In this document: positions 1 through 58,190 of the stretch, one piece after another
How the letters are laid out: each line of letters begins with the position of its first letter
How positions within the stretch are numbered: the first letter of the stretch is position 1
From: a virus
Length of the DNA stretch: 58,190 bases
Virus record (IMG/VR): IMGVR_UViG_3300042934_000137
Location: 1-58,190 of that record
Reading direction: 5' to 3' (one strand)
Notes under the pieces: model-generated
What the model was told of the DNA's origin: nothing
What the model saw: the letters and a program-made list of their open reading frames with translations, nothing else
The model's database searches: none
Made by a program: the position numbers and the translations under genes

Positions 1-41
1 CGATCCTGCACATTAGTGTCTCGGAATCCTTTCGGATATCC

Positions 42-72
42 TCTCATTATAGGGTGTGTAATTCTTGCGAGA
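42..72 (-). promoter_or_regulatory. Promoter-like element P1
   Basis: On the minus strand TCGCA is followed by 4 nt, TTACAC, 4 nt and TATAAT (46-51), then GAG. It points off the left end; on a circular map it drives the small gene at 57726-57917. The same element is seen again at 58085-58115 in the right repeat copy. Confidence 0.7.
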
Positions 73-76
73 CCGA

Positions 77-103
77 AACCTAAAGCCCGTGTGGGCTTAG
101 GTT
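77..103 (-). terminator. Hairpin terminator after 128-310
   Basis: AACCTAAAGCCC pairs with GGGCTTAGGTT across a GTGT loop, with one bulged A. It lies just downstream of the small gene at 128-310. The same AACC/GGTT hairpin type with a GTGT or TTGT loop recurs after the other promoter-driven cassettes. The T tract is short, so terminator function is inferred. Confidence 0.6.
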
Positions 104-127
104 GATGAGGGGTTTGATGGGGGGGGG

Positions 128-310
128 TCAGTTGTTCTCGTTGTCCGAGAGCATCTTGCTCACCGCGTACTTGGCTCCGACGACTGCGGCAACGACACCA
201 ACGTGGATCGCGACGATTTTCGCGACCTGGATCTTGGTGGGGTTGTCCGAGTCGCCGGGGACGGCAACAGCGGTGTGGGTGATGTTCTTGTGACGGTTGA
301 TGAACGACAT
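128..310 (-). CDS. Small single-span membrane protein
   Basis: This encodes 60 residues with one hydrophobic segment at about 31-49 and a charged, Asn-rich C-terminus. The start is the ATG at 310, preceded by GAAGGAG. An upstream ATG overlaps the -10 of the promoter at 332-362 and is rejected. It is a stand-alone cassette with its own promoter and hairpin, like those at 37.3-38.1 kb. Function is unknown; a host-membrane role is only a guess. Confidence 0.65.
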   Translation of the reverse strand: MSFINRHKNITHTAVAVPGDSDNPTKIQVAKIVAIHVGVVAAVVGAKYAVSKMLSDNENN

Positions 311-331
311 GATAGTCTCCTTCATATAGGG

Positions 332-362
332 TCTCATTATAGGATGTGTAATTCCTGCGAGA
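332..362 (-). promoter_or_regulatory. Promoter-like element P2
   Basis: TCGCA, TTACAC and TATAAT (336-341) begin at 10-bp intervals, followed by GAGACC. The start codon of the 128-310 gene is 26 bp past the -10, allowing a short leader with a GAAGGAG ribosome site. No TTGACA-like -35 is visible. Confidence 0.75.
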
Positions 363-391
363 TCCAAAAAATATAGTCCTTGTGCGGCGAA

Positions 392-430
392 ACGTAGAGG
401 GCGTGTAATCTTTCTACACGCCCTCTACGT
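392..430 (-). terminator. Strong 16-bp hairpin terminator
   Basis: ACGTAGAGGGCGTGTA is perfectly complementary to the arm at 415-430, with a 7-nt loop. It sits directly after the stop of the gene at 451-756. It is the strongest perfect hairpin at this end of the genome and could also end the late structural transcript. The loop side contains TTACAC, the central word of the promoter elements. Confidence 0.8.
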
Positions 431-450
431 TTGTACCGGTCCTTGTCGGA

Positions 451-756
451 TCAGCGATTCAGCGGGGTCTTCAACACGCGGTCGAGAGCCCTCGAGGCCA
501 TAACATGACCATGCTCGTAGCCGACGATGATGAGGATCCCAGCCAGACTCCCCGCGACGGTGAGGATCGCATCGGCGCTCAGGGCCTTAGGCTTGTCGGC
601 GTAATCGACTTCCTTCAGCTTGTAGAGCTCCTTCAGCGATTCCAACATCGCGGGGTATTTCGGGTCTTGGGATCCAACCGTCTGCATTTCGGCGAGGATC
701 TTGTTGATGGCAGCTTCGAGGCCTTGCTCGTTGGCATTGGGCGTCCTGCGGAACAT
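451..756 (-). CDS. Small phage membrane protein
   Basis: This encodes 101 residues: an amphipathic N-terminal half rich in helix formers (about 10-50), a hydrophobic span at about 62-80 and a basic tail. The ATG at 756 follows AGGAGA; the longer upstream reading runs through neighbouring genes. It is the last gene of the lysis side and has its own promoter at 784-814. Similar small N-terminal-helix proteins are common in phages, but no function is assigned. Confidence 0.7.
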   Translation of the reverse strand: MFRRTPNANEQGLEAAINKILAEMQTVGSQDPKYPAMLESLKELYKLKEVDYADKPKALSADAILTVAGSLAGILIIVGYEHGHVMASRALDRVLKTPLNR

Positions 757-783
757 AACTGTTCTCCTAACTATAGGGTTGGC

Positions 784-814
784 ATCTATTACATGCTGTG
801 TAAAATATGCGACC
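784..814 (-). promoter_or_regulatory. Promoter-like element P3
   Basis: TCGCA, TTACAC and TGTAAT (788-793) begin at the same 10-bp intervals as in the other elements. The -10 differs by one base from TATAAT and the following bases diverge from GAGACC. It precedes the gene at 451-756. Confidence 0.6.
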
Positions 815-824
815 CTCGTTAGGA

Positions 825-1166
825 TTACTGGTTGTTGACCTTGAAGACGACCTCGGACTTGTCGTAGATTGCTTCCGGATGGGTGTTCAGGTCCAGCGAG
901 AACACCTTGCGACCGTCCTGGGTCACCTCGGGAGTGATCTCGCCGATGTACTTCTCGTCGCTCTTGTTGAACGACTCCGCGGCGTATCGCACCAGGACAC
1001 CGAGGAAGGTGTCGAGGACCGCGACCGAACCCACGACCTCTTCGGCCTTCGGCAGGTGCCAGATCTGGGCCAGACCGAAGTAGAGGGCGCCGAGGGCCGG
1101 CAGGAGGATCAGAGCGAAGAACTTCAGCTTGCTGTACATGCTGTCGCTCATCAGGGGCTTGTTCAT
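825..1166 (-). CDS. Putative holin
   Basis: This encodes 113 residues. A strongly hydrophobic stretch at about 14-35 contains LLPALGALYFGLAQIW, a pattern typical of actinophage holins, and the soluble C-terminal half is acidic. It lies at the end of the structural block beside another one-span membrane protein, the usual place for lysis membrane proteins, although the endolysin is about 22 kb away at 23506-24258. A GAGGAGAG sequence lies upstream of the ATG. The role, membrane permeabilisation at lysis, is inferred from family resemblance and position. Confidence 0.65.
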   Translation of the reverse strand: MNKPLMSDSMYSKLKFFALILLPALGALYFGLAQIWHLPKAEEVVGSVAVLDTFLGVLVRYAAESFNKSDEKYIGEITPEVTQDGRKVFSLDLNTHPEAIYDKSEVVFKVNNQ

Positions 1167-1180
1167 GTGAGAGTCTCTCC

Positions 1181-1519
1181 TCAGTTTGTTCGTCTGGCCT
1201 GAATGATTTCGGAGTACTTGTTTGGCGATCGAAGAGGGAGGTGTGAGACCTCCTCCATGATTCGCTCAGCGACACCGTTGCCGCCATAGGCCTTGTACGG
1301 TTCGTAGAGGTACTTACGAAACTCTTCGTACTCGTCCTTTGAGATCCAGCCTCGCTCAATATAGTTCAAGCCGAGCTGGGCGATCTTGTCGTAGGCAAGC
1401 CCCAACAAGAGACGGGTCATCGCGTCCTTGGAGTTATCACGCCTGGCTACCCAAGCCCAAAAACCAGAGGACGCGATGACCGTAGCAACCGAAGTCACTG
1501 CTATCGGCACCCAATCCAT
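1181..1519 (-). CDS. Membrane-anchored lysis-region protein
   Basis: This encodes 112 residues with one N-terminal membrane span (about 5-24, ending FWAWVARRD), then a soluble helical domain with GLAYDKIAQLG, RGWISKDEYE and GGNG. The layout matches a small protein often found next to holins in phages, and it may assist lysis. The ATG at 1519 follows AAGGGA with ATATTT before the start, a spacing used by several genes here. Function is inferred from position only. Confidence 0.6.
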   Translation of the reverse strand: MDWVPIAVTSVATVIASSGFWAWVARRDNSKDAMTRLLLGLAYDKIAQLGLNYIERGWISKDEYEEFRKYLYEPYKAYGGNGVAERIMEEVSHLPLRSPNKYSEIIQARRTN

Positions 1520-1538
1520 AAATATCCCTTAGAGTAGA

Positions 1539-2249
1539 TCAGCCTGTTTGTTTCCAGACACCTGCATTCTTTACCCAAGGGCGAGCCAGTCTCCACACAC
1601 CGTTGACCTTGACGTACGGAACAGCGATTCTCCATGTACCGTTGAACCGTATACGAGCGCCAGCAATAGTTGCTACCGACGCAGGAGGTCCCCAGGCACT
1701 CCATCCCTTAGCGTTATGCGTTCTTCCCCAGAAATACCACGTGGCACCTGGAGAGTGAAGCGCGCCGACCTCGGTGGATCCGTCAGAGACTGTTTGGTAT
1801 TGGACCTGAGTAGGGTTCGTGCCGTAGCCGATGACACGACTATCAATTGCGGCACCATTGTTAGCGCCATCGGCAAAAGTGACAAATACGGAGGTGGGGG
1901 TGACGTTTGTCAGAACCGGTTTGCCTGGGGGGTTTGGCGCTTTGGCTCGGTTAATCGCAACGCTGAACGTAGTCGGTCCACCAAGACCGCTCGTACCCGT
2001 ATTACCGAGCTTGAACGTTACTGTCTGGGTGGTCGTTACGTTCCATCGTCCGAGAAGATCCCAACCGGCGCCCTTTTCGTACCGGTGCTCTTTCCAGGCG
2101 CTTGTGACGCCATTAACCACGTACGCCCACGGCATCTGATAGGCGTACGTGGTCGAGTTTTGCGAGGTAATATAGAACTCGACGTAGGTACCCGTGTCCC
2201 GGATCATCATCTTACCGGAATTACCGGTATTCTTGGTATAGTCAGCCAT
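1539..2249 (-). CDS. Minor tail protein with FnIII-like domain
   Basis: This encodes 236 residues. The N-terminal half is a Thr/Gly-rich beta region. Residues about 107-195 resemble a fibronectin type III fold (PGKPVLTNVTPTSVFVTF). The C-terminus has repeated GVWR/GVWK motifs similar to the GVWNGT pair at the end of the 9283-10638 protein. It lies downstream of the baseplate genes, so tail tip or host contact is likely. Confidence 0.6.
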   Translation of the reverse strand: MADYTKNTGNSGKMMIRDTGTYVEFYITSQNSTTYAYQMPWAYVVNGVTSAWKEHRYEKGAGWDLLGRWNVTTTQTVTFKLGNTGTSGLGGPTTFSVAINRAKAPNPPGKPVLTNVTPTSVFVTFADGANNGAAIDSRVIGYGTNPTQVQYQTVSDGSTEVGALHSPGATWYFWGRTHNAKGWSAWGPPASVATIAGARIRFNGTWRIAVPYVKVNGVWRLARPWVKNAGVWKQTG

Positions 2250-2257
2250 AATGGCTC

Positions 2258-2494
2258 CTAGATGATCTTGAAGTGGATATCCCCGTCGCTGCCGCCCGTC
2301 GGGTCGCCAGTCCCGTACGTAATGCCCGCGGCGGTGCGATAGGCGGCCTTACCGCTTGGAATAAGACCACGCACCTGAGCGATGAAGTCTCTGGTTCGGT
2401 TGATTTCTCGCGCTCCCCAGCGGACTCGACCTTCCTCACCGGTATCCGGGACAAGCGGAAAGCCAGCCGCTGTGGCCTGATCGCCAACTGCCAT
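2258..2494 (-). CDS. Small minor tail protein
   Basis: This encodes 78 residues starting MAVGDQATAAG and ending in a Gly/Asp-rich segment. It sits between the Gp37-like baseplate protein and the FnIII tail protein with short spacers. The start follows AAGGGA. The sequence is typical of the short accessory tail proteins of actinophages. No catalytic motif is seen. Confidence 0.6.
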   Translation of the reverse strand: MAVGDQATAAGFPLVPDTGEEGRVRWGAREINRTRDFIAQVRGLIPSGKAAYRTAAGITYGTGDPTGGSDGDIHFKII

Positions 2495-2515
2495 CTAAAT
2501 ATCCCTTCTACGCAG

Positions 2516-3688
2516 CTAGGCGTTGCTCCAGTATTCGGTGGGTCCAGCGTCTTCCCATGTCTGGTTCTGATCCCAAGCGAGCCAAGACCCGGTTGAGATA
2601 TACTTGTTGAGAGAGAGCGTTGGGTACGAACGATCGCCTTGCGTATCGGAGATGAAGATCTGCTCCGTGACTCGCATTCTGTTAGTGGCGCCGTCCACGT
2701 TTCGCAACTCAACAAGGTCACCCAGGTTGTAGTCACGCCCGTACTTGTACTTGCTGTTTTGGTTGAGCTCCCCATCAAACGCGGCGAAGGACCGGTACTT
2801 GGCCAACTCTTCTCGACCCTTTTGGATCATCTTGGCGCTGGCAACTTCTGGATCTTCATCCGTGATGCTGTCTGCCTTGACAAGCAACATCTTACGTTCG
2901 AAGCCGGTCGTTCGAGTATCTACATCTTGCGCCCAAACGATTTCATGACCTCGAGGGGAGGCAACGTAGGCAACGTTCTTAACCAAGGCGATGGACGTAA
3001 GCGACTTGGTGTTCTGCAGATTGTCGAGATCCGGACTGAAGATCACCGGAGCCAACGTGGTCTGTGAGGCTGTCCTATCGCTGCCAGAATATACGTCGTA
3101 CCACAACTGTGTCGTGTCGTAGTTACGAACAAGACGAAAGCCCAGGTCGTACGCTTCACAAAATGCCTTGGTGATATTGTAGAGCGTATCCATATCGAGT
3201 TCGATTTGGATCGGCTCGATTGGTTCGGGGATCGTGTCTTCCGGAAAACTACCACGACCCATCTTGACGCCCGGCAACTTGTCTCCTACGTCTTGCGTCC
3301 CAAGGATGCAAATATCGTTGAAGAGCTTTCGCAGGACTGCGGCTGGAAGACCTTCGAGGGCGATCTTCGGCATGGCGTTCTCAGGAAACACAGTTGGCGA
3401 CACGGTTTTGTCGTCCAGCGCAATTTCCAAAGAGCGTCCGGTGAGGGTTAAAACCTTCCGACCCTCTTCATCCGTAGTGTCCTCGACAGTCTCTACCGTC
3501 ATGATCCTCTGCGACTCATCGAGAGCCAGTTTTGTCCCCGCAGGGAACCGGCGCCGATTCTCGGGAGTCGAGTGGAGCTTCAGCTGAAAGTCTCCAGCCG
3601 CGGCGTATCGCTCAGTCCAGATGAACGACTCGTACTTGTCGACCACTTGGGTACGACGGTAGAGAGCGTCGAGAATATAGCCTTCCAC
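2516..3688 (-). CDS. Baseplate/tail protein, ReqiPepy6 Gp37-like
   Basis: This encodes 390 residues from the GTG at 3688, whose G is shared with the upstream TAG stop; an ATG 13 codons earlier would lie inside the previous gene. Features include the N-terminal EGYILDALYRR and ESFIWTERYAAAGDFQL and the long beta-rich body of the siphovirus Gp37-like tail family. It follows the distal tail protein, so it is probably a tail-tip hub or adaptor. Confidence 0.7.
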   Translation of the reverse strand: MEGYILDALYRRTQVVDKYESFIWTERYAAAGDFQLKLHSTPENRRRFPAGTKLALDESQRIMTVETVEDTTDEEGRKVLTLTGRSLEIALDDKTVSPTVFPENAMPKIALEGLPAAVLRKLFNDICILGTQDVGDKLPGVKMGRGSFPEDTIPEPIEPIQIELDMDTLYNITKAFCEAYDLGFRLVRNYDTTQLWYDVYSGSDRTASQTTLAPVIFSPDLDNLQNTKSLTSIALVKNVAYVASPRGHEIVWAQDVDTRTTGFERKMLLVKADSITDEDPEVASAKMIQKGREELAKYRSFAAFDGELNQNSKYKYGRDYNLGDLVELRNVDGATNRMRVTEQIFISDTQGDRSYPTLSLNKYISTGSWLAWDQNQTWEDAGPTEYWSNA

Positions 3689-4533
3689 TACAGACCCCCA
3701 TACCTGGTGGTGTATTCGATCGTCCACGGAATTGGCGTTCCCGAGGTGTACACCCGAATGTAGTTTTCCCCTTGAGCTAGCTGAATCCAGTCAGACTGCG
3801 GAGCGATTGCCCACAGCAGAGAAGTATCAGTTAGCCCGCGGGTCAGCGTCACACTCTTTTGTCCAGGGATCGTTACGATAATGAGCTTGTCCGAGGTGCT
3901 CAGCGGCGCCTCAAAGTCCATCGTTAGAGCGATATCACCACTCTTCCTGTGGTAAATCGTGAACTCACTCAACGTACGAGTGCCTGTCCAGGGCATCTCC
4001 AACGTGAACTTTACCCCTGTGTCAACCGTTCCTTCGTAAGGGATGAGGAAACGACCGCTCTCGCTAGTCGTAGAATCGGTCGTTTCCCCGCTGATGATCA
4101 CAGGCTCTGGATCAATAAAGTCCGGATCAAAGCAGATGATCGAAACATCCACTCGAGGTTCCTTGGTGAAGGATGGCGCATCGCATGTCTCCACACGACC
4201 GTCGATCTGCACAACGAGCCCGTCCGAGTAGTAAAGGTGTAGGGTTACTTCAGACTTCGGCATGAAAAATCCGTATAGCCTGTTCCTCAGCCCTCGAACG
4301 GTGCTCGTTGTGAAGTTGGGCTTCAACTTGAGTCGAATGATGATGTTGCGCGTTGTACGACTGCTGTCTTGGTACTGAGCACCATCCAAGTTGGCCCAGT
4401 CAGACGTCACGAGTGTCGCCTTAACTGGGTCCAAGCCTTCGACTTCTTCGACCAAATATCCGCCGGTAGAATCAGCCAACGGAAGAGCTAGAACGCCGCC
4501 TAGCTTGTTTTTAACTTCTACCATGGTAAGCAT
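3688..4533 (-). CDS. Distal tail protein (Dit-like)
   Basis: This encodes 281 residues and directly follows the tape measure gene with a TAATG stop/start overlap. The N-terminal half has the YQDSS..TTRNIIIRLKL pattern of distal tail proteins, which form a ring at the tail end. The C-terminal half is a beta-rich galectin-like segment. The assignment rests on order (tape measure, Dit, Gp37-like) and general sequence character. Confidence 0.7.
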   Translation of the reverse strand: MLTMVEVKNKLGGVLALPLADSTGGYLVEEVEGLDPVKATLVTSDWANLDGAQYQDSSRTTRNIIIRLKLKPNFTTSTVRGLRNRLYGFFMPKSEVTLHLYYSDGLVVQIDGRVETCDAPSFTKEPRVDVSIICFDPDFIDPEPVIISGETTDSTTSESGRFLIPYEGTVDTGVKFTLEMPWTGTRTLSEFTIYHRKSGDIALTMDFEAPLSTSDKLIIVTIPGQKSVTLTRGLTDTSLLWAIAPQSDWIQLAQGENYIRVYTSGTPIPWTIEYTTRYGGL

Positions 4534-7500
4534 TACGGCGTCAGAACCTCCTTCGCTACAGATAGTTGATTCTTTGTGTTCCGGTAAATCTCGCCAGGGG
4601 ACAGAGCCTTAGGCGAGTAGTTGTTCTGTACGAACTTCAACTCCGTGTGGTTCGGAAGAGACTGCTCGACGGTACCGGAATCATCGGACTGAGTACGGTT
4701 AGACTGGTATTCATGAGCAGTGTTCCTCGCCTGAGCGTAAGCACCACTAACCGAGATCGGAGGCGTCTTCGGAAGGAAGCCGTTAAGGTTCTGAGCATCC
4801 TTCTTCACGCCAGACAGATCCAATACTGGAGTGATAACGGGATTTAGATCCACGTCACCCCTCACAAGATCGGACAGTCCAGAAAGAGACCCGCGAAGCT
4901 TGTCCAGGGCGGTCTTACCGACACCCATTGCAGACTTACCCACGAGACCAGCGAAGGACTTAAGACCGTTCGCCATACCTTCATCCGACCACTTACCCAG
5001 CTTGAAGAATTCCTTCGACGGGGAGTTAATCCCAAGAAGATTCTTCGCAGCGTCGAGTGCCGACTTAGCTGCATTTCTAGCAGCTGATGCGATTTCTCCA
5101 GCACCACTAGCCAGACCCTTGACCATTCCCTTGACGATGGCCGTAGCCAAACGTCCGCCAGCCTTACCCATCTCGCTCGACTTACTGTCGATCGTCTTCG
5201 AGAGAGTGTTTACGAACTTGATGATAAGGTCTGCTGCAGAGTTCGCGATTTTCGGGAGATTGTTGCTGATCCCCTTGAGGAACTGTGTGATCACGTTTGT
5301 TGCAGCCGTCACGAGCTTGCCTACGTTGTTGGCAATACCGTTCAGGATTCCCGTGATCATCTTCATGCCGGCATCGACGAGCTTGGGAATATACTTGACC
5401 ATGGTATCGAGAAATTTGGTCAAGAGGTTGTAGAGCGTGTCGATGATCGCCGGAGCGAGCGTATTGATCGAGGAAATGAGCGACATGAGCACTGTCGTGA
5501 TAGCCGCGGTGATGGCAGGTCCGCCATTCGCAATAACCCGAGCAAAGGCAATGACACCTTCACCGAGCTTTGCGAGTACGAGAGGGATGATCCCGACGAG
5601 ATCGAGAATAACCCTCTTGATGTTGTCTACCGCAACAGTACCCAACGCGGACAACGCAGTAAGACCGGTAGCGAAAGCGAGAACGCCCACACCAGCAGCC
5701 AAGACCGCGGCGCCGATCAGAAATATGGCCCCACCGAGAGCGAACAAGATGGGTACGACCGGTCCTAGAATAAGACCAGCAGCGCCAAGAATCACGAAGA
5801 CGCCCGCAAGCATCAGAAGACCCTTGCCGATCTCTTCCCAAGACATCTCTCCGAATGCCTGAAGAACGGGCTGAAGAACCGTAAGCGCTGCAGCCACAAC
5901 CAACAGAGCAAGTGCGCCTGGAATTGCAGCTGGCATAGCAATAAGCGCTGCAGCGATGATGAGAAGCGAACCAGCAAGAACCGTCATGGCCTTACCGATT
6001 TCTTCCCAGCTGAGTTGGCTCATCTCCTCGAGGAAATCACCAACCTTAGCCAGAGACATCGCGACGATCAGAACACCCGCTGCACCCAGAGCCGCCGTCG
6101 GCGGAATAACATACAACGCAGCTGCAATGAGCGTCAGAGCACCCAGCATTGCCGTGAGACCCTTACCGATCTCGCCCCAACTCATCTGACCCATCTGCTC
6201 GAGTGCGTCCGCGACCATTCCCATGGAAATGGCTACAAGCAGCACACCAGCGGCCGCAGCAGGTCCCGTTGGAGGAACCGACCGTAACGTCAAGGACATC
6301 AGGTTTAGCGCGATACCCATGGTCACCAACGAGCTTGCGATTTCTGCCCACGACATGTCCGTGAACTTTTCCATCGCTAGCGAGAGAACAAATATACCGC
6401 CCGCTAGAAGCAGAAGACCTGCTCCGGATGACAACCCGGTCTTGTCCACGTTGGAGAATCGAGTAAAGAGTCCTAGGGCCAGTAGAAGTGCGCCAACGCC
6501 AATAAGACCCTTAGCCATCTCTTCCCAGCTAAGGCCAGAAAGATCGGTTACTGCCGAAGCAAGAAGCTTAACCGCTCCAGCAAGAATAACCAATGCGACA
6601 GATGAGGAAATCATCTTCTTGTCATTCGGCATGTTCTGAACAGCAACCACAAGGGCTGCAATCAGAATAGTGACACCGAACAAACCTCGCGCAAGCTCAT
6701 CCCAACTCAGACCAGCAAGCTTCTCGACAGCCTTGGCCAAGACATTCACGGCAATACCGAGAACAATCATGGCTCCAGCAATTGCATACATCTTTGCAAT
6801 ATCGTCGAACTTCAGGTACTTCTCGAACGCGAACATTGCGGCGCCGAGTTGTGCGAACATCACGGTCATTGCCGAGAGGGCTCGAGTGAGGCCTTCCGAA
6901 TCGATCTTGGACAGAGCCACGATCGATATAGTCATGACAGCAATCGCCGCAGCGATCTGGATCAGTGTTGCAGCCCTCAGAGTGTTCTGAAGCGACGAGA
7001 AAGAGTCAGTTACGCCCTCGATCAGGTCGTTGATCTTCTCGAACGGGCCCATGCCACCCATGCCGCCGAACATCTTGGCGATGATTCCGCCAATGAGACC
7101 TGTACCAGCCAGACCGAGGCCGGCAAGGATGGTGTTCAGGACATCGTCCCAGGTGATGTTGGAAAGGCCCTTCTTGATCAGTTCCCCGATGTTGCCGAAG
7201 AACTCACCGACCTTACCGCCAAAGTCTCCGAGGTCGTCAAACATGTCGGAGAAGAACTGCTTGAACCCATCTCCTGCGCTGGGGTCAAAGCCGTTCCACA
7301 ATCCCGAGAGGAAGTTAGTGAGTCGCTTGATCAGGCTGATCGGTGCAGTGAGAACATCCTTCAGGCTCTCGAAGAACTTCTTGAGACCCTCGCCCTCACG
7401 CACTGCGTTACGCATCTCGACGACCCAGTCAGCAACCCTCGCAACCATCTCGAGAAAGCCACCGGAGCCCTTACCGACCGCACCGAAGAGATCGAAGACG

Positions 7501-8891
7501 ATCCCAACGACGCCCTTGACGACATCCCAACCGAGACTGAGAATTGCGAAGAAGCCTGCAAAGATTCGCTTGATTCGATCCGCAGTTTCTCCCCCTATTT
7601 TGAGCCCTTCAGTGAAGTCTCGGAATCGAACCGAGAGATCATACAACTGCTTGGCTGTAGTCGGTGGGAAGATTGACCGGAATGCTTCTCCGATCGGCTT
7701 TACAATGGCAACGAGAGCATCAAAGGCATTCTTGATTGCCTGAATGATGACTACGCGGCCACCCATGTCGTTCCAGTCGCCGATCAGCTTGTTTCGAGCG
7801 TCAGACGATCTTCCGATGAATCCGCCGATGACATCGTTAACACTAGTGAAGAGTTGTCGAGCCTCGAGGAAGTCGCCGAAGAGAAGTTGCCAGGTTTTGG
7901 CCCAACCCGAGGTTACACCTTCCTGAAGAGTACCGATCAACTGCGATACAGTCTTAACCTTTGTCGCGGCATCCTGAGCGGTCTTACCCATCTTCAAGAT
8001 ACCGGCGATTTGCTTGTCCGTGTAACCCATAGTCTTAAGCTGTTGAGCGTTGAGGTCGCCCGTAAACTTCGACAGGGTTTCGGTCAGGATCTCAGAGGTG
8101 ATCCAGCCCTTCTCAAGACTGTTTCGAAAACCACCAGCATCCTTTACCATCTTGTCGATGGCTACACCGTGAGTCCGTGCAGTCTCCATGAGCGAGTCTC
8201 GGAAGACCTTACCGCCCATACCAGCATTAACGACTGAGTTCCAGTCGATTAGGGTCAGCTTTCCTGCGGAGAGTGCCTGAGACAGCTGATACATAGCGCC
8301 AGCAGCCTGCTCGGCGTTCGAGCCAGAAACTGCGGCCAGGTTGGCGATACCCTTGATTGCCGCGGTTGAGGTGTCGAGGTCAACACCAGCCGCGGTGAAG
8401 GTACCAATATTCCGAGCCATTTCGGAGAAGTTGTAGATGGTCTGGTCCGAGTAATGGTTCAGCTCGTCCAGGGCTCCGCTAACTCGATTAAGACCCTTCT
8501 GACCTTCTAGGCCGGTGTTGGCCATAATGGTCTGGATCGAGTTCAAGTTGGTTTCGTATTCTCGAAGACCATCCATGACCGGGGCGATCGTCAATGACTT
8601 GACCAGTTGCGTACCAGCAAACATTGCCCTGTTGACAATATTGTTGATCACGCTGAATGCGACGGCGCCCATGGCACTGAATTTGTGACCGATGGCGTCG
8701 ACGGCGTTCATAAGATGGTCGAGTTTGACGTTCTTGGCCGCAGCGTTGATATTATCAAAACCCTTGGTGGCGCCCGGGAGTTGAAGGCTCTTGTTCAAAT
8801 TGTTGAGAGAGCCCATGGAGGTCTTGACACCGTGCTCAAACTGCGCGTTGTCGAACTTCATCGAAACTACGCGCTCGTCGATGGTGGTCAT
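4533..8891 (-). CDS. Tape measure protein
   Basis: This encodes 1452 residues from the ATG at 8891, which overlaps the upstream TGA as ATGA; an ATG 8 codons earlier is possible. The protein sets tail length and is threaded through the tail tube. The N-terminal part has the usual tape-measure region (GLREYETNLNSIQTIM). The middle holds at least six tandem units of about 45-50 residues, each with a (L/M)SW(E/D)E(I/L)-type motif followed by a hydrophobic stretch, likely membrane-active helices. The C-terminus has another hydrophobic, Asn-rich region. Confidence 0.93.
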   Translation of the reverse strand: MTTIDERVVSMKFDNAQFEHGVKTSMGSLNNLNKSLQLPGATKGFDNINAAAKNVKLDHLMNAVDAIGHKFSAMGAVAFSVINNIVNRAMFAGTQLVKSLTIAPVMDGLREYETNLNSIQTIMANTGLEGQKGLNRVSGALDELNHYSDQTIYNFSEMARNIGTFTAAGVDLDTSTAAIKGIANLAAVSGSNAEQAAGAMYQLSQALSAGKLTLIDWNSVVNAGMGGKVFRDSLMETARTHGVAIDKMVKDAGGFRNSLEKGWITSEILTETLSKFTGDLNAQQLKTMGYTDKQIAGILKMGKTAQDAATKVKTVSQLIGTLQEGVTSGWAKTWQLLFGDFLEARQLFTSVNDVIGGFIGRSSDARNKLIGDWNDMGGRVVIIQAIKNAFDALVAIVKPIGEAFRSIFPPTTAKQLYDLSVRFRDFTEGLKIGGETADRIKRIFAGFFAILSLGWDVVKGVVGIVFDLFGAVGKGSGGFLEMVARVADWVVEMRNAVREGEGLKKFFESLKDVLTAPISLIKRLTNFLSGLWNGFDPSAGDGFKQFFSDMFDDLGDFGGKVGEFFGNIGELIKKGLSNITWDDVLNTILAGLGLAGTGLIGGIIAKMFGGMGGMGPFEKINDLIEGVTDSFSSLQNTLRAATLIQIAAAIAVMTISIVALSKIDSEGLTRALSAMTVMFAQLGAAMFAFEKYLKFDDIAKMYAIAGAMIVLGIAVNVLAKAVEKLAGLSWDELARGLFGVTILIAALVVAVQNMPNDKKMISSSVALVILAGAVKLLASAVTDLSGLSWEEMAKGLIGVGALLLALGLFTRFSNVDKTGLSSGAGLLLLAGGIFVLSLAMEKFTDMSWAEIASSLVTMGIALNLMSLTLRSVPPTGPAAAAGVLLVAISMGMVADALEQMGQMSWGEIGKGLTAMLGALTLIAAALYVIPPTAALGAAGVLIVAMSLAKVGDFLEEMSQLSWEEIGKAMTVLAGSLLIIAAALIAMPAAIPGALALLVVAAALTVLQPVLQAFGEMSWEEIGKGLLMLAGVFVILGAAGLILGPVVPILFALGGAIFLIGAAVLAAGVGVLAFATGLTALSALGTVAVDNIKRVILDLVGIIPLVLAKLGEGVIAFARVIANGGPAITAAITTVLMSLISSINTLAPAIIDTLYNLLTKFLDTMVKYIPKLVDAGMKMITGILNGIANNVGKLVTAATNVITQFLKGISNNLPKIANSAADLIIKFVNTLSKTIDSKSSEMGKAGGRLATAIVKGMVKGLASGAGEIASAARNAAKSALDAAKNLLGINSPSKEFFKLGKWSDEGMANGLKSFAGLVGKSAMGVGKTALDKLRGSLSGLSDLVRGDVDLNPVITPVLDLSGVKKDAQNLNGFLPKTPPISVSGAYAQARNTAHEYQSNRTQSDDSGTVEQSLPNHTELKFVQNNYSPKALSPGEIYRNTKNQLSVAKEVLTP

Positions 8892-9268
8892 GCTGCGGAT
8901 TTCACCGCCTTCCAAACTCGGTCTGCGATCTTGTCGAACACAGGCTTGATTGCTGGGTTGATGAAGTCACGTCCCTGTACATAACCACCGGTGCCGGTAG
9001 AATATCCATACTGGAGCATGATGACAACAGGAAAACCGTTTTCTACGTCAGAGTTGGTCCACTCAATGGTGTAAACACCGCCTCTTCGATAGACCTTGTG
9101 TCCCCACGAATTAGCTGCGAGTCCACTCTCAAGAGGGGTCGCCGCTGCGAGAGCCGACGTCCCCTCTTGAGCTGATGCCGCCATGATGCTGAGAATATCC
9201 AGTTTGGAGACGTTCTGAAGGAACTTCTCCGTGTTCTTGAAGGAGCCCTTAACTTCGTAGCGAATCAT
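8888..9268 (-). CDS. Tail completion protein, HK97 gp10-like
   Basis: This encodes 126 residues. A basic N-terminus, a region with SALAAATPLESGLAA and a C-terminal GRDFINPAIKPVF match the style of gp10/tail-completion proteins. Its stop overlaps the tape measure start by ATGA. Its position just upstream of the tape measure is unusual, as this family normally sits before the tail tube gene. Confidence 0.55.
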   Translation of the reverse strand: MIRYEVKGSFKNTEKFLQNVSKLDILSIMAASAQEGTSALAAATPLESGLAANSWGHKVYRRGGVYTIEWTNSDVENGFPVVIMLQYGYSTGTGGYVQGRDFINPAIKPVFDKIADRVWKAVKSAA

Positions 9269-9282
9269 TAAGGGCTCCTCCC

Positions 9283-10638
9283 TTAAACGACGAAAATGGT
9301 TTCTACCGGATCGACCGTCGTACCGTTCCAGACACCGAGAACTTCGACAGTCTCGAGCGCCGTACCGTTCCAGACACCCATGATCTGTGGAGGAAGACCC
9401 AGCGGATCAGTAGCCTCATGCCGTCCGATCCAACTCCCAGCAGTATCTACGACCTTAACTCGCGAGATCGAAATATCCTGCAAGGAAGCCATGGTCTTGA
9501 CGCGTCCGAAAGAGAAGCCATTTGCCGCGACTCCTACCGCACCGGAAATAACACCCGAATCGTACAAGGGAGAGTTACTACCAAGTGCAAATGCGGCGCC
9601 TCGGATGGTTCCTGCGACGGTGTCGACCTGTGTTTCGATACGGAACACGCCGCCTAGGGCGAGAATTCCGGCGGAACGGAATGCTTCGGTACTGCTGGTG
9701 AGTTTCCAACGGAACTGACCTGGATTGAACGAACCAGCAAGGTCGTTACCCGTCAGAAGAGTGGCTCCCGACAAAGCGTGATATATAGCTGCAGCGGTAT
9801 CGGGCCAAGCAGTTGCTGGAGTGTGGAGATAGTACCGAACCGTGTACTTGCTGAGCGATGCTGTCGGCCAAGTCAAAGTGGCGACCGCGGCACCTTGAGT
9901 GAAGGTAGCTGCGTCGTAATCACCCTTGTCGACGATCGAGATCGTACCGCTGGAGACGGCGCCAGTGAACGAAGGATTACCCTCATTCCACTCGACACCC
10001 GTGACCGGAGGAACGTCCAGAATGGGAAGCTGGAAACCTACGCCGTTACCAAATGCAAACGACCAGTTAGACGTCCGATCGGCAGGGGTTCCGGTGTAAA
10101 CACCGACGTTTGCCGAAGGAACACTGGGGCCTTGCTGAACAGCCGTAGCGAGATCGGTCGTTGTGGGGGTGGTGTTGACATAGGACTGGAACGACCCAGA
10201 GTGCTTGATAAGGGAGAAGACCAGAATATCGTTGGTGCCATTACTCGCGGTGAGTGCAGGCGCCGACGTAATCAAAGTCGTCGTGTTTCCATCTTTCTGA
10301 GCCATCGGCCCAGGGGTTCCTGCATCTCCGGCGGAAGAATATCCGACGCAGACAGCAGCCATGTGCTGAGACGTGGATAGAGTGACCGGCAGAGATCCCA
10401 GCGTAATATCGTCAGCGGTTAGACGCTTCTTAAATGCGCCGTAACGCATGACACCGACAGTTACGCCAGCATTGTAGATGGTTGTACCTGGAAATGTGAA
10501 CGACGTACCCCAGGCCGGGTTGGATGCTCCAACGACAACTAGATCGTTGACTTGTGATCCGGTCGGAAGCGGGATGCTGTGCGAGAGAGCCGGAGCGATC
10601 GAGTTGTACGTCGATACGCCCCTACGAACAACAGCCAC
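9283..10638 (-). CDS. Large minor tail/structural protein
   Basis: This encodes 451 residues, Ala/Thr/Gly-rich with many beta-type segments and no catalytic motif. The N-terminal region resembles a jelly-roll tail domain and the middle a lectin-like fold. The C-terminus has two copies of GVWNGT. Its stop at 9283 leaves a 14-base gap before the next gene. It is probably a tail decoration or receptor-contact protein. Confidence 0.55.
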   Translation of the reverse strand: MAVVRRGVSTYNSIAPALSHSIPLPTGSQVNDLVVVGASNPAWGTSFTFPGTTIYNAGVTVGVMRYGAFKKRLTADDITLGSLPVTLSTSQHMAAVCVGYSSAGDAGTPGPMAQKDGNTTTLITSAPALTASNGTNDILVFSLIKHSGSFQSYVNTTPTTTDLATAVQQGPSVPSANVGVYTGTPADRTSNWSFAFGNGVGFQLPILDVPPVTGVEWNEGNPSFTGAVSSGTISIVDKGDYDAATFTQGAAVATLTWPTASLSKYTVRYYLHTPATAWPDTAAAIYHALSGATLLTGNDLAGSFNPGQFRWKLTSSTEAFRSAGILALGGVFRIETQVDTVAGTIRGAAFALGSNSPLYDSGVISGAVGVAANGFSFGRVKTMASLQDISISRVKVVDTAGSWIGRHEATDPLGLPPQIMGVWNGTALETVEVLGVWNGTTVDPVETIFVV

Positions 10639-11132
10639 TACGCCACCTTCCGGACAACCAACGTCCCTGCCGGCAGAGTCGCCGGGATGTTGGCGGAGGT
10701 CTCACCGGCGTTGAGTGTGAATACGGTACCGACCGGGTTGTCGCATTGAGTCATACGACCCGTACCCCAGTTGACGCCCCACTTGATGTTGGAGGTCCTA
10801 CCAGTACGGCGATCTTCGATCTCGAGCGCATTTCCTGCGGTGTTGTCGCCGTTCTCAACAACCGCGCGAACCAGAGCATCAGCCCAGGACGTGTACGGGT
10901 TTCGTCCGCGGAGTGCACGCCACTCGTTCCACCAGGAGCGAACCACGCCGAGGACCTTTAGCTGCATCTGGTCGTCGTCACCGGTCTCCGGCTCCGCGGT
11001 TAGTTCAACCAGGGCCGGCATGGAACCAAGAACGCGATCGTCGAGGTCGTTGACCGCCGCGGCCAGATCTTGGTGATGCTGAACGTGCGCTGGATCGCCG
11101 ACGGTGATGTCTTCGTCGATGTTGTATGCCAT
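10638..11132 (-). CDS. Small minor tail protein
   Basis: This encodes 164 residues. It starts MAYNIDEDITVGDPAHVQHH and contains WWNEWRALRGRNPYTSWADA. The C-terminus (LNAGETSANIPATLPAGTL) is beta-rich. Start and stop overlap its neighbours by one base, indicating tight translational coupling in the tail operon. No enzymatic motif is seen; a tail tip or fibre-associated role is inferred. Confidence 0.55.
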   Translation of the reverse strand: MAYNIDEDITVGDPAHVQHHQDLAAAVNDLDDRVLGSMPALVELTAEPETGDDDQMQLKVLGVVRSWWNEWRALRGRNPYTSWADALVRAVVENGDNTAGNALEIEDRRTGRTSNIKWGVNWGTGRMTQCDNPVGTVFTLNAGETSANIPATLPAGTLVVRKVA

Positions 11133-11812
11133 TAGAAATACTCTCCAAACGTTGAGGTGAAGACATTCGGGGGAGTCGAGTTGAACATGGTGATCAGCTC
11201 GTCTGGACGAGGCATCCGAGGCACCAACACGTCCGTCCCATAAAGAATATCTTCGAGATCGGCCAGCGTGGCAGCCTTCGTCTTCGTCGAGTCCACGACG
11301 AAATGCGCGCTGGGCTTAAGGTTGGGCACCAATATCGGAGAGGTCGTGATGTCCCAGGTGAACGTCATTGCGTCCGGAGAGTTATCGATCGTCTCATTAT
11401 CGCGATTGGAGGGGGAAGCCAGTGCGTTGTAAATCAGGTGTATTTTGTATCCGAAGTTCTGACCGACAAAATCGTTCCCGACCTTGGTTCGGTAGGACAT
11501 GTCGAAAGCAACTCGAGGTTGCTGTGTTATCGAGAGGCCTTCGTAGATCTCGGCAGTACCATCGCACAAAGCGAACTCGTCCGGGTAGGTGAAGGCCTCG
11601 ATGGTGGCTTCAAATTCTTCCGGCGTAGATTCGTTGTAGTACTTGAAGCCGTCGATGTAATACGCCGAAGCGTTTCCACCGTCAGGCGACTCGCTAACCG
11701 AGATGAGTCCATTCCAAGGAACACCACCGGCATTGAGGGGGTACAAAACACCGCGGTCAACACCTGTTTCGTAACGTCGATCGCCAACGGAGTTCCAGTT
11801 AAGTCTTGTCAT
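11132..11812 (-). CDS. Major tail tube paralogue
   Basis: This encodes 226 residues and is clearly homologous to the protein at 12406-13269: both share [25 protein letters not shown] or close forms, and SYRTKVGND. It lacks the C-terminal Ig-like extension and its codons are less GC-biased than those of its paralogue. It may be a minor tube subunit or tail terminator ring built on the tube fold. Confidence 0.75.
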   Translation of the reverse strand: MTRLNWNSVGDRRYETGVDRGVLYPLNAGGVPWNGLISVSESPDGGNASAYYIDGFKYYNESTPEEFEATIEAFTYPDEFALCDGTAEIYEGLSITQQPRVAFDMSYRTKVGNDFVGQNFGYKIHLIYNALASPSNRDNETIDNSPDAMTFTWDITTSPILVPNLKPSAHFVVDSTKTKAATLADLEDILYGTDVLVPRMPRPDELITMFNSTPPNVFTSTFGEYF

Positions 11813-11834
11813 ACCGAATTCCTCCCTTGACTAG

Positions 11835-12377
11835 TTACCCGGATGTGTTGAACTGAGCCTTACGCTCGGCATTGAGTTTACGGTTTCGCTGAGCGAGCTC
11901 GGCGGGACTCATCTTCTTCTTTGGAGCGTTCTTCTGGTCCGTGACGCGAATCAACGTCATCAGTTTGTTCAGATGCCATGTTTGACACTCGAACGGGATC
12001 GACAGACTGAGCATCATGTTGTAGATGACCTCAGCAGTGATGGTCTCTCGACTGGGTCTTTGGTTCGGATGATCACTGAACCAGGTCGCCGTTTGTTTGC
12101 CGTTGATGTACTTGTCGATCGCGTCGATGTTGTCTTGCGTGAGTCTGTAGAAAACCTCCGGAGGCACATTCGGGGTCAACGTCATTGCCTGGATGTACCA
12201 GAGTGTCTCTTCAGAGGTCTTCGGTTTGTCGCTTAGGAAGGGCTTCTCAAAGAAACTCTCCCATTTTGACAGTGAAGCCAGAGAGTGCTCCAGCTCCAAC
12301 ATGAAGTGTGATGACTCGACGAACGATTGAGTCGCTTCGTCGTAGCTCTCTGACATTGGGATGTTGATGCGGAGCAC
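11835..12377 (-). CDS. Tail assembly chaperone-like protein
   Basis: This encodes 180 residues, mostly helical. Motifs [32 protein letters not shown] and LNAERKAQF are typical of a phage protein found after the tail tube gene. It lies between the two tail tube paralogues. No programmed -1 frameshift extension was recognised. Tail chaperones normally bind the tape measure; that role is inferred from position. Confidence 0.6.
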
Positions 12378-12405
12378 TCTCTGGCCTCCTTTCTGTGATC
12401 TTCGC

Positions 12406-13269
12406 TTACGCGAAGTCGTAGAACCAGTCGTCGTCCGTGACGGCCGGGAACTTGTAACCCGGAGCCGGCTCGGCGGTGACGATGGTGTCCTCGGTGATCG
12501 TGACCTCGCCGGTGACGACCTCGCCGTCGATCTTGTAGACCACGCCGGTGACGGTCGGGATCGTGATGACCTTGGTGGTCGAGTTGTAGGTCGGCATCGT
12601 CGGGGTGGCCGAAGTGACCGTACCCTCGAACAGTGCGATGACCTCGGCCGGCGACGGCAGAGACGGGTCGGTACCCGCGGTGCCGTAGAGCAGATCCTCG
12701 AGAGCCGCCAGAGAAGCCCCGTTGACCTTGGTGGAATCCACGGTCAGCAGAGCCGACGGCTCGAAACCGGGAACCTCGACCGCGGTGGTCGTGACCTCCC
12801 AGCTGAAGGTCACCGCCTCCGGCGAATCGTTGACCGTCGTGAAGGCCTTCTCCGACGGAGCCGCCATGGCGCCGTACACGAGGTGCAGCTTGTAGCCGAC
12901 GTTCGAGTTCAGGTCGTTACCGACCTTGGTCCGGTAGCTCAGACCGAACGCCTTGCGCGGCTGCTGTCCGATGGACAGACCCGGGCTCGGCTCCGCCGTA
13001 CCGTCGCACTGCCCGAACTCGTCCGGGTAGGTGAAGGCTTCGATGGTGGCGCCGAACTCCTCGACCGAGGTCAGGTTGAGGTACTTGATGTTGTCCGCGT
13101 ACTGCGGGCTCGGCTCCGCGCCCGAGGGCGACTCGGTGACGGACACCAGGCCGTTCCAGGCGTAACCCGCGGTGTAGTCGCCGGTGTTGTCAGGGATGTA
13201 CAGAACGCCGTGGTCGACACCGGTCTCGTAGCGGCGCTCACCGACCTTGTCCCAAGCAAGCTTGGTCAC
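12406..13269 (-). CDS. Major tail tube protein with Ig-like C-terminal domain
   Basis: This encodes 287 residues. Residues 1 to about 215 form the tube domain shared with the paralogue at 11132-11812. Residues about 220-287 form an Ig-like module ([13 protein letters not shown], then WFYDF at the end) that resembles the last 70 residues of the capsid fusion protein. Strong C/G bias at third codon positions fits a highly expressed structural gene. Confidence 0.8.
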
Positions 13270-13279
13270 TTGCAGCTCC

Positions 13280-13594
13280 TCAGTAGTAGAGATTGAAGAC
13301 GTCGTGGTTGAGATTGTTCGCCGTGTAGAACCGGTTGAAGGTACACATCGGCAGTGAGGCGATCTTTTGCAAGGTATCGCTGTCTGGCGTACTGCAAATA
13401 AGAGTCACCATGTACCGCTGAGTGAAGCGATACGGCGCATTACCCGCGAACAGAGTCTCCGCATTGTCTCGCTTGTAGACAATGCATGGATACTTCATCA
13501 TCAGGTTGCTTGGAGGTTGGAAATATACGAACTCGCTACCCAGCGTCTCCTTCAGGAGGAGATGGAGCTGTTCCCGTTGGCCCGTTGTAAACAC
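13280..13594 (-). CDS. Tail terminator/completion-like protein
   Basis: This encodes 104 residues from the GTG at 13594, overlapping the previous gene by 59 bases. The sequence contains YPCIVYKRDNAETLFAG and a Y..T.ICSTPDSD segment typical of small tail-terminator proteins that cap the tail tube. It lies between the head-closure gene and the major tail gene, the expected place for this function. Confidence 0.6.
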   Translation of the reverse strand: MFTTGQREQLHLLLKETLGSEFVYFQPPSNLMMKYPCIVYKRDNAETLFAGNAPYRFTQRYMVTLICSTPDSDTLQKIASLPMCTFNRFYTANNLNHDVFNLYY

Positions 13595-13895
13595 CCCCCA
13601 AGCGCAGGATAAGGCGGGGGCTCTGCACCTCGACGTCCGAGACTTTCCACAGAGCCCCCTGCCACCTGATGTACCTCATGGCAAAGAAATGTTCGTTGGC
13701 ATACGCATCCGCGACGATACTGATGGAGTTGTTAACGGAAATATCGTCATTGACGCTAGCTCCGTCCTGCAACCGGCGTGTGTTCCGAATAACGTCGCCG
13801 AAATATGAATACTCGACAAGTTGCTCAGTCCACACGCCGGATGCAGTCTCTACAGTTCCGTCCGCGTATCCGATCTCACCGAAATATCTTGCCAT
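13536..13895 (-). CDS. Head closure/stopper-like protein
   Basis: This encodes 119 residues: MARYFGEIGYADG, then a beta-rich body with YIRWQGALWKVSDVEVQSPRL in two parts and a low-complexity Gly/Pro C-terminus. It follows the capsid gene and precedes the tail terminator, which fits a head-to-tail adaptor. The C-terminal low-complexity end overlaps the next gene. Confidence 0.6.
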   Translation of the reverse strand: MARYFGEIGYADGTVETASGVWTEQLVEYSYFGDVIRNTRRLQDGASVNDDISVNNSISIVADAYANEHFFAMRYIRWQGALWKVSDVEVQSPRLILRLGGVYNGPTGTAPSPPEGDAG

Positions 13896-13910
13896 GGTGA
13901 GATCGGCCTA

Positions 13911-15899
13911 TCAGGCCCGACGGAAGAACGACCAGAAGGACTCGCCGTCGTTCGCGAAGTGGAAGTTCGCGTTCGGCACCGCCTGGACGTTGAGGGTCGC
14001 GCCGACCGCCAGAGCGGACTGAGCACCCGGCGTCAGGGTCGCACCGGTGTCCGAGTTCTTGTAGACGTAGTTGGTCGGGGTCGGGATGGTGACCACGCCA
14101 GTCGCCTTGTTGAACGTCGGGTCAGCCGGCTCGACCAGCAGCGCAGAAGCGGCAGTGGTGGAGCGGAGGACCAGGGCCGACTTGATGCGAGTCAGAGCAC
14201 CGGAGATGCGAGTCTCCATCAGGTACTTCTGACGGTTGTAGTCGATGTCGAAGTCGTCGAACATGTTGACCTCGCCACCCTTGTCGGCGCCGATGTTGTA
14301 GTCGTCCAGGTTGACGATGATGCCGATCAGGTCGGAGATCCGGCTGAACGTGTCGACCGTGACGACCTCGCGGACACCAAGAGCCTCGGCGACCTCGGCC
14401 TTGTTCTTGTAGTAGCGCCGGCCCTCGCCGTCCTTGGCCTTGAGGAACATGTTGAGGTGACGGATGGTGGTGTAGAACACCGGGGTACCCGTACCCTTGT
14501 AGTACTCCATGCCGTCGATGACCGCGTCCACGACCTCCTCGTAGTTCGAGTTGGTGTCGCCCACGTTCACCGAGATCTCGGTCTTGAAGAGCTCGTGCTC
14601 GTTCAGGATCGAGCGGATGCCCTGGCCGTCGGCCGCACCCAGCGGATCCTTGATCTTGTCCTCGGCACCCGGGCTGCGCCCGTCACCGACGAGGATCGCG
14701 CTGGCGATCTCCTCCTCCAGCATGAGCCGCATCTCGGCCTTGAGCCAGGCCACGACGTCGAAGTCGGTGATGTCCAGGACGTCGTCCCGGTCCAGCTGCT
14801 GCTTCTTGTAGATCGTGGTCGGGGACGTGGTGCGCTTGGTGACGCCGATCCACTCCTCGATCTTGTACGCGCCCTTCACGTAACCCTTGGCGCGCGCCTC
14901 CTCCTGGGTGAGGTCGGCGGTGATCGTCTTGATCCGGGAGAACGGGCTGTGACGGACGCCGTTGAGCACGCTGGCGACCCACTCGGTCCGACGCTTGTCG
15001 AACTCGGGGGTGTTGCTCAGCGCCTTGGCGTCCGGGAACAGGGTGCCGATGTTGTCGATACCGTGCGCCAGGGCGTACTTCTCGACGGCGCCCTTGAGCG
15101 AGCCGTTCCGGACGGCGTCGGCGACGATGCCCTTGACGTCATCGTGCGACAGGGTGTGACGGTCCTCGGTCTGGGTACCGCCGTTGCGCTCGAAGATGTT
15201 GTGCACCTCGGTGTTTCCTTCCTGGTGAGTGAGGCCGGCGTCGGTGTCCGAGTGCGCGGCGGAGTTCTTCTTGGTGGCCTGGTCGACGGCCACCGCGATC
15301 ATGTAGTTGACGACGGTCTGCTCCTCCTCCGTCATGGCGTCGTAGACGTCCTGAACGGTGAGGTCCTCGTCGGCGTGCTCGAGGTCGCTGTCGTCCTCGT
15401 CGTCCTCGTCGACGTCGTCAGCAGTGCCGGAGTGCTCGAGGGTGAGACCGGTGTAGATGATGGCCTCGTCCTCCAGATCCTGGACGAAACCGTCACCGTG
15501 GGCGATGCTGACCTGATCGATCTTGGCGCCCGGGTTGGCGCCCGAGAGAACCAGGCTGACCTCACGGATCATGCCGTGGAAGACCTGGCTGGCCCGCTCC
15601 TTGAGCTTGTTGGCGTAGATCGACAGCATCGTGATGTCGCCGTGCTGCACCAGCTGCTTGGCGGCCTTACCCGCGGAGGTGTCGTTGAAGTAGCCGTAGG
15701 CGTAGACGCCGTCCGACCGGCTCTCCAGGACCGCGTGGCCGAGAACGTTGGTGGGTTCGTTGTGGGCGTGCTGCCAGACCAGAGGAACGGTCATCTTGTC
15801 CATGTGCTTGAAGGCACCCGGCATGATCGTTCGACCGTCGGAGCACTCGAGACCAGCCTTGGTGGCGTAGCCGCTGAAGTCAGCGTTAACGTCTCCCAT
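13911..15899 (-). CDS. Prohead protease-major capsid fusion
   Basis: This encodes 662 residues. Residues 1 to about 150 resemble the HK97 prohead protease: GRTIMPGAFKHM, a WQHAHNEP histidine region and ITMLSIYANK, the likely catalytic serine region. An acidic linker (about 160-190) follows, then an HK97-fold capsid domain (about 260-590). The last 70 residues form an Ig-like module shared with the tail tube protein. The start follows AAGGAGAA. Cleavage presumably separates protease and capsid. GC-rich codons fit very high expression. Confidence 0.88.
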   Translation of the reverse strand: MGDVNADFSGYATKAGLECSDGRTIMPGAFKHMDKMTVPLVWQHAHNEPTNVLGHAVLESRSDGVYAYGYFNDTSAGKAAKQLVQHGDITMLSIYANKLKERASQVFHGMIREVSLVLSGANPGAKIDQVSIAHGDGFVQDLEDEAIIYTGLTLEHSGTADDVDEDDEDDSDLEHADEDLTVQDVYDAMTEEEQTVVNYMIAVAVDQATKKNSAAHSDTDAGLTHQEGNTEVHNIFERNGGTQTEDRHTLSHDDVKGIVADAVRNGSLKGAVEKYALAHGIDNIGTLFPDAKALSNTPEFDKRRTEWVASVLNGVRHSPFSRIKTITADLTQEEARAKGYVKGAYKIEEWIGVTKRTTSPTTIYKKQQLDRDDVLDITDFDVVAWLKAEMRLMLEEEIASAILVGDGRSPGAEDKIKDPLGAADGQGIRSILNEHELFKTEISVNVGDTNSNYEEVVDAVIDGMEYYKGTGTPVFYTTIRHLNMFLKAKDGEGRRYYKNKAEVAEALGVREVVTVDTFSRISDLIGIIVNLDDYNIGADKGGEVNMFDDFDIDYNRQKYLMETRISGALTRIKSALVLRSTTAASALLVEPADPTFNKATGVVTIPTPTNYVYKNSDTGATLTPGAQSALAVGATLNVQAVPNANFHFANDGESFWSFFRRA

Positions 15900-16569
15900 T
15901 TTGACTGTTCTCCTTCCTTACTCGAGGGATGGATGCGGCTCCGACGGAGCCGACCTGTGTGTGGAATTGTTTCGATGGAGAGGTAGTTGGCTTCGTTCGC
16001 GGAGGGATGAAGTTAGCTTGTTCTCGCATCAACTTGATCTTTGCCTGGATAGCCTTGATCTTTGTGTCAAGATCTTTGACCTGATCGGCGAGAATCTTGT
16101 CCTTGTTCTTCTCGTAGTACTCTTCAGCGGCCTTCTCCTGTGCAGCTTGCTGTTCGGGAGTGAGCTTCTCTGGAGTTTTCTCAGGCTTTTTGGTTGGCTT
16201 TTGAGAGGTTCCAGGCTTACCGGCTTCCGTCGGGTCAGCACCCGAGCGGATCTGGGCTTCTTTTACGAGTTGACGAAGAACTTCTCGAAGTTGTTCGAGA
16301 CGAGCCTTGAGTTCGGCCACACGGGCTTCTATCTCGGCCGTCTTAGACGTCTTCGGTTTCGGCTTCAGCTCGGGCCTTTTCGCGGGTTGTGTCGTGAACG
16401 GAAGGGTGGCCCGCTCACGATCACGAACCGTTGGTGCTGATGGACGACCAATACCGATCTTTTTACGACCCTTTAGCTCTCGAGTCCTGAGGTAGTACTC
16501 TCGACGCTGTTGGGGGTCGTAGTCGGCATCATGAATCAGTTCCTGAATGAATTCATCAGACAAGAACAT
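15886..16569 (-). CDS. Scaffold-like coiled-coil head protein
   Basis: This encodes 227 residues from the ATG at 16569; a TTG 5 codons earlier is possible. The N-terminus has DEFIQEL and REYYLRTRELKGRKK, a pattern found in actinophage head genes near the capsid. Two Lys/Glu-rich coiled-coil segments (about 80-105 and 165-195) flank a Pro/Lys-rich linker. It lies between portal and capsid, the usual scaffold position. It overlaps the capsid start. Confidence 0.6.
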   Translation of the reverse strand: MFLSDEFIQELIHDADYDPQQRREYYLRTRELKGRKKIGIGRPSAPTVRDRERATLPFTTQPAKRPELKPKPKTSKTAEIEARVAELKARLEQLREVLRQLVKEAQIRSGADPTEAGKPGTSQKPTKKPEKTPEKLTPEQQAAQEKAAEEYYEKNKDKILADQVKDLDTKIKAIQAKIKLMREQANFIPPRTKPTTSPSKQFHTQVGSVGAASIPRVRKENSQNGRR

Positions 16570-16573
16570 ACCA

Positions 16574-17875
16574 TCACATCCCAAGATCGGCGAAGATCTC
16601 GTCGATCGTGCTACTCAGAGAGTCAAGTGAATCCTTGACTGCGGAATCTTCTCCATCATCAACGCCCTCATTTTGACCCTCAACCGGCTCAGCTGGCTGT
16701 GGCATGTTGGCGTTCTCGAGCTTGTCAGCGCTCGGATCCTTGGATGGTTTCCACCCAACGACCTGACGCATCTCGTTCGAGGTAGCGATCTTGTTCCGCG
16801 TGAACTTGTCCGCGATCTCGGCGATCGAAGCGATCGGAACGAGCTTGAACGGGTCACGGAAGAACATGATGGACTGCTTCTGAGTACGAGCAGTCTTCGT
16901 CAAGAAGCGACGCTTCATGGACTCAGTGATTGCCGACACAATTGGTTCAATTGTGCGATTCATGTAGTTCAACATGGTCGCTTCGTCGGCAGTACCCTTC
17001 ATGATCTCGGGAGTGAGACCAAGCTGGCCGTACAACATCTCAGTCAGGTACTCGACCGTCTTGAGGAGGTTGTTCTCGGCTGGACGGTTTAGTTGGGTGA
17101 CCTTCTCGGTACCGTCCGTGTAAGCGATGCCATACTTGTTGTTCCTGAGTTGGAACTCGATGTCCTGACGACGCTGCTCAGCCTGCTGTCGACGAGCTTC
17201 AGACTTGATGACATACGGCAGCTGGATGATGAGATCGAGCTTGCCCGAGCCGGCCTGCTCGTCAACGGTGTCCAGAAGATTGAGCTTCCTGACGAGTCGC
17301 TGAAGAGTAGAGTTCGGTTCGTTCATGACCGCGTAAAGCGGATTCTCGATGATCGCGACATGTCGCTTGTTGAGGACGAGCTGTTCACGATAGCCCTTGA
17401 GCTCGTTGTAGACCTCGACCTTGACGTGTTGAGGCATCCACGAAACGATCTCGCCGACTCGCATGGTCTTGATGTCGTATGAGCCGAGGTTAGGATCAAT
17501 GGTGGTGTCCACGGGGACGATTGCGGCTACGCCCTTGTCTAGGACGGTCATCGCTACGTCGAAGCGGAACTGTCGAGCTGCCTGATCAATGTTTGCCTCG
17601 AGGGTGAGGCACTCATTAAGTCCGCTATTGATGTCCTCAAGATAACGATCTTCCTCGTCCAAACGGACGTGTCGGATGTCGCTGGAAGCGATGTCAATAG
17701 CGAGTCGAGTGTAGATCGAAGAAATAATCGATCGCTCGTTAGTGAACGTCAACCTCGGTCGGTCAGAACGAACGCTGTATGAGACTCCACCTGCGGTGTG
17801 AGTTCGAAAGCGCTCTTCGACTTTCTCATCGACGAACGTATTCCATGCGTGTGAGATTCGGTCTCTGATTCCCAT
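16574..17875 (-). CDS. Portal protein
   Basis: This encodes 433 residues of HK97/SPP1-type portal character. The N-terminal part holds RLAIDIASSDIRHV and a long alpha/beta body; later comes LYGQLGLTPEIMKGTADEA in two parts, a region conserved in portals. The acidic C-terminal tail is consistent with the family. The dodecameric ring at the head vertex forms the DNA channel. Its neighbours (tagged head proteins before, scaffold-like and capsid after) support the call. Confidence 0.88.
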   Translation of the reverse strand: MGIRDRISHAWNTFVDEKVEERFRTHTAGGVSYSVRSDRPRLTFTNERSIISSIYTRLAIDIASSDIRHVRLDEEDRYLEDINSGLNECLTLEANIDQAARQFRFDVAMTVLDKGVAAIVPVDTTIDPNLGSYDIKTMRVGEIVSWMPQHVKVEVYNELKGYREQLVLNKRHVAIIENPLYAVMNEPNSTLQRLVRKLNLLDTVDEQAGSGKLDLIIQLPYVIKSEARRQQAEQRRQDIEFQLRNNKYGIAYTDGTEKVTQLNRPAENNLLKTVEYLTEMLYGQLGLTPEIMKGTADEATMLNYMNRTIEPIVSAITESMKRRFLTKTARTQKQSIMFFRDPFKLVPIASIAEIADKFTRNKIATSNEMRQVVGWKPSKDPSADKLENANMPQPAEPVEGQNEGVDDGEDSAVKDSLDSLSSTIDEIFADLGM

Positions 17876-17916
17876 GTCTCACCCCCTCCCATTTTGAGTA
17901 GTTGATGGAAGATCTA

Positions 17917-18951
17917 CTAGCCTCGAGTGTCTCGACGGCTGACGAACAGATCGGTAACCGGAACGCTAGAGACGAAATCCAGAACGTCTCGGGCTGCGAG
18001 CTTTCCGCTCTCGACACGCTTTCGCTGAGCCTCGAGATCACCGAGGGCCTTGTCGACTCGCCTGTTGTACCGACCCTTACCCCCATAGAGGCCAATGCCG
18101 ACACCTCGGCCTACACGCTCTCCAACGGTCGCTCCGCGTCCTTCTCGAGCTCGCTTGAGGACCGCAGTGTTTCGCTGGTTCTGGTCGAGAATAGCGCCAG
18201 CGACACGATTGCCCTTCTTGCGAACTCCCCACTTCATGCCCTTGACGCCGTAGTGGAGTAGTTCTTCTGGACTCCCGGGCTTGTCGTTGTACGACATACC
18301 CATTCCTTCCTCTAAGTGTTGTGCCTCGTTGACATCGTATGCCATCTCAGTAAGTCCACCGAAGACGATGTCGTCTTCCATCTCCTTGGCGGTGGGTTCT
18401 TTGACGACCTTGAAACCGAGCTTCTCGTAGATATGACGCGCATCCGGAGAGTTCTTGGGGACCTCAAGAGTGAGCTTCTTAAAACCCTCTTGTCGTCCAA
18501 ACTCGGCGCCGGCCTTCATGACTGCGGTGGCATAACCCTGACCTCGAGCCGACTTGTTGATACCAAGCCACACCAGATTCAGTTCGTCCTTGCTCTTCTT
18601 CGCTACTTGAGCTTCGCCGATCTTCTTACCCGAGCCATCATGGATTGTCAGATATGCCTGGTCCGCATAACTCTCTCGGAACTTCTTGCTTCTGCGACCC
18701 ATGAAGTTTTGGAATCGGGACGGAGGAATTTTGCTTAGACGAACCTCTTCTCCAGATGCGGTCTTACGAACGACCGAGTCTGGACCGAGAGATTTAAGCG
18801 GAGCCTTCTGCGAAGACCGATCCTTTCGGACACCCCACTTCATGCCCTTGACGCCGAAGTGTGTTATCGGTTCGTCATTGATGTTTGCGAGCTGAGTCTC
18901 GAGAATATCGAGAAAGCTCCCATACACATTCTCGAGATTGAACTGGTCCAC
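17917..18951 (-). CDS. Doubly tagged GNAT acetyltransferase
   Basis: This encodes 344 residues. A tag HFGVKGMKWGV lies at 31-41. Residues about 68-185 form a GNAT domain with the acetyl-CoA loop RGQGYA (136-141) and YEKLGF. A second tag HYGVKGMKWGV lies at 233-243, in a context (SPEELLHYG) matching the N-terminus of the 19626-20366 protein. GAGGAAGG lies just before Met219 (ATG at 18297), so an internal start could make a separate 126-residue tagged protein. Acetylation targets are unknown. Confidence 0.75.
   Translation of the reverse strand: MDQFNLENVYGSFLDILETQLANINDEPITHFGVKGMKWGVRKDRSSQKAPLKSLGPDSVVRKTASGEEVRLSKIPPSRFQNFMGRRSKKFRESYADQAYLTIHDGSGKKIGEAQVAKKSKDELNLVWLGINKSARGQGYATAVMKAGAEFGRQEGFKKLTLEVPKNSPDARHIYEKLGFKVVKEPTAKEMEDDIVFGGLTEMAYDVNEAQHLEEGMGMSYNDKPGSPEELLHYGVKGMKWGVRKKGNRVAGAILDQNQRNTAVLKRAREGRGATVGERVGRGVGIGLYGGKGRYNRRVDKALGDLEAQRKRVESGKLAARDVLDFVSSVPVTDLFVSRRDTRG
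18227..18255 (-). repeat. Tag-coding repeat, copy A
   Basis: This 29-bp stretch encodes the core of the second tag in the GNAT protein. It is nearly identical to copies at 18833, 19467, 20296 and 22525. Conservation exceeds that expected for synonymous positions, suggesting recent spread or recombination. Confidence 0.85.
18833..18861 (-). repeat. Tag-coding repeat, copy B
   Basis: This encodes the first tag of the GNAT protein. The similarity extends upstream into a shared GATCCTTTCGGA on the plus strand, also present before copies C and D. Confidence 0.85.
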
Positions 18952-18982
18952 TCAATATCTCCTTTGCTGCCTTGTTTGGCGG

Positions 18983-19633
18983 CTAGAAGTTCTTGAGGAA
19001 CTCAGACGCCGACATCCCAGGCTTGATGTTGTTGGCGTTCTTAAGCTGAGAAAATGCGGTCTTGCCCGCCTTGAGGATAGCCTTGTCGACACCACTTCGA
19101 TGCGCCCACATGGCACCACCTGCAATCATCGCTGCAGCCGCGGAAGCGTATTGTGGGTTTCCTCGAACGTAGTGACTGATGCCGCGAGTGGTCTTGGCAG
19201 CGCTACCGGCGACGTTCTTCCGCTTCCGCTCTCGCTTGGCTTTAGACGCGTGAACCGCCATGTCCTGTTTTGCGAGATGGTGATCGAAAGCCCTCTTGTA
19301 GTTCGGGTCCTTCTTGCTCAGCGTCTCGACCTTAGCCTTGATCAGCTTTCGACGAGTGCCGGCGCCATCTCCGTAGAACATCTTAGCTCGAGCGAATTCG
19401 CGAGCATCCTTCAGAGCGGCCTTGTTGGTGCCTCGAGAAACACCTTCGGGACGATCCTTTCGGACGCCCCACTTCATGCCCTTGACGCCGAAGTGCTCGA
19501 TAACATCTTCGGAGAAATCGGAGACGTCCAACGCAGTGAATCCAGCAGCTTCGCTGCGCCGCTTAAGATCATACTCAAGCTCTTCTCTCGACGAATATGC
19601 CGAAGGAATTATCATACCAGGAGTTCTAGTCAT
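18983..19633 (-). CDS. Tagged basic minor head protein
   Basis: This encodes 216 residues. The tag HFGVKGMKWGVRKD lies at about 48-61, followed by a Lys/Arg-rich helical region (KLIKAKVETLSKKD, KAKRERKRKN) and a hydrophobic Ala-rich segment at about 160-175. The basic character suits DNA or capsid contact. It overlaps the end of the metalloprotease-like gene by 8 bases. Related tagged basic proteins are known near phage portals, but their function is not established. Confidence 0.65.
   Translation of the reverse strand: MTRTPGMIIPSAYSSREELEYDLKRRSEAAGFTALDVSDFSEDVIEHFGVKGMKWGVRKDRPEGVSRGTNKAALKDAREFARAKMFYGDGAGTRRKLIKAKVETLSKKDPNYKRAFDHHLAKQDMAVHASKAKRERKRKNVAGSAAKTTRGISHYVRGNPQYASAAAAMIAGGAMWAHRSGVDKAILKAGKTAFSQLKNANNIKPGMSASEFLKNF
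19467..19495 (-). repeat. Tag-coding repeat, copy C
   Basis: This encodes the tag of the 18983-19633 protein. It matches copy B over this core and the upstream flank. Confidence 0.85.
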
Positions 19634-20366
19634 GCTTCACCTCTTCTCTGAATGGAGTATCGTTGAGTCCCAGTTCTCGGTGGAGGGTTTCTCCCCACAC
19701 CGTCACAAAACTAGGCGGGTTTGAACTCCAATGGTACTGAGAAAATAGCTCAGCTTCAACCTCTTCTCGCATTCCGGATGTCGCTGCATAATCCGAAACC
19801 TTAGACGAGAAAAGATGGCTAGGTATTCCATCTCTTTGTGCCGCTTTAATCGCCGCTTTAATTGCTTTATCCCGGGCCTTGATGTTTCCGCCGACAATTC
19901 TCGGACCAGCGAACCCTGTTTTCACTTTTTGTTCGGCATGAAAAATGGCATGTGCCGATTCATGAGTAAGGAAAGCTCGGACGTTACCACAATCTTTCCC
20001 GAACCAACCAATGTCTTCGCCGTGTTTTAGTTGCTTTCGGACGTCGGTATGGGCTGTGTAAATAACGCCCTCACGCCGTCCTGGCGTACCCTGTACAAAA
20101 CCGATTGTACCCGTGCCATACTCCGGGTGCCCTGGTTCTATAGATTTGAGTGCGCTGATTTTAAAACCGTACCTCTCGCCGATCAGAGAAGCTACTTCTT
20201 TACCGGCACTTTTTGTCGATTGCGGTAGCGTCGAATCGATCGTTGGTCCTGGTCCTTGGAGTCGGTATACACCGTCTTCTTGATCCTTTCGGACGCCCCA
20301 CTTCATGCCTTTGACGCCGTAGTGAAGAAGCTCTTCGGGCGACGCAGGCTTCTTCAAATACGTCAT
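19626..20366 (-). CDS. Tagged zincin metalloprotease-like protein
   Basis: This encodes 246 residues. The N-terminal tag HYGVKGMKWGVRKD lies at 15-28. A zinc-metallopeptidase motif HESAH (HExxH) at 135-139 sits in a LTHESAHAIFH helix, with candidate third ligands in EEVEAELF about 65 residues later, after SDYA. This matches phage head-associated zincins. The N-terminal tag suggests the protease travels in the virion. The substrate is unknown: head maturation or host targets are both possible. Confidence 0.7.
   Translation of the reverse strand: MTYLKKPASPEELLHYGVKGMKWGVRKDQEDGVYRLQGPGPTIDSTLPQSTKSAGKEVASLIGERYGFKISALKSIEPGHPEYGTGTIGFVQGTPGRREGVIYTAHTDVRKQLKHGEDIGWFGKDCGNVRAFLTHESAHAIFHAEQKVKTGFAGPRIVGGNIKARDKAIKAAIKAAQRDGIPSHLFSSKVSDYAATSGMREEVEAELFSQYHWSSNPPSFVTVWGETLHRELGLNDTPFREEVKHD
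20296..20324 (-). repeat. Tag-coding repeat, copy D
   Basis: This encodes the N-terminal tag of the metalloprotease-like protein. It differs from copies B and C at two positions in this core. Confidence 0.85.
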
Positions 20367-22105
20367 TCGAAGGCCTCCTTGTGTGCCTTGTATGCGACGT
20401 AAGCGTCCATCATTGCGGCGACGTTATCGATCTTTTCGTCATAGCGCTTCTTCAGGAGCTTTCTGTTTCCGTTCGTGTCTTCCATAGTAATGGCGTTACC
20501 CATTGCGAAAGACATCAACCCTTGGTCGAATCGGAGCAGGCGTTCTTCACTAAGAATCTTCAGTTCTCCGAGAGGAACAGATTCCGTCTTAGAACCCTGA
20601 ATAACCTTCTCGATACCGAAAGGCCCGTTCTCTTGACCCCAACGTGTAACGAATTCTTTTGCGTTGTATGGATCGTAACCAAGAGAACGAACGTCGTATC
20701 CACGCTCCTGAATATGCTGATCGAGATCTTCGTAGACCTCCATCATGTCGAGAACGGTGCCCTCAATGATATGAAGACTTCCTTCTCTGATGAACTCGTC
20801 GTACTTGGCACGCATAGCTCCGGGAAGCTTCTTCAACGTGAGTGACGTAATATAGCTTCGAGTCTTGACACCGAAACCTCGTCGCAAAGGGAAGAGGAAT
20901 GTGAAAGCACAGAAGTCGTCACCCTGCGAGAGGTCGGCGCCCAAAGCACAAGGCATGTCATCAAAGTTCTGACGACGGTGAGGAAGCGTCTCTTCGTAGG
21001 TAAAGAAGTAGGTGTAGCCCTCCATCGGAATGCCGAACCGCTTAGCGAGAATATCGTTCCTTGCGGCCGGGGCCTTCTCGGCTCGTTCGACGTCGAGCTG
21101 GTAGGTCTCATAACTAACAGTGAGACCAAGATTTGGGTTTGCCTTTACCCACATCGCTGGATTGGCGACTTCTTCCAGATCATCCAATTTGTAATGGAAA
21201 ATAGAGATGTGTGGGGCTATGTACTCGCCCTTTAGGATCTCCATCAACTCCATCTTGATAGTGTCGCCGCTGCCGTTACGAACAGTTCCTTCCGAGCTAA
21301 CCGCGAGAATCATGTAATCCTCGAGCTTGGAAGCACCCTGCTCTACGGCGCCAATGACATCCTCTCGGAGGTCTCCGGAAAGCCACTCATCAATAGTGTT
21401 GCATTTGGTTCTAAGGCCCTGCAACTTAGTGATCGCCATAGGACGAATCTCGAGCAGAGAGTTCGTAAGAAAGTTCTCAATGCCCTTCTTCGTTGGGATC
21501 AGCTTCTGTCGAAGAGCTCTGGCGCCCGTGGTGTTCTGAAGGGATCCCTCAGTCAAGAATTTAAACAAGGGGCCACGGGCTCGAGCGATCGCAGTCCGGA
21601 TGGGACTCATGATCTCTTCAGCCTGCTTCATCGTTGGAGCAGTTGTGATCTGGTGCGTTGTCGACGTATCAATCGTCAGAATATAGGCCTGTACGAGAGA
21701 CTCATACAAGGACTTGGCTGCACCTCTAGCGACGATGAGATACTGCTTCTTAGTTAGACGAACCTTGATAGTCTTGGTGACGAAATGACCCTCACCACCA
21801 GTGGTCGACGGTATGTAGACCTGTCTATCAATGAAGTAGTACCAACCAAATAACTGTTCGCCCCAAAGCTTGAAGGACGGAAGCAACGTCAAGTCACTAC
21901 CATCCGTCAACGTCATCTCAGACTCGCAGAAAAGGATCCAGCCTTCTACCGGTCCAGGATCGTAGTAAATGTTCGGGTTGGCGATGAGCTGATCGATGCG
22001 ATTCATCTCCATCGCGATCTCCCGATTCACAGGAATATCGCCCCGAAGCACAGCCTCGCGGAACTGCCCGTAATACCTGGGTGTTGCCGTGTTCGACAAG
22101 CCCAT
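20363..22105 (-). CDS. terL: Large terminase
   Basis: This encodes 580 residues. The start is the ATG at 22105, preceded by AAAGGAGG; an earlier in-frame ATG would overlap the previous gene. It is the ATPase-nuclease motor that packages DNA through the portal. A degenerate Walker A-like VARGAAKSLYES follows a DRQVYIPS segment. The C-terminal nuclease region has ALGADLSQGDDF and the DPYNAKEF segment. The position beside portal and head genes supports the call. Confidence 0.87.
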   Translation of the reverse strand: MGLSNTATPRYYGQFREAVLRGDIPVNREIAMEMNRIDQLIANPNIYYDPGPVEGWILFCESEMTLTDGSDLTLLPSFKLWGEQLFGWYYFIDRQVYIPSTTGGEGHFVTKTIKVRLTKKQYLIVARGAAKSLYESLVQAYILTIDTSTTHQITTAPTMKQAEEIMSPIRTAIARARGPLFKFLTEGSLQNTTGARALRQKLIPTKKGIENFLTNSLLEIRPMAITKLQGLRTKCNTIDEWLSGDLREDVIGAVEQGASKLEDYMILAVSSEGTVRNGSGDTIKMELMEILKGEYIAPHISIFHYKLDDLEEVANPAMWVKANPNLGLTVSYETYQLDVERAEKAPAARNDILAKRFGIPMEGYTYFFTYEETLPHRRQNFDDMPCALGADLSQGDDFCAFTFLFPLRRGFGVKTRSYITSLTLKKLPGAMRAKYDEFIREGSLHIIEGTVLDMMEVYEDLDQHIQERGYDVRSLGYDPYNAKEFVTRWGQENGPFGIEKVIQGSKTESVPLGELKILSEERLLRFDQGLMSFAMGNAITMEDTNGNRKLLKKRYDEKIDNVAAMMDAYVAYKAHKEAFE

Positions 22106-22121
22106 CACCAACCTCCTTTCA

Positions 22122-23081
22122 TCAACTACCGATAGCCTTGCGAGAGACGTCAATGACGTTCCTCGAGACGTACGCGTTCGTTCGGAATGGACCGCTGTTG
22201 TTCATCTTGGCGTTGACTGCAGCACCGAGAATGAGAGGGACCGCAATCTTTCCGACTTCGCCCAAAATCTTGAGCGCTGCCATTCGCTTTTCAGATCGCC
22301 GCTTGGCATCTTCGTTGATGACGTCACGAAGCTTCTTCTCCAACTCGAGGCGCTTGCGCATCTCCTCCAGTCGCTTGCTGGACATCTTGTGTAGACCGCC
22401 GGCCTTGTTGATGGCCTGTTGGTATTCCGACTGAGTCTTGTTGGTCTTGTAGCTGAGTTTCTCAGCTCGGTTCAACATCTCAGGCTTGTTGATCCCAATA
22501 CGACCGTCTGGATCCCTTCGGATTCCCCACTTCATGCCCTTGACGCCATAGTGAGCGAGCTCGCTCATTCTCACCTCCTCCGAGTAATATCGTTCCTTGA
22601 GTCGAAACTCGGTGCCCTCGTAATCGCCGGTCCAGAGAGCGATGCGATCGAAGGTCACCCAAGAAATATTGCGCGTCCAGTCGTCCTTTGTCACGAGAGG
22701 TTTAGCCGGAGTTTCCGGGTACCCCAGCGTGAGATGTGGAGTCCATGACGGGTACTGCTCTATCGAGTGGTAAGCCCGGAAAATGTTCGGATCTTGGAGG
22801 AGGTATGCTCGAGCTTCCTCCATCATCCGAGTGTCTCGCTGCTTGAAGAACACGACATCCGCGCGCTTCTCGCCTAGTAAACCACGTCGATCGACTTCTA
22901 GGCCGAACTGATAGAGCGAGGTGTTGGTGACGTGTTGCAGGTAGCTCGTGATCCGTCCCAGCTCGTCGATGTCGCTCACATCCCCGAGGAATAAGAGCGT
23001 CAGATGAGGGACCTTCTCGCTTGAGATCTGCCAGACGTAGTCTTCCTCAGAAGGAATGGCTACGATGGCGACTCCAGTCAC
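22122..23081 (-). CDS. Tagged 2H phosphoesterase (LigT-like)
   Basis: This encodes 319 residues. Two HxT motifs, HLTLLFLG (26-33) and HLTLGYP (116-122), define the 2H phosphoesterase superfamily, which includes LigT RNA ligases, cyclic phosphodiesterases and anti-CBASS Acb1. The tag HYGVKGMKWGIRRD lies at 177-190, followed by a helical, basic C-terminal region. The substrate is not deducible; RNA ends, cyclic nucleotides and NAD-derived cyclic phosphates are all possible. It sits directly upstream of terminase. Confidence 0.78.
   Translation of the reverse strand: MTGVAIVAIPSEEDYVWQISSEKVPHLTLLFLGDVSDIDELGRITSYLQHVTNTSLYQFGLEVDRRGLLGEKRADVVFFKQRDTRMMEEARAYLLQDPNIFRAYHSIEQYPSWTPHLTLGYPETPAKPLVTKDDWTRNISWVTFDRIALWTGDYEGTEFRLKERYYSEEVRMSELAHYGVKGMKWGIRRDPDGRIGINKPEMLNRAEKLSYKTNKTQSEYQQAINKAGGLHKMSSKRLEEMRKRLELEKKLRDVINEDAKRRSEKRMAALKILGEVGKIAVPLILGAAVNAKMNNSGPFRTNAYVSRNVIDVSRKAIGS
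22525..22553 (-). repeat. Tag-coding repeat, copy E
   Basis: This encodes the central tag of the 2H phosphoesterase and differs from copies B and C by one or two bases in the core. It is the furthest upstream of the five near-identical copies. Confidence 0.85.
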
Positions 23082-23482
23082 CAGACACCCCCGATGGGCT
23101 CTTCGACCACCACGACAGGTGGATTAGGGTTGACCCAATCCACACTCTCTCGTTGCACACTGATACGCCACTCGAGCTGTTCAGCTTGCTTGTTCATGGC
23201 TTCGAGATGAAATGACGTCTGTGGTGGATCGAAGATCATGCGAACCTTGAGGAAGACGTACTGTTTGACGAAGTTCATCTTCAGGTCATCGCCGAGGTAG
23301 GTGTCCCACGTAGTCGTGTCATCCTCGATCATGAACCCTGCCTCGGGACCGACCCCCAGCTGTGTCAACGTTGCGAACACGGAATTGATGTGAAACACAA
23401 TGTCCGTGTCGAACGCCTTGTAGCTTGGGTCGATACTAAGGACCTTCTTTATGCTGTTTAGAATGCTGTCCACGTGGGACAC
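23078..23482 (-). CDS. Head-tail connector-like protein
   Basis: This encodes 134 residues. AFDTDIVFHINSVFATL, LGVGPEAGFMI and DPPQTSFHLEAM are typical of a small phage protein annotated as a gp6-like connector adaptor. Its position, between endolysin and terminase rather than after the capsid, is odd for a connector, so the role is tentative. Its stop overlaps the next start by ATGA. Confidence 0.55.
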   Translation of the reverse strand: MSHVDSILNSIKKVLSIDPSYKAFDTDIVFHINSVFATLTQLGVGPEAGFMIEDDTTTWDTYLGDDLKMNFVKQYVFLKVRMIFDPPQTSFHLEAMNKQAEQLEWRISVQRESVDWVNPNPPVVVVEEPIGGVW

Positions 23483-23505
23483 CTCCTCTCATTTTGACGG
23501 GTTGG

Positions 23506-24258
23506 TTACTGGTAGCCGTACGCCCGCATCTTGGCGAAGGTCAGCGGGCCGACCTCACCGTCCTGCTTCAGACCCGTCCGCTCCTGGAACTCCTTGACCC
23601 AGGCGGTGGTCTGAGGGCCGAAGTTTCCATCGACCGAGATGACTTGACCTCGCTTGACGGACACCGAGTTCCGGTACCCCGGGAAGTTCCGACGGAAGAA
23701 GTCCTGGATCTTCCGAGGAACGGCGCCAGAGTCGCCCTCCTTGTAGACCTTCTCGGCCGGAGGAGTCGGCTTCGCCGGAGGCTTGGGTGCGGCCGGCTTG
23801 CCGAGCTCGCCCAGGTGGTAGTTCACGCCGGTGGCGGAGTCCGCGGCCTGGGTGAAGTCGGAGTTCACGTGCATGTGCTGCGTGTGAAGGTTCTTACCGG
23901 TGTAGCTCCGGGTCTTGAAGCCATCCGACTTGTGCCAGATCCGCTTGTTGAAGATGATGTAGCGCAGGTGCGGAAGGCGACCTGCACGAGCCAGCTTCAC
24001 CAGGTGCTGGACGACCATCTCCATGGTCACGCCGCCGGCGTCCTTGAGGTCGGCGTCGAAGTCGCGAGCACGAACCTCGTCCTTGCTGTCTCCGTCGCGG
24101 TGTTCCGGGTTCCCGGTCTTGTCCGGGTTGTGGCTGGACGAACTGGCCTTGTGGCTGGTGTCGCCGATCGAGCCGTCGCTGGCCTTGTCGCGCTTCGGGA
24201 AGCGCTTGTTCATCTGGTCGCGGAGCTCTTCCAGGTTTGGAACGACAACCCACGCCAT
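23506..24258 (-). CDS. Endolysin, M15-type peptidase with PG-binding domain
   Basis: This encodes 250 residues. An N-terminal peptidase-like domain has SSHNPD, RARDFDADL and HTQHMHV, consistent with a zinc DD-peptidase fold. A Pro/Lys linker (about 152-172) leads to a C-terminal peptidoglycan-binding domain (GDSGAVPRKIQDFFRR, VDGNFGPQTTAWVKEFQ). It likely cuts host peptidoglycan at lysis. It lies far from the holin candidate, beside packaging genes. Confidence 0.85.
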   Translation of the reverse strand: MAWVVVPNLEELRDQMNKRFPKRDKASDGSIGDTSHKASSSSHNPDKTGNPEHRDGDSKDEVRARDFDADLKDAGGVTMEMVVQHLVKLARAGRLPHLRYIIFNKRIWHKSDGFKTRSYTGKNLHTQHMHVNSDFTQAADSATGVNYHLGELGKPAAPKPPAKPTPPAEKVYKEGDSGAVPRKIQDFFRRNFPGYRNSVSVKRGQVISVDGNFGPQTTAWVKEFQERTGLKQDGEVGPLTFAKMRAYGYQ

Positions 24259-24518
24259 CAGTTGTTCACCTCCACGGAACCGCTCGGCCAGTCAGTCTGG
24301 CTGTCATCGTGCCACGGGTCGTCGATGACATCGCCGAGGTGCTGCTCCGGGTCTTCGTCCACCTCGTGGGCGGGCGAAGAGTTCACCGGGGCTGCAGCCA
24401 GCTCCTTGTCGGGAGAAGCATCTACCGGCTTCGCGGCCGGCTCGTCGGCCTTGGGGGCCGGGGTCGGGGTGGTGTTGGTCGGCTTGTTGGTGACCTTCTT
24501 GCTACCACTTTGGGGCAT
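24258..24518 (-). CDS. Low-complexity Pro/Ala/Asp protein
   Basis: This encodes 86 residues rich in Pro, Ala, Thr and Asp, ending DWPSGSVEVNN, and overlaps the endolysin ATG by one base. It looks disordered. The start follows AAGGAGG. The tandem repeats at 24535-24614 precede it. No function is assigned; coupling to the endolysin suggests a lysis or virion accessory. Confidence 0.5.
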   Translation of the reverse strand: MPQSGSKKVTNKPTNTTPTPAPKADEPAAKPVDASPDKELAAAPVNSSPAHEVDEDPEQHLGDVIDDPWHDDSQTDWPSGSVEVNN

Positions 24519-24534
24519 CCCTAATCCTCCTTAT

Positions 24535-24614
24535 GGATCTTGGGCAAAAAGTGACAGTCCTTGTATCGCAAGAATTGGATCTTGAGGCAAAAAGTAACAG
24601 CCCATGTATCGCAA
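24535..24614 (-). repeat. Tandem 37/38-bp direct repeat
   Basis: Two copies, 24535-24571 and 24577-24614, begin GGATCTTG, share GCAAAAAGT and end TGTATCGCAA on the plus strand, with about five differences. On the minus strand each reads TTGCGATACA...GTTAC/GTCAC...TTTTTGCC. The GATACA word recalls the promoter elements. They lie in the gap between thyX and the endolysin operon, so they may be operators or a variant promoter. Confidence 0.7.
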
Positions 24615-24630
24615 AACTTGCAAGCACTGT

Positions 24631-25329
24631 CTACCGGCCTTCCTGGTCTCCCATTTTGGCCGGAGCATCGAAGTCCTGGAACGTGTTGGGCGCGATCGCC
24701 TTCAACTGAGCCAGAACGAGTTGAGCCACCTGACGGAACTCCTCGTCCGCGGTAGGAGAGAGCCGCTTCCAGAGCATCTCTCGCCAACAACGCATGTTGC
24801 CGGAGATGAGGATCTTGGTTTCGGTTCCGCTGACGAGTGCGTGACGAGCAGCCTGGCGGGCCTTCTTGCGTTCGGTACCCTTTCCAGCCAGGTCAGCCAT
24901 CACAGCCTCGTAAGCCTCTCGTCCAGCCTTGATGGCGAAGAGAAGCTTCTCCCGAGCATCCTTGTCGATCCCGACGAGACCGGGGTGTTCGGCGAATGCG
25001 AACGAACCGACATCGACGTAGCGCTGACTCACCTCGCTGTAACCGAAGTGACGGTGGCGAATGTGCTCGTGCGTGAAGTTGCGAGTAACGCCATCGATGT
25101 AGATCGTGGCGCTTGCGTGTTCCATGACCGAGTAGTGACCCTGATCGAGAATGTTGCCGAGGTAGCCCTCGTTGGTGGCAGTCTTCGGGTTGGGTCGAGG
25201 CCATGATTCATAGCAGAGCCGTCCGGCTTCCTCGGCCAGTTCGTCGGAATCGGTCACGAGATCATTGTGAGGGATGTAGCCCGGGATGTGACCAACGAGA
25301 GTCGTGACAGCAATCAGCTTGGCACGCAT
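24631..25329 (-). CDS. thyX: FAD-dependent thymidylate synthase ThyX
   Basis: This encodes 232 residues. The signature RHRX7S is at 91-101 (RHRHFGYSEVS) with R103. HYSVMEHA earlier and the C-terminal RCWREMLWKR are ThyX-typical. It makes dTMP from dUMP using methylenetetrahydrofolate and reduced FAD. The dCTP deaminase/dUTPase-like gene is immediately upstream and thymidylate kinase is elsewhere in the genome, giving a dTTP supply route. Confidence 0.93.
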   Translation of the reverse strand: MRAKLIAVTTLVGHIPGYIPHNDLVTDSDELAEEAGRLCYESWPRPNPKTATNEGYLGNILDQGHYSVMEHASATIYIDGVTRNFTHEHIRHRHFGYSEVSQRYVDVGSFAFAEHPGLVGIDKDAREKLLFAIKAGREAYEAVMADLAGKGTERKKARQAARHALVSGTETKILISGNMRCWREMLWKRLSPTADEEFRQVAQLVLAQLKAIAPNTFQDFDAPAKMGDQEGR

Positions 25330-25340
25330 AGAGAGGGGTC

Positions 25341-25832
25341 CTACTTTCGATGTGACGGCGTTACGCCGTTCTGTCCTTGATAGTGGTTCCCGTTACCCGG
25401 TCCGTAGAGAACGTCGGTCGGCTCGTCCAGGTGCATAAAATAGACCTGTCCGATAGGCTCGCCGATGACTAGACGAATCGCGTCTTTGTGATGCAAGTTC
25501 TTCAGCTCGAGAGTGATGTTGCCGAAGAAGCCAGGGTCAATAAGTCCCGCGGCTTCAATCTGCAAACCTTCTCTTGCGTGAGTACTCTTACCCACCACAA
25601 ACCCAACGAGAAAATCAGGCATGGCAAACGTCTCGATCGTCCCGCCCAAGCAGAACTCTCCGGGGCTGAGAAAAACGGCGTCGTCGTTGTAGGGAATGTC
25701 GTGTAGCACCATCTGCGAGAGATGAAGGTCGATTGAGACCGGCTCAATCTTCAGAGGCTTGTCGTCTTGACGACGAACCAAATTTCTTGTGCGGCAGAGT
25801 CGCTCAAGAGTCTGCCTACTAAGGATTGACAT
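25341..25832 (-). CDS. dCTP deaminase/dUTPase-like enzyme
   Basis: This encodes 163 residues of the trimeric dCTP deaminase/dUTPase fold. SIDLHL, GKSTHAREGLQIE, AGLIDPGFFGNITLEL in parts, and IGEPIGQVYF correspond to the conserved motifs. The Glu of ITLEL matches the deaminase catalytic position, so dCTP deaminase or a bifunctional enzyme is favoured. It feeds dUMP to ThyX next door. Confidence 0.82.
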   Translation of the reverse strand: MSILSRQTLERLCRTRNLVRRQDDKPLKIEPVSIDLHLSQMVLHDIPYNDDAVFLSPGEFCLGGTIETFAMPDFLVGFVVGKSTHAREGLQIEAAGLIDPGFFGNITLELKNLHHKDAIRLVIGEPIGQVYFMHLDEPTDVLYGPGNGNHYQGQNGVTPSHRK

Positions 25833-25835
25833 CGC

Positions 25836-26258
25836 TCACCAGAGTTTTGTATCGCCAGGCCTGCGTTCGACGAGTTGCTTGGGTAGGAGTCTCTCGTCGC
25901 CGTAGTGGATGGCATTGTGGGTTAGATGGGTGGTAGTGATCAGGAACTCGGGGTTGAGGATATGAGAGCCTCCGCCGAGGATGTCATCAGGAACCATCGG
26001 GTTCATGTGATGAATCGTGAGTCGACTGTGGATCTCGTAACCTTCGATGCCGAGATCACACCCATTGTCTCGGATGATGATCTCGTGTCGGATGTCTTTC
26101 CACTGCTTCGATCGGTAAAATGCCTGATTGATGTAGCGGTCGAATCCGAAGGTTGCGTCACCCACAACCCCACGGAGTTTGAGATACTCGAAACGCTCTT
26201 GAAGGGTGTCGAGTCGACTCAGTTCCGAATAAGTCCTAATCCTCGTCGTAGTAGTCAT
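25836..26258 (-). CDS. HNH endonuclease
   Basis: This encodes 140 residues from the ATG at 26258, preceded by GGAGGA; the longer reading enters the overlapping gene. Motifs YRSKQWKDIRHEIIIRDNGC in parts, HHMNPM and HNAIHYGD are typical HNH. In HK97-type phages an HNH protein next to terminase helps cut packaging substrates; here it follows a small-terminase-like gene, which fits. A homing role is less likely. Confidence 0.8.
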   Translation of the reverse strand: MTTTTRIRTYSELSRLDTLQERFEYLKLRGVVGDATFGFDRYINQAFYRSKQWKDIRHEIIIRDNGCDLGIEGYEIHSRLTIHHMNPMVPDDILGGGSHILNPEFLITTTHLTHNAIHYGDERLLPKQLVERRPGDTKLW

Positions 26259-26592
26259 GCGATTCCTCCGGTTCGTGCCCGGCATAGGATCGCATCGCGG
26301 CGATGGCGCCTTCGTACAGCGCTTCGACTCGGTGAGCTGCTTCGAGAGCTTCACGCTTGGCATCGAGAAGAAGGTTCTCCTTGGCCAGGCGTTCTTGCTC
26401 GAGCTTCTCTCGCGAGGATCCCAGCTTGAGGTAGTGAGAAATTACCTGAGACGAAGCCGTCCCGTTTCGCATCTGTGTTTCGGCGAGATCGGTGGCTAGA
26501 GCGATCAGTTGGTTCTCTCGTGCCTCAGGAGTCGTTGCCGGCGGGCGCCTGCTGGGCGGTTCTACCGGCTCGGATCTGCGGCGGCCTGCCAA
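26236..26592 (-). CDS. Small-terminase-like helical protein
   Basis: This encodes 118 residues: a Pro/Arg N-terminus, TPEARENQLIALATDLAE, NGTASSQVISHYLKLG and a long charged helix (REKLEQERLAKENLLLDAK). This is a widespread phage protein found upstream of HNH and terminase genes. An HTH-like middle plus oligomerising coiled coil would suit a small terminase, but this is inferred. A TATAAT sits 19 bp upstream of the start. Confidence 0.6.
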   Translation of the reverse strand: MAGRRRSEPVEPPSRRPPATTPEARENQLIALATDLAETQMRNGTASSQVISHYLKLGSSREKLEQERLAKENLLLDAKREALEAAHRVEALYEGAIAAMRSYAGHEPEESHDYYDED

Positions 26593-26603
26593 AGCTTCAA
26601 CTC

Positions 26604-26628
26604 CTTTCAGATTATAGGGTTAGGGGGT
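26604..26628 (-). promoter_or_regulatory. Candidate promoter with TATAAT
   Basis: TATAAT lies at 26611-26616 between a strong hairpin and the ribosome site AAAGGAG of the small-terminase-like gene. The upstream TCGCA and TTACAC blocks are absent, so it is a different class from the ten conserved elements. It could start the packaging and structural transcript. Confidence 0.45.
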
Positions 26629-26670
26629 GGGTGCCCCACGACCAAGGGGAAGTGTAGTCGTGGGGCACCC
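26629..26670 (-). terminator. Perfect 14-bp hairpin
   Basis: GGGTGCCCCACGAC pairs perfectly with GTCGTGGGGCACCC around a 14-nt loop, just after the head-fibre-like gene. It is a strong terminator candidate, though no long T tract follows. Confidence 0.8.
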
Positions 26671-26691
26671 GCTGTCGCCGACGGTAATACG

Positions 26692-26928
26692 TCAGCTGGT
26701 ACGCATGAGACCCGCGGTACGCAGCTTGGCGAGCAGCGCGTTGAAGTCAGCCTTCAGCCCGGTGACGTCGGTCGCGGTGGAATCAGCCTGCGGCGCCGCG
26801 GGAGTGGCCAGCGGAACGAGCGGAGTGACCCCGTCGGCCTTGAACAGGGCGAGCTGAAGGGGGAGAGTGTTGGGAACAGACGCGGACGAGTTGACCACGA
26901 CCGCCTTCGTGACGCTTCCTTGGGACAT
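26692..26928 (-). CDS. Short head-fibre-like protein
   Basis: This encodes 78 residues. The N-terminus is a beta-rich Val/Ser segment; the C-terminus PQADSTATDVTGLKADFN followed by ALLAKLRTAGLM is the small trimerising helix motif of phage head fibre or decoration proteins. The start follows GGAGG. The gene is isolated by hairpins on both sides and has a long structured leader, so separate late expression is plausible. Confidence 0.65.
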   Translation of the reverse strand: MSQGSVTKAVVVNSSASVPNTLPLQLALFKADGVTPLVPLATPAAPQADSTATDVTGLKADFNALLAKLRTAGLMRTS

Positions 26929-26978
26929 TGCTTACCTCCGGTGAGACTTCCGAGTGGTTTGGGAGTAGTTTGTAACAA

Positions 26979-27091
26979 GAAGGTCTTTGATCCAGGCGGG
27001 TTGCTTGGTACAGTCACCAGCGTCGGCCCGGCTCTACCCGATAGCGCTCACCCTGATGCCTCCAACCAGCCCGCCGGGATCAAAGACCTTC
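26979..27091 (-). ncRNA. Long structured leader upstream of head-fibre gene
   Basis: A perfect 15-bp inverted repeat (26979-26993 with 27077-27091, GAAGGTCTTTGATCC) continues inward with a 5-bp and a 4-bp helix separated by a mismatch and a 4-nt bulge. The 60-nt interior can form smaller hairpins. Its size exceeds a simple terminator. It lies in the 254-base gap before the head-fibre-like gene and may be a small RNA or a regulatory leader. Confidence 0.55.
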
Positions 27092-27135
27092 CGCGAAAAT
27101 TCCCCCCGGGGAAAAAATGGGGACGGCGGCGATGC

Positions 27136-27167
27136 GGAGGGGGGGTTACTTTCGCGACCCCCCCTCC
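27136..27167 (-). terminator. G/C-tract hairpin terminator
   Basis: GGAGGGGGGGT pairs perfectly with ACCCCCCCTCC around a 10-nt loop, right after the stop of the gene at 27183-27425. It is a likely end of the middle-gene transcript. Confidence 0.7.
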
Positions 27168-27182
27168 CCCGTCATCGATGAC

Positions 27183-27425
27183 TCAGGAATTCACAACAAC
27201 TTTGCGGTGAACTCCTGATGCATTGATACGAACAATCTCTTCAATCGCATCTTCGAGAGCTTGATCCTGATCTGCATCAGACAAAGCTTCCGAAGTACGA
27301 ACGATCCTTGCCTGTAGTGCCAGCGTGTGGTGGCCAGCAGCTGTGTCATAGGCATACCACTCATCGAACTGAGTAGAAGGATCGAATGGATTGTCCACTG
27401 TAGTGAGCATGTGTTTGGCCATCAA
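27183..27425 (-). CDS. Hypothetical protein after RNAP-like gene
   Basis: This encodes 80 residues. It starts MMAKHMLTTVDNPFDPSTQFDEWYA in parts and has an acidic helix (SDADQDQALEDAIEEIV). Its ATG overlaps the stop of the RNA polymerase-like gene, so the two are co-translated. This is a small phage protein of unknown role; a partner of the polymerase is possible. Confidence 0.6.
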   Translation of the reverse strand: MMAKHMLTTVDNPFDPSTQFDEWYAYDTAAGHHTLALQARIVRTSEALSDADQDQALEDAIEEIVRINASGVHRKVVVNS

Positions 27426-30118
27426 TCCTCCTCACTCAAGCTCTTCTGTAGAATGGACACTGAGACACCCAATTGTTCCGCGATCTCGCCCTGTGTGAAG
27501 CCTTGGTTAGCCATAGAGCGGGCACGAGCCATCATGCCACTACTCATGGTGGTGCTAGACCTAGGTGTAGCCAACTCCTTGATCCGCTCGATGTTGGCGT
27601 GAGTGAGAATCTGGTTCAGCTTGTGATTGCTGATAGCACCAGCTTGAATAGCATCCCACTCGGCATCAGTGATGTCGAAGTCGTCTTTGCCTGCACCTAC
27701 CCTAAGACGAGCCGTCTTCAGAGCTAAGAACTTAATCTTCTTCTCTTCAGACTTCTCCATGTCTGGATACTCAGCACGCTTGGCCTTGTATAGGGCGTTG
27801 GCTATGACCTGGGCTTGTCTTTCGAGGGGGGCGTTTCTGAGGGCGGCGTTCAACTTCTGATTGAGGGAGGCCACTTCCTTAGCATAGGCGGTCCTTGCTG
27901 AGGGAGAGTAGGGGATGTTCTTGATGGCCACCATGTTCTTACGTGCTTCGTTCCCCATACCCTTCAACTGGTTGGAGTGCTCAGCATAGATGGTCTCGAT
28001 GCGCGTCTTGTGTGGAGACACAAGCTTGAAAGCGTCATCGGTTTCAGCCAGGAGCTTCTTACCCCTGTCCATACGAAAGACCGTCTTACCAGAAGTTGGG
28101 TCTACGTATGTAGCGCCCGTCTCCGTGTAGATCTTCTTTCCCGTAACAGGGTCTACCTTGTAGCCCTGCTTTCGTTCGCGAACATCCACCTTTCGACCAG
28201 CCCTCGAGATGAGGGTTGCCGCACCACCAGTCTTCTTTCCCTGATACTTCTCCATGAGTGCAGGGATTCCGTTGTCCTTTGCAGACTGACGGTAATTGAG
28301 CTTGTGCTTTTCTGCGTCGATGACAACCATTGAATGACGGACTGCTCGAGCAAGTTCGTCAGCGTTGGCGCCACCGATGGTCATGTCTGTGATGAGGTTC
28401 GATACGATCCCCATCTGCATACCCTTTTCACGAGGCGTCATCAGCTTCATGCCAGGGTATTCCGGATACCGAGCCTTAGCGTCAAAGTCCTCAAGACCCT
28501 TTAGTGCAGGCGAGCTCTTGACTTTCCCGTGATTGTTCGGGATGACAAGGACTGTGTCCCCATCGAAGTCAGCGCCAGACAGTCGCTCAGCCACCCTGCT
28601 GTTGATGCCGATGGCATCGGTTGCATCCTTGAGGAGCTTCTTTGCTTGAGCATGGCGGTTGTTCACGGTGAGTTCAGGGATCTCGAAAGTTCCACCGTGA
28701 GGGAAGCGAACAAGAACTACGCGTTCACCATTCTTGAACGTGGGCGCGTAGACTTCAGTTTCCTTCAACGTGTTTACGGGAAGGATGACCTTGTTCGCCT
28801 GACGAGGAAGAGCCGCAGCCTTCAGATGTACTGCCGACGAATCGACATCATCAGCATAGGCCTCGAGCAACCGCTTCTTGACAGCGGGATTGTTGAGACT
28901 CATGATCTCGTCGAGTTCACGACGCTTTCGTTCAGCGGTCGCGGTCAGCTGTGTCTTAGCAAGGTTTGGACTCTGCTTAGACAGGAACTGTGACGACAGC
29001 GATCGAGACCACTGCTCCCAACTACCTTCCTCGTTCACCATGTTCATGACCGAGGTGACCTTCTTGCCGTCGGGCGTGGTGATCTGCCGACGAATAACAG
29101 CACCGAATGGGTTGTCTTCGTCGAGCTTCCCATCCTTCGTTGTCTGCATCTTCTTCAGAGCATCGAGTTTGTTACCCGTATTGCTCTTGTTCGTGTTGAA
29201 CATGAGATCAACGCCATCAGGCAGATCATCCTTGTACATCGCCATACCCTTGATGTAGTGCGTACCGTCAACAGCGATACGAACCTGAGCATAGCGAGCC
29301 TTACCCATCGACAGATCATTGACGCCAGGTCGGACATAAACAACACCGTCAGCGTCAGCGCCACCCTCTTCCTTGTAGCGAACCCCAACGCGCTTGGAAT
29401 CAATCGAGATCGGGGGCTTGATCGCCAGGAAGGACTTGCCTCCGTCATTTGAATATCCAGCAACGCTCTGGATCTTGTCGCGATTCTGAAAGACTTCGGC
29501 ATACTCGGTGCCGGGCTTAACCAAGACCTTCATCGTGGTCTCATGCCTCGTGCCCAGCTGCTGTACCTTTACGTAGTACAGCTTGTAGTCCTCTTCCTTA
29601 GTGAGGCGAGAAATAGCAGCTCGGAGTTTGGTGTCGCTGACGTTCATGTAGTGCTCGGTACCAGTACCGACGTCGAGATATCCCTTCTTCTCGACCTGGT
29701 CCTTGAGGAAGTTAGAGGTAGACTCCAGAACATCAACTCGAGCTTTTGCGCTCGGAGCGAGAAGAGCACGAACAGAGGATTCAGGAATCCCCATCTTCTC
29801 ACCAATCTTGACGTTGGACCATCCATGCTCCTTCAACCTCTGGGCCATGGAAATATCCGCGGCCTTCTTGGCGTTGCGAGCGATGGTTACGGCGTTGCGA
29901 AACTCCGTGGTCGTCCAGGGCTTTCCGTTCTCGGTGTAGAGAGACATGCCCTTAGCAATCTCTCCGTCACTCAGACCCTTTGACCGAAGATCGGCGACAG
30001 TGCCGAGAAAGTCTCGACCACGCTGTCCTGGATCCTCGCCGCTTCCCCACGGGTAGCGTCCCGATCGACGCAGGATGCCGTAGTGGGCGAGGTAGTTCTC
30101 CTCAGGGATGATCGCCAC
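27422..30118 (-). CDS. DFDGD-type RNA polymerase-like protein
   Basis: This encodes 898 residues. Residues 517-521 are DFDGD in LSGADFDGDTVLVIP, the metal-binding loop of double-psi-barrel RNA polymerases, preceded by VRFPHGG (469-475). A region at about 285-312 (YIKGMAMYKDDLPDGVD, NTNK) holds lysines as in a partner barrel. HTH-like segments lie at about 50-80, 96-120 and 872-892. The N-terminus LAHYGILRRSGRYPWGSG (10-27) is a degenerate form of the HYGVKGMKWGV tag. A single-subunit YonO/QDE-1-like polymerase is the best reading; activity is unproven. Confidence 0.7.
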   Translation of the reverse strand: MAIIPEENYLAHYGILRRSGRYPWGSGEDPGQRGRDFLGTVADLRSKGLSDGEIAKGMSLYTENGKPWTTTEFRNAVTIARNAKKAADISMAQRLKEHGWSNVKIGEKMGIPESSVRALLAPSAKARVDVLESTSNFLKDQVEKKGYLDVGTGTEHYMNVSDTKLRAAISRLTKEEDYKLYYVKVQQLGTRHETTMKVLVKPGTEYAEVFQNRDKIQSVAGYSNDGGKSFLAIKPPISIDSKRVGVRYKEEGGADADGVVYVRPGVNDLSMGKARYAQVRIAVDGTHYIKGMAMYKDDLPDGVDLMFNTNKSNTGNKLDALKKMQTTKDGKLDEDNPFGAVIRRQITTPDGKKVTSVMNMVNEEGSWEQWSRSLSSQFLSKQSPNLAKTQLTATAERKRRELDEIMSLNNPAVKKRLLEAYADDVDSSAVHLKAAALPRQANKVILPVNTLKETEVYAPTFKNGERVVLVRFPHGGTFEIPELTVNNRHAQAKKLLKDATDAIGINSRVAERLSGADFDGDTVLVIPNNHGKVKSSPALKGLEDFDAKARYPEYPGMKLMTPREKGMQMGIVSNLITDMTIGGANADELARAVRHSMVVIDAEKHKLNYRQSAKDNGIPALMEKYQGKKTGGAATLISRAGRKVDVRERKQGYKVDPVTGKKIYTETGATYVDPTSGKTVFRMDRGKKLLAETDDAFKLVSPHKTRIETIYAEHSNQLKGMGNEARKNMVAIKNIPYSPSARTAYAKEVASLNQKLNAALRNAPLERQAQVIANALYKAKRAEYPDMEKSEEKKIKFLALKTARLRVGAGKDDFDITDAEWDAIQAGAISNHKLNQILTHANIERIKELATPRSSTTMSSGMMARARSMANQGFTQGEIAEQLGVSVSILQKSLSEED

Positions 30119-30675
30119 TAGGCCTCCTTAAGAGTGTTGATGAACTTGTCGAGGTACTTGATCTTCTCCATGATGTGGAAGATCTCGTCGGGGTCAGGGT
30201 CGTGCAGCCGAGCCTCGTCGTTCTGATAGATACGAAGATCCATCAGAATATCGAACGGTCGGAAGTTGTACTCCAGACAGAACAAAGCTGCGTAGACCTC
30301 GAGTTGCTTCATGGACGCTTCGGTCACTCCGGTTTTGAGATCGAAGATACGAAGTTTGTTGTTCTTGAATCCGCAGGCATCCGCAGTTCCGAAACAGTTG
30401 TCCGAGTAATGCAAAAGCCATTCGGGACTCATCTTGAACCCGATGCAGTCGTTGACGTACAAGTTCAGGGTCTGGCTGGTGTCCGGGAGTCGCACACCTT
30501 CGGAGATCAAGATCTGAGCGAGGTTATGATGACGCGTCCCTCGAGCAGCGGCCTCCTGGGTGAAGAACACCTTGGCCATCTTGTCGTCATCGTAGTTGAG
30601 CCAATGATAGTTGCTAGGGCTCAGAATCGCATGTTTATTAGCGACGAGCGTGGGGGAATGCCTCTTCAAGTTCAC
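30118..30675 (-). CDS. RecB/Cas4-like PD-(D/E)XK nuclease
   Basis: This encodes 185 residues from the GTG at 30675, preceded by GAGGA; the start codon choice is inferred. SPSNYHWLNYDDDKMAK, RGTRHHNLAQ, GTADACGF, FDLKTG and a following Q (KQLEVYAALF) give the H-D-DxK-Q pattern of RecB-like nucleases. It probably acts in recombination or DNA processing. It overlaps the small nuclease upstream by 38 bases. Confidence 0.72.
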   Translation of the reverse strand: MNLKRHSPTLVANKHAILSPSNYHWLNYDDDKMAKVFFTQEAAARGTRHHNLAQILISEGVRLPDTSQTLNLYVNDCIGFKMSPEWLLHYSDNCFGTADACGFKNNKLRIFDLKTGVTEASMKQLEVYAALFCLEYNFRPFDILMDLRIYQNDEARLHDPDPDEIFHIMEKIKYLDKFINTLKEA

Positions 30676-30946
30676 GAAGGATTTCCTCTTCGTTTTCGGG
30701 GTGGACCGTTGCCGAGTAACACATGTCGGCGAACAAACCCAAGTAGTATTCCTGGTTCGGTCGGTATGGTTCCCTGGAAGACTTCTTGAATTCCAGTACC
30801 GCCCAACCGCCTCCAGCGAACAACACCGTTCGGTCGGGAATACCCTGTCGGAGACCGGAGTCATTCTTCGGAAGCACGAAACAGTGGAACAGATCTTCCA
30901 GTAGTCCCACGAACCTCGGCTCGAAGTCTCGCTCCAAGCGTCCCAC
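30638..30946 (-). CDS. Small PD-(D/E)XK endonuclease
   Basis: This encodes 102 residues from a GTG preceded by GGAGGG. GIPDRTVLFAGG then WAVLEFKKS gives the D-x(n)-ExK core of the VRR-NUC/resolvase-like nucleases, followed by RPNQEYYLGLF. Together with the downstream RecB-like protein it forms a recombination/nuclease pair. Confidence 0.7.
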   Translation of the reverse strand: MGRLERDFEPRFVGLLEDLFHCFVLPKNDSGLRQGIPDRTVLFAGGGWAVLEFKKSSREPYRPNQEYYLGLFADMCYSATVHPENEEEILRELEEAFPHARR

Positions 30947-31016
30947 AGGTCCCTCCTGTCTCTAAAAACTAAAAGGCTTGATTCCACCCCTTCTATTATT
31001 CCCTGCGTTTTCCATA

Positions 31017-31520
31017 CTAGTTGGTATCTGCGTCCACAATTCGGAATGTTTGGTACGTTGGCCAGACATATGTCCGGTTGAGCGTGCGGATATAAACATC
31101 CCGATCGAGAAGCCCCCAAGTTAGAGAGACATGCCAGGAGTCTTTGTACAGTTCACCGGTCCTCTGATCCTCGAGAGGCTTCAGAAGGTGGGGGGTCGGG
31201 TTCAGAAATTGCTTGAAGTACTCACTGGCAAACCAACGAGGGCGCCACATCAGATTGGAAGCTTGGTTGTTTCGACGATCACCATCCAGGTTGATGGGGG
31301 TATCGAACGAGTCGAGAGGATGGGTGGGGAGGAACGCTTCGGCGACCAGGAGGGAGACAGACCGCTTGTACTGAACTCGGTCTCTGGTCAAACCGACATT
31401 GACGATCCCACGCTGGTTGACGAGGAGAGAGAGGATATAACCCGTCTCATCGTTTCGAACGCGACCTCGGTCGCTGATCGAGTAACCAGGGAACTCGTCA
31501 ATGAAACGCCAGTCTTCCAT
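31017..31520 (-). CDS. NUMOD4-HNH homing-type endonuclease
   Basis: This encodes 167 residues. The N-terminal IDEFPGYSISDRGRVRND is the NUMOD4 DNA-binding motif; the middle has INLDGDRRNNQASNLMW, an HNH variant. The C-terminal region may bind DNA. It is a free-standing homing endonuclease inserted beside an AT-rich intergenic region. The start follows AAGGAG. Confidence 0.75.
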   Translation of the reverse strand: MEDWRFIDEFPGYSISDRGRVRNDETGYILSLLVNQRGIVNVGLTRDRVQYKRSVSLLVAEAFLPTHPLDSFDTPINLDGDRRNNQASNLMWRPRWFASEYFKQFLNPTPHLLKPLEDQRTGELYKDSWHVSLTWGLLDRDVYIRTLNRTYVWPTYQTFRIVDADTN

Positions 31521-31561
31521 GAGGGGGTTGTGCTCCTTGCTATGGGGTCTTGTGTGGGGGT

Positions 31562-31674
31562 TGTCAAAAACGAAAATTTTCGTGATTTTTTACTCTGTTG
31601 TGTGCATCCTGGTATCTAGATATCAGTTTTAACATCGCACGTATAAAAATTAAAGGTTTTTTTCGTTTTTGACA
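31562..31674. repeat. AT-rich region with inverted repeats
   Basis: A perfect 15-bp inverted repeat (TGTCAAAAACGAAAA at 31562-31576, complement at 31660-31674) encloses 83 bases. The left arm contains the start of a 12-bp palindrome (31571-31582) and the interior has the palindrome TATCTAGATA (31613-31622). The 290-base gap 31521-31810 is the most AT-rich in the genome and has TTGACA on both strands. Candidate roles are replication origin or regulatory region; no gene is seen in it. Confidence 0.6.
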
Positions 31675-31810
31675 GATTGGTGCGACAAAACGGACACCGG
31701 TATCTGTCAAGGCTAACGAACGAGTCCGGGTATGTCCGCTTTTGTAATATTGGATACCATTACGTATTGATACGCCGGACTTACCCTATACCACACCAGT
31801 ACGATGGCTT

Positions 31811-32293
31811 TCATACTAACTTAAGCCGATATCCCCTACTTTGGAACTCGTAGCCGCTAACACGCTTCCCCTTAGGGATGGTGATGGCAGACGTGTAACC
31901 CAGTCGTCGACCGGCTTCGTTGAGTGATTGGTACTCCTCACCGGTGTCAAGATTGAGGACTCGGACCGGTTCTTTCACCAAACCAAGCCGCTCGAGATGG
32001 TCTCTATGTTCCTCTCGAGTGATGAGCTCAAGATTACGAAGGGTGTTGTTCGAAAGGTCTCCGTCGATATGCCTAACCTCGAACCCCTCGATCCCATCTT
32101 CAAAGAACGAACCAGCAACCAAACGATGTACCTGAACTAAGAAGTAACCGTATTCGTTCCTGAGATTTACCTCACGACGACCTTTTGCCCGTACCAGCTG
32201 AGGCACGAGCAAGCCTCCTTCTTCGGTTACCTCGCCCAGGTTGGAGACCAAGAAGTCAGGGAACCCCTTGGCCTCCACCCAGATTTCATTCAC
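31811..32293 (-). CDS. HNH endonuclease with NUMOD domains
   Basis: This encodes 160 residues from a GTG at 32293 that shares GTGA with the upstream stop. An N-terminal NUMOD4-like segment (FPDFLVSNLGEV), HNH core (VHRLVAGSFF, VRHIDGDLSNNTLRNLEL in parts) and C-terminal NUMOD1-like segment (YQSLNEAGRRLGYT) are seen. It is a second homing-type enzyme close to the one at 31017. Confidence 0.75.
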   Translation of the reverse strand: MNEIWVEAKGFPDFLVSNLGEVTEEGGLLVPQLVRAKGRREVNLRNEYGYFLVQVHRLVAGSFFEDGIEGFEVRHIDGDLSNNTLRNLELITREEHRDHLERLGLVKEPVRVLNLDTGEEYQSLNEAGRRLGYTSAITIPKGKRVSGYEFQSRGYRLKLV

Positions 32294-32529
32294 GTATCAT
32301 TCCTCTTCGCTCGGAAGTCATTGAAGCAACGAGCACAGCGACATATGTGCGGCATAGCCCTAGGCAACAAGCAGCGATGGTCTACTGGGCTGCGCTGGTC
32401 GTACCCCCTACAGGTTCTTGGCGTCCACTCACGAAAGCAGGGGGTTTCGAATATAGCGTCGTCGAAGGTCAACAACTTCTTCATCTGACCCCCTATCCAT
32501 CTATTCACATCGAACTGCCAGTTCTGCAC
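32290..32529 (-). CDS. Small Cys/His protein between helicase and HNH
   Basis: This encodes 79 residues from a GTG directly after the helicase TGA, with GAAAGG upstream. The C-terminus HICRCARCFNDFRAKRN has a Cys/His cluster that could bind zinc. Tight coupling to both neighbours supports a real gene. Function is unknown; a zinc-ribbon DNA-associated factor is possible. Confidence 0.55.
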   Translation of the reverse strand: MQNWQFDVNRWIGGQMKKLLTFDDAIFETPCFREWTPRTCRGYDQRSPVDHRCLLPRAMPHICRCARCFNDFRAKRNDT

Positions 32530-33756
32530 TCACTCGCCTTTCCACTGATTCACGAACCGCTTCTCGCTGAAGTTCTTCTTCTTGCGTAGCGAATCACGCA
32601 CGGCGTTGTCGATGACGGAGTTGCTGGTGAGGTTGTAATAATAGAGGTCTTTGTAGGGCGTGGTGAGTCGATCGATTCGCCCATGAGCCTGCTCCCACTG
32701 CTTGTACGAATATGTTCTAGAGAAGAACACAGTCGCGTTAGTTGTGATGCAGTTCCAACCCTCGGCGCCGGCGGTGTACTGGACTAGATATAGCCACCGG
32801 TCAGTCTCTGGAACGGGGTGATGGTTCTTACCGTTCCACTCAGCAACTGTAATATCGCTAGCCAGTGTCCTCAGCATCTCCAGCTCGTAATTGAAGTTGT
32901 AGAACACAATCAGCCGCGGGTGTTTAGACATCAGAGACTTGACAGCCTGCAACCGTGATGAGTCGGAATTTACAACCCGCCTCATCACAGCGAACATCTC
33001 AGCTACGTCCCGAAGGGGTCTGTCCTTATAAACATGCCATCGCTGTTTATAGACCCGTTCCAGTAGTTGCTCGTCATAGGGGAGTACCACATCCACAGGG
33101 TGCCTAGTGGTGTGTCTCTCATACGGCATCTCAACCAAGATCTGGTTGCGTAGTCGCACGAGACGTCCAACACCCACAAACCGGTCGACCTTAGGGAATC
33201 TGGTATATGAGTTGAACTTGACGTGATTGTCGAGGAACTCAGTCCGATTCTTGAAAAAGCCGTTGGCAATGAAGACGGGAATATAGTCCAGCCAGGTGTC
33301 CCCTGGAGTCGCAGACAACAGAATCCATCTGTTACTCTTTGCGATCTTAAGGAACGTCTTAGCCCACTCCCCGCTACCGACCAGTCTTTGCTCGTCGAAT
33401 ATGAAGAAAGCACCCTTGACGTCGATGTAGCGCCCGATGTTGTTCCAGGAGTCGACGGTGAGACGACCCGAGGTCGTAGCTCCAATCTCCTTCCAGACTC
33501 CATACTTGATGAACTCCTTCTCCCAGTCGAGATCATCACGCTTCTTTGCCGTAGTGATCACGTAGACATCGGCGTCTGCTTCGACCTTCACGTAATATGC
33601 AACAGCCGTAAGGGACTTCCCCGTTCCTACACCACCAACAAGGATCTTGCCGCTGTCTAACTCATTGACGGCGTCGTGCTGGTGGCTTTGCAGCTGGACC
33701 GGAGAAGCACCAACCCTTACCGCATACTCATGAAGATCGGTCTTAGCTCGCGCCAT
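32530..33756 (-). CDS. SF2 (SNF2/DEAD-like) helicase
   Basis: This encodes 408 residues. Walker [12 protein letters not shown] (41-51), motif [10 protein letters not shown] (DEQR instead of DEAH), motif [11 protein letters not shown] and motif VI HGRIDRL are visible. It is an ATP-dependent DNA translocase probably involved in replication or recombination. It overlaps the thymidylate kinase stop by 14 bases. Confidence 0.85.
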
Positions 33757-34546
33757 AGTCCTTACCGCAGGTCTGGCAGACCATTCCCTTGGTCACACGA
33801 GAAGGTCCTTGGCAGGTCGGGCACTTGATCTTCTTCTTGAGTCGCTCGATCTCCCCTTCATCAAGACCCAACATCCGCATGTTTTCGACGATGGTCTTGA
33901 CGCTGTTCTCGTACACCGACCGAACAACTTGACGAGCCTCTTGTTTTAGCTCGTACATCTTGAACACGTGCTCACGGATATGAGCTGCGATCTTCTCAAT
34001 CAGGTCAAGACCGTCGATTACCACCCAGGATGAATCAATCTGAGCAATATACCCTTCTTGTACTTTGTAGTGGAAGCCGAGAGGCTTGTCCTCGAATCGG
34101 GTCTCCTTCACTCGCCGAGCTCTTTGCAACCCCCATTCGGGCGTAACATCGAGGAAGAAGGTCACGTCAGGATATAACCCATTAGTCGCCCACTCCGAGA
34201 GCTCTCGAATCTCGTTTCGAGGAAGACCTTCAGCATGGCCCTGATATGCCACACTCGAGGCAATGTAGCGATCACAAATAACCACCTCACCTCGAGCCAG
34301 TGCTGGAGCGACAATACTCTCGACGTGATCGGCTCGATTTGCCGCGAGAAGCAGAGCCTGAGTTTTCGCCGACATGGGTGGACCAAGACGATCGAGAAGA
34401 ATCTCCCGAAGCTCATCCCCTAGCGGCGTACCACCAGGTTCTTTCGTCAGGATGAAGGGGATCTCCTTCTCCTTAAGAGCTTCGGCGAGCTTCAGTGCTT
34501 GAGTGGTCTTACCGGAACCTTCGCCACCTTCAAAGACAATGAACAT
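33743..34546 (-). CDS. tmk: Thymidylate kinase with C-terminal zinc ribbon
   Basis: This encodes 267 residues. P-loop [10 protein letters not shown] (6-15), [14 protein letters not shown] and [13 protein letters not shown] are thymidylate kinase signatures. It converts dTMP to dTDP, following ThyX. The family usually ends near 210 residues; here an extra region ends with CPTC...CQTC, a zinc ribbon not normal for Tmk. The fusion may tether the kinase to a replication complex. Confidence 0.9.
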
Positions 34547-34558
34547 GAATATAGCCTC

Positions 34559-34684
34559 TCAGTAGCGCTTGACGGGGTTGTCCTTCTGGAGCTGCTTGCG
34601 GTGGTTCTCGCTGCACCATGGGGCATTGCGGAAGCACATCGGCTTCTCGTTGTCGGGCTTACCACAGACTTCACAGTTGTGCAT
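34559..34684 (-). CDS. 41-residue zinc-finger protein
   Basis: This short gene encodes MHNCEVCGKPDNEK followed by CFRN, CSENH and a basic tail; Cys and His spacing fits a single zinc finger. The ATG at 34684 lies 9 bases after the upstream stop. It belongs to a run of zinc-binding small proteins at 34.5-35.8 kb. Confidence 0.65.
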   Translation of the reverse strand: MHNCEVCGKPDNEKPMCFRNAPWCSENHRKQLQKDNPVKRY

Positions 34685-34693
34685 TAGTGTTCC

Positions 34694-35020
34694 TTATCCG
34701 TAGTGCCAGATCCCTCGGTCTTCCGAGCGATAGTGGATCTCTCCGAAGGGAACGTCTTCGGAGACTTCGATTTGGATAGAGCCATCACCAAGGTATGTGG
34801 TGACCTTGACCCCGTACTTCCCACCCAACAAAGCACGAGCACAGACCTCGTCGATGCGCGCTCTAACTTGAGCAACGTACTGGTCCACATAGCTGTTGAA
34901 CTCGACGTGGAATGGCGCCGTTTCCATAGGGGGTAGTTGACTGACCCGCTTGAGGTAGCTCTCGGGCGTCTCTTCGCCGACATACTTCGGCTTCTTGAGG
35001 TTCTCCTCGTTGTCCGTCAC
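34694..35020 (-). CDS. Hypothetical acidic protein
   Basis: This encodes 108 residues, starting MTDNEENLKKPKYVGEETP in part. The middle is helical (YVAQVRARIDEVCARALL) and the end is beta-rich. Its start overlaps the upstream stop as ATGA. No motif is recognised. Confidence 0.6.
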   Translation of the reverse strand: MTDNEENLKKPKYVGEETPESYLKRVSQLPPMETAPFHVEFNSYVDQYVAQVRARIDEVCARALLGGKYGVKVTTYLGDGSIQIEVSEDVPFGEIHYRSEDRGIWHYG

Positions 35021-35571
35021 TCCTCCTCCTTCTTGTTCGCCTCGTCGACGATCTCCTGAACCTCGCGAACCTGGTCGAAGAACGTCATCTTCACGTCCAG
35101 ACCTTGAGCATCCTCTTCGACGGTTGCTTTTCCGATCGTCTGATAACGCAGCTGGTCAAACGAACCGGGCTTCTGGCAACGCTCACAGTTACCCGCTGCA
35201 TCTGCTGGATGGTTGTAAACGGTAACGAGCCGGTAACAGTCCATACCTTCGTCGGGGTGACACAACCATTCTTTGGCGGCCGACGCGTAACCCTTCATCG
35301 ACTCGCCGCAGTGTCCGCAGATCTTGAACAGGTTCGGATCGAACTCGAACAGGGCGTCCGGGTTACCGTCGTGCGTACCCCAGCGGTAGTCCACACCGAT
35401 GCTGCCATGGCCGTCCGGACAAGACTTGAAGTACCAGCTGACGTTACTGTCCTGGTCGCCAGAGTTCTTGATCTCAGCCTGAGCCTTAACCAACTTGAGT
35501 TCCTTGGCGCAGACGGGGCAGAACTTGCACAGCTTGTTGAGAATATCGACCAGCCTATCGTACTCGTTCAT
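35017..35571 (-). CDS. Multi-cysteine zinc-binding protein
   Basis: This encodes 184 residues with at least four CxxC-type pairs or single Cys/His sites: CPVC near 18, ICGHCGE near 90, ERCQK later and H/C residues between. The C-terminal helix (QEIVDEANKKEEE) is charged. It resembles a repeated treble-clef or rubredoxin-like layout. It overlaps both neighbours. The role is unknown; nucleic-acid binding is plausible. Confidence 0.65.
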   Translation of the reverse strand: MNEYDRLVDILNKLCKFCPVCAKELKLVKAQAEIKNSGDQDSNVSWYFKSCPDGHGSIGVDYRWGTHDGNPDALFEFDPNLFKICGHCGESMKGYASAAKEWLCHPDEGMDCYRLVTVYNHPADAAGNCERCQKPGSFDQLRYQTIGKATVEEDAQGLDVKMTFFDQVREVQEIVDEANKKEEE

Positions 35572-35801
35572 GCCGGGTTGTCCTGCTCACAAACCGCGCA
35601 CTCCACAGCCTCCAGTCGGAGCATGACTCCACAGACCGGGCACTTCTTGTAAGGCGGCAGATCACCGGTCACGGTGATGACACAGAGCTTGCGCTTCTTT
35701 ACCGCGCGGTCCCAGGCCTCCTGGATCTCCTCCTTCGGGCGCTCGAGGAACGCGGCAGCCGCGGGAACGACCCAGGCGTGTCCGATAAACATCTGGTACA
35801 T
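35568..35801 (-). CDS. Zinc-ribbon protein
   Basis: This encodes 77 residues. The C-terminal half has KKCPVCGVMLRLEAVECAVC, a classic four-cysteine ribbon. The N-terminal half is helical. The stop overlaps the next start by ATGA. Confidence 0.65.
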   Translation of the reverse strand: MYQMFIGHAWVVPAAAAFLERPKEEIQEAWDRAVKKRKLCVITVTGDLPPYKKCPVCGVMLRLEAVECAVCEQDNPA

Positions 35802-35810
35802 ATATCACTC

Positions 35811-35978
35811 CTAGTTGTTTCGCTCATCAAGGGATGAATGCTCGTACGTCCAAACCACTCGACCGTTATCGACAATGCTCGATAACTTAGGAAGGCAGAC
35901 ACAGTCCTTAGGTTCGTGTCGAATCAAGTCAGTCCGGGGGAGTATGTGCATGTCATTACCGAAAAACTTGATAACCAT
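35811..35978 (-). CDS. Small hypothetical protein
   Basis: This encodes 55 residues from the ATG at 35978; a GTG directly before it (35981) is nearer the AGGAG and may be used. The sequence is MVIKFFGNDMHILPRTDL followed by CVCLP and a polar tail. Function is unknown. It has short gaps to both neighbours. Confidence 0.5.
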   Translation of the reverse strand: MVIKFFGNDMHILPRTDLIRHEPKDCVCLPKLSSIVDNGRVVWTYEHSSLDERNN

Positions 35979-36013
35979 CACGGTAGACTCTCCTGAGGGG
36001 CAAAAATGAAAAT

Positions 36014-36277
36014 CTATGCTTCGAGCAGATCCAGAATTTCCTTGCAATGCTCGCATTTGTCGGGACACCAGCGGTGCACGATCATCTCGTAGTTGGTTTT
36101 CTGGTTGCAGTGCTGGACTAGGGGGAGGGTCCGAAGAATATCGTCCTTCGCGATCTTCAGTTCGAGCTTGTGAATGGCGATGAGGTTTCGGATCTTCTTC
36201 GAGACCGCGTAGGCGAACAGTAAGTCACCCACAGCGAAGATGACGAAAACCAGAGCGATCCAGAAAGCCAAAGACAT
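36014..36277 (-). CDS. Membrane protein with Cys/His tail
   Basis: This encodes 87 residues. One hydrophobic span (about 4-26, FWIALVFVIFAVGDLLFAYAV without the first residue) is followed by a charged helix and a C-terminal HRWCPDKCEHCKE cluster that may bind metal. The ATG follows AAGGA. The hairpin at 36306-36331 lies just upstream, so it needs either read-through or its own promoter, not seen. Confidence 0.6.
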   Translation of the reverse strand: MSLAFWIALVFVIFAVGDLLFAYAVSKKIRNLIAIHKLELKIAKDDILRTLPLVQHCNQKTNYEMIVHRWCPDKCEHCKEILDLLEA

Positions 36278-36305
36278 CGAGGGGTCCTTTCGAGATATGG
36301 CGAAA

Positions 36306-36331
36306 CCCAAAACCCTTGTGGGGGTCTTGGG
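36306..36331 (-). terminator. Cassette hairpin
   Basis: CCCAAAACCC pairs with GGGTCTTGGG around a short TTGTG loop. It follows the small gene at 36339-36563. Confidence 0.6.
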
Positions 36332-36338
36332 CGTGAGA

Positions 36339-36563
36339 TCAGTACTCTCGTTCTTTGTGAAGCGTCTCGTATCGGTTTCGCACGTGGAAGTAGTCGTCAC
36401 TGGCAGCATCCCACCCAGCGCTGAACCCGGTCTTCCAACCAAGGTCGTCGGCCTCGCGAGTGGCGATTTCGATGTTCCTGGTGGCAATCCTCTGGGTGAT
36501 CAGGTAGGTGGCAATAATGCCGGTGACGAGCGCAACCACGGCAACAACGACGTAGAGCATCAT
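36339..36563 (-). CDS. Small membrane protein cassette
   Basis: This encodes 74 residues with an N-terminal membrane span (about 3-23) and a polar, charged C-terminus. The start is the first of two consecutive ATGs at 36563, preceded by AAAGGA. The longer reading runs through the promoter -10. It has its own promoter (36581-36611) and hairpin. Function is unknown. Confidence 0.65.
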   Translation of the reverse strand: MMLYVVVAVVALVTGIIATYLITQRIATRNIEIATREADDLGWKTGFSAGWDAASDDYFHVRNRYETLHKEREY

Positions 36564-36580
36564 AACGTCCTTTCGTAGGG

Positions 36581-36611
36581 TCTCATTATAAGCCATGTAT
36601 CCTACGCGAGG
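36581..36611 (-). promoter_or_regulatory. Promoter-like element P4
   Basis: TCGCG, ATACAT and TATAAT (36585-36590) are spaced at 10 bp, followed by GAGACCC. It precedes 36339-36563 with a leader of about 20 nt. Confidence 0.75.
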
Positions 36612-36616
36612 AAAAG

Positions 36617-36641
36617 CTAGAGCCCGTGTTAGGGGCCCTAG
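36617..36641 (-). terminator. Cassette hairpin
   Basis: CTAGAGCCC pairs with GGGCCCTAG around a GTGTTAG-type loop (one bulge), just downstream of the gene at 36649-36924. Confidence 0.6.
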
Positions 36642-36648
36642 TGGTGAT

Positions 36649-36924
36649 TCACTCCTGAGGGGTCTCGGGGTTGAACTTCTTAACGATCTCTTGAATCATC
36701 TCCTGGTTCTTCTGGTGTTGTTCGAGCAGGTTCTTAGAGAGCGAGGCGTTCATTCGCAAAGCGGCGATGATCTTGTAGACGTTCTCCTTCGGAAAGCCAT
36801 AGGCTTCCGCGGGCGTCTCAGTCATCAGTGCTTCGATCTTGTTCGCGATCTCGTTCCCGTCAGAAATGATCGAGTGGACCAGAGCCAGGGCGGTGAGGTC
36901 AGAGTCGATGTTAAAGTCCATCAT
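36649..36924 (-). CDS. Small helical cassette protein
   Basis: This encodes 91 residues, soluble and helical, starting MMDFNIDSDLTALALVHS. The C-terminal half is a charged helix rich in Gln/Asn (LLEQHQKNQEMIQEIVKK). The ATG follows AAAGGA. It has its own promoter and hairpin. Function is unknown. Confidence 0.65.
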   Translation of the reverse strand: MMDFNIDSDLTALALVHSIISDGNEIANKIEALMTETPAEAYGFPKENVYKIIAALRMNASLSKNLLEQHQKNQEMIQEIVKKFNPETPQE

Positions 36925-36942
36925 ATAATCCTTTCGGAGGGG

Positions 36943-36973
36943 TTTCATTATACTGCGTGTAATCCCCGCGAGG
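36943..36973 (-). promoter_or_regulatory. Promoter-like element P5
   Basis: TCGCG, TTACAC and TATAAT (36947-36952) keep the 10-bp spacing, followed by GAAACC. It drives 36649-36924. Confidence 0.75.
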
Positions 36974-37255
36974 TTATGCAGGATCGAAGTTTCGAATGAA
37001 CTGAGCGTGGCTGTAAACACCAAAACCGTACTTTTTTCTTACGATCCAGTCACCGACAAAGCCACGACCCTTACGCTCGTTTGGGTCCTTAATCGTCAAA
37101 ATATAGCGCTTCATCTTCCCCGTGGCGACGTTTCGGTTGTCCCTCTCTTCGATCTCTCGAACGTCCGACCCAGACCATCTGGCGAGCTCTTCCATGTTTT
37201 CTTCGGTGATTTGGAAGGCGTCTACGTAAACCGGCTTGAGTACAAAGCGAGCCAT
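36974..37255 (-). CDS. GDWIV-family small protein, paralogue 1
   Basis: This encodes 93 residues from the ATG at 37255, preceded by AAGGGA. KPVYVDAFQITEENMEELARW and VGDWIVRKKYGFGVYSHAQF in parts match the proteins at 42931, 45408 and 46409. The family pattern is an N-terminal A.QIT.EN segment, a W near 30 and a GDW/GDY motif near the end. These are common phage proteins of unknown role. Confidence 0.7.
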   Translation of the reverse strand: MARFVLKPVYVDAFQITEENMEELARWSGSDVREIEERDNRNVATGKMKRYILTIKDPNERKGRGFVGDWIVRKKYGFGVYSHAQFIRNFDPA

Positions 37256-37281
37256 TAGAAATATCCCTTCGAACAACGAAA

Positions 37282-37306
37282 CCCAAAACCCGTGTAGGGT
37301 CTTGGG
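37282..37306 (-). terminator. Cassette hairpin
   Basis: CCCAAAACCC pairs with GGGTCTTGGG around a GTGTA loop after the gene at 37323-37529. Confidence 0.6.
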
Positions 37307-37322
37307 CGTGAGGTTGATGGGG

Positions 37323-37529
37323 TCAGTTGCTCTCGTTCAGCTTCGTCTCGAGCTTCTTGAGGCCGACGTACATCACTCCCATGGCTGCAGCACTGAGGAC
37401 AGCTCCCGTAGCGAAGGCCGTCGCGTGGACGATCTTCTGGTGTTTGGGGCTGGACTCGTACTTCAGTCGCTGGTTGGTGACGAAGTCGGACTCGATGAAG
37501 CTCTCGGGGAGCAGATCAACGATTCGCAT
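37323..37529 (-). CDS. Small single-span membrane cassette protein
   Basis: This encodes 68 residues. A polar N-terminus precedes a span (about 36-58, HATAFATGAVLSAAAMGVMY) and a short Lys/Glu tail. The ATG follows AAAGGA. It has its own promoter and hairpin. Confidence 0.65.
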   Translation of the reverse strand: MRIVDLLPESFIESDFVTNQRLKYESSPKHQKIVHATAFATGAVLSAAAMGVMYVGLKKLETKLNESN

Positions 37530-37548
37530 TATGATTCCTTTCATAGGG

Positions 37549-37579
37549 TCTCATTATACGCCGTGTAATATATGCGAAA
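37549..37579 (-). promoter_or_regulatory. Promoter-like element P6
   Basis: TCGCA, TTACAC and TATAAT (37553-37558) at 10-bp spacing, followed by GAGACCC. It drives 37323-37529. Confidence 0.78.
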
Positions 37580-37604
37580 CCCAAAGCCCCCGTAGGGGCC
37601 TGGG
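37580..37604 (-). terminator. Cassette hairpin
   Basis: CCCAAAGCCCC pairs with GGGGCCTGGG around CGTA after the gene at 37612-37860. Its far arm abuts the TCGCA block of the next promoter. Confidence 0.6.
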
Positions 37605-37611
37605 CATGAGA

Positions 37612-37860
37612 TCAGTTGTTGGTCAGATTGGGGTCTCTCATGAGGATGAGGTCGACGCCCTTGATGGTGAAGACTCCGACGTAGCCCGCGTGCAGTCGAC
37701 GCAGTCCATCCTGCGTCACCTCGAGCAGGATCTTGTTGTCGTAGTGCTTGTGCATTGCGAACGCAGTGATTCCTGCCGCGGTGACGCCGGCGGTTGCGGC
37801 GATGACGATGGTCTTGTTGTCGGTGAGCTTCTTCTTGAGGGCGAGCAGCTTCTCGTTCAT
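37612..37860 (-). CDS. Small membrane cassette protein
   Basis: This encodes 82 residues. The hydrophobic segment TIVIAATAGVTAAGITAFA (about 17-35) follows a basic N-terminus; the C-terminal half is a soluble beta-type domain. The ATG follows AAAGGA. Function is unknown. Confidence 0.65.
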   Translation of the reverse strand: MNEKLLALKKKLTDNKTIVIAATAGVTAAGITAFAMHKHYDNKILLEVTQDGLRRLHAGYVGVFTIKGVDLILMRDPNLTNN

Positions 37861-37884
37861 GACGATTCCTTTCGTAGGATATGG

Positions 37885-37915
37885 TCTCACTATACTCCGT
37901 GTAATATCTGCGAAA
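37885..37915 (-). promoter_or_regulatory. Promoter-like element P7
   Basis: TCGCA, TTACAC and TATAGT (37889-37894) at 10-bp spacing, followed by GAGACC. It drives 37612-37860. Confidence 0.75.
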
Positions 37916-37940
37916 CCTAAAACCCTTGTGGGGTTCTAGG
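37916..37940 (-). terminator. Cassette hairpin
   Basis: CCTAAAACCC pairs with GGGTTCTAGG around TTGT after the gene at 37948-38127. Confidence 0.6.
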
Positions 37941-37947
37941 CGTGAGA

Positions 37948-38127
37948 TCACTGTCGAGGGATACCGATATAAGTCCAAGCACGAACGTGAGCGAACTCGC
38001 CGAGGGCTTCACAGGCTTCTTGCAACGTGTCATAGAATCCGACAATGCGTCGGGATTCTGAATGAATCGTGCAACCATCCTCGTCCCACTCGACGACGTT
38101 CGAGTCGTCTCGGTCCTTGTTGATCAT
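37948..38127 (-). CDS. Small soluble cassette protein
   Basis: This encodes 59 residues: MINKDRDDSNVVEWDEDG, then ESRRIVGFYDTLQEACEAL and a C-terminal IGIPRQ. It is acidic, with no membrane span. The ATG follows GAAGGAG. It resembles small phage DUF proteins, but no function is assigned. Confidence 0.65.
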   Translation of the reverse strand: MINKDRDDSNVVEWDEDGCTIHSESRRIVGFYDTLQEACEALGEFAHVRAWTYIGIPRQ

Positions 38128-38148
38128 AATGGTCTCCTTCATATAGGG

Positions 38149-38179
38149 TCTCATTATAAGCCGTGTATCTCATGCGAAA
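38149..38179 (-). promoter_or_regulatory. Promoter-like element P8
   Basis: TCGCA, ATACAC and TATAAT (38153-38158) at 10-bp spacing, followed by GAGACCC. It drives 37948-38127. Confidence 0.78.
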
Positions 38180-38187
38180 AATGAAAG

Positions 38188-38233
38188 ACCGTGTATGGGG
38201 TGAGAGCCCCGAAGGACCCCCACCCCACACGGT
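38188..38233 (-). terminator. Long GC-rich hairpin
   Basis: ACCGTGT and GGGGTG pair with CACCCC and ACACGGT, with a 2-nt bulge, around an 18-nt loop. It sits between the short gene at 38241-38405 and the promoter P8. Confidence 0.65.
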
Positions 38234-38240
38234 GCGGCGC

Positions 38241-38405
38241 TTAGATATCGGCGATCCGTTCGTTCAAGTGACGCGTACACAACCAGGCCGGAACCTGCTT
38301 ATTGTTCACGTCCTCCTCGTACGGACACAGCGTGAGTTGAACCTCACCTTCACAAGGAAGCGAAACTATCCATGCGTCATCGCACTCCACCCGAATCTCG
38401 TCCAT
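38241..38405 (-). CDS. 54-residue hypothetical protein
   Basis: This encodes MDEIRVECDDAWIVSLP followed by CEGEVQLTLCPYEED and NNKQVPAWLCTRH. Several Cys and one His residue suggest a small metal-binding fold. The ATG at 38405 follows TGAGGCGG. The reading frame fills the gap before the hairpin exactly. Confidence 0.55.
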   Translation of the reverse strand: MDEIRVECDDAWIVSLPCEGEVQLTLCPYEEDVNNKQVPAWLCTRHLNERIADI

Positions 38406-38487
38406 CCAGAACCGCCTCACAGGTCGTTGTCTACAACCTGTAAATAACGACGTGGGCGGAGGATGCCAAACTCAGGCGGGTGTTATG

Positions 38488-38787
38488 TCATCGAAGCGAT
38501 ACCGTACGGAAGTAAACCTTCGACTCCTCATCGAGAGACTCCCAGAAGAGAAACATCTCAGGCCTCGAGACCGGGCGTCCGGGAACGCTGAAGAAATGGA
38601 TCAGCTCAGCAAGGCTGTTGATGTTTGCGAGGTACTCGGACGTAGGAACGATTTGCATCGTACGCCCAACACAGACGTCGTAGATATGGGCCCGTTCAAG
38701 GTTCTTGACGAGCCAATCCTTCGTCTCATCCGGGGTTCCGTTGAAGACCGGTCGCATGGACTTGGTGAGTACGGCATCGAAAAACAT
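38488..38787 (-). CDS. Hypothetical protein
   Basis: This encodes 99 residues: MFFDAVLTKSMRPVFNG, TKDWLVKNLERAHIYDV and a C-terminal MFLFWESLDEESKVYF. Mixed helix and strand, no motif recognised. The start follows AAAGGAG. Confidence 0.6.
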   Translation of the reverse strand: MFFDAVLTKSMRPVFNGTPDETKDWLVKNLERAHIYDVCVGRTMQIVPTSEYLANINSLAELIHFFSVPGRPVSRPEMFLFWESLDEESKVYFRTVSLR

Positions 38788-38814
38788 TACTGCTCCTTTA
38801 AGACATATAATGGG

Positions 38815-38910
38815 TTAAGACAACAGAACCAGGGCAAGACTCACGCCGAAGAACAGACCAAGAAGGCCGGCCAAACAGAGAACGATCGTTGTCAACAACT
38901 TAGGTGGCAT
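38815..38910 (-). CDS. 31-residue membrane peptide
   Basis: This encodes MPPKLLTTIVLCLAGLLGLF followed by 11 more mostly hydrophobic residues. Almost the whole peptide is one membrane span. The ATG at 38910 follows TAGGAGA. Small phage membrane peptides can have antiholin or superinfection roles, but no evidence supports one here. Confidence 0.55.
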   Translation of the reverse strand: MPPKLLTTIVLCLAGLLGLFFGVSLALVLLS

Positions 38911-38919
38911 GTCGATCTC

Positions 38920-39309
38920 CTACCAGAACTCGCCTGTGTAGAACCTGAACCCATTCGCATCAAGCCAACCGCGGCCCATCTGGATGTCGCCATCCAAATA
39001 TCGCTGACCGTCCGGACCTGCTACCCAGGGCTTCTGCGCCTCGAGCCAGGCGATCGGATCGGGAATCAGCTCCTTGCGCTCAGTCCAGAGCTCGCCAGGA
39101 ATCTCGGTGAAGACGCGGCGCCAATCCTCGACAGATATGACGGCGAATCCGACCGGAGATTCCGTGTCGTAACCCCAGTCGGGGTAATCCTCGTTCAGGA
39201 GCTTGTGTGGATACGCCTGCCAGGTACCAGACGACTTCCCCACGTGGATCTCTTCGTAGCGGTTGCAGGAACCGCACTGACGGAACCGCCAGTAGTAGTT
39301 GGTCCCCAT
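38920..39309 (-). CDS. Phage protein with N-terminal zinc knuckle
   Basis: This encodes 129 residues. MGTNYYWRFRQCGSCNRYEE then HVGKSSGTWQAYPH has Cys, His and Trp positions like a widespread phage protein. The remainder is helical with FTEIPGELWTERKELIPDP. It overlaps the upstream gene by one base. Function is unknown. Confidence 0.65.
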   Translation of the reverse strand: MGTNYYWRFRQCGSCNRYEEIHVGKSSGTWQAYPHKLLNEDYPDWGYDTESPVGFAVISVEDWRRVFTEIPGELWTERKELIPDPIAWLEAQKPWVAGPDGQRYLDGDIQMGRGWLDANGFRFYTGEFW

Positions 39310-39791
39310 CAGAGAGTGACCCGGATCAGGAACTCCATGTCGGTCTCCTTCGGTTTATGGCAGTTGCAGTCTACCTGCTGACACGCCCGAGAGAAGTAAC
39401 CGAGGCACTTGTCGCAGCAACCCTTGTCGCAGCAACCCTTGTCGCCGACCGGGATCATGCTGTCCAGCTTGACGATCCAGGAGTCGCTCTTGCTGCATCG
39501 CCGCTTTCGCTTAGTACCGTCCGCGTACGTGGCGATGAATACGAAAGTATGTTCGGTGAGCCTGACGCTGTCGATCATGCACCAGCGGTTGATCTCCCGA
39601 AGCCGGTACAGGTTCATCTCGGCTGACGGAGACTGGGGATCCAACTCCACGAGGCTCTCTCGGTGCTCTGGACCGTCGATCAGAACGATCATGCCGTCCT
39701 TGAGCTCGGGGCTCTCGAGCAGATCCTCGGTGTCGGGGGTCATCTCGTAGTACTTACTGACGAAACCCTCGGGGATGCGGGACAGGTCCAT
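39309..39791 (-). CDS. Cys-rich C-terminal protein
   Basis: This encodes 160 residues from the ATG at 39791. The N-terminal two-thirds are a mixed fold (GMIVLIDGPEHRESLVEL). The C-terminus has a tandem (DKGCC)2DKC followed by CQQVDCNCH, probably metal-binding. The 15-bp DNA repeat encoding DKGCC is perfect in part, suggesting recent slippage. The tRNA-like element lies just upstream. Confidence 0.6.
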   Translation of the reverse strand: MDLSRIPEGFVSKYYEMTPDTEDLLESPELKDGMIVLIDGPEHRESLVELDPQSPSAEMNLYRLREINRWCMIDSVRLTEHTFVFIATYADGTKRKRRCSKSDSWIVKLDSMIPVGDKGCCDKGCCDKCLGYFSRACQQVDCNCHKPKETDMEFLIRVTL

Positions 39792-39823
39792 CTTTGTGCT
39801 CCTTCGAATATAGGGGTCTTGAA

Positions 39824-39942
39824 CTGGAGAGCTAGTAGCGTGCGCCGCTACACCATACGCATTGATAGCCCGACGCGAGACAGGCATTCCAATCTGGCTC
39901 TGCGTAAGTTGGGATTCGAACCCAAAACCTCTACTAGCCCAG
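39824..39942 (-). ncRNA. Circularly permuted tRNA-like RNA
   Basis: On the minus strand GCTAGTAG (39938-39931) is followed by a 5-nt variable loop, T-arm TTGGG/TTCGAAT/CCCAA, acceptor strand TTACGCA, a 39-nt loop, matching acceptor TGCGTA, a D-arm GTG/TAGCGGCG/CAC and CTACTAGC (39838-39831), which pairs perfectly with the first block. CTGG/CCAG extend the closing helix with a 3-nt bulge. The order (3' half, then 5' half) is that of a permuted tRNA. There is no U33 and no clear anticodon, so it may be a processing signal rather than a decoding tRNA. Confidence 0.6.
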
Positions 39943-39945
39943 GAA

Positions 39946-39975
39946 GGGGCACGGAACGTGAATATCCCGTACCCC
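39946..39975 (-). terminator. Hairpin after band-7 gene
   Basis: GGGGCACGG pairs with CCGTACCCC (one mismatch). A related GGTTGGGG...CCCCTTCCTGG frame recurs at 42.89 kb, so both are probably copies of one terminator type. Confidence 0.65.
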
Positions 39976-39982
39976 AACCTGA

Positions 39983-41050
39983 TCAGTTCTTGGGCGTGTT
40001 ACTGCCCGCGTCGACGATCACGGAAGAGCCGCCGCTCATCATGCAGAAGCCCGGCTCCTTGCCGATCTCCTTCGCCGCCTGGATGCAGTTGGCCTGGTTC
40101 ACCGCGGGATCCTTGAGGGACTCCTGGAGAGCCTTGTTGGCCTTGGACTTGGCGGCGTTGGTCGCCTCCTCCTCAGCTGCCAGGCGGGTCTTCGCCTTCT
40201 GGGCCTGGACGTTCGAGATCGACTGGTCCGTCGCGTCGTCGTAGTCCGGAACCGCCAGATCGACAGACATGATGTTGAGCTCACTGTCGAACTCACGTCG
40301 CAACTCGTCCAGGGCCAGCTGGTTCAGCGTGCCCAGGGACTGGTTCTTCTCCTCGATGAGCGGGTTGTGTCCGGAGAACACCTTCCCCAACGCCACTCGG
40401 GAGGAGCTGTAGACGAAGTTCTTGGTGAGTCGCTCGAAGGAACGGTAGGTCTTGAACAACTCCACCGCGTTCTTCCGCTCGGCCTCGGTGCCCGCCTTCA
40501 TCTGCCAGGCCACCACGCCGTTCAGACAGGCCGTCGCCTGACCCTCGAGCTTGACCTGGATGCAGGGGTACTCCTTCTTGTCCAGGTCCTCCTCGTTGTT
40601 GCCCTTGCCGTTGAACCGCAGGAACTGACGGGTTCCGTCGAACTCCGTCTTGATCTCCCACGGCGCCTTGGCGTGGAATCCGTTGCTGTAGGCGGACTGC
40701 GGCTTGCCGAACGAGGTCATGATGCCAACCTGGTTCGTCCCGACCACCACGAAGAGACTCATGATGAACAGGAAGACCGCCACGCCACCCACAACGCCGA
40801 CGCCCCACCCGAGACCACGTCGCATGTAGTGCGTTTCGACGTTGTCCTTCTCGTGCTCGAACTTGCTCTGGTTCCAGGCCTTGACTGCCGTGGTGTACGG
40901 ATCGCCGTAGACATCCCGACGCACCCCCTCGAAGTCAGCCCGGTCGGGCTTCTCCTCGGTGAACGGGGTGACCTTGACTCGGGTACGAACGATCCAGATG
41001 ATGAGAGCCATCACCGCAACGATCATGGCCCAGAGGAACCAAGCGTCCAT
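39983..41050 (-). CDS. Band-7/SPFH-domain membrane protein
   Basis: This encodes 355 residues with two membrane segments (about 5-20 and 83-105), a VGTNQVGIMTSFGKPQS start of a band-7 domain (about 105-280), and an Ala/Glu-rich helix (AQKAKTRLAAEEEATNAAKS). Stomatin/prohibitin relatives build membrane microdomains. Such genes occur in Streptomyces phages; the role in infection is not established. A GC-rich, well-expressed coding style is seen. Confidence 0.82.
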   Translation of the reverse strand: MDAWFLWAMIVAVMALIIWIVRTRVKVTPFTEEKPDRADFEGVRRDVYGDPYTTAVKAWNQSKFEHEKDNVETHYMRRGLGWGVGVVGGVAVFLFIMSLFVVVGTNQVGIMTSFGKPQSAYSNGFHAKAPWEIKTEFDGTRQFLRFNGKGNNEEDLDKKEYPCIQVKLEGQATACLNGVVAWQMKAGTEAERKNAVELFKTYRSFERLTKNFVYSSSRVALGKVFSGHNPLIEEKNQSLGTLNQLALDELRREFDSELNIMSVDLAVPDYDDATDQSISNVQAQKAKTRLAAEEEATNAAKSKANKALQESLKDPAVNQANCIQAAKEIGKEPGFCMMSGGSSVIVDAGSNTPKN

Positions 41051-41114
41051 TCTTGCACTCCTTTAAAGAGGGGTTTTGAATATAACCAGAGAAGTGTCTG
41101 ACTTCTCCGGGAAA

Positions 41115-41146
41115 GGGGAAGGATCATACGAATATGACCCATCCCC
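41115..41146 (-). terminator. Hairpin upstream of band-7 gene
   Basis: GGGG-GGATCATA pairs with TATGACCC-CCCC around CGAA. It follows the stop of the 41159-41422 gene, so the band-7 gene probably has its own upstream signal in the 41051-41114 interval; none was identified. Confidence 0.65.
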
Positions 41147-41158
41147 CACCCGCAACTG

Positions 41159-41422
41159 TCAGATCCCAGACATGTACTGCTGCAGTCGCTCCTTCGCGAT
41201 GTGGCACTGCTCGATACGCGTCTCGATCTCCTCGTTCACGGCCTGAACGATCTGGGCCGACTCGAGGGCGTCCTGGTTCCCGGAACCTTCGAGGATGCCG
41301 TAGATCGCACCACCCGCGGCCTGACCCTTCTCCAGGGACAGCTGAAGACCGGCGACACAGCCCTCCAGATCATTCAGAGCTGCGTTGATCAGAGCCTTCA
41401 GACCTTCGACGTTCATGTTCAT
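41159..41422 (-). CDS. Coiled-coil protein, paralogue of 41437-41937
   Basis: This encodes 87 residues, nearly all helical. The C-terminus (EERLQQYMSGI-like, actually KERLQQYMSGI) aligns with the end of the neighbour's EQMQQYMNKL, and LSLEKGQAAGGAIYG.LEGSG matches its SSASLAGLIQGSED region. Likely a small duplicated helical domain. Function is unknown. Confidence 0.6.
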   Translation of the reverse strand: MNMNVEGLKALINAALNDLEGCVAGLQLSLEKGQAAGGAIYGILEGSGNQDALESAQIVQAVNEEIETRIEQCHIAKERLQQYMSGI

Positions 41423-41436
41423 TTTTTGTTCCTCCC

Positions 41437-41937
41437 CTAGAGTTTGTTCATATATTGTTGCATCTGCTCGATGCTCTTCTGAAGAGTAGCCACGAGCTCG
41501 TGGATTCGCTCAACAGACTCGAAGCCGACCTCGCAGGTCACCATGATGGCTTCATCTTCCGAACCCTGGATCAAACCGGCAAGAGACGCCGAACTCCGCT
41601 CCAAGATTCCTTCGGCGGTGACAAGTCGCTCGATGGCTCTGTTGTGCGCGTCGATGGCCTTGTTGATGTGATTCTTAATGTCTTCGACCCTAAGAATCTC
41701 TCCGCCCTCCCAGTGAGAAGGAACCCGGTTAGGATCCCCAACAGCAAAACCCGAAGAATTCTTGACGATCTTTGGGTCGACGAAAGGTTTCGCATCACGA
41801 CCGGGACTCAATGAGGGGTCGTCAGCTGGAAGTTCCGCGAGAATTCGCTTAGTGATGCGTCCCTCGGGACTGAATCCACCACTGTCCGGATGCCTCTTCC
41901 GAATATTGTCAGCGTCGTGAACTTCACCCTCGTCCAT
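41437..41937 (-). CDS. Helical protein with C-terminal paralogous domain
   Basis: This encodes 166 residues. An N-terminal polar, Pro-rich half (MDEGEVHDADNIRKRHPDSG) leads to a helical C-terminal half (about 90-166) paralogous to the 87-residue neighbour. The role is unknown. It may be structural. Confidence 0.6.
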   Translation of the reverse strand: MDEGEVHDADNIRKRHPDSGGFSPEGRITKRILAELPADDPSLSPGRDAKPFVDPKIVKNSSGFAVGDPNRVPSHWEGGEILRVEDIKNHINKAIDAHNRAIERLVTAEGILERSSASLAGLIQGSEDEAIMVTCEVGFESVERIHELVATLQKSIEQMQQYMNKL

Positions 41938-41940
41938 GGG

Positions 41941-42201
41941 TCAGGCGACCTTCCCGAAGATAACGTCGAGCTCGCGCTCCACCATCTCCTTGATCTTCAC
42001 GGCCGTGCTCTTGGGCTTGATGCGCGGCGCCTCGCCGAACTTCTGCACCCGGTTCCCCTTGACGCTCCGACCGGACGGCTTCCCGCGGCCCGTCAGGGCG
42101 CGACCCCGGTTGTCGAACTTCTTGGTGGAGAACGCCTTCCCGTTCTTGCGGTTGTCGTTCCGCGTGCCGGGGGTCTTCTTCTTGCCGTCCTTCTTCGCCA
42201 T
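41941..42201 (-). CDS. Small very basic protein
   Basis: This encodes 86 residues rich in Lys, Arg, Gly and Asn (MAKKDGKKKTPGTRNDNRKNG in parts), with a short acidic helix at the end. The composition suggests nucleic-acid binding, like a histone-like or RNA-binding accessory. The start follows AAAGAT, a weak ribosome site. Confidence 0.6.
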   Translation of the reverse strand: MAKKDGKKKTPGTRNDNRKNGKAFSTKKFDNRGRALTGRGKPSGRSVKGNRVQKFGEAPRIKPKSTAVKIKEMVERELDVIFGKVA

Positions 42202-42262
42202 TGGAATATGATCTTTCTGTGAGGGATGAGCGTTGAGGGGTTTGAGTTGCAGGTGTGACTGA

Positions 42263-42658
42263 TCAGGCGTCGAGAGCGGGGATGGTCACGCCCTTGTTCG
42301 CGCAGGCGTTGCGCAACACGGCGTACTTGGTCACGAGGTTGGAGTTCAGCTCGTCGAGTTGCTGCTGGTTGGAATCCGCCAGACGGAGGTTCATCGTGTA
42401 CGCCGCCTCGACGAAGTTCGTCCCGGCGGTACGGATGGCCTCGTCCTTCGAGAGCCCGAACTCCGTGAGACGCTGCTTGCGCCACTCCTCGTCCAGCGTG
42501 GCCGGAGAAGACGACTTCGCCATCTGCATGCACACGGAAACGCCGGAGTCCTTCTGCGCGGTCACAGTCTCCGGTGCGAACATCCGGATCACGCCGACGA
42601 CGAGGGTGAGTGCGATCACCAGGACCGCAATGGTGGGGATGATGTAGCGCTTGCTCAT
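42263..42658 (-). CDS. Membrane-anchored protein
   Basis: This encodes 131 residues. One N-terminal span (about 5-27, YIIPTIAVLVIALTLVVGV) is followed by a periplasm-side helical domain with two cysteines. It is the first gene after a structured leader with a minimal ORF and a pseudoknot-capable RNA. Function is unknown. Expression may be regulated through the leader. Confidence 0.65.
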   Translation of the reverse strand: MSKRYIIPTIAVLVIALTLVVGVIRMFAPETVTAQKDSGVSVCMQMAKSSSPATLDEEWRKQRLTEFGLSKDEAIRTAGTNFVEAAYTMNLRLADSNQQQLDELNSNLVTKYAVLRNACANKGVTIPALDA

Positions 42659-42680
42659 GGTTCTCTCCTCTGAATTTTAT

Positions 42681-42791
42681 TACTACGAATATGGGGTGTA
42701 CCACTCGGAGCCCTCGTGCTGCTCTTTATCCTCTCCACAACCGCTATATGATGTGGGCGAGATATAGCCACCAAGGGCTCCGAGCCTAGTA
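42681..42791 (-). ncRNA. Structured leader RNA with possible pseudoknot
   Basis: An 11-bp perfect stem (CTCGGAGCCCT 42704-42714 with 42774-42784) encloses a hairpin (GCTATAT 42743-42749 with 42762-42768). The hairpin loop carries TGTGG (42752-42756), complementary to CCACA (42735-42739) outside it, which would form a pseudoknot. A TACTA/TAGTA pair extends the outer stem. Candidate riboswitch-like or processed leader of the 42263-42658 gene. Confidence 0.55.
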
Positions 42792-42836
42792 GGGAAATGA
42801 AGAACGAGATGGTGCCAGGGCCGACGAACTAAGAAA

Positions 42837-42863
42837 TCAACGGGTACGGGTGCTCGTTCTCAT
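42837..42863 (-). CDS. Eight-residue leader ORF
   Basis: ATGAGAACG... encodes MRTSTRTR and stop. The ribosome site AGGAGGTGAT is a near-perfect anti-SD complement, stronger than that of nearly all real genes here. The ORF overlaps one arm of an 8-bp inverted repeat (42801-42808 with 42853-42860). It looks like a leader peptide for attenuation, but could be chance. Confidence 0.4.
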   Translation of the reverse strand: MRTSTRTR

Positions 42864-42890
42864 TGCTATCACCTCCTAACGTTCCAGGAA

Positions 42891-42919
42891 GGGGAGCCGA
42901 GTCCTAAGACCCGACCCCC
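42891..42919 (-). terminator. Hairpin after 42931-43329
   Basis: GGGG-CCGA and CCCG-CCCC arms pair around an inner loop. The flanks GGTTGGGG and CCCCTTCCTGG match those around the hairpin at 39946-39975. Confidence 0.6.
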
Positions 42920-42930
42920 AACCTGAGGCG

Positions 42931-43329
42931 TCAGTTGCAGGCGTTGTCGCCGTACGTCAACCGAAGAGCGAGGTCCTCCGGCGTGAAGTCGGCGTTGTCG
43001 CCGTGGATCAGAGACGGACGCTCGAAGCTGGCGTTGAAGGCCTTGTCGGTGTAGACCTTGAAACCACCCGAGGGGGTGTACAGAACCCAGTCGCCTACGA
43101 ACGCCTGAGTCTGCCGCGGGAAGAGCGGCCGATTGACGTTCACCTGGATGTACGGTCCGGTACGACCGTCGTGCTCACCGAGAGCCTTGACCTCTCCGCC
43201 GCACCACCGAGCCACCTGAGGCATGTTTCGCTCGGTGACTCGTACGACCTGAACGACGAACGGCTTGCGGACGTACTCCTCGATCTGGAGACCGACGGCG
43301 GGAGGAGCGGGAACGGGGTGGGTGGTCAT
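42931..43329 (-). CDS. GDWIV-family small protein, paralogue 2
   Basis: This encodes 132 residues from the ATG at 43329. A Pro-rich N-terminus precedes KPFVVQVVRVTERNMPQVARW and AFVGDWVLYTPSGGFKVYT in parts, matching the family at 36974, 45408 and 46409. It has a longer, acidic C-terminus (ALRLTYGDNACN). Confidence 0.7.
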   Translation of the reverse strand: MTTHPVPAPPAVGLQIEEYVRKPFVVQVVRVTERNMPQVARWCGGEVKALGEHDGRTGPYIQVNVNRPLFPRQTQAFVGDWVLYTPSGGFKVYTDKAFNASFERPSLIHGDNADFTPEDLALRLTYGDNACN

Positions 43330-43408
43330 GATTCCTCTTTCTTTGAGCATGTTTTGGATCGTTCTGATGAGGCTTCGATGGTGAGAATATCCCCGCCGCG
43401 GCTTCATG

Positions 43409-43780
43409 TCAGTCTCGGAGCTCGGCGACGGTAGGTTCGAGAAGAAGGGTGAGTTGCCCCTTCTTGTGGTACTCGTCGACGTAGAGCTCGTTGGTCTCGC
43501 CGTTGAAGGTGAGTTCAAAGTACCGGTTGTCCTCGATGATGGTGCTACACAAGGCCTTCCAGTTCTTCAGGGTCTTGGTAAACCAGACGACGAAGACGTC
43601 TTGCTCGAGAATCGGGAGATCGTCGAGGCGAAGGATGTTGGTTCGGTAGTACTTGGCAACAGCCTGCTTGGCCATCAGCTGGAAATCGGTGGGAGTGACC
43701 ACTCCGCTCTGACCGCCCGGATCCGCCTTGTACGTGTAGTCGACTGCAGGAACACCGCTGGGGTATGTTCGCATGTCCAT
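43409..43780 (-). CDS. Small phage protein, DUF6275-like
   Basis: This encodes 123 residues. VVWFTKTLKNWKALCSTII and RYFELTFNGETNELYVDEY in parts are the hallmark of a small phage family that I recall as DUF6275. It is a mixed alpha/beta protein with unknown function. It sits among early genes before the ssDNA-binding-like gene in map order. Confidence 0.7.
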   Translation of the reverse strand: MDMRTYPSGVPAVDYTYKADPGGQSGVVTPTDFQLMAKQAVAKYYRTNILRLDDLPILEQDVFVVWFTKTLKNWKALCSTIIEDNRYFELTFNGETNELYVDEYHKKGQLTLLLEPTVAELRD

Positions 43781-43781
43781 G

Positions 43782-43871
43782 TCAGGACTCCTTCTTGTCC
43801 TTCGAGGAAATGACGGCGCCGAAGATCACCCCGACAAGAGCAATCAACGCGCCAACGACCATCTCGAACAC
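43782..43871 (-). CDS. 29-residue membrane peptide
   Basis: The GTG at 43871 follows AAGGA. Residues 4-21 are one hydrophobic span and the tail is KDKKES. Its start region, CTGACGTGTTCGA, repeats almost exactly that of the next membrane gene at 43873-44076. Confidence 0.5.
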   Translation of the reverse strand: MFEMVVGALIALVGVIFGAVISSKDKKES

Positions 43872-43872
43872 G

Positions 43873-44076
43873 TCAGATCCTTTCGTAGTTCCATGCCGGG
43901 TCGTTCGGTGGAAGCTGGGTACGCAGTCGGTTACTGATGGGCCCATGCATCTCGAAGATATGGACCTCTTCGTGCTTCGGTGTTCTTGTGACATATAGTG
44001 AAAGGCCGATTCCAATGAGAACCCCGACAAGGAGAATCACCAGAATCGACCCCACCACGATAAATGCGTCGAACAC
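43873..44076 (-). CDS. Small membrane protein
   Basis: This encodes 67 residues from a GTG one base after the upstream TGA; an ATG at 44103 is the alternative. An N-terminal span (about 5-30, FIVVGSILVILLVGVLIGIG) is followed by a soluble, charged tail. Confidence 0.55.
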   Translation of the reverse strand: MFDAFIVVGSILVILLVGVLIGIGLSLYVTRTPKHEEVHIFEMHGPISNRLRTQLPPNDPAWNYERI

Positions 44077-44077
44077 G

Positions 44078-44572
44078 TCAGTCGGCCGGGAGAACGTCGG
44101 CATACTTGAGGTCCAGGTCGTCCTCGAACTGGGTGAGGTACATCTTCCGCAGATATGCGGTGACGCCGCTGTCGCCCCGAACGGTCCAGTTGTACGGCGA
44201 GAACCGAAGGTCGCACTCAGCGATCTCGACCGTGTCCAACAGGGGAACGAGGCCCTCGTCCAGCATGTTTCGGCGCCGCGTCTTCGAGCCGATCAGGTAG
44301 ATCTCGGGAGCACGCCCCTTGTAACTGACCTTGACCTGAACGTACGGGTCGCCGATCGCGCCAGCCTCGTCGTCGCTGTCGTTGTCGCGCGGCTTGCGGC
44401 GCTTGATGTTGTAGCCATCACGCGCCATCATCTCGGCAACGTCCTCGGGAAGGATGACGCAGAAGTTGCGATCTCCCGCACGGTTGTACTGCCCCTCTTC
44501 ACCGGCGAAGTTCCGGTAGAGCAGAGTGGCGTTCTCGATGGTGATGATCTCCGTGGCACGACGAGTGGGCAT
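44078..44572 (-). CDS. Probable ssDNA-binding protein
   Basis: This encodes 164 residues. IITIENATLLYRNFAGEEG, AGDRNFCVILPED and DLRFSPYNW, WTVRG...VTAYLRKMYLTQF match phage replication ssDNA-binding (gp2.5-like) proteins seen near polymerases, with an acidic insert (DNDSDDEAG). The OB-like fold is inferred. Confidence 0.55.
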   Translation of the reverse strand: MPTRRATEIITIENATLLYRNFAGEEGQYNRAGDRNFCVILPEDVAEMMARDGYNIKRRKPRDNDSDDEAGAIGDPYVQVKVSYKGRAPEIYLIGSKTRRRNMLDEGLVPLLDTVEIAECDLRFSPYNWTVRGDSGVTAYLRKMYLTQFEDDLDLKYADVLPAD

Positions 44573-44830
44573 TTACTGTTCCTTCTTTCCGTTTTTGAGC
44601 TGGAGCCCCTCACAGGGCTTTAGTAGAAATTCTTTGCTATGGCAGGGGCACGCCCAGCAGATCGAACACTCATAACCTACTGGGCTTTCGACCATGTTGT
44701 GACCGAGCAACTCAGCGCGTCGATCTGAATTGCGCCATTCCGTACCCAGATCAACCGCGTCATGTAGCTCATCAAGGTGTGGAATATCGTCCGCGGTGTA
44801 GGTGGGGTGTTCGTCGATCAAACCTTCCAC
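44573..44830 (-). CDS. Small Cys-rich protein
   Basis: This encodes 85 residues with YECSICWACPCHSKEF, four Cys and a His that could bind zinc. It overlaps the upstream gene by 13 bases. Function is unknown. Confidence 0.55.
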   Translation of the reverse strand: MEGLIDEHPTYTADDIPHLDELHDAVDLGTEWRNSDRRAELLGHNMVESPVGYECSICWACPCHSKEFLLKPCEGLQLKNGKKEQ

Positions 44831-45099
44831 CCACCTAGGCGCTTGCGCTTCTTACTCCAGTCGTACCGCGGCTTGTTCCTCTTGTGTCCCGCCCACTTTC
44901 GGTCCGAGACAGTTCGGAAGCAGGAGCGGTGCTTCGGCTTCGGGTACAACTTCTTGGCGAGCCGTCGGTTCACGTAGAGGATCTGCTTCATGTCCAGCTT
45001 GCTGTAGAGCTTCATCGCCTCCGTCGCCGACTGCATCCCAGAAATGAACTTGTCGATGTTGACATCGGCCAAAGCCAAGTGCTTCTTCAGGTCGCTCAC
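44818..45099 (-). CDS. Basic protein after WhiB gene
   Basis: This encodes 93 residues: a helical N-terminal half and a Lys/Arg-rich C-terminal half (KRNKPRYDWSKKRKRLGG). It overlaps the whiB stop by 4 bases. It may bind nucleic acid. Confidence 0.55.
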   Translation of the reverse strand: MSDLKKHLALADVNIDKFISGMQSATEAMKLYSKLDMKQILYVNRRLAKKLYPKPKHRSCFRTVSDRKWAGHKRNKPRYDWSKKRKRLGGWKV

Positions 45100-45386
45100 T
45101 TCTTGTCTCCGTACTTCTTCATGGCGCTCTCAAACATCTTTCGCCAGCTCGAAATTTGTGGATGACGACGTAGCAATGCCCGACGCTCTCGTTCGGTCAT
45201 GCCTCCCCAGACGCCAAACTCGATTCCGTTGTCGAGTGCGTCAGCCAAACAGCTGTACTTGATTGGGCAGCTTCGGCAGATGCGCTTCTCGATGTTCTGC
45301 TCGCGTCCTTGCACGAACATTCTATCGGGATTCTGTCCTCTACACGCAGCCTGTGACCAATCGGAATATAACTTGAGATGCTCCAC
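45096..45386 (-). CDS. WhiB-family transcription factor
   Basis: This encodes 96 residues with the four cluster cysteines C15, C37, C40 and C46 (CRSCPIKYSC), the G(V/I)WGG turn GVWGGMT and a basic C-terminus. WhiB proteins bind a 4Fe-4S cluster and act with the principal sigma factor. This family is essentially actinobacterial and supports the host call. It may tune host or phage promoters. Confidence 0.92.
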   Translation of the reverse strand: MEHLKLYSDWSQAACRGQNPDRMFVQGREQNIEKRICRSCPIKYSCLADALDNGIEFGVWGGMTERERRALLRRHPQISSWRKMFESAMKKYGDKK

Positions 45387-45407
45387 TGCATACCTGCCCT
45401 TCGCAGG

Positions 45408-45683
45408 TTAGATGAGTTCGTACTGGGACTCGAACTCCTTCCCGGACATGACTCGAATACCGCCTCGGGGGTCCTTGACCACGTAGTCACCCAAGGAAGC
45501 TCGCTTGATCTCTTGCTCCGTGGGGATGTTGAGTGCGATAAATACGAGAGACTTCGTGTCCGGATCGACCTCAGTCACCTCGAATCCACCACACCAGAGC
45601 GCTGCCCGCTGAACGCTATCGGGCTCGATCTTGATGGCTTCGACAGACACCGGAATCAGACGATACCGCTTAGGCATCGTCAT
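45408..45683 (-). CDS. GDYVV-family small protein, paralogue 3
   Basis: This encodes 91 residues. PVSVEAIKIEPDSVQRAALW, CGGFEV and LGDYVVKDPRGGIRVM place it with the family at 36974, 42931 and 46409. The C-terminus FESQYELI matches FEERYEL of paralogue 4. It overlaps the upstream gene by 4 bases. Confidence 0.72.
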   Translation of the reverse strand: MTMPKRYRLIPVSVEAIKIEPDSVQRAALWCGGFEVTEVDPDTKSLVFIALNIPTEQEIKRASLGDYVVKDPRGGIRVMSGKEFESQYELI

Positions 45684-45997
45684 CCCTCCAGATCCTGATC
45701 CGGATAGTGGGCCGTACGAAGCGGAAGACGCACCATCGAGGGGCCCGGTCCGTAGTCCGCCCGACCCTGGTAGAAGCTGGGGAAGGGTTCGTCGGAGCTT
45801 CTCACGACCGGCATGATTTCGGGCGCCAACGAGAGTCCGGTCACCAGTCCTTCGGTCATCGCGGAAATCATTTCGTTGCCCAGCTCAGGCCTGAGAGTGA
45901 TGTGAGCGTAGACGCCATCGTCCTTGGTCTCGAGCCTGGCCTTTCCGATGAGGTTCCCGTTAGGGCCCGTCACCGGAATATCGGTAATCCTGTCCAT
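45680..45997 (-). CDS. Hypothetical protein
   Basis: This encodes 105 residues: IPVTGPNGNLIGKARLETK, then AMTEGLVTGLSLAPEI. The pattern resembles a short prohead-protease-like or beta-rich segment, but it lacks a catalytic motif. Function is unknown. Confidence 0.5.
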   Translation of the reverse strand: MDRITDIPVTGPNGNLIGKARLETKDDGVYAHITLRPELGNEMISAMTEGLVTGLSLAPEIMPVVRSSDEPFPSFYQGRADYGPGPSMVRLPLRTAHYPDQDLEG

Positions 45998-46021
45998 GTT
46001 CCTCCTTAAGAAGAAATGCCG

Positions 46022-46054
46022 AGAGGCGGGCAGGTCCGTACCCCACCCGCCTCT
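46022..46054 (-). terminator. Hairpin in 46.0 kb leader
   Basis: AGAGGCGGG pairs perfectly with CCCGCCTCT around a 15-nt loop; GCCG/CGGC can extend it. It precedes the gene at 45680-45997 in the transcript. Confidence 0.55.
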
Positions 46055-46064
46055 ACCGGCGTTA

Positions 46065-46188
46065 CGCTTGAGATGTAAGCAAGCGGTGTTACCAGTCCCT
46101 ATCGACAGCAGGGTAGGGCGACCCTGTGGGCAAACCAGGTCTCTAATCCGGCTCTGTCGTGAAGCGGCTAGGTATCGAGCCTAACCGC
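46065..46188 (-). ncRNA. Multi-hairpin intergenic RNA candidate
   Basis: Pairs seen are CGCTTG 46065-46070 with 46080-46085; CGACAG 46103-46108 with CTGTCG 46154-46159; inside it CAGGGT 46109-46114 with 46121-46126; and a 9-bp T-arm-like hairpin 46164-46172/46180-46188 with loop CTCGATA on the minus strand. The 195-base gap has no gene. It may be a structured leader or small RNA. Confidence 0.45.
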
Positions 46189-46208
46189 CCCCTGAGGGGA
46201 TCTAACCC

Positions 46209-46403
46209 TCAAACTTTGACGCCGCCGTATCGCTTGATCAGCAACGCCTTTGCGCTGTGGAAAACCCAGCAGTCACACTTGTTCGTGCGTTCACTCACTA
46301 ACTGACCTGCCGGAGAATTTACTCGCTTACAGGACGAGTGGTGTCGGTTTCGATCAGTATTGTGTGCGATCTGCTGGGCCTCCCTGTCGAACTCGTCGTC
46401 CAC
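46209..46403 (-). CDS. Small Cys/His protein
   Basis: This encodes 64 residues from a GTG at 46403, with no clear ribosome site. HHSSCKRV and KCDCWVFHS contain Cys and His residues that could bind zinc. It follows the paralogue 4 gene closely. Confidence 0.45.
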   Translation of the reverse strand: MDDEFDREAQQIAHNTDRNRHHSSCKRVNSPAGQLVSERTNKCDCWVFHSAKALLIKRYGGVKV

Positions 46404-46408
46404 CTGAA

Positions 46409-46681
46409 TCAGGTGTCGGAGCGGGTGTTCTTGACCAGCTCGTAGCGCTCCTCGAACTCGTCGGCCGGCATGACACGAACACCCTGCCCCTTGGTGATGA
46501 CCACGTAGTCGCCGATGTTGGCAACTCGCGGAACGCCGTCGAACGACGGCAGCCGGAGGGTCTGGACACCGTTGTCGTCCGCCTTCTGGCCGAAGCACAG
46601 GTTCGCGGCGTAGTCGATGGTCGAGGCGCTGATCTGGATGGCCTTGACGCTGGAGCCCTTCGGGCGGAAGGTACGTTCCAT
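46409..46681 (-). CDS. GDYVV-family small protein, paralogue 4
   Basis: This encodes 90 residues. SSVKAIQISASTIDYAANL, IGDYVVITKGQGVRVMP and FEERYELVKN match paralogues 1 to 3. It lies directly downstream of the replication fusion gene. Function is unknown. Confidence 0.72.
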   Translation of the reverse strand: MERTFRPKGSSVKAIQISASTIDYAANLCFGQKADDNGVQTLRLPSFDGVPRVANIGDYVVITKGQGVRVMPADEFEERYELVKNTRSDT

Positions 46682-46704
46682 GAGAGGTGTGTTTCCTTTC
46701 GGGG

Positions 46705-49700
46705 TCAGAGAATGAATTCTTCGAAGTCGCCGAACTTCTCGATGGTCTTTCGAGCCTTCTCGGCGAGCAGCTCGAAATACGACATGTCGATCGCATCGAG
46801 CGGAAGGGTCTTGGCCACGTCGGCCTCAACCCACAAATATCCCTTCGTACCGGCGACGGCGTAGGCCTTGTTGTCGTCGATCCGCCAGAGGAGTCCCCCT
46901 CCGAATCCCTCTCGTACGGGAACGAACCGACCAGTTCGACCGACAAACTGCATCGTGTCGAAACCACCGTCATCGAACATCGGCTTCTGTACGCAGTCGA
47001 AATCAAGGTACATGGAACCCTTCGACACAGACTTGGTCTCGCACAGATCGTCGAAACCAATATCGGCGTCCAGATCGAACAGCGTCTTGAAGACGTAGGG
47101 ATGTTGGAACTGTGCACCAACGGCAGACCAGGTTCTACGAAGCTCGCCACTGCAGACGGACTCGTAGTTGATTTCCTGAGCCTCTTCGTCCATGACGAGC
47201 CACTCACCATTGATGCACTCGTCCTTGCGGGCAATATAGACCGCGTCGTTGACGAGAGCCATCTTGGCGTAGGTTGCCTCGTGTTCGAAGGTGTAGCCGT
47301 ACTTGGCGCCGAACTGCGTAACGAACTCAATGATCTCCGGGGTGGCGTTGGGGATCTTGATGGAGTCCGTCTTGATATGAGCAACTGTGAATCCCCGTTC
47401 CTGAACAGCGTGCTTCAGGTCGATCATGAACAGGGCACCACGCTTCGCAACGATGTTGTCGACGTTACGAATATCGCGGAACGGGTTGTCGAACTTCGCC
47501 GAGGTCAGACCGTAGACGATGTTGATCGCGATCTTGAGTGCGAACCTCAGCGTTGCTGCGGATGCCTTGGCAGCAGCGGGATCGTCAAGCCGTTCAAGGT
47601 CGTTGAGGTACGGCGTGAGCTTCCCGCCGAGCATTCCCTTGGCCGATTCGAAGTCGCCGTGCTTGATTGCCAGTTGTGCCTCGACGAGCGACATGAACTT
47701 GGGTGTGTACTCGCCGAAAAGACGAAGTTGTCCAATCGATGTAGGGTGCATCGAAGCGACGTCAAGAAGCGCGACATTGTGATGAATGCCCGTCTCAGCG
47801 AAGACATAGCCGCCTTCGCCAACTTCCTCGCCACGATATGTGGACTTGCCTCTTTCGAACTCATAGCCAGGGAACTCCTTCGCCAGGTTCGTGTAGATGA
47901 AGCTACTCTGTGGGTTGCGGTCCTCTCCGAAAATGATTCGAGCAGTGTGCTTCTGCGTGGTGTCGTTAGGACTGAGACCACTCAACTCGGCTAGAATAAG
48001 CCTTGCCGTGTAGTCGCCCTTCCGAGCCTTGTGAACTGCTTCGGTGGAACGAACGTCGTTGCAGCAGTAGTCGACGACGTCCTGGATGCGTTCCTTGGGT
48101 ACCGGCTTGTCCCAAGGAATATCCATCTCCTTGTGTTGGATCCCGAGCTCGATCTGGAACTTCTTCAGTCCCTGCTTCTTCGAGCTGTAGTCGTAGATGT
48201 CGGTCCACGACAGGTTGTACGCCTCACCGAACAATGCTCCAACGACATTGTCGATGATCTTCTTGGATAGCTTGTAGAGCTGCTCGTTGTCGTACCCGAG
48301 GTAACGGGCGTACAAGATATGGTTGTCGTACTTTCGATTGTTGAAGCCGACCAACTTGAGCTTGAACAGCTTCTCGATGTCCTGAGGGGTAGGGTTAACC
48401 ATGGGGACAACGGTGTCACTGTCCTCGTACTTCCAGCACACGACAAAGAGGTTTGGATATACCTCAACGTCGTAGAAGACGACACGATCATCATCGGTCG
48501 GGACAGTTTCGTGTTCGACCTGCAAGCCCAATGGGTCCTGCTTGTCCGACGACTTGAACTTCATCGCCATGACCGTCTTCAAACACACGAGCGGCTGGTT
48601 AGTACTGTTGTTGGCGAAGGCGATCAGTCGACCTCGAATGTCCGAGACATCATACTCCATCTCGGATTGGTACGCCTCTTCGAGGATATGGTAGATGAAG
48701 TCGATCGAGGGCTTGGTTCCCGGGTGGATCTCCTTTCGCAGATTCCTGTCGATCAGTTCCCGAAGACCCTTTTCGCTCTGGATCTTCTCCATCTGGAGCA
48801 CTTTCTTTTTCTCCTTGAGGGGTAGCTGACCGAAGACCAACAACGCAATTGGAACGCTGTTACACTTCGTCAGGCGACGACGGAGAGAGGAGTCACCCGA
48901 ATATACCTTGATCTCGATTCCATCAGCGTAGGTACGAGATAGCTCGGAGACGTCTCCGTCGTAGTTGTAGTGGAGATGGACCCCTGCACCGGACTTACTG
49001 AGTTCAGCATAGGTAGCAGGCCACTCGGAGGCGGCTTCGAGGTTTCGCTCGAGGGATTTGTTGCCATCTTCGTCCTTGAGGTCGAAGTCGATCACAATAT
49101 GGTTTTCAGGCACCTTAACGTAGTGCACCAGAGAGCTATCGATCTCAGCCAACGTGGTCTTGACTGTTGCCCAACGCTTACGAGGAAATCCGTCGTCATT
49201 AGCCAGCTGAGCGGCCGACTCAGCAAACTCCAGATCGAACAGAGACTTCGTCTCGTCCAGCACGAGAGAGAATATAGTTGCGGGCTCGGCGGTTGGGGTC
49301 TTGAATTGCCTAGCATTGAAGCCAGCGTAGTAGCTCCTGAAAGGCTCCCCGTCGATCGTGATGCGGTCGTGGAACTCGTCGAAGTAGTTAGCCAACTCCG
49401 CTCGAACTTTGTACCGCGGCAACGGCTTCTCAATGCCGGTCTCTCCGCAGAACTCCTTGTACATCACGTAGGCCTGCTGTAGAGAAACTCCATCTTGTCG
49501 TTTGAATATATCGAAGTTCGACTCGATGAAGTTGAAGAAAATGTCCGTCTGGAGCATCATCTCCAAAGGCTGGTACGCATTGTAGAAGTTCTTACCCATG
49601 TCCCGATAAATATCGAGGCAGTGTTGAGCGATAGCCCCCAACTCGAAGTCGATCCGGGACATGAGGGTGTGGTAGTGGTTGGGCTGGAGCTTCTCGCCGG

Positions 49701-50592
49701 TGGGGTGGACGTCGATCAAACGTCGAATGATACCTGACTTTGCGTCAGAGATCTTAACCGGCTTGTTTGTTCCCATGAACAGAAATGCGTTGACCCGAGC
49801 AGTGTACTGGGGCTTGTGCTTCTCGTTCATGACCATGTCTTCGTGCGAGATGATCGAGTTGAGACGGGTGTTGTCCTCGATCTTAGACAAGTCGCCATCG
49901 TGTTGGATCGCAACAAGAGGGTTGGACTTGAATACCTCAGTGGCGAAGCCGTTCGAGTTAGACCCGAGAGCCTTAGCGTCGAACGTTGTGGTGTAGCCCT
50001 CGAACAGTTTCTGGATGATCTTGAGGATGGTGCCCTTACCAGCCCCCGGGGGTCCGTACAAAACCAGGAATTTCTCGATCTTCACCGAGTCCCCAGCAAT
50101 GACGGACCCAATAGCCCATTCTATCTTTGCGCGCTCCTCTGGAGGATATAGGGTTCCGACCAGCTCGTCCCAGGCGCTGCAGTCGCCCGGAACTAACTGA
50201 TACGAAAGGCGTCGACTGACGTAGTCAGATTTCTTCGTCTCTGTGTTCGCGAAAGCAAGAGTTGCGTCGAGTTGCTTGCTGTTATCGCTCACATTGGCCA
50301 AGAACTTACGGAACTGCACCCAGCCGTTACTGTTGAAAGAGCGCATGTACTTGACGTTGCCTTGAATATCGTTCTTCTCGGCGAACTCGCGCAGCTTTGC
50401 GTCGACTAGTCGCTGCACATCGTATTCGTCAGTGGACCAAAGGCCCTGCTCTTCATCCCAGATTGCATAGAACGACTTTCCTCGAACCATGAGATCCTTG
50501 GATCGACCAACAATGAAGTCGGGATATACTTCGAGTTGACCTTTCTTTGGACCTCGCTCAATCTCTCGCGTACAGATCTGAAAGAAATCCAT
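46705..50592 (-). CDS. Helicase-primase-DNA polymerase fusion
   Basis: This encodes 1295 residues. Residues about 130-300 form an SF3 helicase, with Walker A YGPPGAGKGT (179-188) and LFMGTNKPVK. Residues about 480-580 resemble an archaeo-eukaryotic primase: IDFD (501-504) and SGAGVHLHY (534-542). Residues 700-1290 form a proofreading DNA polymerase: Exo I FYDVEVYP (706-713), Exo II NNRKYDNH, Exo III DYCCNDV, motif A DVASMHP (944-950), motif B KIAINIVYG (1020-1028) and motif C KTDS (1074-1077). Family B is favoured. One polypeptide thus carries the main replication steps. Confidence 0.85.
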   Translation of the reverse strand: MDFFQICTREIERGPKKGQLEVYPDFIVGRSKDLMVRGKSFYAIWDEEQGLWSTDEYDVQRLVDAKLREFAEKNDIQGNVKYMRSFNSNGWVQFRKFLANVSDNSKQLDATLAFANTETKKSDYVSRRLSYQLVPGDCSAWDELVGTLYPPEERAKIEWAIGSVIAGDSVKIEKFLVLYGPPGAGKGTILKIIQKLFEGYTTTFDAKALGSNSNGFATEVFKSNPLVAIQHDGDLSKIEDNTRLNSIISHEDMVMNEKHKPQYTARVNAFLFMGTNKPVKISDAKSGIIRRLIDVHPTGEKLQPNHYHTLMSRIDFELGAIAQHCLDIYRDMGKNFYNAYQPLEMMLQTDIFFNFIESNFDIFKRQDGVSLQQAYVMYKEFCGETGIEKPLPRYKVRAELANYFDEFHDRITIDGEPFRSYYAGFNARQFKTPTAEPATIFSLVLDETKSLFDLEFAESAAQLANDDGFPRKRWATVKTTLAEIDSSLVHYVKVPENHIVIDFDLKDEDGNKSLERNLEAASEWPATYAELSKSGAGVHLHYNYDGDVSELSRTYADGIEIKVYSGDSSLRRRLTKCNSVPIALLVFGQLPLKEKKKVLQMEKIQSEKGLRELIDRNLRKEIHPGTKPSIDFIYHILEEAYQSEMEYDVSDIRGRLIAFANNSTNQPLVCLKTVMAMKFKSSDKQDPLGLQVEHETVPTDDDRVVFYDVEVYPNLFVVCWKYEDSDTVVPMVNPTPQDIEKLFKLKLVGFNNRKYDNHILYARYLGYDNEQLYKLSKKIIDNVVGALFGEAYNLSWTDIYDYSSKKQGLKKFQIELGIQHKEMDIPWDKPVPKERIQDVVDYCCNDVRSTEAVHKARKGDYTARLILAELSGLSPNDTTQKHTARIIFGEDRNPQSSFIYTNLAKEFPGYEFERGKSTYRGEEVGEGGYVFAETGIHHNVALLDVASMHPTSIGQLRLFGEYTPKFMSLVEAQLAIKHGDFESAKGMLGGKLTPYLNDLERLDDPAAAKASAATLRFALKIAINIVYGLTSAKFDNPFRDIRNVDNIVAKRGALFMIDLKHAVQERGFTVAHIKTDSIKIPNATPEIIEFVTQFGAKYGYTFEHEATYAKMALVNDAVYIARKDECINGEWLVMDEEAQEINYESVCSGELRRTWSAVGAQFQHPYVFKTLFDLDADIGFDDLCETKSVSKGSMYLDFDCVQKPMFDDGGFDTMQFVGRTGRFVPVREGFGGGLLWRIDDNKAYAVAGTKGYLWVEADVAKTLPLDAIDMSYFELLAEKARKTIEKFGDFEEFIL

Positions 50593-50612
50593 CTACCCTC
50601 CTCTCGTTCTAT

Positions 50613-51143
50613 CTAGTCCATCTCCAGCAGATATGCGTGCATCTGATCCCAGAGCTCGACGTCTCGCTGGTTCGCTCTGGCCCTCTTCAGAGGAAATAGG
50701 CCACCCACACCACTAGGACGGTATGTTCGCCAAATAACCTCGTCGAGAGTCTTATCGATCTCTTTGACGGGGACTAGTGAGTTGTCGTTGTACTTTTCCA
50801 GACCCAGATTTTCCATGAGACGCCAGAACCAAGCACGCGGCTCGTTATCGTCTTGGAAGGCGAGCCGCTGTGCTAGTCCTATCAGAAGCTCAAGCATCGA
50901 ACACTCAAGCTGCATCCACTCTGAGTCTGTGAAGTCGATCTCCTCCTCTCGGAGAAAATCAACTCGAAGGGTACGTCCGTCTTCTGCTCGGTTGTCGTCG
51001 TTAGGAATAAGCCATAAGAATGGCTTTGTATAAAGCTGCTTTAGCACCTTCCAATACGACCTTGAGGGGTTTCGTTCGGTAACCGAGCCGACTTGACTGT
51101 AGAGCCATGTGAAATATAGCTCGTCAAGCGGCGGGCGACTCAT
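50613..51143 (-). CDS. Hypothetical phage protein
   Basis: This encodes 176 residues: LYFTWLYSQVGSV, SYWKVLKQLYTKPFLWLIP and EPRAWFWRLMENLGL are typical of a conserved phage protein near replication genes. It is helical and Trp/Leu-rich. It overlaps the upstream gene by 4 bases. Function is unknown. Confidence 0.6.
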   Translation of the reverse strand: MSRPPLDELYFTWLYSQVGSVTERNPSRSYWKVLKQLYTKPFLWLIPNDDNRAEDGRTLRVDFLREEEIDFTDSEWMQLECSMLELLIGLAQRLAFQDDNEPRAWFWRLMENLGLEKYNDNSLVPVKEIDKTLDEVIWRTYRPSGVGGLFPLKRARANQRDVELWDQMHAYLLEMD

Positions 51144-51958
51144 TCAGAGTCACCCCGAGATGCCCTCGCCATGGGACGGCGGATGGGCTCCTGTGTGGGG
51201 CGTTCGTCTTCGGTGAAGCCGGCGACTGCAACCGAGTACTTGCCTCCGTGTCGAGCCACCTCGAAGTCGATCTCCACCTTCTCGCTTCGGATATAGACGA
51301 TGTGGTTCTGATCCGAGCGATGACCGAAACGGAGGTTGTCTTCCGAACCGATGTACTTCTCGTACTCGAAGTCGGGAATGATCGTGTCCTGATCGTCGGT
51401 CAAGACATCATCCCCGGAGTACCACGTGAGACAGACCTTGTCGAACTCGCCCGCTTCGAACTCCTCCGCGGAAATGATGTACGGCCTCTCCGAAGAGCGA
51501 GCCGCCACCTCCTCGTCGTAGTTGAAGTCGACGCCCTCCACCGGCTGTGGGTCGGTGAATATGTTCCGGTTCACCTGCCTCGGCGTGGTGGCGAGAGGGT
51601 GCTTGACCGTACGTACGTCGTTGGGGATGGGCATCTCGGGGTGGTACCGCTCGAAAGCCTCGGAAGCCTTCTCCACCGAAGACGGCTCCTCCTCGACCTC
51701 CACACCAAGCGCCTCGGCGGCACTCTCTGGTGTGGCGAACTCGTCGGCCTTCGCCTGCTTCTTGTACTTCCGCTCGAGCCACTCACTGGTGCGCTCGATC
51801 TCGGCTTCCATCTTCTCGTCGAACTCGCCAATGAGCTTCTTTCGGGCGTAGAAATATCCCGAACCCGTTCCAGCAGCGAACGCCACAACAGCAACGCTGC
51901 CGGCGATCACCGTCCTCTTCTTTGCCACCTCCAAGAGGCGGGCCGTGAATGTATTCAT
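51140..51958 (-). CDS. Membrane-anchored acidic protein
   Basis: This encodes 272 residues from the ATG at 51958. One N-terminal span (about 17-36) is followed by a long soluble domain rich in Glu/Asp with coiled coil (about 45-70) and a C-terminal beta region. It sits after the DUF6353-like protein, with which it may act at the membrane. Confidence 0.6.
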   Translation of the reverse strand: MNTFTARLLEVAKKRTVIAGSVAVVAFAAGTGSGYFYARKKLIGEFDEKMEAEIERTSEWLERKYKKQAKADEFATPESAAEALGVEVEEEPSSVEKASEAFERYHPEMPIPNDVRTVKHPLATTPRQVNRNIFTDPQPVEGVDFNYDEEVAARSSERPYIISAEEFEAGEFDKVCLTWYSGDDVLTDDQDTIIPDFEYEKYIGSEDNLRFGHRSDQNHIVYIRSEKVEIDFEVARHGGKYSVAVAGFTEDERPTQEPIRRPMARASRGDSE

Positions 51959-51966
51959 GATGCCTC

Positions 51967-52863
51967 TCAGATCTTGTCGATGCTGGCGTAGATCGGACCG
52001 TCCACATTGAAGTCCAGCTGAACAGCCGCGGCCTGACCCCGGTACATGAAGTCCCGGATGCCGCCACCATTCTCGTCCCAGCAACCGAAGTCGACGTAGC
52101 CGTCACCGTTACCGTCCTTGAGCCAGCCGGTGACGCATCCGACGGTGGTGCGGGGCATCCCCAGCTGCTCGAGAACGTCGTTCAGCAGAACGAAACCGTA
52201 GCTGTTGAGACGCTCGTTGGCCGCAGCCTGTGCTGCCCGAAGGAAAATGAAATTATACTCCGGGTTCGGCGACCAGTTCTTGCTCGTCTCGTTGCTGAAG
52301 AACGGGGTGTAGAGACCGCCCATTCCAGCGGACTCCTTGACCTTGATGACCTCCGGGCCGTTCTCGCCGTCGACGACGACCTCGCGCTCGTTCACGCCGA
52401 AGAAGAGCTCACGCTCCTTGTCGCCGCCCAGCTCGTCCGCGACACGGTTACGGTAGGCCTTCAGGCTCTTCTCGAGGGTGGCCATACCGATGGTCAGGCC
52501 GGCGATGCGGTTGTTCTGGATGTTGTGGGCGCCGGTCAGGGCGGCGACGGAAGCGATGCCCAGCAGGATGGCCGGACCGTAGAGCTTGCCGAGCTTCATG
52601 GTCGCGTGGGTGTAGGCCGCGATGCGGGTCTGCTGCTTCTGCTGCTCGGTTGAGAGACCGGCCTCGTGGACCTGGTCGACCTTGTTGAGGTTGGCGTCGA
52701 GCTCGTCCAGGATCGGCTCCACCTTGAGGGTGGCCCGGCAGGCGAGTACGACGGTGGCGCCCATTCCGACGACGCCGCCGGTCAGCAACAGAGTCGGGGA
52801 GTGCTTCTTGAGGGTCAGCATCTGCCGACCGAACTGGCGAGTGAGGGTGGTCTTGACGCTCAT
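51967..52863 (-). CDS. Two-span membrane protein, DUF6353-like, paralogue A
   Basis: This encodes 298 residues. Two hydrophobic segments (about 25-43 and 96-112) precede a conserved NRIAGLTIGMATLEKSLKAY and a soluble C-terminal domain (YNFIFLRAAQAAANERL, VGCVTGWL). It is related to the protein at 55404-56183. The family is known in actinophages (DUF6353 from memory). Function is unknown. Confidence 0.7.
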   Translation of the reverse strand: MSVKTTLTRQFGRQMLTLKKHSPTLLLTGGVVGMGATVVLACRATLKVEPILDELDANLNKVDQVHEAGLSTEQQKQQTRIAAYTHATMKLGKLYGPAILLGIASVAALTGAHNIQNNRIAGLTIGMATLEKSLKAYRNRVADELGGDKERELFFGVNEREVVVDGENGPEVIKVKESAGMGGLYTPFFSNETSKNWSPNPEYNFIFLRAAQAAANERLNSYGFVLLNDVLEQLGMPRTTVGCVTGWLKDGNGDGYVDFGCWDENGGGIRDFMYRGQAAAVQLDFNVDGPIYASIDKI

Positions 52864-52875
52864 TGAAATATCTCC

Positions 52876-53010
52876 TCAGACTTTCTTCTGCTGCTGAAGG
52901 TTCTTGAAAATAGCAACGACTTGGGGATCGGGCATGGCCTGGACCTTACGGAACCACTTGGCTCCCTTGTAAGCGTTCTTGATGGCCTCCCGCATTTGTT
53001 CGACGGACAC
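52876..53010 (-). CDS. 44-residue helical protein
   Basis: This encodes MSVEQMREAIKNAYKGAKWF, then RKVQAMPDPQVVAIFKNLQ and QQKKV. The GTG at 53010 follows AGGAAGGG. Similar small proteins are common in phages. Function is unknown. Confidence 0.6.
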   Translation of the reverse strand: MSVEQMREAIKNAYKGAKWFRKVQAMPDPQVVAIFKNLQQQKKV

Positions 53011-53019
53011 GGTCCCTTC

Positions 53020-53133
53020 CTAAGGCTTGAATATGCTTCCACAGCCAATGCAGACGACGGTTCCTCTTGGGAAAATCCACGCGCTGTGATGATGACGGAT
53101 GGTCCACAAGAAGAAGCGGATACGCCAGATCAC
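53020..53133 (-). CDS. 37-residue protein with CxxC
   Basis: This encodes MIWRIRFFLWTIRHHHSAW, then IFPRGTVVCIGCGSIFKP. The GTG overlaps the upstream TGA as GTGA. The CIGC pair may bind metal. Confidence 0.5.
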   Translation of the reverse strand: MIWRIRFFLWTIRHHHSAWIFPRGTVVCIGCGSIFKP

Positions 53134-53771
53134 TTGAGGTGCTCGGGGCGAGGTAGATCCACGATGAATCCGTCACGGACCTTCTTGGGCTCAACACCGC
53201 GGAGATCCGTCCAACCCCAGTTCTCGTCAGGTGGGGTGGAGGAGTTGTTGGTGAACTGATAGAACTCAGCGACTGTAACGAGCTCGTATCGCTTGAGTCG
53301 CTCGAACATCCTGTCGATGACCTCGTTGGCCTCGGCTCGAGTGGACAGTACGACCTCGTCGAAGTCGTGCATCGCCCTTGCTCGGCTGCTGGGACCCAAT
53401 CGATCGCGAGGATCATCACGTCGAACCGTAGTCTTGCTCGACGCATACCGATCATAGCTGACGTACGGGGAGTTTCGTGAATGCCGGCTGCTCGACCCAC
53501 CTCCACCATTTCGGTAGAGGATCCTGTCAAGGGCTTCCTGCCCGGCATCGCGGATCATGTCCTTGGCCGCGGGGATGAGTACCTCCATCGCCACGTACCC
53601 CAGAACGCTCTTGGGAGTCTCCCCGCTGAAGAACGACTCGACGAATCGCTTACCCAGGGACTTCTTACGGATGACGCCATCGGCGACGGCCTCGACCTTG
53701 TTCTCTTCGATCTGAGGCGTTTGCTCATTCGGAGCCGGCCTGGGCTGCTTGCTGTTGCTGGGGAAGTCCAT
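53130..53771 (-). CDS. Conserved phage protein with helical N-terminus
   Basis: This encodes 213 residues: FVESFFSGETPKSVLGYVAM and VLIPAAKDMIRDAGQEAL typify a widespread phage protein, followed by a Ser/Arg-rich linker and a C-terminal helical segment with VTVAEFYQFTN. Function is unknown. Confidence 0.65.
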   Translation of the reverse strand: MDFPSNSKQPRPAPNEQTPQIEENKVEAVADGVIRKKSLGKRFVESFFSGETPKSVLGYVAMEVLIPAAKDMIRDAGQEALDRILYRNGGGGSSSRHSRNSPYVSYDRYASSKTTVRRDDPRDRLGPSSRARAMHDFDEVVLSTRAEANEVIDRMFERLKRYELVTVAEFYQFTNNSSTPPDENWGWTDLRGVEPKKVRDGFIVDLPRPEHLK

Positions 53772-53796
53772 TTATCCTCGTTCCTGGGGGGCGAAA

Positions 53797-53824
53797 CCTA
53801 GAGCCCGTGTTAGGGGCTCATAGG
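53797..53824 (-). terminator. Cassette hairpin
   Basis: CCTAGAGCCC pairs with GGGCTCATAGG (one bulge) around a GTGTTAG loop after the gene at 53845-53997. Confidence 0.6.
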
Positions 53825-53844
53825 GTTGAGTGGTGATGATGAGG

Positions 53845-53997
53845 TCAGTCTTCGGTGGTGGGCTTCAGCTTGTCGAAGTACTCGTCGATCTTGAGGTTGG
53901 TCAGCTTCTCCCCCTTGATCAGATAACCGATCGCGGCGGAGCCAACTGCACCAACAGCAGCCTTGACGGCGAACTTGGCGAACTTGTGCTTGTTCAT
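53845..53997 (-). CDS. 50-residue membrane cassette protein
   Basis: This encodes MNKHKFAKFAVKAAVGAV, then a short hydrophobic segment (GSAAIGYLI) and a polar tail. The ATG at 53997 follows AAAGGA. It has its own promoter and hairpin and resembles the small membrane cassettes at 37 kb. Confidence 0.6.
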   Translation of the reverse strand: MNKHKFAKFAVKAAVGAVGSAAIGYLIKGEKLTNLKIDEYFDKLKPTTED

Positions 53998-54019
53998 ACG
54001 AATATGTCCTTTCATTGGG

Positions 54020-54050
54020 TCTCACTAAGACCCATGTAATTTGTGCGAGG
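54020..54050 (-). promoter_or_regulatory. Promoter-like element P9
   Basis: TCGCA, TTACAT and CTTAGT (54024-54029) at 10-bp spacing, followed by GAGACCC. The -10 is the most divergent. It drives 53845-53997. Confidence 0.6.
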
Positions 54051-54052
54051 GG

Positions 54053-54289
54053 TTAGTTGTCGATGGGGTCGAGATGTTTGAGTTTTTCGATGCCAACAAG
54101 CATGTCGTTGGTCAGATCTTGGGTTTTCTTCCGAAGGCGTTCCACTCGCCGGTTGTGTCGCTCCTTAGCGGCGAAGACCTTTCGAACCTGATATGTGTTC
54201 CAGACGATACGAAACGCCATCTTCAGGTTGCCGTTCTTGGCGAAACATTTAGCAAGCATCTTTGCTCGCGCCAGCTGCGATTCATCCAT
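54053..54289 (-). CDS. Small helical basic protein
   Basis: This encodes 78 residues, helical, rich in Lys and Arg in the middle (RKVFAAKERHNRRVERLRKK). A DNA- or RNA-binding role is possible. Function is unknown. Confidence 0.55.
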   Translation of the reverse strand: MDESQLARAKMLAKCFAKNGNLKMAFRIVWNTYQVRKVFAAKERHNRRVERLRKKTQDLTNDMLVGIEKLKHLDPIDN

Positions 54290-54298
54290 CGTTAACCC

Positions 54299-54535
54299 CT
54301 ACTTGCAGATTCGCTTGATGATCTGGTAGGCAGCCATGACGCCACCAACGGTAAGTGCGGTGTGAGTGATGAAGTCCTTGGCCACCTCAGAATATGCCGC
54401 CAGGACTTCGACCCCCTCGAAAGGATCGTAGTTCTTGTCGTCTTCGTCGATGGTTGGTGCGTTCGGGTTGTCAACGAGCGAGACGTTGACCGCGTGCTTC
54501 TGGACATACTTCTTGACGCGGTTGCGCATGAACAT
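54299..54535 (-). CDS. Small membrane protein
   Basis: This encodes 78 residues from the ATG at 54535, preceded by AAAGGA. A basic N-terminus, acidic middle (DEDDKNYDPFEG) and C-terminal span (TALTVGGVMAAYQII) are seen. Function is unknown. Confidence 0.6.
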   Translation of the reverse strand: MFMRNRVKKYVQKHAVNVSLVDNPNAPTIDEDDKNYDPFEGVEVLAAYSEVAKDFITHTALTVGGVMAAYQIIKRICK

Positions 54536-54641
54536 GTAATCGATTCCTTTCGAGGATGAATATATGGAGAGGGGTGTGGGGCACAATGACTCGTTACGTC
54601 TTATAGAAATAAGCAGTAACCATCGGCTGTCGTTTTGTGAA

Positions 54642-54697
54642 CCAGCATCCGGGTAAGCGGGTGGCGAAGACCCCTCAAACACCACCCAACTTGCTGG
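54642..54697 (-). terminator. Stacked hairpin after 54723-55319
   Basis: CCAGCA pairs with TGCTGG and inside it GGGTGG with CCACCC. GTGTGGGG 54574-54581 with CCCCACAC 54701-54708 can pair at longer range. It probably ends the upstream transcript. Confidence 0.55.
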
Positions 54698-54722
54698 AAC
54701 CCCCACACTAACTCATTGCGGA

Positions 54723-55319
54723 TCAGACCCCAGGCGCGGGCTGCTGAGAGTTGACCCGCTTCAGCATGGCAGCGGCCATCTCCTCCTTGGGCATGGCCAT
54801 CAGCTCCGTCTTGGTTGGAAATCGGTTCTCCCGAATCCACGCCGGACGGTTGTCCTCCTCGGTCGCCGGCGTTCCGGTGTTGTTGAACTGGCTCTTTGGG
54901 TCCTGACCCGGAGTCGCCACCGTCGTACCGGTGAAGTCCATCTGCTTCGCCCAGTCCGCGGGAACGATCGACCGGAAGAACGCGGCGCCGGCCTCGGCGT
55001 CGGTCACCAGGCTCATGAAGAAGGCGGAATATGCCTCCGTCTGCATGAAGTCGTTCGCGACCTCCTCGGTACGGACGAACCGCTTGCCGTCCCGCTTGCC
55101 GACCGACTTGGCGATCATGTCCTTGAAGAACTTGATGATCACCTTCGCGTCCTTGGTGGCGAAGAGCTCCTTGACCCGCTTCTCGAGGGCGCCTTCGTCC
55201 AGGGTACCGCCGAACTCCATCTGCATCTCGACGACGTCAGCCTTGGTGAGGTGGAAGTGCCAGTCCTCCTCCTGCTGCTCACCGTCGAAGTCCGTGTACT
55301 TGATGGTCTGCTTGAGCAC
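54723..55319 (-). CDS. Tail-chaperone-like protein in early region
   Basis: This encodes 198 residues from a GTG. QTIKYTDFDGEQQEEDWHFH, ADVVEMQMEFGGTLDE, GKRDGKRFVR and EAYSAFFMSLVTDAEA match a phage family usually found between tail tube and tape measure. Here it is about 40 kb from the tail genes, so it may have another role. The C-terminus is Pro-rich and disordered. Confidence 0.6.
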   Translation of the reverse strand: MLKQTIKYTDFDGEQQEEDWHFHLTKADVVEMQMEFGGTLDEGALEKRVKELFATKDAKVIIKFFKDMIAKSVGKRDGKRFVRTEEVANDFMQTEAYSAFFMSLVTDAEAGAAFFRSIVPADWAKQMDFTGTTVATPGQDPKSQFNNTGTPATEEDNRPAWIRENRFPTKTELMAMPKEEMAAAMLKRVNSQQPAPGV

Positions 55320-55403
55320 TGTTTCGTTTACCTTTCAAGGGGTTGGTTTAGCTGAATATGTCTATCCGAATTGCCATGGACCGCGGAGAGCCGCGTTAGA
55401 TCT

Positions 55404-56183
55404 TCAACGGTGTCCGTGCCAATATCCCCGGAACGGCCTGACGTTGAAACGGAAGGCGAGACATGGCTTCTGGTCGTCGGACAAGACCGCCGAGAACTCA
55501 AGCTCGAGTTGGTTGCTGTCTGCCGTCCATCCGACCTCGTCCGAACCCTCCGTTCCTCGAAGACCGATACGGTTGTAGAAGTCCGTAAGCGAAGCGTAGC
55601 TGTCGCCGAGGATCTGGTAGTTCGTGTCGTTCTGAGCCTTTCTTAGGGCCTCCATGTTGCTCAGGAAATAACGCCCGCTATACAGGTCGTAGCAGAGGTG
55701 GTCGCCTCCGCCGGTGACGATGACCTGCGTGCTGCTCGGTGGATTAGCGTTGACCCGGTCCTGCGCGATCTCGTCCTGAATATCGCGCTCCTTGTTCTCG
55801 CCGATCTTCTCCTTGACCTTCTCCTTGTACTCGGAGAAGAGTCGGTCCCCCACAGAAACAGCGGTAGCCAGAGCCGCGGCACGCTTGTCGCTGATTCGGT
55901 TAGACGAGATCATCGAGACGATCGTCAGGGCACCCAGACCTGCCGCCGGAATATAGAGCCTCCAGCAGATCTGAACCTTCTCCTTGGGTTCGAGAGGACG
56001 AGACTTCTCGTTCAGGTCGAGCCGAACCTGTGCGTCAGTGAGAAGCTCAGCGGCCCGGAATGAAGCCTTCGCCGTCAGATATGCCGTACCGACGACGCCA
56101 GCAACGCTGACCCCCGTGAGGATTGCTGGAGCATTGTCCGCGGCGAACTTCTTGGCCTGGTTGAGGATGTCAGCGACCGTCAT
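55404..56183 (-). CDS. Two-span membrane protein, DUF6353-like, paralogue B
   Basis: This encodes 259 residues. Hydrophobic segments at about 20-40 and 75-92, then NRISDKRAAALATAVSVGDR corresponding to NRIAGLTIGMATLEKS in paralogue A, and a soluble C-terminal domain. The family occurs in actinophages with unknown function. It overlaps the upstream gene by 14 bases. Confidence 0.7.
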   Translation of the reverse strand: MTVADILNQAKKFAADNAPAILTGVSVAGVVGTAYLTAKASFRAAELLTDAQVRLDLNEKSRPLEPKEKVQICWRLYIPAAGLGALTIVSMISSNRISDKRAAALATAVSVGDRLFSEYKEKVKEKIGENKERDIQDEIAQDRVNANPPSSTQVIVTGGGDHLCYDLYSGRYFLSNMEALRKAQNDTNYQILGDSYASLTDFYNRIGLRGTEGSDEVGWTADSNQLELEFSAVLSDDQKPCLAFRFNVRPFRGYWHGHR

Positions 56184-56382
56184 GTGTGGTCCCCCAAATA
56201 TAGTCGTTCGTGTTGTAGATCTTCATCTGTCGATCCTGCATCTCAGCGCGCTTGCGGTCCTGGTAGTTGAACAGGGTCTTGAGTCCCCAGGCGCTGAAGA
56301 GCCAGACAAGTCCAATGGCGACGAATCCGACGATGATCAGCAGAAGAAACTCACGCAAGGTCTCGAGCTCAGCGATAGTCAT
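56170..56382 (-). CDS. Small membrane protein
   Basis: This encodes 70 residues with one N-terminal span (about 9-32, REFLLLIIVGFVAIGLVWLF) and a charged C-terminus. It overlaps both neighbours. Function is unknown. Confidence 0.55.
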   Translation of the reverse strand: MTIAELETLREFLLLIIVGFVAIGLVWLFSAWGLKTLFNYQDRKRAEMQDRQMKIYNTNDYIWGTTHDGR

Positions 56383-56656
56383 CGTGGATCATCTCCTTTG
56401 CTCCGGTGAAGAACTCCATGGTCTTGTCGTCGTTCGGCTTTGCCTTAACGATCCCGACCGAGTACTGGCAGTCGAATCGATGCGTTTGTGCCTGACGCTC
56501 CTTCTTGTTGCGAAGTCGGTCGCGCTTGATGTCCTTGGTGAAATCGATAGCCAAGGCGATAATGATGGTTCCCGAGAAGAGACCGGACACGAAGAGCATG
56601 CCCCAAAGCGTGATCTTGAAGATCTCAAGCATGGTGGCGAGGTCGAGCTTTTCCAT
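56369..56656 (-). CDS. Small membrane protein
   Basis: This encodes 95 residues with one span (about 15-37, ITLWGMLFVSGLFSGTIIIA) and a basic, polar tail. The ATG follows AAAGGC with ATATTC before it. Confidence 0.55.
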   Translation of the reverse strand: MEKLDLATMLEIFKITLWGMLFVSGLFSGTIIIALAIDFTKDIKRDRLRNKKERQAQTHRFDCQYSVGIVKAKPNDDKTMEFFTGAKEMIHDDYR

Positions 56657-56670
56657 GAATATAATGCCTT

Positions 56671-57015
56671 TCAGGCAACGCAGAGGGAGCTGGTCGGGAT
56701 GTTCTTTCGGGCCTTCTGACCCAACTCGTAGAGGATCTCGAACGCGAGGATTCGGGCCATCATCTGGCGCTCCATCTCCTCGCCCCAGATCGCTCCGACT
56801 GGACGAGTTTCGTAGGTGTCGTAGTTACCGCCGTAGTTCTTGACGACGGGGATGATCTGGGTGTCATCGGAGATGTCGACGGGGGAGGCCTTGTACCCCT
56901 TGTACTCGTATGTCACCTCACCCTGACTCGGGAGCAGGAGGACCACGATACCGGCGATGATCAGGGCCGGGTAAACCAGGGAGAGCATGAACGGGTGGAT
57001 GAAAATGGCGAGCAT
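56671..57015 (-). CDS. Small membrane protein with soluble tail
   Basis: This encodes 114 residues. An N-terminal hydrophobic region (about 2-28, with FMLSLVYPALIIAGIVVLLL) is followed by a soluble domain with a helix at the end. Function is unknown. Confidence 0.55.
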   Translation of the reverse strand: MLAIFIHPFMLSLVYPALIIAGIVVLLLPSQGEVTYEYKGYKASPVDISDDTQIIPVVKNYGGNYDTYETRPVGAIWGEEMERQMMARILAFEILYELGQKARKNIPTSSLCVA

Positions 57016-57060
57016 CGTGGTATTCCTTTACAGGGTGAGGGGGGTTTACAAATATATAGG

Positions 57061-57411
57061 TCAGGCGAGAGCGTTGAGCTCAGCTTCGATCTTGTCGACC
57101 GCGGTCTGGAAAACAGGGGGAAGGGTCGGACCGTTGCGCTTGAAGTGAAGAACCATTCGCATCACAGCCATCGACTCATCACGAGTGAGGTTCATGAAGG
57201 GGGCGTGATGCTTGTCAACGAGTTGTAGTGACAGATCTGCCACGGAAGCCATCGAGGCCAACTCTTCGAGTGAGGGGGCTCGTCGATCTCCTCGAAAATC
57301 GCGCCAACGAGATTCAGTGATTCGAGACTGGTTGGCGAACTGCCTGTTGTCGAGCTGCTTCCGCTGACGTCTGTCATCAAGCTTCTGAATAAGCCTCTTT
57401 GCGCTGATCAT
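57061..57411 (-). CDS. XRE-like HTH DNA-binding protein
   Basis: This encodes 116 residues. LDDRRQRKQLDNRQFANQSR and WRDFRGDRRAPSLEELASMA fit a helix-turn-helix of the XRE type, followed by a helical C-terminus. It lies between promoter-bearing cassettes at the early end, so it is a candidate regulator of the conserved elements. No repressor activity is shown. Confidence 0.55.
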   Translation of the reverse strand: MISAKRLIQKLDDRRQRKQLDNRQFANQSRITESRWRDFRGDRRAPSLEELASMASVADLSLQLVDKHHAPFMNLTRDESMAVMRMVLHFKRNGPTLPPVFQTAVDKIEAELNALA

Positions 57412-57448
57412 TTGGAGGGGTCTCCTGGGGGATATAGAGAAACAGAAA

Positions 57449-57473
57449 CCTAAAACCCGTGTGGGGTCTTAGG
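57449..57473 (-). terminator. Cassette hairpin
   Basis: CCTAAAACCC pairs with GGGTCTTAGG around GTGT after the gene at 57496-57672. Confidence 0.6.
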
Positions 57474-57495
57474 CGTTGAGGTATTGTCGGGGGTA

Positions 57496-57672
57496 TCAGT
57501 TCTCGGTGTTGGCGTTGGCCTTCTTCTCGTAGAGCTTCACAGCGATGACAACAGCAGTGGTCACGGCAGCGGGAATGACGATCTTCGTCACTACCAGCTT
57601 CCGGAGCAGCTTGCGGCTGGCGGCGTTGAGCTCGGCGGGGGTCATGTTGGCGGTCGCGTCGGCGAGGTTCAT
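57496..57672 (-). CDS. Small membrane cassette protein
   Basis: This encodes 58 residues: polar N-terminus, hydrophobic span (about 30-47, KIVIPAAVTTAVVIAV) and a Lys/Asn tail. The ATG at 57672 follows GAAGGAG; the upstream ATG in the -10 is rejected. It has its own promoter and hairpin. Confidence 0.65.
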   Translation of the reverse strand: MNLADATANMTPAELNAASRKLLRKLVVTKIVIPAAVTTAVVIAVKLYEKKANANTEN

Positions 57673-57693
57673 GATGTGCTCCTTCATATAGGG

Positions 57694-57724
57694 TCTCACT
57701 ATAGGATGTGTAATTTCTGCGACC
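57694..57724 (-). promoter_or_regulatory. Promoter-like element P10
   Basis: TCGCA, TTACAC and TATAGT (57698-57703) at 10-bp spacing, followed by GAGACCC. It drives 57496-57672 and abuts the stop of 57726-57917, with no hairpin between. Confidence 0.75.
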
Positions 57725-57725
57725 C

Positions 57726-57917
57726 CTAGCGGTTCTTGAGCTTCGCAGCAACCTGCTTTGCGTAGGCGCGGGACCCGGCGTTGTGTCCGACAGCATCGAC
57801 CAACTTGGCGGTCGCGGTGATCAGTGCTGCCGTGGCCATGATGACTACAACCGGGTTCTCCTCAGCGGCGGTCTTGAGGTTCTGGACGAAGCGCGAGTTC
57901 TTGATCTTCCACAACAC
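57726..57917 (-). CDS. Small membrane protein
   Basis: This encodes 63 residues from the GTG at 57917, preceded by AAAGAGGG. A basic N-terminus, a hydrophobic segment (about 22-41, NPVVVIMATAALITATAKLV) and a basic tail are seen. It would be read from the promoter in the terminal repeat, through the hairpin at 57944-57966. Confidence 0.6.
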   Translation of the reverse strand: MLWKIKNSRFVQNLKTAAEENPVVVIMATAALITATAKLVDAVGHNAGSRAYAKQVAAKLKNR

Positions 57918-57943
57918 GAATATACCCTCTTTCAAAGTAGAAA

Positions 57944-57966
57944 CTTAAAGCCTTTGTGAGGCTAAA
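57944..57966 (-). terminator. Weak hairpin before 57726-57917
   Basis: AGCCT pairs with AGGCT around a short loop, with flanking A/T pairs. It lies between the promoter in the terminal repeat and the gene it seems to drive, so it may act as an attenuator. Confidence 0.4.
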
Positions 57967-58084
57967 ATTTGAGAGGATGTAACAGCCCAACTAAAACTGT
58001 TCATTAACTAGCTATCTCCATTGCTAGCACTCCGGGCAGGTAACGATCCTGCACATTAGTGTCTCGGAATCCTTTCGGATATCC

Positions 58085-58115
58085 TCTCATTATAGGGTGT
58101 GTAATTCTTGCGAGA
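58085..58115 (-). promoter_or_regulatory. Promoter-like element, repeat copy of P1
   Basis: It is identical to the element at 42-72: TCGCA, TTACAC, TATAAT (58089-58094) at 10-bp spacing. It precedes a possible 10-codon ORF at 58024-58056 and the gene at 57726-57917. Confidence 0.7.
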
Positions 58116-58119
58116 CCGA

Positions 58120-58146
58120 AACCTAAAGCCCGTGTGGGCTTAGGTT
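58120..58146 (-). terminator. Hairpin, repeat copy
   Basis: It is the same hairpin as at 77-103 in the left copy of the terminal repeat. Confidence 0.55.
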
Positions 58147-58169
58147 GATGAGGGGTTTGATGGGGGGGG

Positions 58170-58190
58170 TCAGTTGTTCTCGTTGTCCGA
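58170..58190 (-). CDS. 3' fragment of the 128-310 gene
   Basis: The last 21 bases repeat the stop codon and final six codons of the small membrane protein at 128-310. The gene is cut by the window edge and is intact at the left end. Confidence 0.85.
   Translation of the reverse strand, partial: SDNENN

Follow-up and report, generated by a model that had tools for sequence, protein, structure and literature searches.

The virus DNA analysed here encodes a single-chain protein with the predicted two-barrel fold of an RNA polymerase, and a bipartite element, TCGCA-N4-TTACAY-N4-TATARTGA, is repeated upstream of its early genes. We propose, with moderate confidence, that the protein is a DNA-dependent RNA polymerase that is packaged in the virion, injected, and fires early promoters. 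The position of the element in the early region, the structural label deposited for a homologue and a conserved N-terminal tag all point to an injected enzyme. The bipartite early-gene element, which is common to these phages, is new here.

The polymerase gene and its family

The window, meaning the whole stretch of 58,190 bases that was analysed (the complete IMG/VR record IMGVR_UViG_3300042934_000137), resembles an actinobacterial siphophage, with nearly all called genes on the minus strand (Table 1). A repeat of about 127 bp near the record ends (positions 1-127 and 58043-58169, with one homopolymer difference) makes it probable that the record holds a complete genome, closed or permuted. 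GP55, the homologue in Lactococcus phage 1706 of the helicase-primase-PolB replicase, has been described (PMC12205980).

A sequence-only reading of this DNA had proposed an 898-residue polymerase with a DFDGD loop, HTH-like segments at both ends and a relative of the HYG tag at its start, and each of these features was recovered at the positions in Table 1. The C-terminal Sigma70_r4_2 match had an E value of 6e-6, above the Pfam cut-off. The DFDGD loop, in the context LSGADFDGD, was the sole DxDGD motif of the window when stop-to-stop frames of at least 80 aa were searched.

Table 1. Positions of the features discussed in the text, in window coordinates.
Feature	Position	Strand	Basis or remark
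Polymerase gene, 898 aa, single-chain two-barrel RNA polymerase, phrog_4291	27422..30118	-	GTG start; fold predicted
N-terminal tag LAHYGILRRSGRYPWGSG, residues 10-27	30038..30091	-	Near-invariant in family; modelled disordered
N-terminal HTH / sigma region 4-like segment, residues 91-120	29759..29848	-	Pfam HTH_23, Sigma70_r4
Six-strand barrel, residues 259-363, read as beta-like double-psi barrel; conserved K290	29030..29344	-	DSSP of model; alignment with QDE-1 and P23-45 gp64; conservation
Six-strand barrel, residues 441-527, read as beta-prime-like double-psi barrel	28538..28798	-	Model and structural alignment
DFDGD catalytic loop, D517/D519/D521, residues 517-521	28556..28570	-	Invariant in 76 relatives
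C-terminal HTH, residues 860-897	27428..27541	-	Sigma70_r4_2 match at 872-888; model
phrog_4303, 80-aa protein, overlaps polymerase stop	27183..27425	-	In 22/22 relatives tested
Candidate promoter CGCATATATTACACGGCGTATAATGAGACC	37547..37576	-	0 mismatches
Candidate promoter	37883..37912	-	0 mismatches
Candidate promoter	57692..57721	-	0 mismatches
Candidate promoter	330..359	-	0 mismatches
Candidate promoter	38147..38176	-	2 mismatches
Candidate promoter	36941..36970	-	2 mismatches
Candidate promoter, weaker copy (CGCGTAGGATACATGGCTTATAATGAGACC)	36579..36608	-	Repeat finding
Candidate promoter	54018..54047	-	3 mismatches
Candidate promoter, repeated at 40-69 where record ends overlap	58083..58112	-	2 mismatches
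Canonical tag (LAHYGVKGMKWGIRR) fused to 2H/LigT-like phosphoesterase	22122..23081	-	Motif scan and DUF7211 match
Canonical tag near N-terminus, 246-aa protein	19626..20366	-	Motif scan and DUF7211 match
Canonical tag in 216-aa protein, phrog_6291	18983..19633	-	Motif scan and DUF7211 match
Two canonical tags flanking GNAT acetyltransferase domain	17917..18951	-	Motif scan and DUF7211 match
Terminase	20363-22153		
Portal	16574-17875		
Protease-capsid fusion	13911-15899		
Tape measure	4533-8915		
gp55-like helicase-primase-PolB replicase	46705-50592		

The protein matched phrog_4291 end to end (residues 6-897, E 0, 1313.6 bits). Full-length homologues of less than 60% identity were found in about 250 of 50,697 phage records, mostly from phages of Arthrobacter, Gordonia and Streptomyces but also of Rhodococcus, Curtobacterium, Microbacterium and Lactococcus. 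Further homologues occurred in viral contigs and in many bacterial assemblies, including those of Clostridia, where they are presumably prophages. The records name them 'helix-turn-helix protein', 'hypothetical protein', 'RNA-dependent RNA polymerase' or 'structural protein', so that these polymerases are usually mislabelled. The family is large and known, and not unique to this record, but it is functionally unstudied; a literature search of partial coverage found no functional study.

In the phage records inspected, the polymerase was the large gene nearest the right end and was followed by a small protein. The small neighbour in the window, phrog_4303, matched no Pfam family; it could be an accessory subunit or factor of the polymerase, or an inhibitor. 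One or two in-frame stops, mostly TAG, were seen in the polymerase or terminase matches of six relatives (G001, G005, G014, G016, G017 and G023), and most of these may be match ends or sequencing errors.

Predicted fold

A structure was predicted with AlphaFold2 from an alignment of 76 diverged relatives, those with no recognisable tag being left out, and the model had a mean pLDDT of 85.9 and a pTM of 0.73. When it was compared with the PDB by Foldseek and VIA-align, QDE-1 matched model residues 237-732 (Z 17.4, 376 residues, rmsd 5.1), followed by RDR2 (Z 17.3) and P23-45 gp64 (Z 14.0); gp66 of the crAss-like phage phi14:2 was a weak Foldseek match (E 0.004). Comparison with QDE-1 had been suggested by the sequence-only reading, and the two barrels it expected are present in the model, both inside the QDE-1-aligned region, with the catalytic triad directly ahead of the last strand of the second barrel. 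Searching PDB sequences with the family profile yielded no polymerase of useful significance, so the link to polymerases needed the predicted structure. Judged from this model, the phrog_4291 protein almost certainly has a two-barrel RNA polymerase fold.

The N-terminal tag

The tag had been called degenerate. It is instead a strongly conserved variant, with the pattern HYG-N4-SGRYPWGSG fitting 224 of 237 relatives. Residues G14, S19, G20, R21, P23, W24, G25 and S26 were invariant in the 76 diverged relatives, placing the tag among the most conserved stretches of the polymerase, and by sequence comparison its conservation is far beyond chance. Residues 1-27 were disordered in the model. A segment that is near-invariant and modelled as disordered suggests a short recognition peptide.

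The canonical form of the tag, HxGxxGxKWGxR, corresponds to Pfam DUF7211 (PF23847) and is present in five copies in four other proteins of the window. These four proteins matched PF23847, whereas the polymerase gave no match at E 1. Both kinds of tag begin L-x-H-[YH]-G, and long DUF7211 tags extend into RNGPPYPLGGGD, which resembles RSGRYPWGSGD of the polymerase; however, the KWG core is missing from the polymerase tag, which does not fit the Pfam model. The likeness is suggestive of a shared origin.

An alignment of 108 tagged proteins was made from those of the window, those around relatives and 1706 ORF7. Among the domains fused to the tag were a papain-fold deamidase and domains of 2'-5' RNA ligase-like, portal and endolysin type. 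In bacterial genomes, canonical tags lay downstream of the polymerase, in the head module, at 46 of 49 loci, against 2 of 61 upstream. The tagged proteins suggest a general head-cargo module. The GNAT acetyltransferase and the 2H/LigT-like phosphoesterase are possible injected effectors or counter-defence enzymes. We give even chances to the tag being a loading signal. Neither the tag nor the repeated element turned up in earlier reports in literature searches of partial coverage. One tagged protein matched a portal family and is likely ORF L238:16157-17833, with the tag near its C-terminus; others matched papain-fold toxin (Gln_amidase) or endolysin-type domains.

Location in the virion

In Lactococcus phage 1706 the homologue, ORF75, bears the tag LQHYGTKRHSGRYPWGSG and was deposited as 'structural protein'. 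The same label was given to ORF7, which has two tags; no further protein encoded by 1706 is tagged. Since 11 of the 76 deposited ORFs are so labelled, the chance that both tagged proteins would be is about 0.02. The label is also found on ORFs outside the morphogenesis module, which, as far as database entry labels can be read, suggests that it reflects experimental detection. The paper associated with the entry is reportedly Garneau 2008 in Virology. ReqiPoco6 gp106 is labelled a structural protein by similarity. Because its tag resembles that of the head-region proteins, and because the early-gene element is shared, the polymerase is probably packaged and switches on early genes; from these sequence comparisons we favour a location in the virion, though with some reserve.

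Alternatively, the protein could be a non-virion RNA polymerase that is made after infection for later genes, with the tag serving another role, for example binding replication proteins of the host or the phage. Of the phage relatives, the best studied is YonO, which is of the same general kind (single chain, triad) and transcribes the late genes of SPbeta (PMC5467207). The polymerase gene also ends the early module and adjoins the terminase module, and in Correa, Egad, Scap1 and Perkunas the element lies 0.9-4 kb upstream of the polymerase gene, consistent with synthesis during infection. However, the element sits in the early rather than the late region, and both the structural label of 1706 ORF75 and the resemblance of the conserved tag to that of head-module proteins argue against an enzyme absent from the virion, leaving this alternative doubtful.

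The repeated early-region element

Repeat finding in the window gave the consensus CGCA-N3-ATTACAC-N4-TATAATGAGACC on the gene strand. Nine sites were found at three mismatches or fewer, one of which lies in the overlap between the record ends, compared with none in shuffled sequence. All lie in the early region and none in the structural region, and the polymerase gene of the window has none close upstream. An initial motif derived from GATACANGG proved about as common in random sequence, and the core came instead from repeat families. Hairpins resembling intrinsic terminators (e.g. GGCCCCTACGGGGGCTTT) directly precede some elements between 36600 and 38000, making candidate terminator-promoter modules. 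Downstream of ThyX (24519-24630), TTGCGATACANGGNCTGTNACTTTTTGCC occurs twice, about 43 bp apart; these copies resemble the early element but do not match it, and may mark a late regulatory site.

Searching ten complete relatives with a 26-bp pattern returned 71 forward matches, which begin just past the tail genes, and no reverse matches or matches to the reversed-pattern control. Six phages lacking the polymerase by the family profile gave one poor match. Over 2.4 Mb of loci, the element core matched 24 times on the gene strand, never on the opposite strand and once in controls. Phage 1706, which has a low-GC Firmicutes host, carries eleven copies of TTTTACATNNNCTATAGTAGA with the same spacing in its early region, and the element is common to actinophages and Firmicutes phages with the same upstream half-site and spacing. 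For the weakest relatives, Damascus (no pattern matches) and P078 (one), variant elements were found de novo.

Three versions of the element were used in exact scans over 2.9 million IMG/VR viral contigs, giving 49, 16 and 42 stretches, while the reversed versions of the first and third gave 0 and 4. The scans returned this group of phages: the polymerase was present in 29 of 30 pattern-selected contigs of at least 50 kb (15/15 and 14/15), and the lone exception looks truncated. Three contigs of at least 38 kb from the later set that lack it contain the same terminase and end within the early region; among the first-scan contigs lacking it, several have either the terminase, at 75-78% identity, or the replicase, and the very short ones are unplaceable. 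TCGCA, which was outside the search pattern, was 93-99% conserved in one IMG/VR set and about 79% conserved in the Firmicutes-type set. At 192 unique sites, TATA lay a median of 31 nt from a start codon that has a ribosome-site-like sequence.

Another possibility is that the polymerase does not recognise the element, which would instead be read by a host sigma factor or bound by another phage regulator, and would owe its conservation to common descent of the early module. Its TATAAT-like hexamer alone could serve host sigma, and the 22/22 genomes tested have other early genes in common, with the gp55-like replicase and phrog_4303 co-occurring with the element as regularly as the polymerase does. 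From co-occurrence alone, therefore, the polymerase cannot be singled out as the protein that reads the element: common descent is a confounder, and the binding factor could be a different phage protein. However, at the 192 sites a TTGACA-like −35 box at 15-19 nt was not enriched (2.66, against 2.88 in shuffled sequence) and an extended −10 TG was seen at only 5, the upstream half-site and spacing are identical in phages of two host phyla, and conservation runs on past TATAAT, so that we consider a host sigma factor or another phage regulator unlikely as the reader. Given the fixed spacing across phyla, the lack of sigma70 hallmarks and the sigma-region-4-like HTHs of the polymerase, the element is most simply the promoter of the phrog_4291 polymerase, and we regard that assignment as likely.

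Predicted activity

D517, D519, D521, K290 and R471 were invariant in the alignment of 76 relatives, which reaches down to about 43% identity; among the candidate basic residues of the other, beta-like barrel, K311 was at least 90% conserved and K290 invariant. Together with the predicted two-barrel fold, the invariant triad supports the double-psi-barrel polymerase of the sequence-only reading, and on the strength of the model the protein is very probably an active DNA-dependent RNA polymerase. Several RefSeq names instead make it an RNA-dependent RNA polymerase, and QDE-1, for which a structure with a DNA template exists too, and plant RDR2 are indeed the closest solved folds. This is nevertheless very improbable, as the protein scores 13.7 bits against eukaryotic RdRP (PF05183), below the gathering score of 23.8, the gene belongs to a dsDNA phage, the fold match P23-45 gp64 is DNA-dependent (PMC10770324), and the HTH modules suggest binding to dsDNA promoters. 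A structural or regulatory DNA-binding protein that has kept the barrels but not the polymerase activity, as the usual labels 'helix-turn-helix DNA-binding protein' and 'structural protein' would have it, is hardly compatible with the five invariant residues.

Proposed mechanism

The polymerase would act as a single-chain, DNA-dependent enzyme with two double-psi barrels. During assembly, a head component would bind its tag, and the tag-bound polymerase would be packaged and then injected along with the DNA. Once inside the new host, it would recognise the bipartite element, perhaps via its terminal HTH modules, and transcribe the early region independently of a host sigma factor. The late genes, which lack the element, would presumably be read by the host enzyme or by read-through. 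In this scheme we infer catalysis, promoter use, packaging, tag function and the role of the HTHs.

More tentatively, and at slightly less than even confidence, a siphophage lineage spanning Actinobacteria and Firmicutes may inject a self-sufficient polymerase by means of a portable tag, with a related tag loading acetyltransferase, 2H phosphoesterase and papain-fold deamidase, and with a promoter near-unchanged between phyla. If the scheme is correct, about 250 phages, of which many are cultured isolates, carry a virion RNA polymerase with a predicted promoter under the names 'HTH protein' or 'RdRP', and the tag would be a candidate for a short, portable signal that loads proteins into phage heads.

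Comparison with known systems

Lactococcus 1706 gp75, Rhodococcus ReqiPepy6 gp106 and Streptomyces Kardashian gp82 are homologous over the full length and share the tag, the triad and the HTHs. Their genes occupy the same place, being the last large gene before cos and followed by phrog_4303. No essential difference separates these relatives from the 898-aa protein, and the family had annotation labels only.

Phage P23-45 has two single-chain, two-barrel enzymes with a DFDGD-type loop like that of the 898-aa protein, the non-virion gp64 and gp96, which is packaged in the virion (PMC10770324), whereas the window encodes one. While gp96 enters the virion within a tape measure of 5,002 residues, a short N-terminal tag would suffice here. 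The phi14:2 enzyme gp66 is also a virion-packaged, two-barrel protein, but it has more than 2,100 residues and an unrelated host range. The proposed mode of action resembles that of P23-45 gp96, crAss gp66 and the N4 virion polymerases, and differs in the short-tag delivery and the conserved bipartite promoter, both of which we infer.

YonO of SPbeta is alike in being a single chain of about 100 kDa with a DxDGD triad, and different in its DNDGD motif and its transcription of late genes; hhalign against a single YonO sequence gave no significant alignment. To our knowledge, packaging of YonO in virions has not been reported. The YonO promoter was described as still to be determined (PMC5467207), and the element would offer a specific, directly testable candidate promoter for an enzyme of a related kind. 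QDE-1 and RDR2 gave the best fold match across both barrels (Z 17), but they share only about 14% identity with the 898-aa protein, are cellular enzymes of eukaryotic RNA silencing and have other flanking domains.

Follow-up and report, generated by a model that had tools for sequence, protein, structure and literature searches.

A putative Y-RNA-type tRNA-mimic module beside a band-7 gene in an actinobacteriophage-like genome

Known RNAs with T-arm, acceptor and D-arm in permuted order

Circularly permuted tRNA genes are known from six unicellular algae and the archaeon Thermofilum pendens, where the transcripts mature by archaeal/eukaryotic BHB splicing (PMC3978253). YrlA RNAs, 90–150 nt in length, consist of a basal stem formed by the 5′ and 3′ ends together with D, T and acceptor arms (PMC8394870). 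Permuted tRNA genes are not alone in having a T-arm followed by an acceptor hairpin and then a D-arm; the YrlA-type tRNA-mimic module is laid out in this way as well. Chen et al., writing in RNA in 2014, reportedly described, from many bacteria and phages, Y RNAs that have tRNA-like domains and lie near Ro60.

Such modules are common in actinophages. The Ro-like (TROVE) protein of Streptomyces phage Bmoc matched 341 records, and near the Ro genes of actinophages T-arms were observed outside ordinary tRNAs, each with an acceptor hairpin and then a D-arm after it and with GGYCGRA...TCGGTTAYC ahead of it. In ET08, for example, the module reads GCGGG TTCGAAT CCCGT - CAGGTG...CACCTG - TA GCTC AGTGGTA GAGC, i.e. 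a permuted tRNA outline with the opening in the anticodon arm. Matches to TCGGTTAYC N10-40 GGTTCGAATCC were found in 106 viral contigs; among the tested records with this combination of Ro motif and T-arm, 42 of 48 encode Ro60 (TROVE), and thus most of the matching contigs carry Y RNAs. Modules of the YrlA type were identified in ET08, Myrna, Cashline, Boopy, Gilson, Blueeyedbeauty and Zooman and in about 100 IMG/VR contigs. Near actinophage Ro60 genes, these Y-RNA-like modules can form arrays, with up to several per locus (L049–L055 and L074–L175).

A covariance model built from six modules (R1) identified 164 Y-RNA-like modules in 100 phage contigs at E ≤ 1e-5. In the window, that is, the whole 58,190-base virus record analyzed here, R1 gave a match (E = 3.8e-4) whose alignment covered mainly the T-arm of the element described below, and a second model (R2) was therefore built from 150 aligned modules of the 164, with the window left out. 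The stems of these 150 modules covary strongly, with changes on both sides in 571 cells compared to 159 in shuffles; 97.8% of the cells were paired, against 39–56% in slid controls, the alignment having been fitted to the structure, which favours pairing.

The element and its surroundings

By sequence, the genome is actinobacteriophage-like; its DNA polymerase has about 62% identity or less to those of Gordonia, Rhodococcus, Arthrobacter and Streptomyces phages and up to 69% identity to IMG/VR contigs. The element is located on the minus strand, in an intergenic stretch of 199 nt (39792–39990) between a band-7 (SPFH) gene and the gene that follows on this strand, for which no family was found in Pfam or PHROG (Table 1). 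An open frame with a TTG start (39309–39977; ORF list) crosses the element and enters this next gene. Elsewhere in the window, positions 36302–38177 contain five copies of a 42-nt intergenic repeat (GGTCTCATTATA...GTGTAAT) and four copies of a 36-nt hairpin-like repeat (CCCAAAACCC...GGGTCTTGGG), possibly promoter/terminator pairs between small genes. An 898-aa protein of PHROG 4291 (27422–30118, minus strand), annotated as an RNA-dependent RNA polymerase, is possibly a phage-type single-subunit RNA polymerase.

Along the minus strand, from 39942 to 39824, the element consists of a helix strand, variable region, T-arm, acceptor 3′ strand, cap, acceptor 5′ strand, D-arm and second helix strand, and reads GCTAGTAG - AGGTT - TTGGG TTCGAAT CCCAA - CTTACGCA - 39 nt - TGCGTATG - GTGT AGCGGC GCAC - G - CTACTAGC. 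A preliminary description of the locus had recognized in it a T-arm with correct variable-region spacing, an acceptor with a single mismatch, an 8-bp helix in place of the anticodon stem and, overall, the outline of a permuted tRNA; all the pairings it named are present in the sequence, and the outline is above chance expectation. What that description missed is that YrlA Y RNAs have, as the standard layout of their tRNA-like module, T-arm, acceptor and D-arm in this very order.

Table 1 Coordinates of the element and of the flanking features in the window.
Feature	Position	Strand	Basis or remark
SPFH/Band-7 membrane protein gene, directly upstream of element	39983..41050	(-)	Pfam Band_7 E=2.3e-13; PHROG 200
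Outer stem strand GAACTG, overlapping band-7 stop codon	39984..39989	(-)	Pairs with CAGTTC 39826-39821
Strong hairpin CAGG-TT-GGGGTACGGGAT...GTTCCGTGCCCC-TT-CCTG, just upstream of module	39940..39981	(-)	Minimum-energy fold of 39792-39990
Closing helix, 5′ strand GCTAGTAG	39931..39938	(-)	8/8 pairs with 39831-39838
Variable region AGGTT, canonical 5 nt	39926..39930	(-)	Sequence; R2 model positions 1-5
T-arm TTGGG TTCGAAT CCCAA	39909..39925	(-)	Perfect stem, consensus T-loop; R1/R2 match
Acceptor 3′ strand CTTACGCA	39901..39908	(-)	7/8 pairs with 39854-39861, one T-T mismatch
Acceptor-hairpin cap, 39 nt (intervening sequence under a permuted-tRNA reading)	39862..39900	(-)	
Acceptor 5′ strand TGCGTATG	39854..39861	(-)	Pairing; R2 alignment
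D-arm GTGT AGCGGC GCAC, short loop with GG	39840..39853	(-)	Sequence; R2 alignment
Closing helix, 3′ strand CTACTAGC	39831..39838	(-)	8/8 pairs
TCT bulge and CCAG, can pair with CTGG (39942-39939)	39824..39830	(-)	Alternative to outer stem
Next gene, 161 aa, ATG about 27 nt past element	39309..39794	(-)	ORF list

Read as a tRNA, GCTAGTAG is the 3′ strand of the anticodon stem, lengthened by 3 bp. When the element is read in the canonical register, its 5-nt variable region, its T-arm, its D-stem and position 26 are those of a normal tRNA; position 33 would be G, and there is no anticodon loop. The absence of U33 noted previously applies to this register, U33 being found only in a non-canonical reading by ARAGORN. 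The acceptor comprises 5–6 bp in the register that provides positions 8–9, with about two bases lost, and the D-loop, at 6 nt, is about one base short. The 5′ half can accordingly be written as GCGTA(2 nt lost)TG GTGT AGCGGC(1 nt lost)GCAC, and the R2 alignment agrees.

For the 123-nt element alone, the minimum-energy fold lies in the ordinary range (z = −1.1) and lacks the T-arm, the tRNA-like fold being 3.5 kcal/mol above it. The 199-nt intergenic stretch as a whole is unusually structured (z = −3.8, 0 of 200 shuffles), and its predicted fold pairs GAACTG with CAGTTC and includes the 8-bp helix. The CTGG/CCAG pairing previously proposed beyond a 3-nt bulge is present in the sequence but competes with a stronger fold, namely the hairpin 39981–39940 enclosed by the outer stem; in that fold, the hairpin uses the bases of CTGG.

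Chance, tRNA-derived and Y-RNA-type explanations

Ordinary intergenic or coding sequence might resemble a tRNA by chance, and the open frame through the element is compatible with this explanation. We scanned simulated sequence for a perfect T-arm with consensus loop, an acceptor with at most one mismatch and a 4-bp D-arm with GG in the loop. In 40 Mb, 7 matches were found, about 0.02 per window when both strands are counted. The closing helix reached 5 bp in none of them, and the element is the only place where it comes to 7 or more; given that the rules were fixed after the element had been seen, the scan is supporting rather than formal evidence. When the halves of 167 real phage tRNAs were mis-matched, acceptor complementarity of at least 6 and closing complementarity of at least 7 occurred together in 8 of 27,722 pairings. 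Complementarity of both kinds is so rare among unrelated halves that the two halves of the element most likely belong to one structure. Together with the R2 match (E = 1.6e-5) and the folding of the intergenic stretch, the scan argues against chance, which we consider quite improbable.

Neither ARAGORN on the window as it stands nor Rfam reported anything at the element. On a duplicated segment, which places the 5′ half before the 3′ half, ARAGORN called a tRNA-Arg(CCT) with an intron, a 3-bp D-stem and a non-canonical register. Applied to duplicated 200-nt tiles of 5.8 Mb of Markov sequence, the same procedure produced 7 loci (about 0.07 chance loci per window), so that the call alone is weak evidence and this rate is itself a point for the chance explanation, as is one further, poorer match at about 46 kb. 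We rejected that second match as a chance one that depends on a tile boundary and a strong hairpin. The GC-rich hairpin in question (GAGGCGGG...CCCGCCTC, within 46001–46200, minus strand) lies ahead of a Shine-Dalgarno sequence and is the source of the false permuted-tRNA call.

The element could also be a functional circularly permuted or two-piece (permuted-tmRNA-like) tRNA, whereby RNase P and RNase Z would remove the cap and the ends would join at the anticodon. The order 3′ half, spacer, 5′ half is the expected one, and both halves pair. The 39-nt spacer falls within the 1–74 bp known for permuted tRNA genes, and the 8-bp helix, 3-nt bulge and 4-bp helix resemble the relaxed hBH splicing motif (PMC3978253). 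If the 3′ half is taken to start at TTCCTGG, ARAGORN even reads an anticodon arm with U33; however, this reading requires, in addition to the 3-bp D-stem, an 8-nt variable loop, whereas the canonical one has G33 and no anticodon. Further, in the canonical register the acceptor is below the canonical 7 bp and the D-loop below 7 nt, CTGG is taken by the upstream hairpin, and permuted tRNAs are known only from the algae and the archaeon mentioned above (PMC3978253). Considering the lack of U33 in the canonical register and the short acceptor and D-loop, it is unlikely that the element works as a permuted tRNA, and we rate this as very improbable. BHB endonuclease is not known in bacteria, nor is BHB splicing known in bacteria or their phages, which counts against it too. 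The Rfam models of tmRNA and permuted tmRNA had no match in the window.

An isolated 3′ half of a tRNA in a phage often represents the core of an attP site. We rejected an attP derived from the 3′ end of a tRNA gene of the host, given that GGGTTCGAATCCCAACTTACGC has no exact match among the 84,980 species of bacteria and archaea whose genomes were searched and that no host tRNA was found to share 30 nt or more across 39938–39901; nor would an attP be expected to carry a D-arm half together with its matching acceptor. Among the window ORFs of at least 180 aa, no integrase was noticed on inspection. This origin appears extremely improbable.

The main rival is a relic of a tRNA gene or array, i.e. 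tandem copies of one tRNA beside the band-7 gene that lost their outer halves, so that a 3′ half now precedes a 5′ half, and have no present function. The genomic context in other phages is consistent with such an origin: in Rhodococcus phage Grayson a tRNA lies about 40 bp downstream of the band-7 gene, in Karimac the band-7 gene adjoins tRNA-Asn, and in Bongo it is close to seven tRNAs. So is the element itself, with its canonical variable region, its tRNA-like D-arm and an acceptor and D-loop that look partly lost. Band-7 genes of some actinophages (L070, L048 and L073) are located in or beside tRNA arrays, and in Bongo a gene for RtcB RNA ligase adjoins; the band-7 genes of Sixama and Kudefre are without a tRNA-array neighbourhood. 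However, pairing is kept in all arms of the element, acceptor and closing complementarity would rarely arise together from unrelated halves, and tRNA anticodon loops would rarely give a closing helix of 8 perfect bp. This helix and the G33 of the canonical register argue against simple decay. On balance, a relic is possible but unlikely.

The R2 model aligned the whole module of the window end to end (28.1 bits), which was the top match in the window. Outside tRNA loci, related phage DNA (711 kb) gave no match above 18.0 bits. Neighbouring ordinary tRNAs in arrays scored 20–54 bits; the score alone does not separate a mimic from tRNA halves, because a T-arm followed by the D-arm of the next tRNA looks similar. 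At the element, the matching acceptor and closing helices, with the missing halves not there, argue against plain tandem tRNAs. The module order and stem geometry, which match those of Y RNAs beside Ro60 genes, and the R2 match suggest a Ro-free Y-RNA (YrlA)-type tRNA-mimic module with a putative function, an interpretation to which we give about an even chance. A mimic rather than a tRNA is also supported by the perfect closing helix, longer than an anticodon stem, and by the lack of U33 in the canonical register. Of the options raised in the preliminary description, a tRNA mimic thus fits the module layout and the R2 match, and support for a true permuted tRNA gene is lacking.

Homologues of the element were sought by exact patterns in the viral and genome collections, from which near-identical records may be missing, and none was found; among 36 related phages no orthologous locus was identified, and the band-7 gene has one weak match. 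Judged by these searches, the element is a singleton in the collections covered, and the covariance in related phages envisaged as a check on it is lacking for want of a homologue. Two related phages were observed to share another intergenic RNA (L016:4125–4272 and L022:4197–4345). Its closing stem, AGAAGAG/CTCTTCT, has T runs behind it, its internal hairpins show compensatory changes, and it contains a perfect tRNA T-arm; it matched no Rfam family and matched R2 weakly, at 18.0 bits in L016 and through the T-arm alone in L022. A match to the Pistol ribozyme just above the Rfam cut-off was also detected (L022:18001–18066), near two ordinary tRNA genes.

Possible role and comparison with known systems

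If the element is a tRNA-mimic module, a closing helix would stand in for the anticodon arm, with the T-arm, the capped acceptor hairpin and the D-arm of the RNA folded around it, and the T-loop and D-loop could form a tRNA-like elbow. In the most likely mechanism, the RNA would be co-transcribed with the band-7 gene. By analogy with YrlA, a ligand of PNPase and a substrate for modification by TruB and DusA, host tRNA-handling proteins would bind the RNA and perhaps modify or trim it. In the phage, such an RNA might act as a Ro-independent recruiter or decoy, or as a processing mark on the transcript of the band-7 operon. A Ro-free mimic would mean that the tRNA-like module is useful apart from a Ro60 tether, and this phage would be a place to test it. 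A tRNA or tRNA-like RNA of the phage that is genuinely permuted, possibly in two pieces, with the cap cut by RNase P and RNase Z, and that acts independently of Ro60 appears improbable to us; were it real, no RNA of this kind except tmRNA would previously have been known from bacteria or their viruses. Wherever a T-arm precedes a D-arm in the genome of a bacterium or phage, Y RNAs should be considered before a permuted tRNA is called.

As far as the sequence indicates, the element is not a full Y RNA. The Ro motif TCGGTTAYC is absent from positions 39790–40130, the best match having 3 mismatches and lying inside the band-7 coding sequence. No Ro60/TROVE gene was found in the phage genome (a host Ro60 is possible) or in the 36 related records, and a Ro60 query found no relatives in the genome contig collection. 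The Rfam model of YrlA (RF02553) had no match in the window even at E < 10; this is a weak test because Bmoc, one tested phage with a Ro gene and Y-RNA-like modules, also gave no match above the cut-off.

Compared to permuted two-piece tmRNA (RF04321, tmRNA_permuted), the element shares inverted acceptor halves and a removable spacer, but it is without the G3-U70 pair, has an intact 4-bp D-stem and shows no identified tag reading frame. With circularly permuted tRNA genes it has in common the order 3′ half, spacer, 5′ half and the spacer length; a possible bulge-helix at the junction (3-nt bulge and 4-bp helix) is present on one side and competes with a stronger fold. In contrast to those genes, the element is without an anticodon loop or U33 in the canonical register, and its acceptor and D-loop are degenerate.

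The YrlA-type Y RNAs of actinophages and the element have the same order of variable region, T-arm, acceptor hairpin and D-arm, as well as the T-loop TTCGAAT, and the D-arm of one of these Y RNAs (that of L118, tggtgtagcggcagcac) is near-identical to that of the element. Both are intergenic, with 5′ and 3′ ends joined by pairing, which for the element is predicted. They differ in that the 8-bp closing helix of the element sits directly on the module and its acceptor cap is 39 nt rather than about 6 nt long (median 6 nt, range 2–53, in the 150 phage modules), and the place of the Ro-motif segment of Y RNAs is taken, inside the outer stem GAACTG/CAGTTC, by the strong hairpin.
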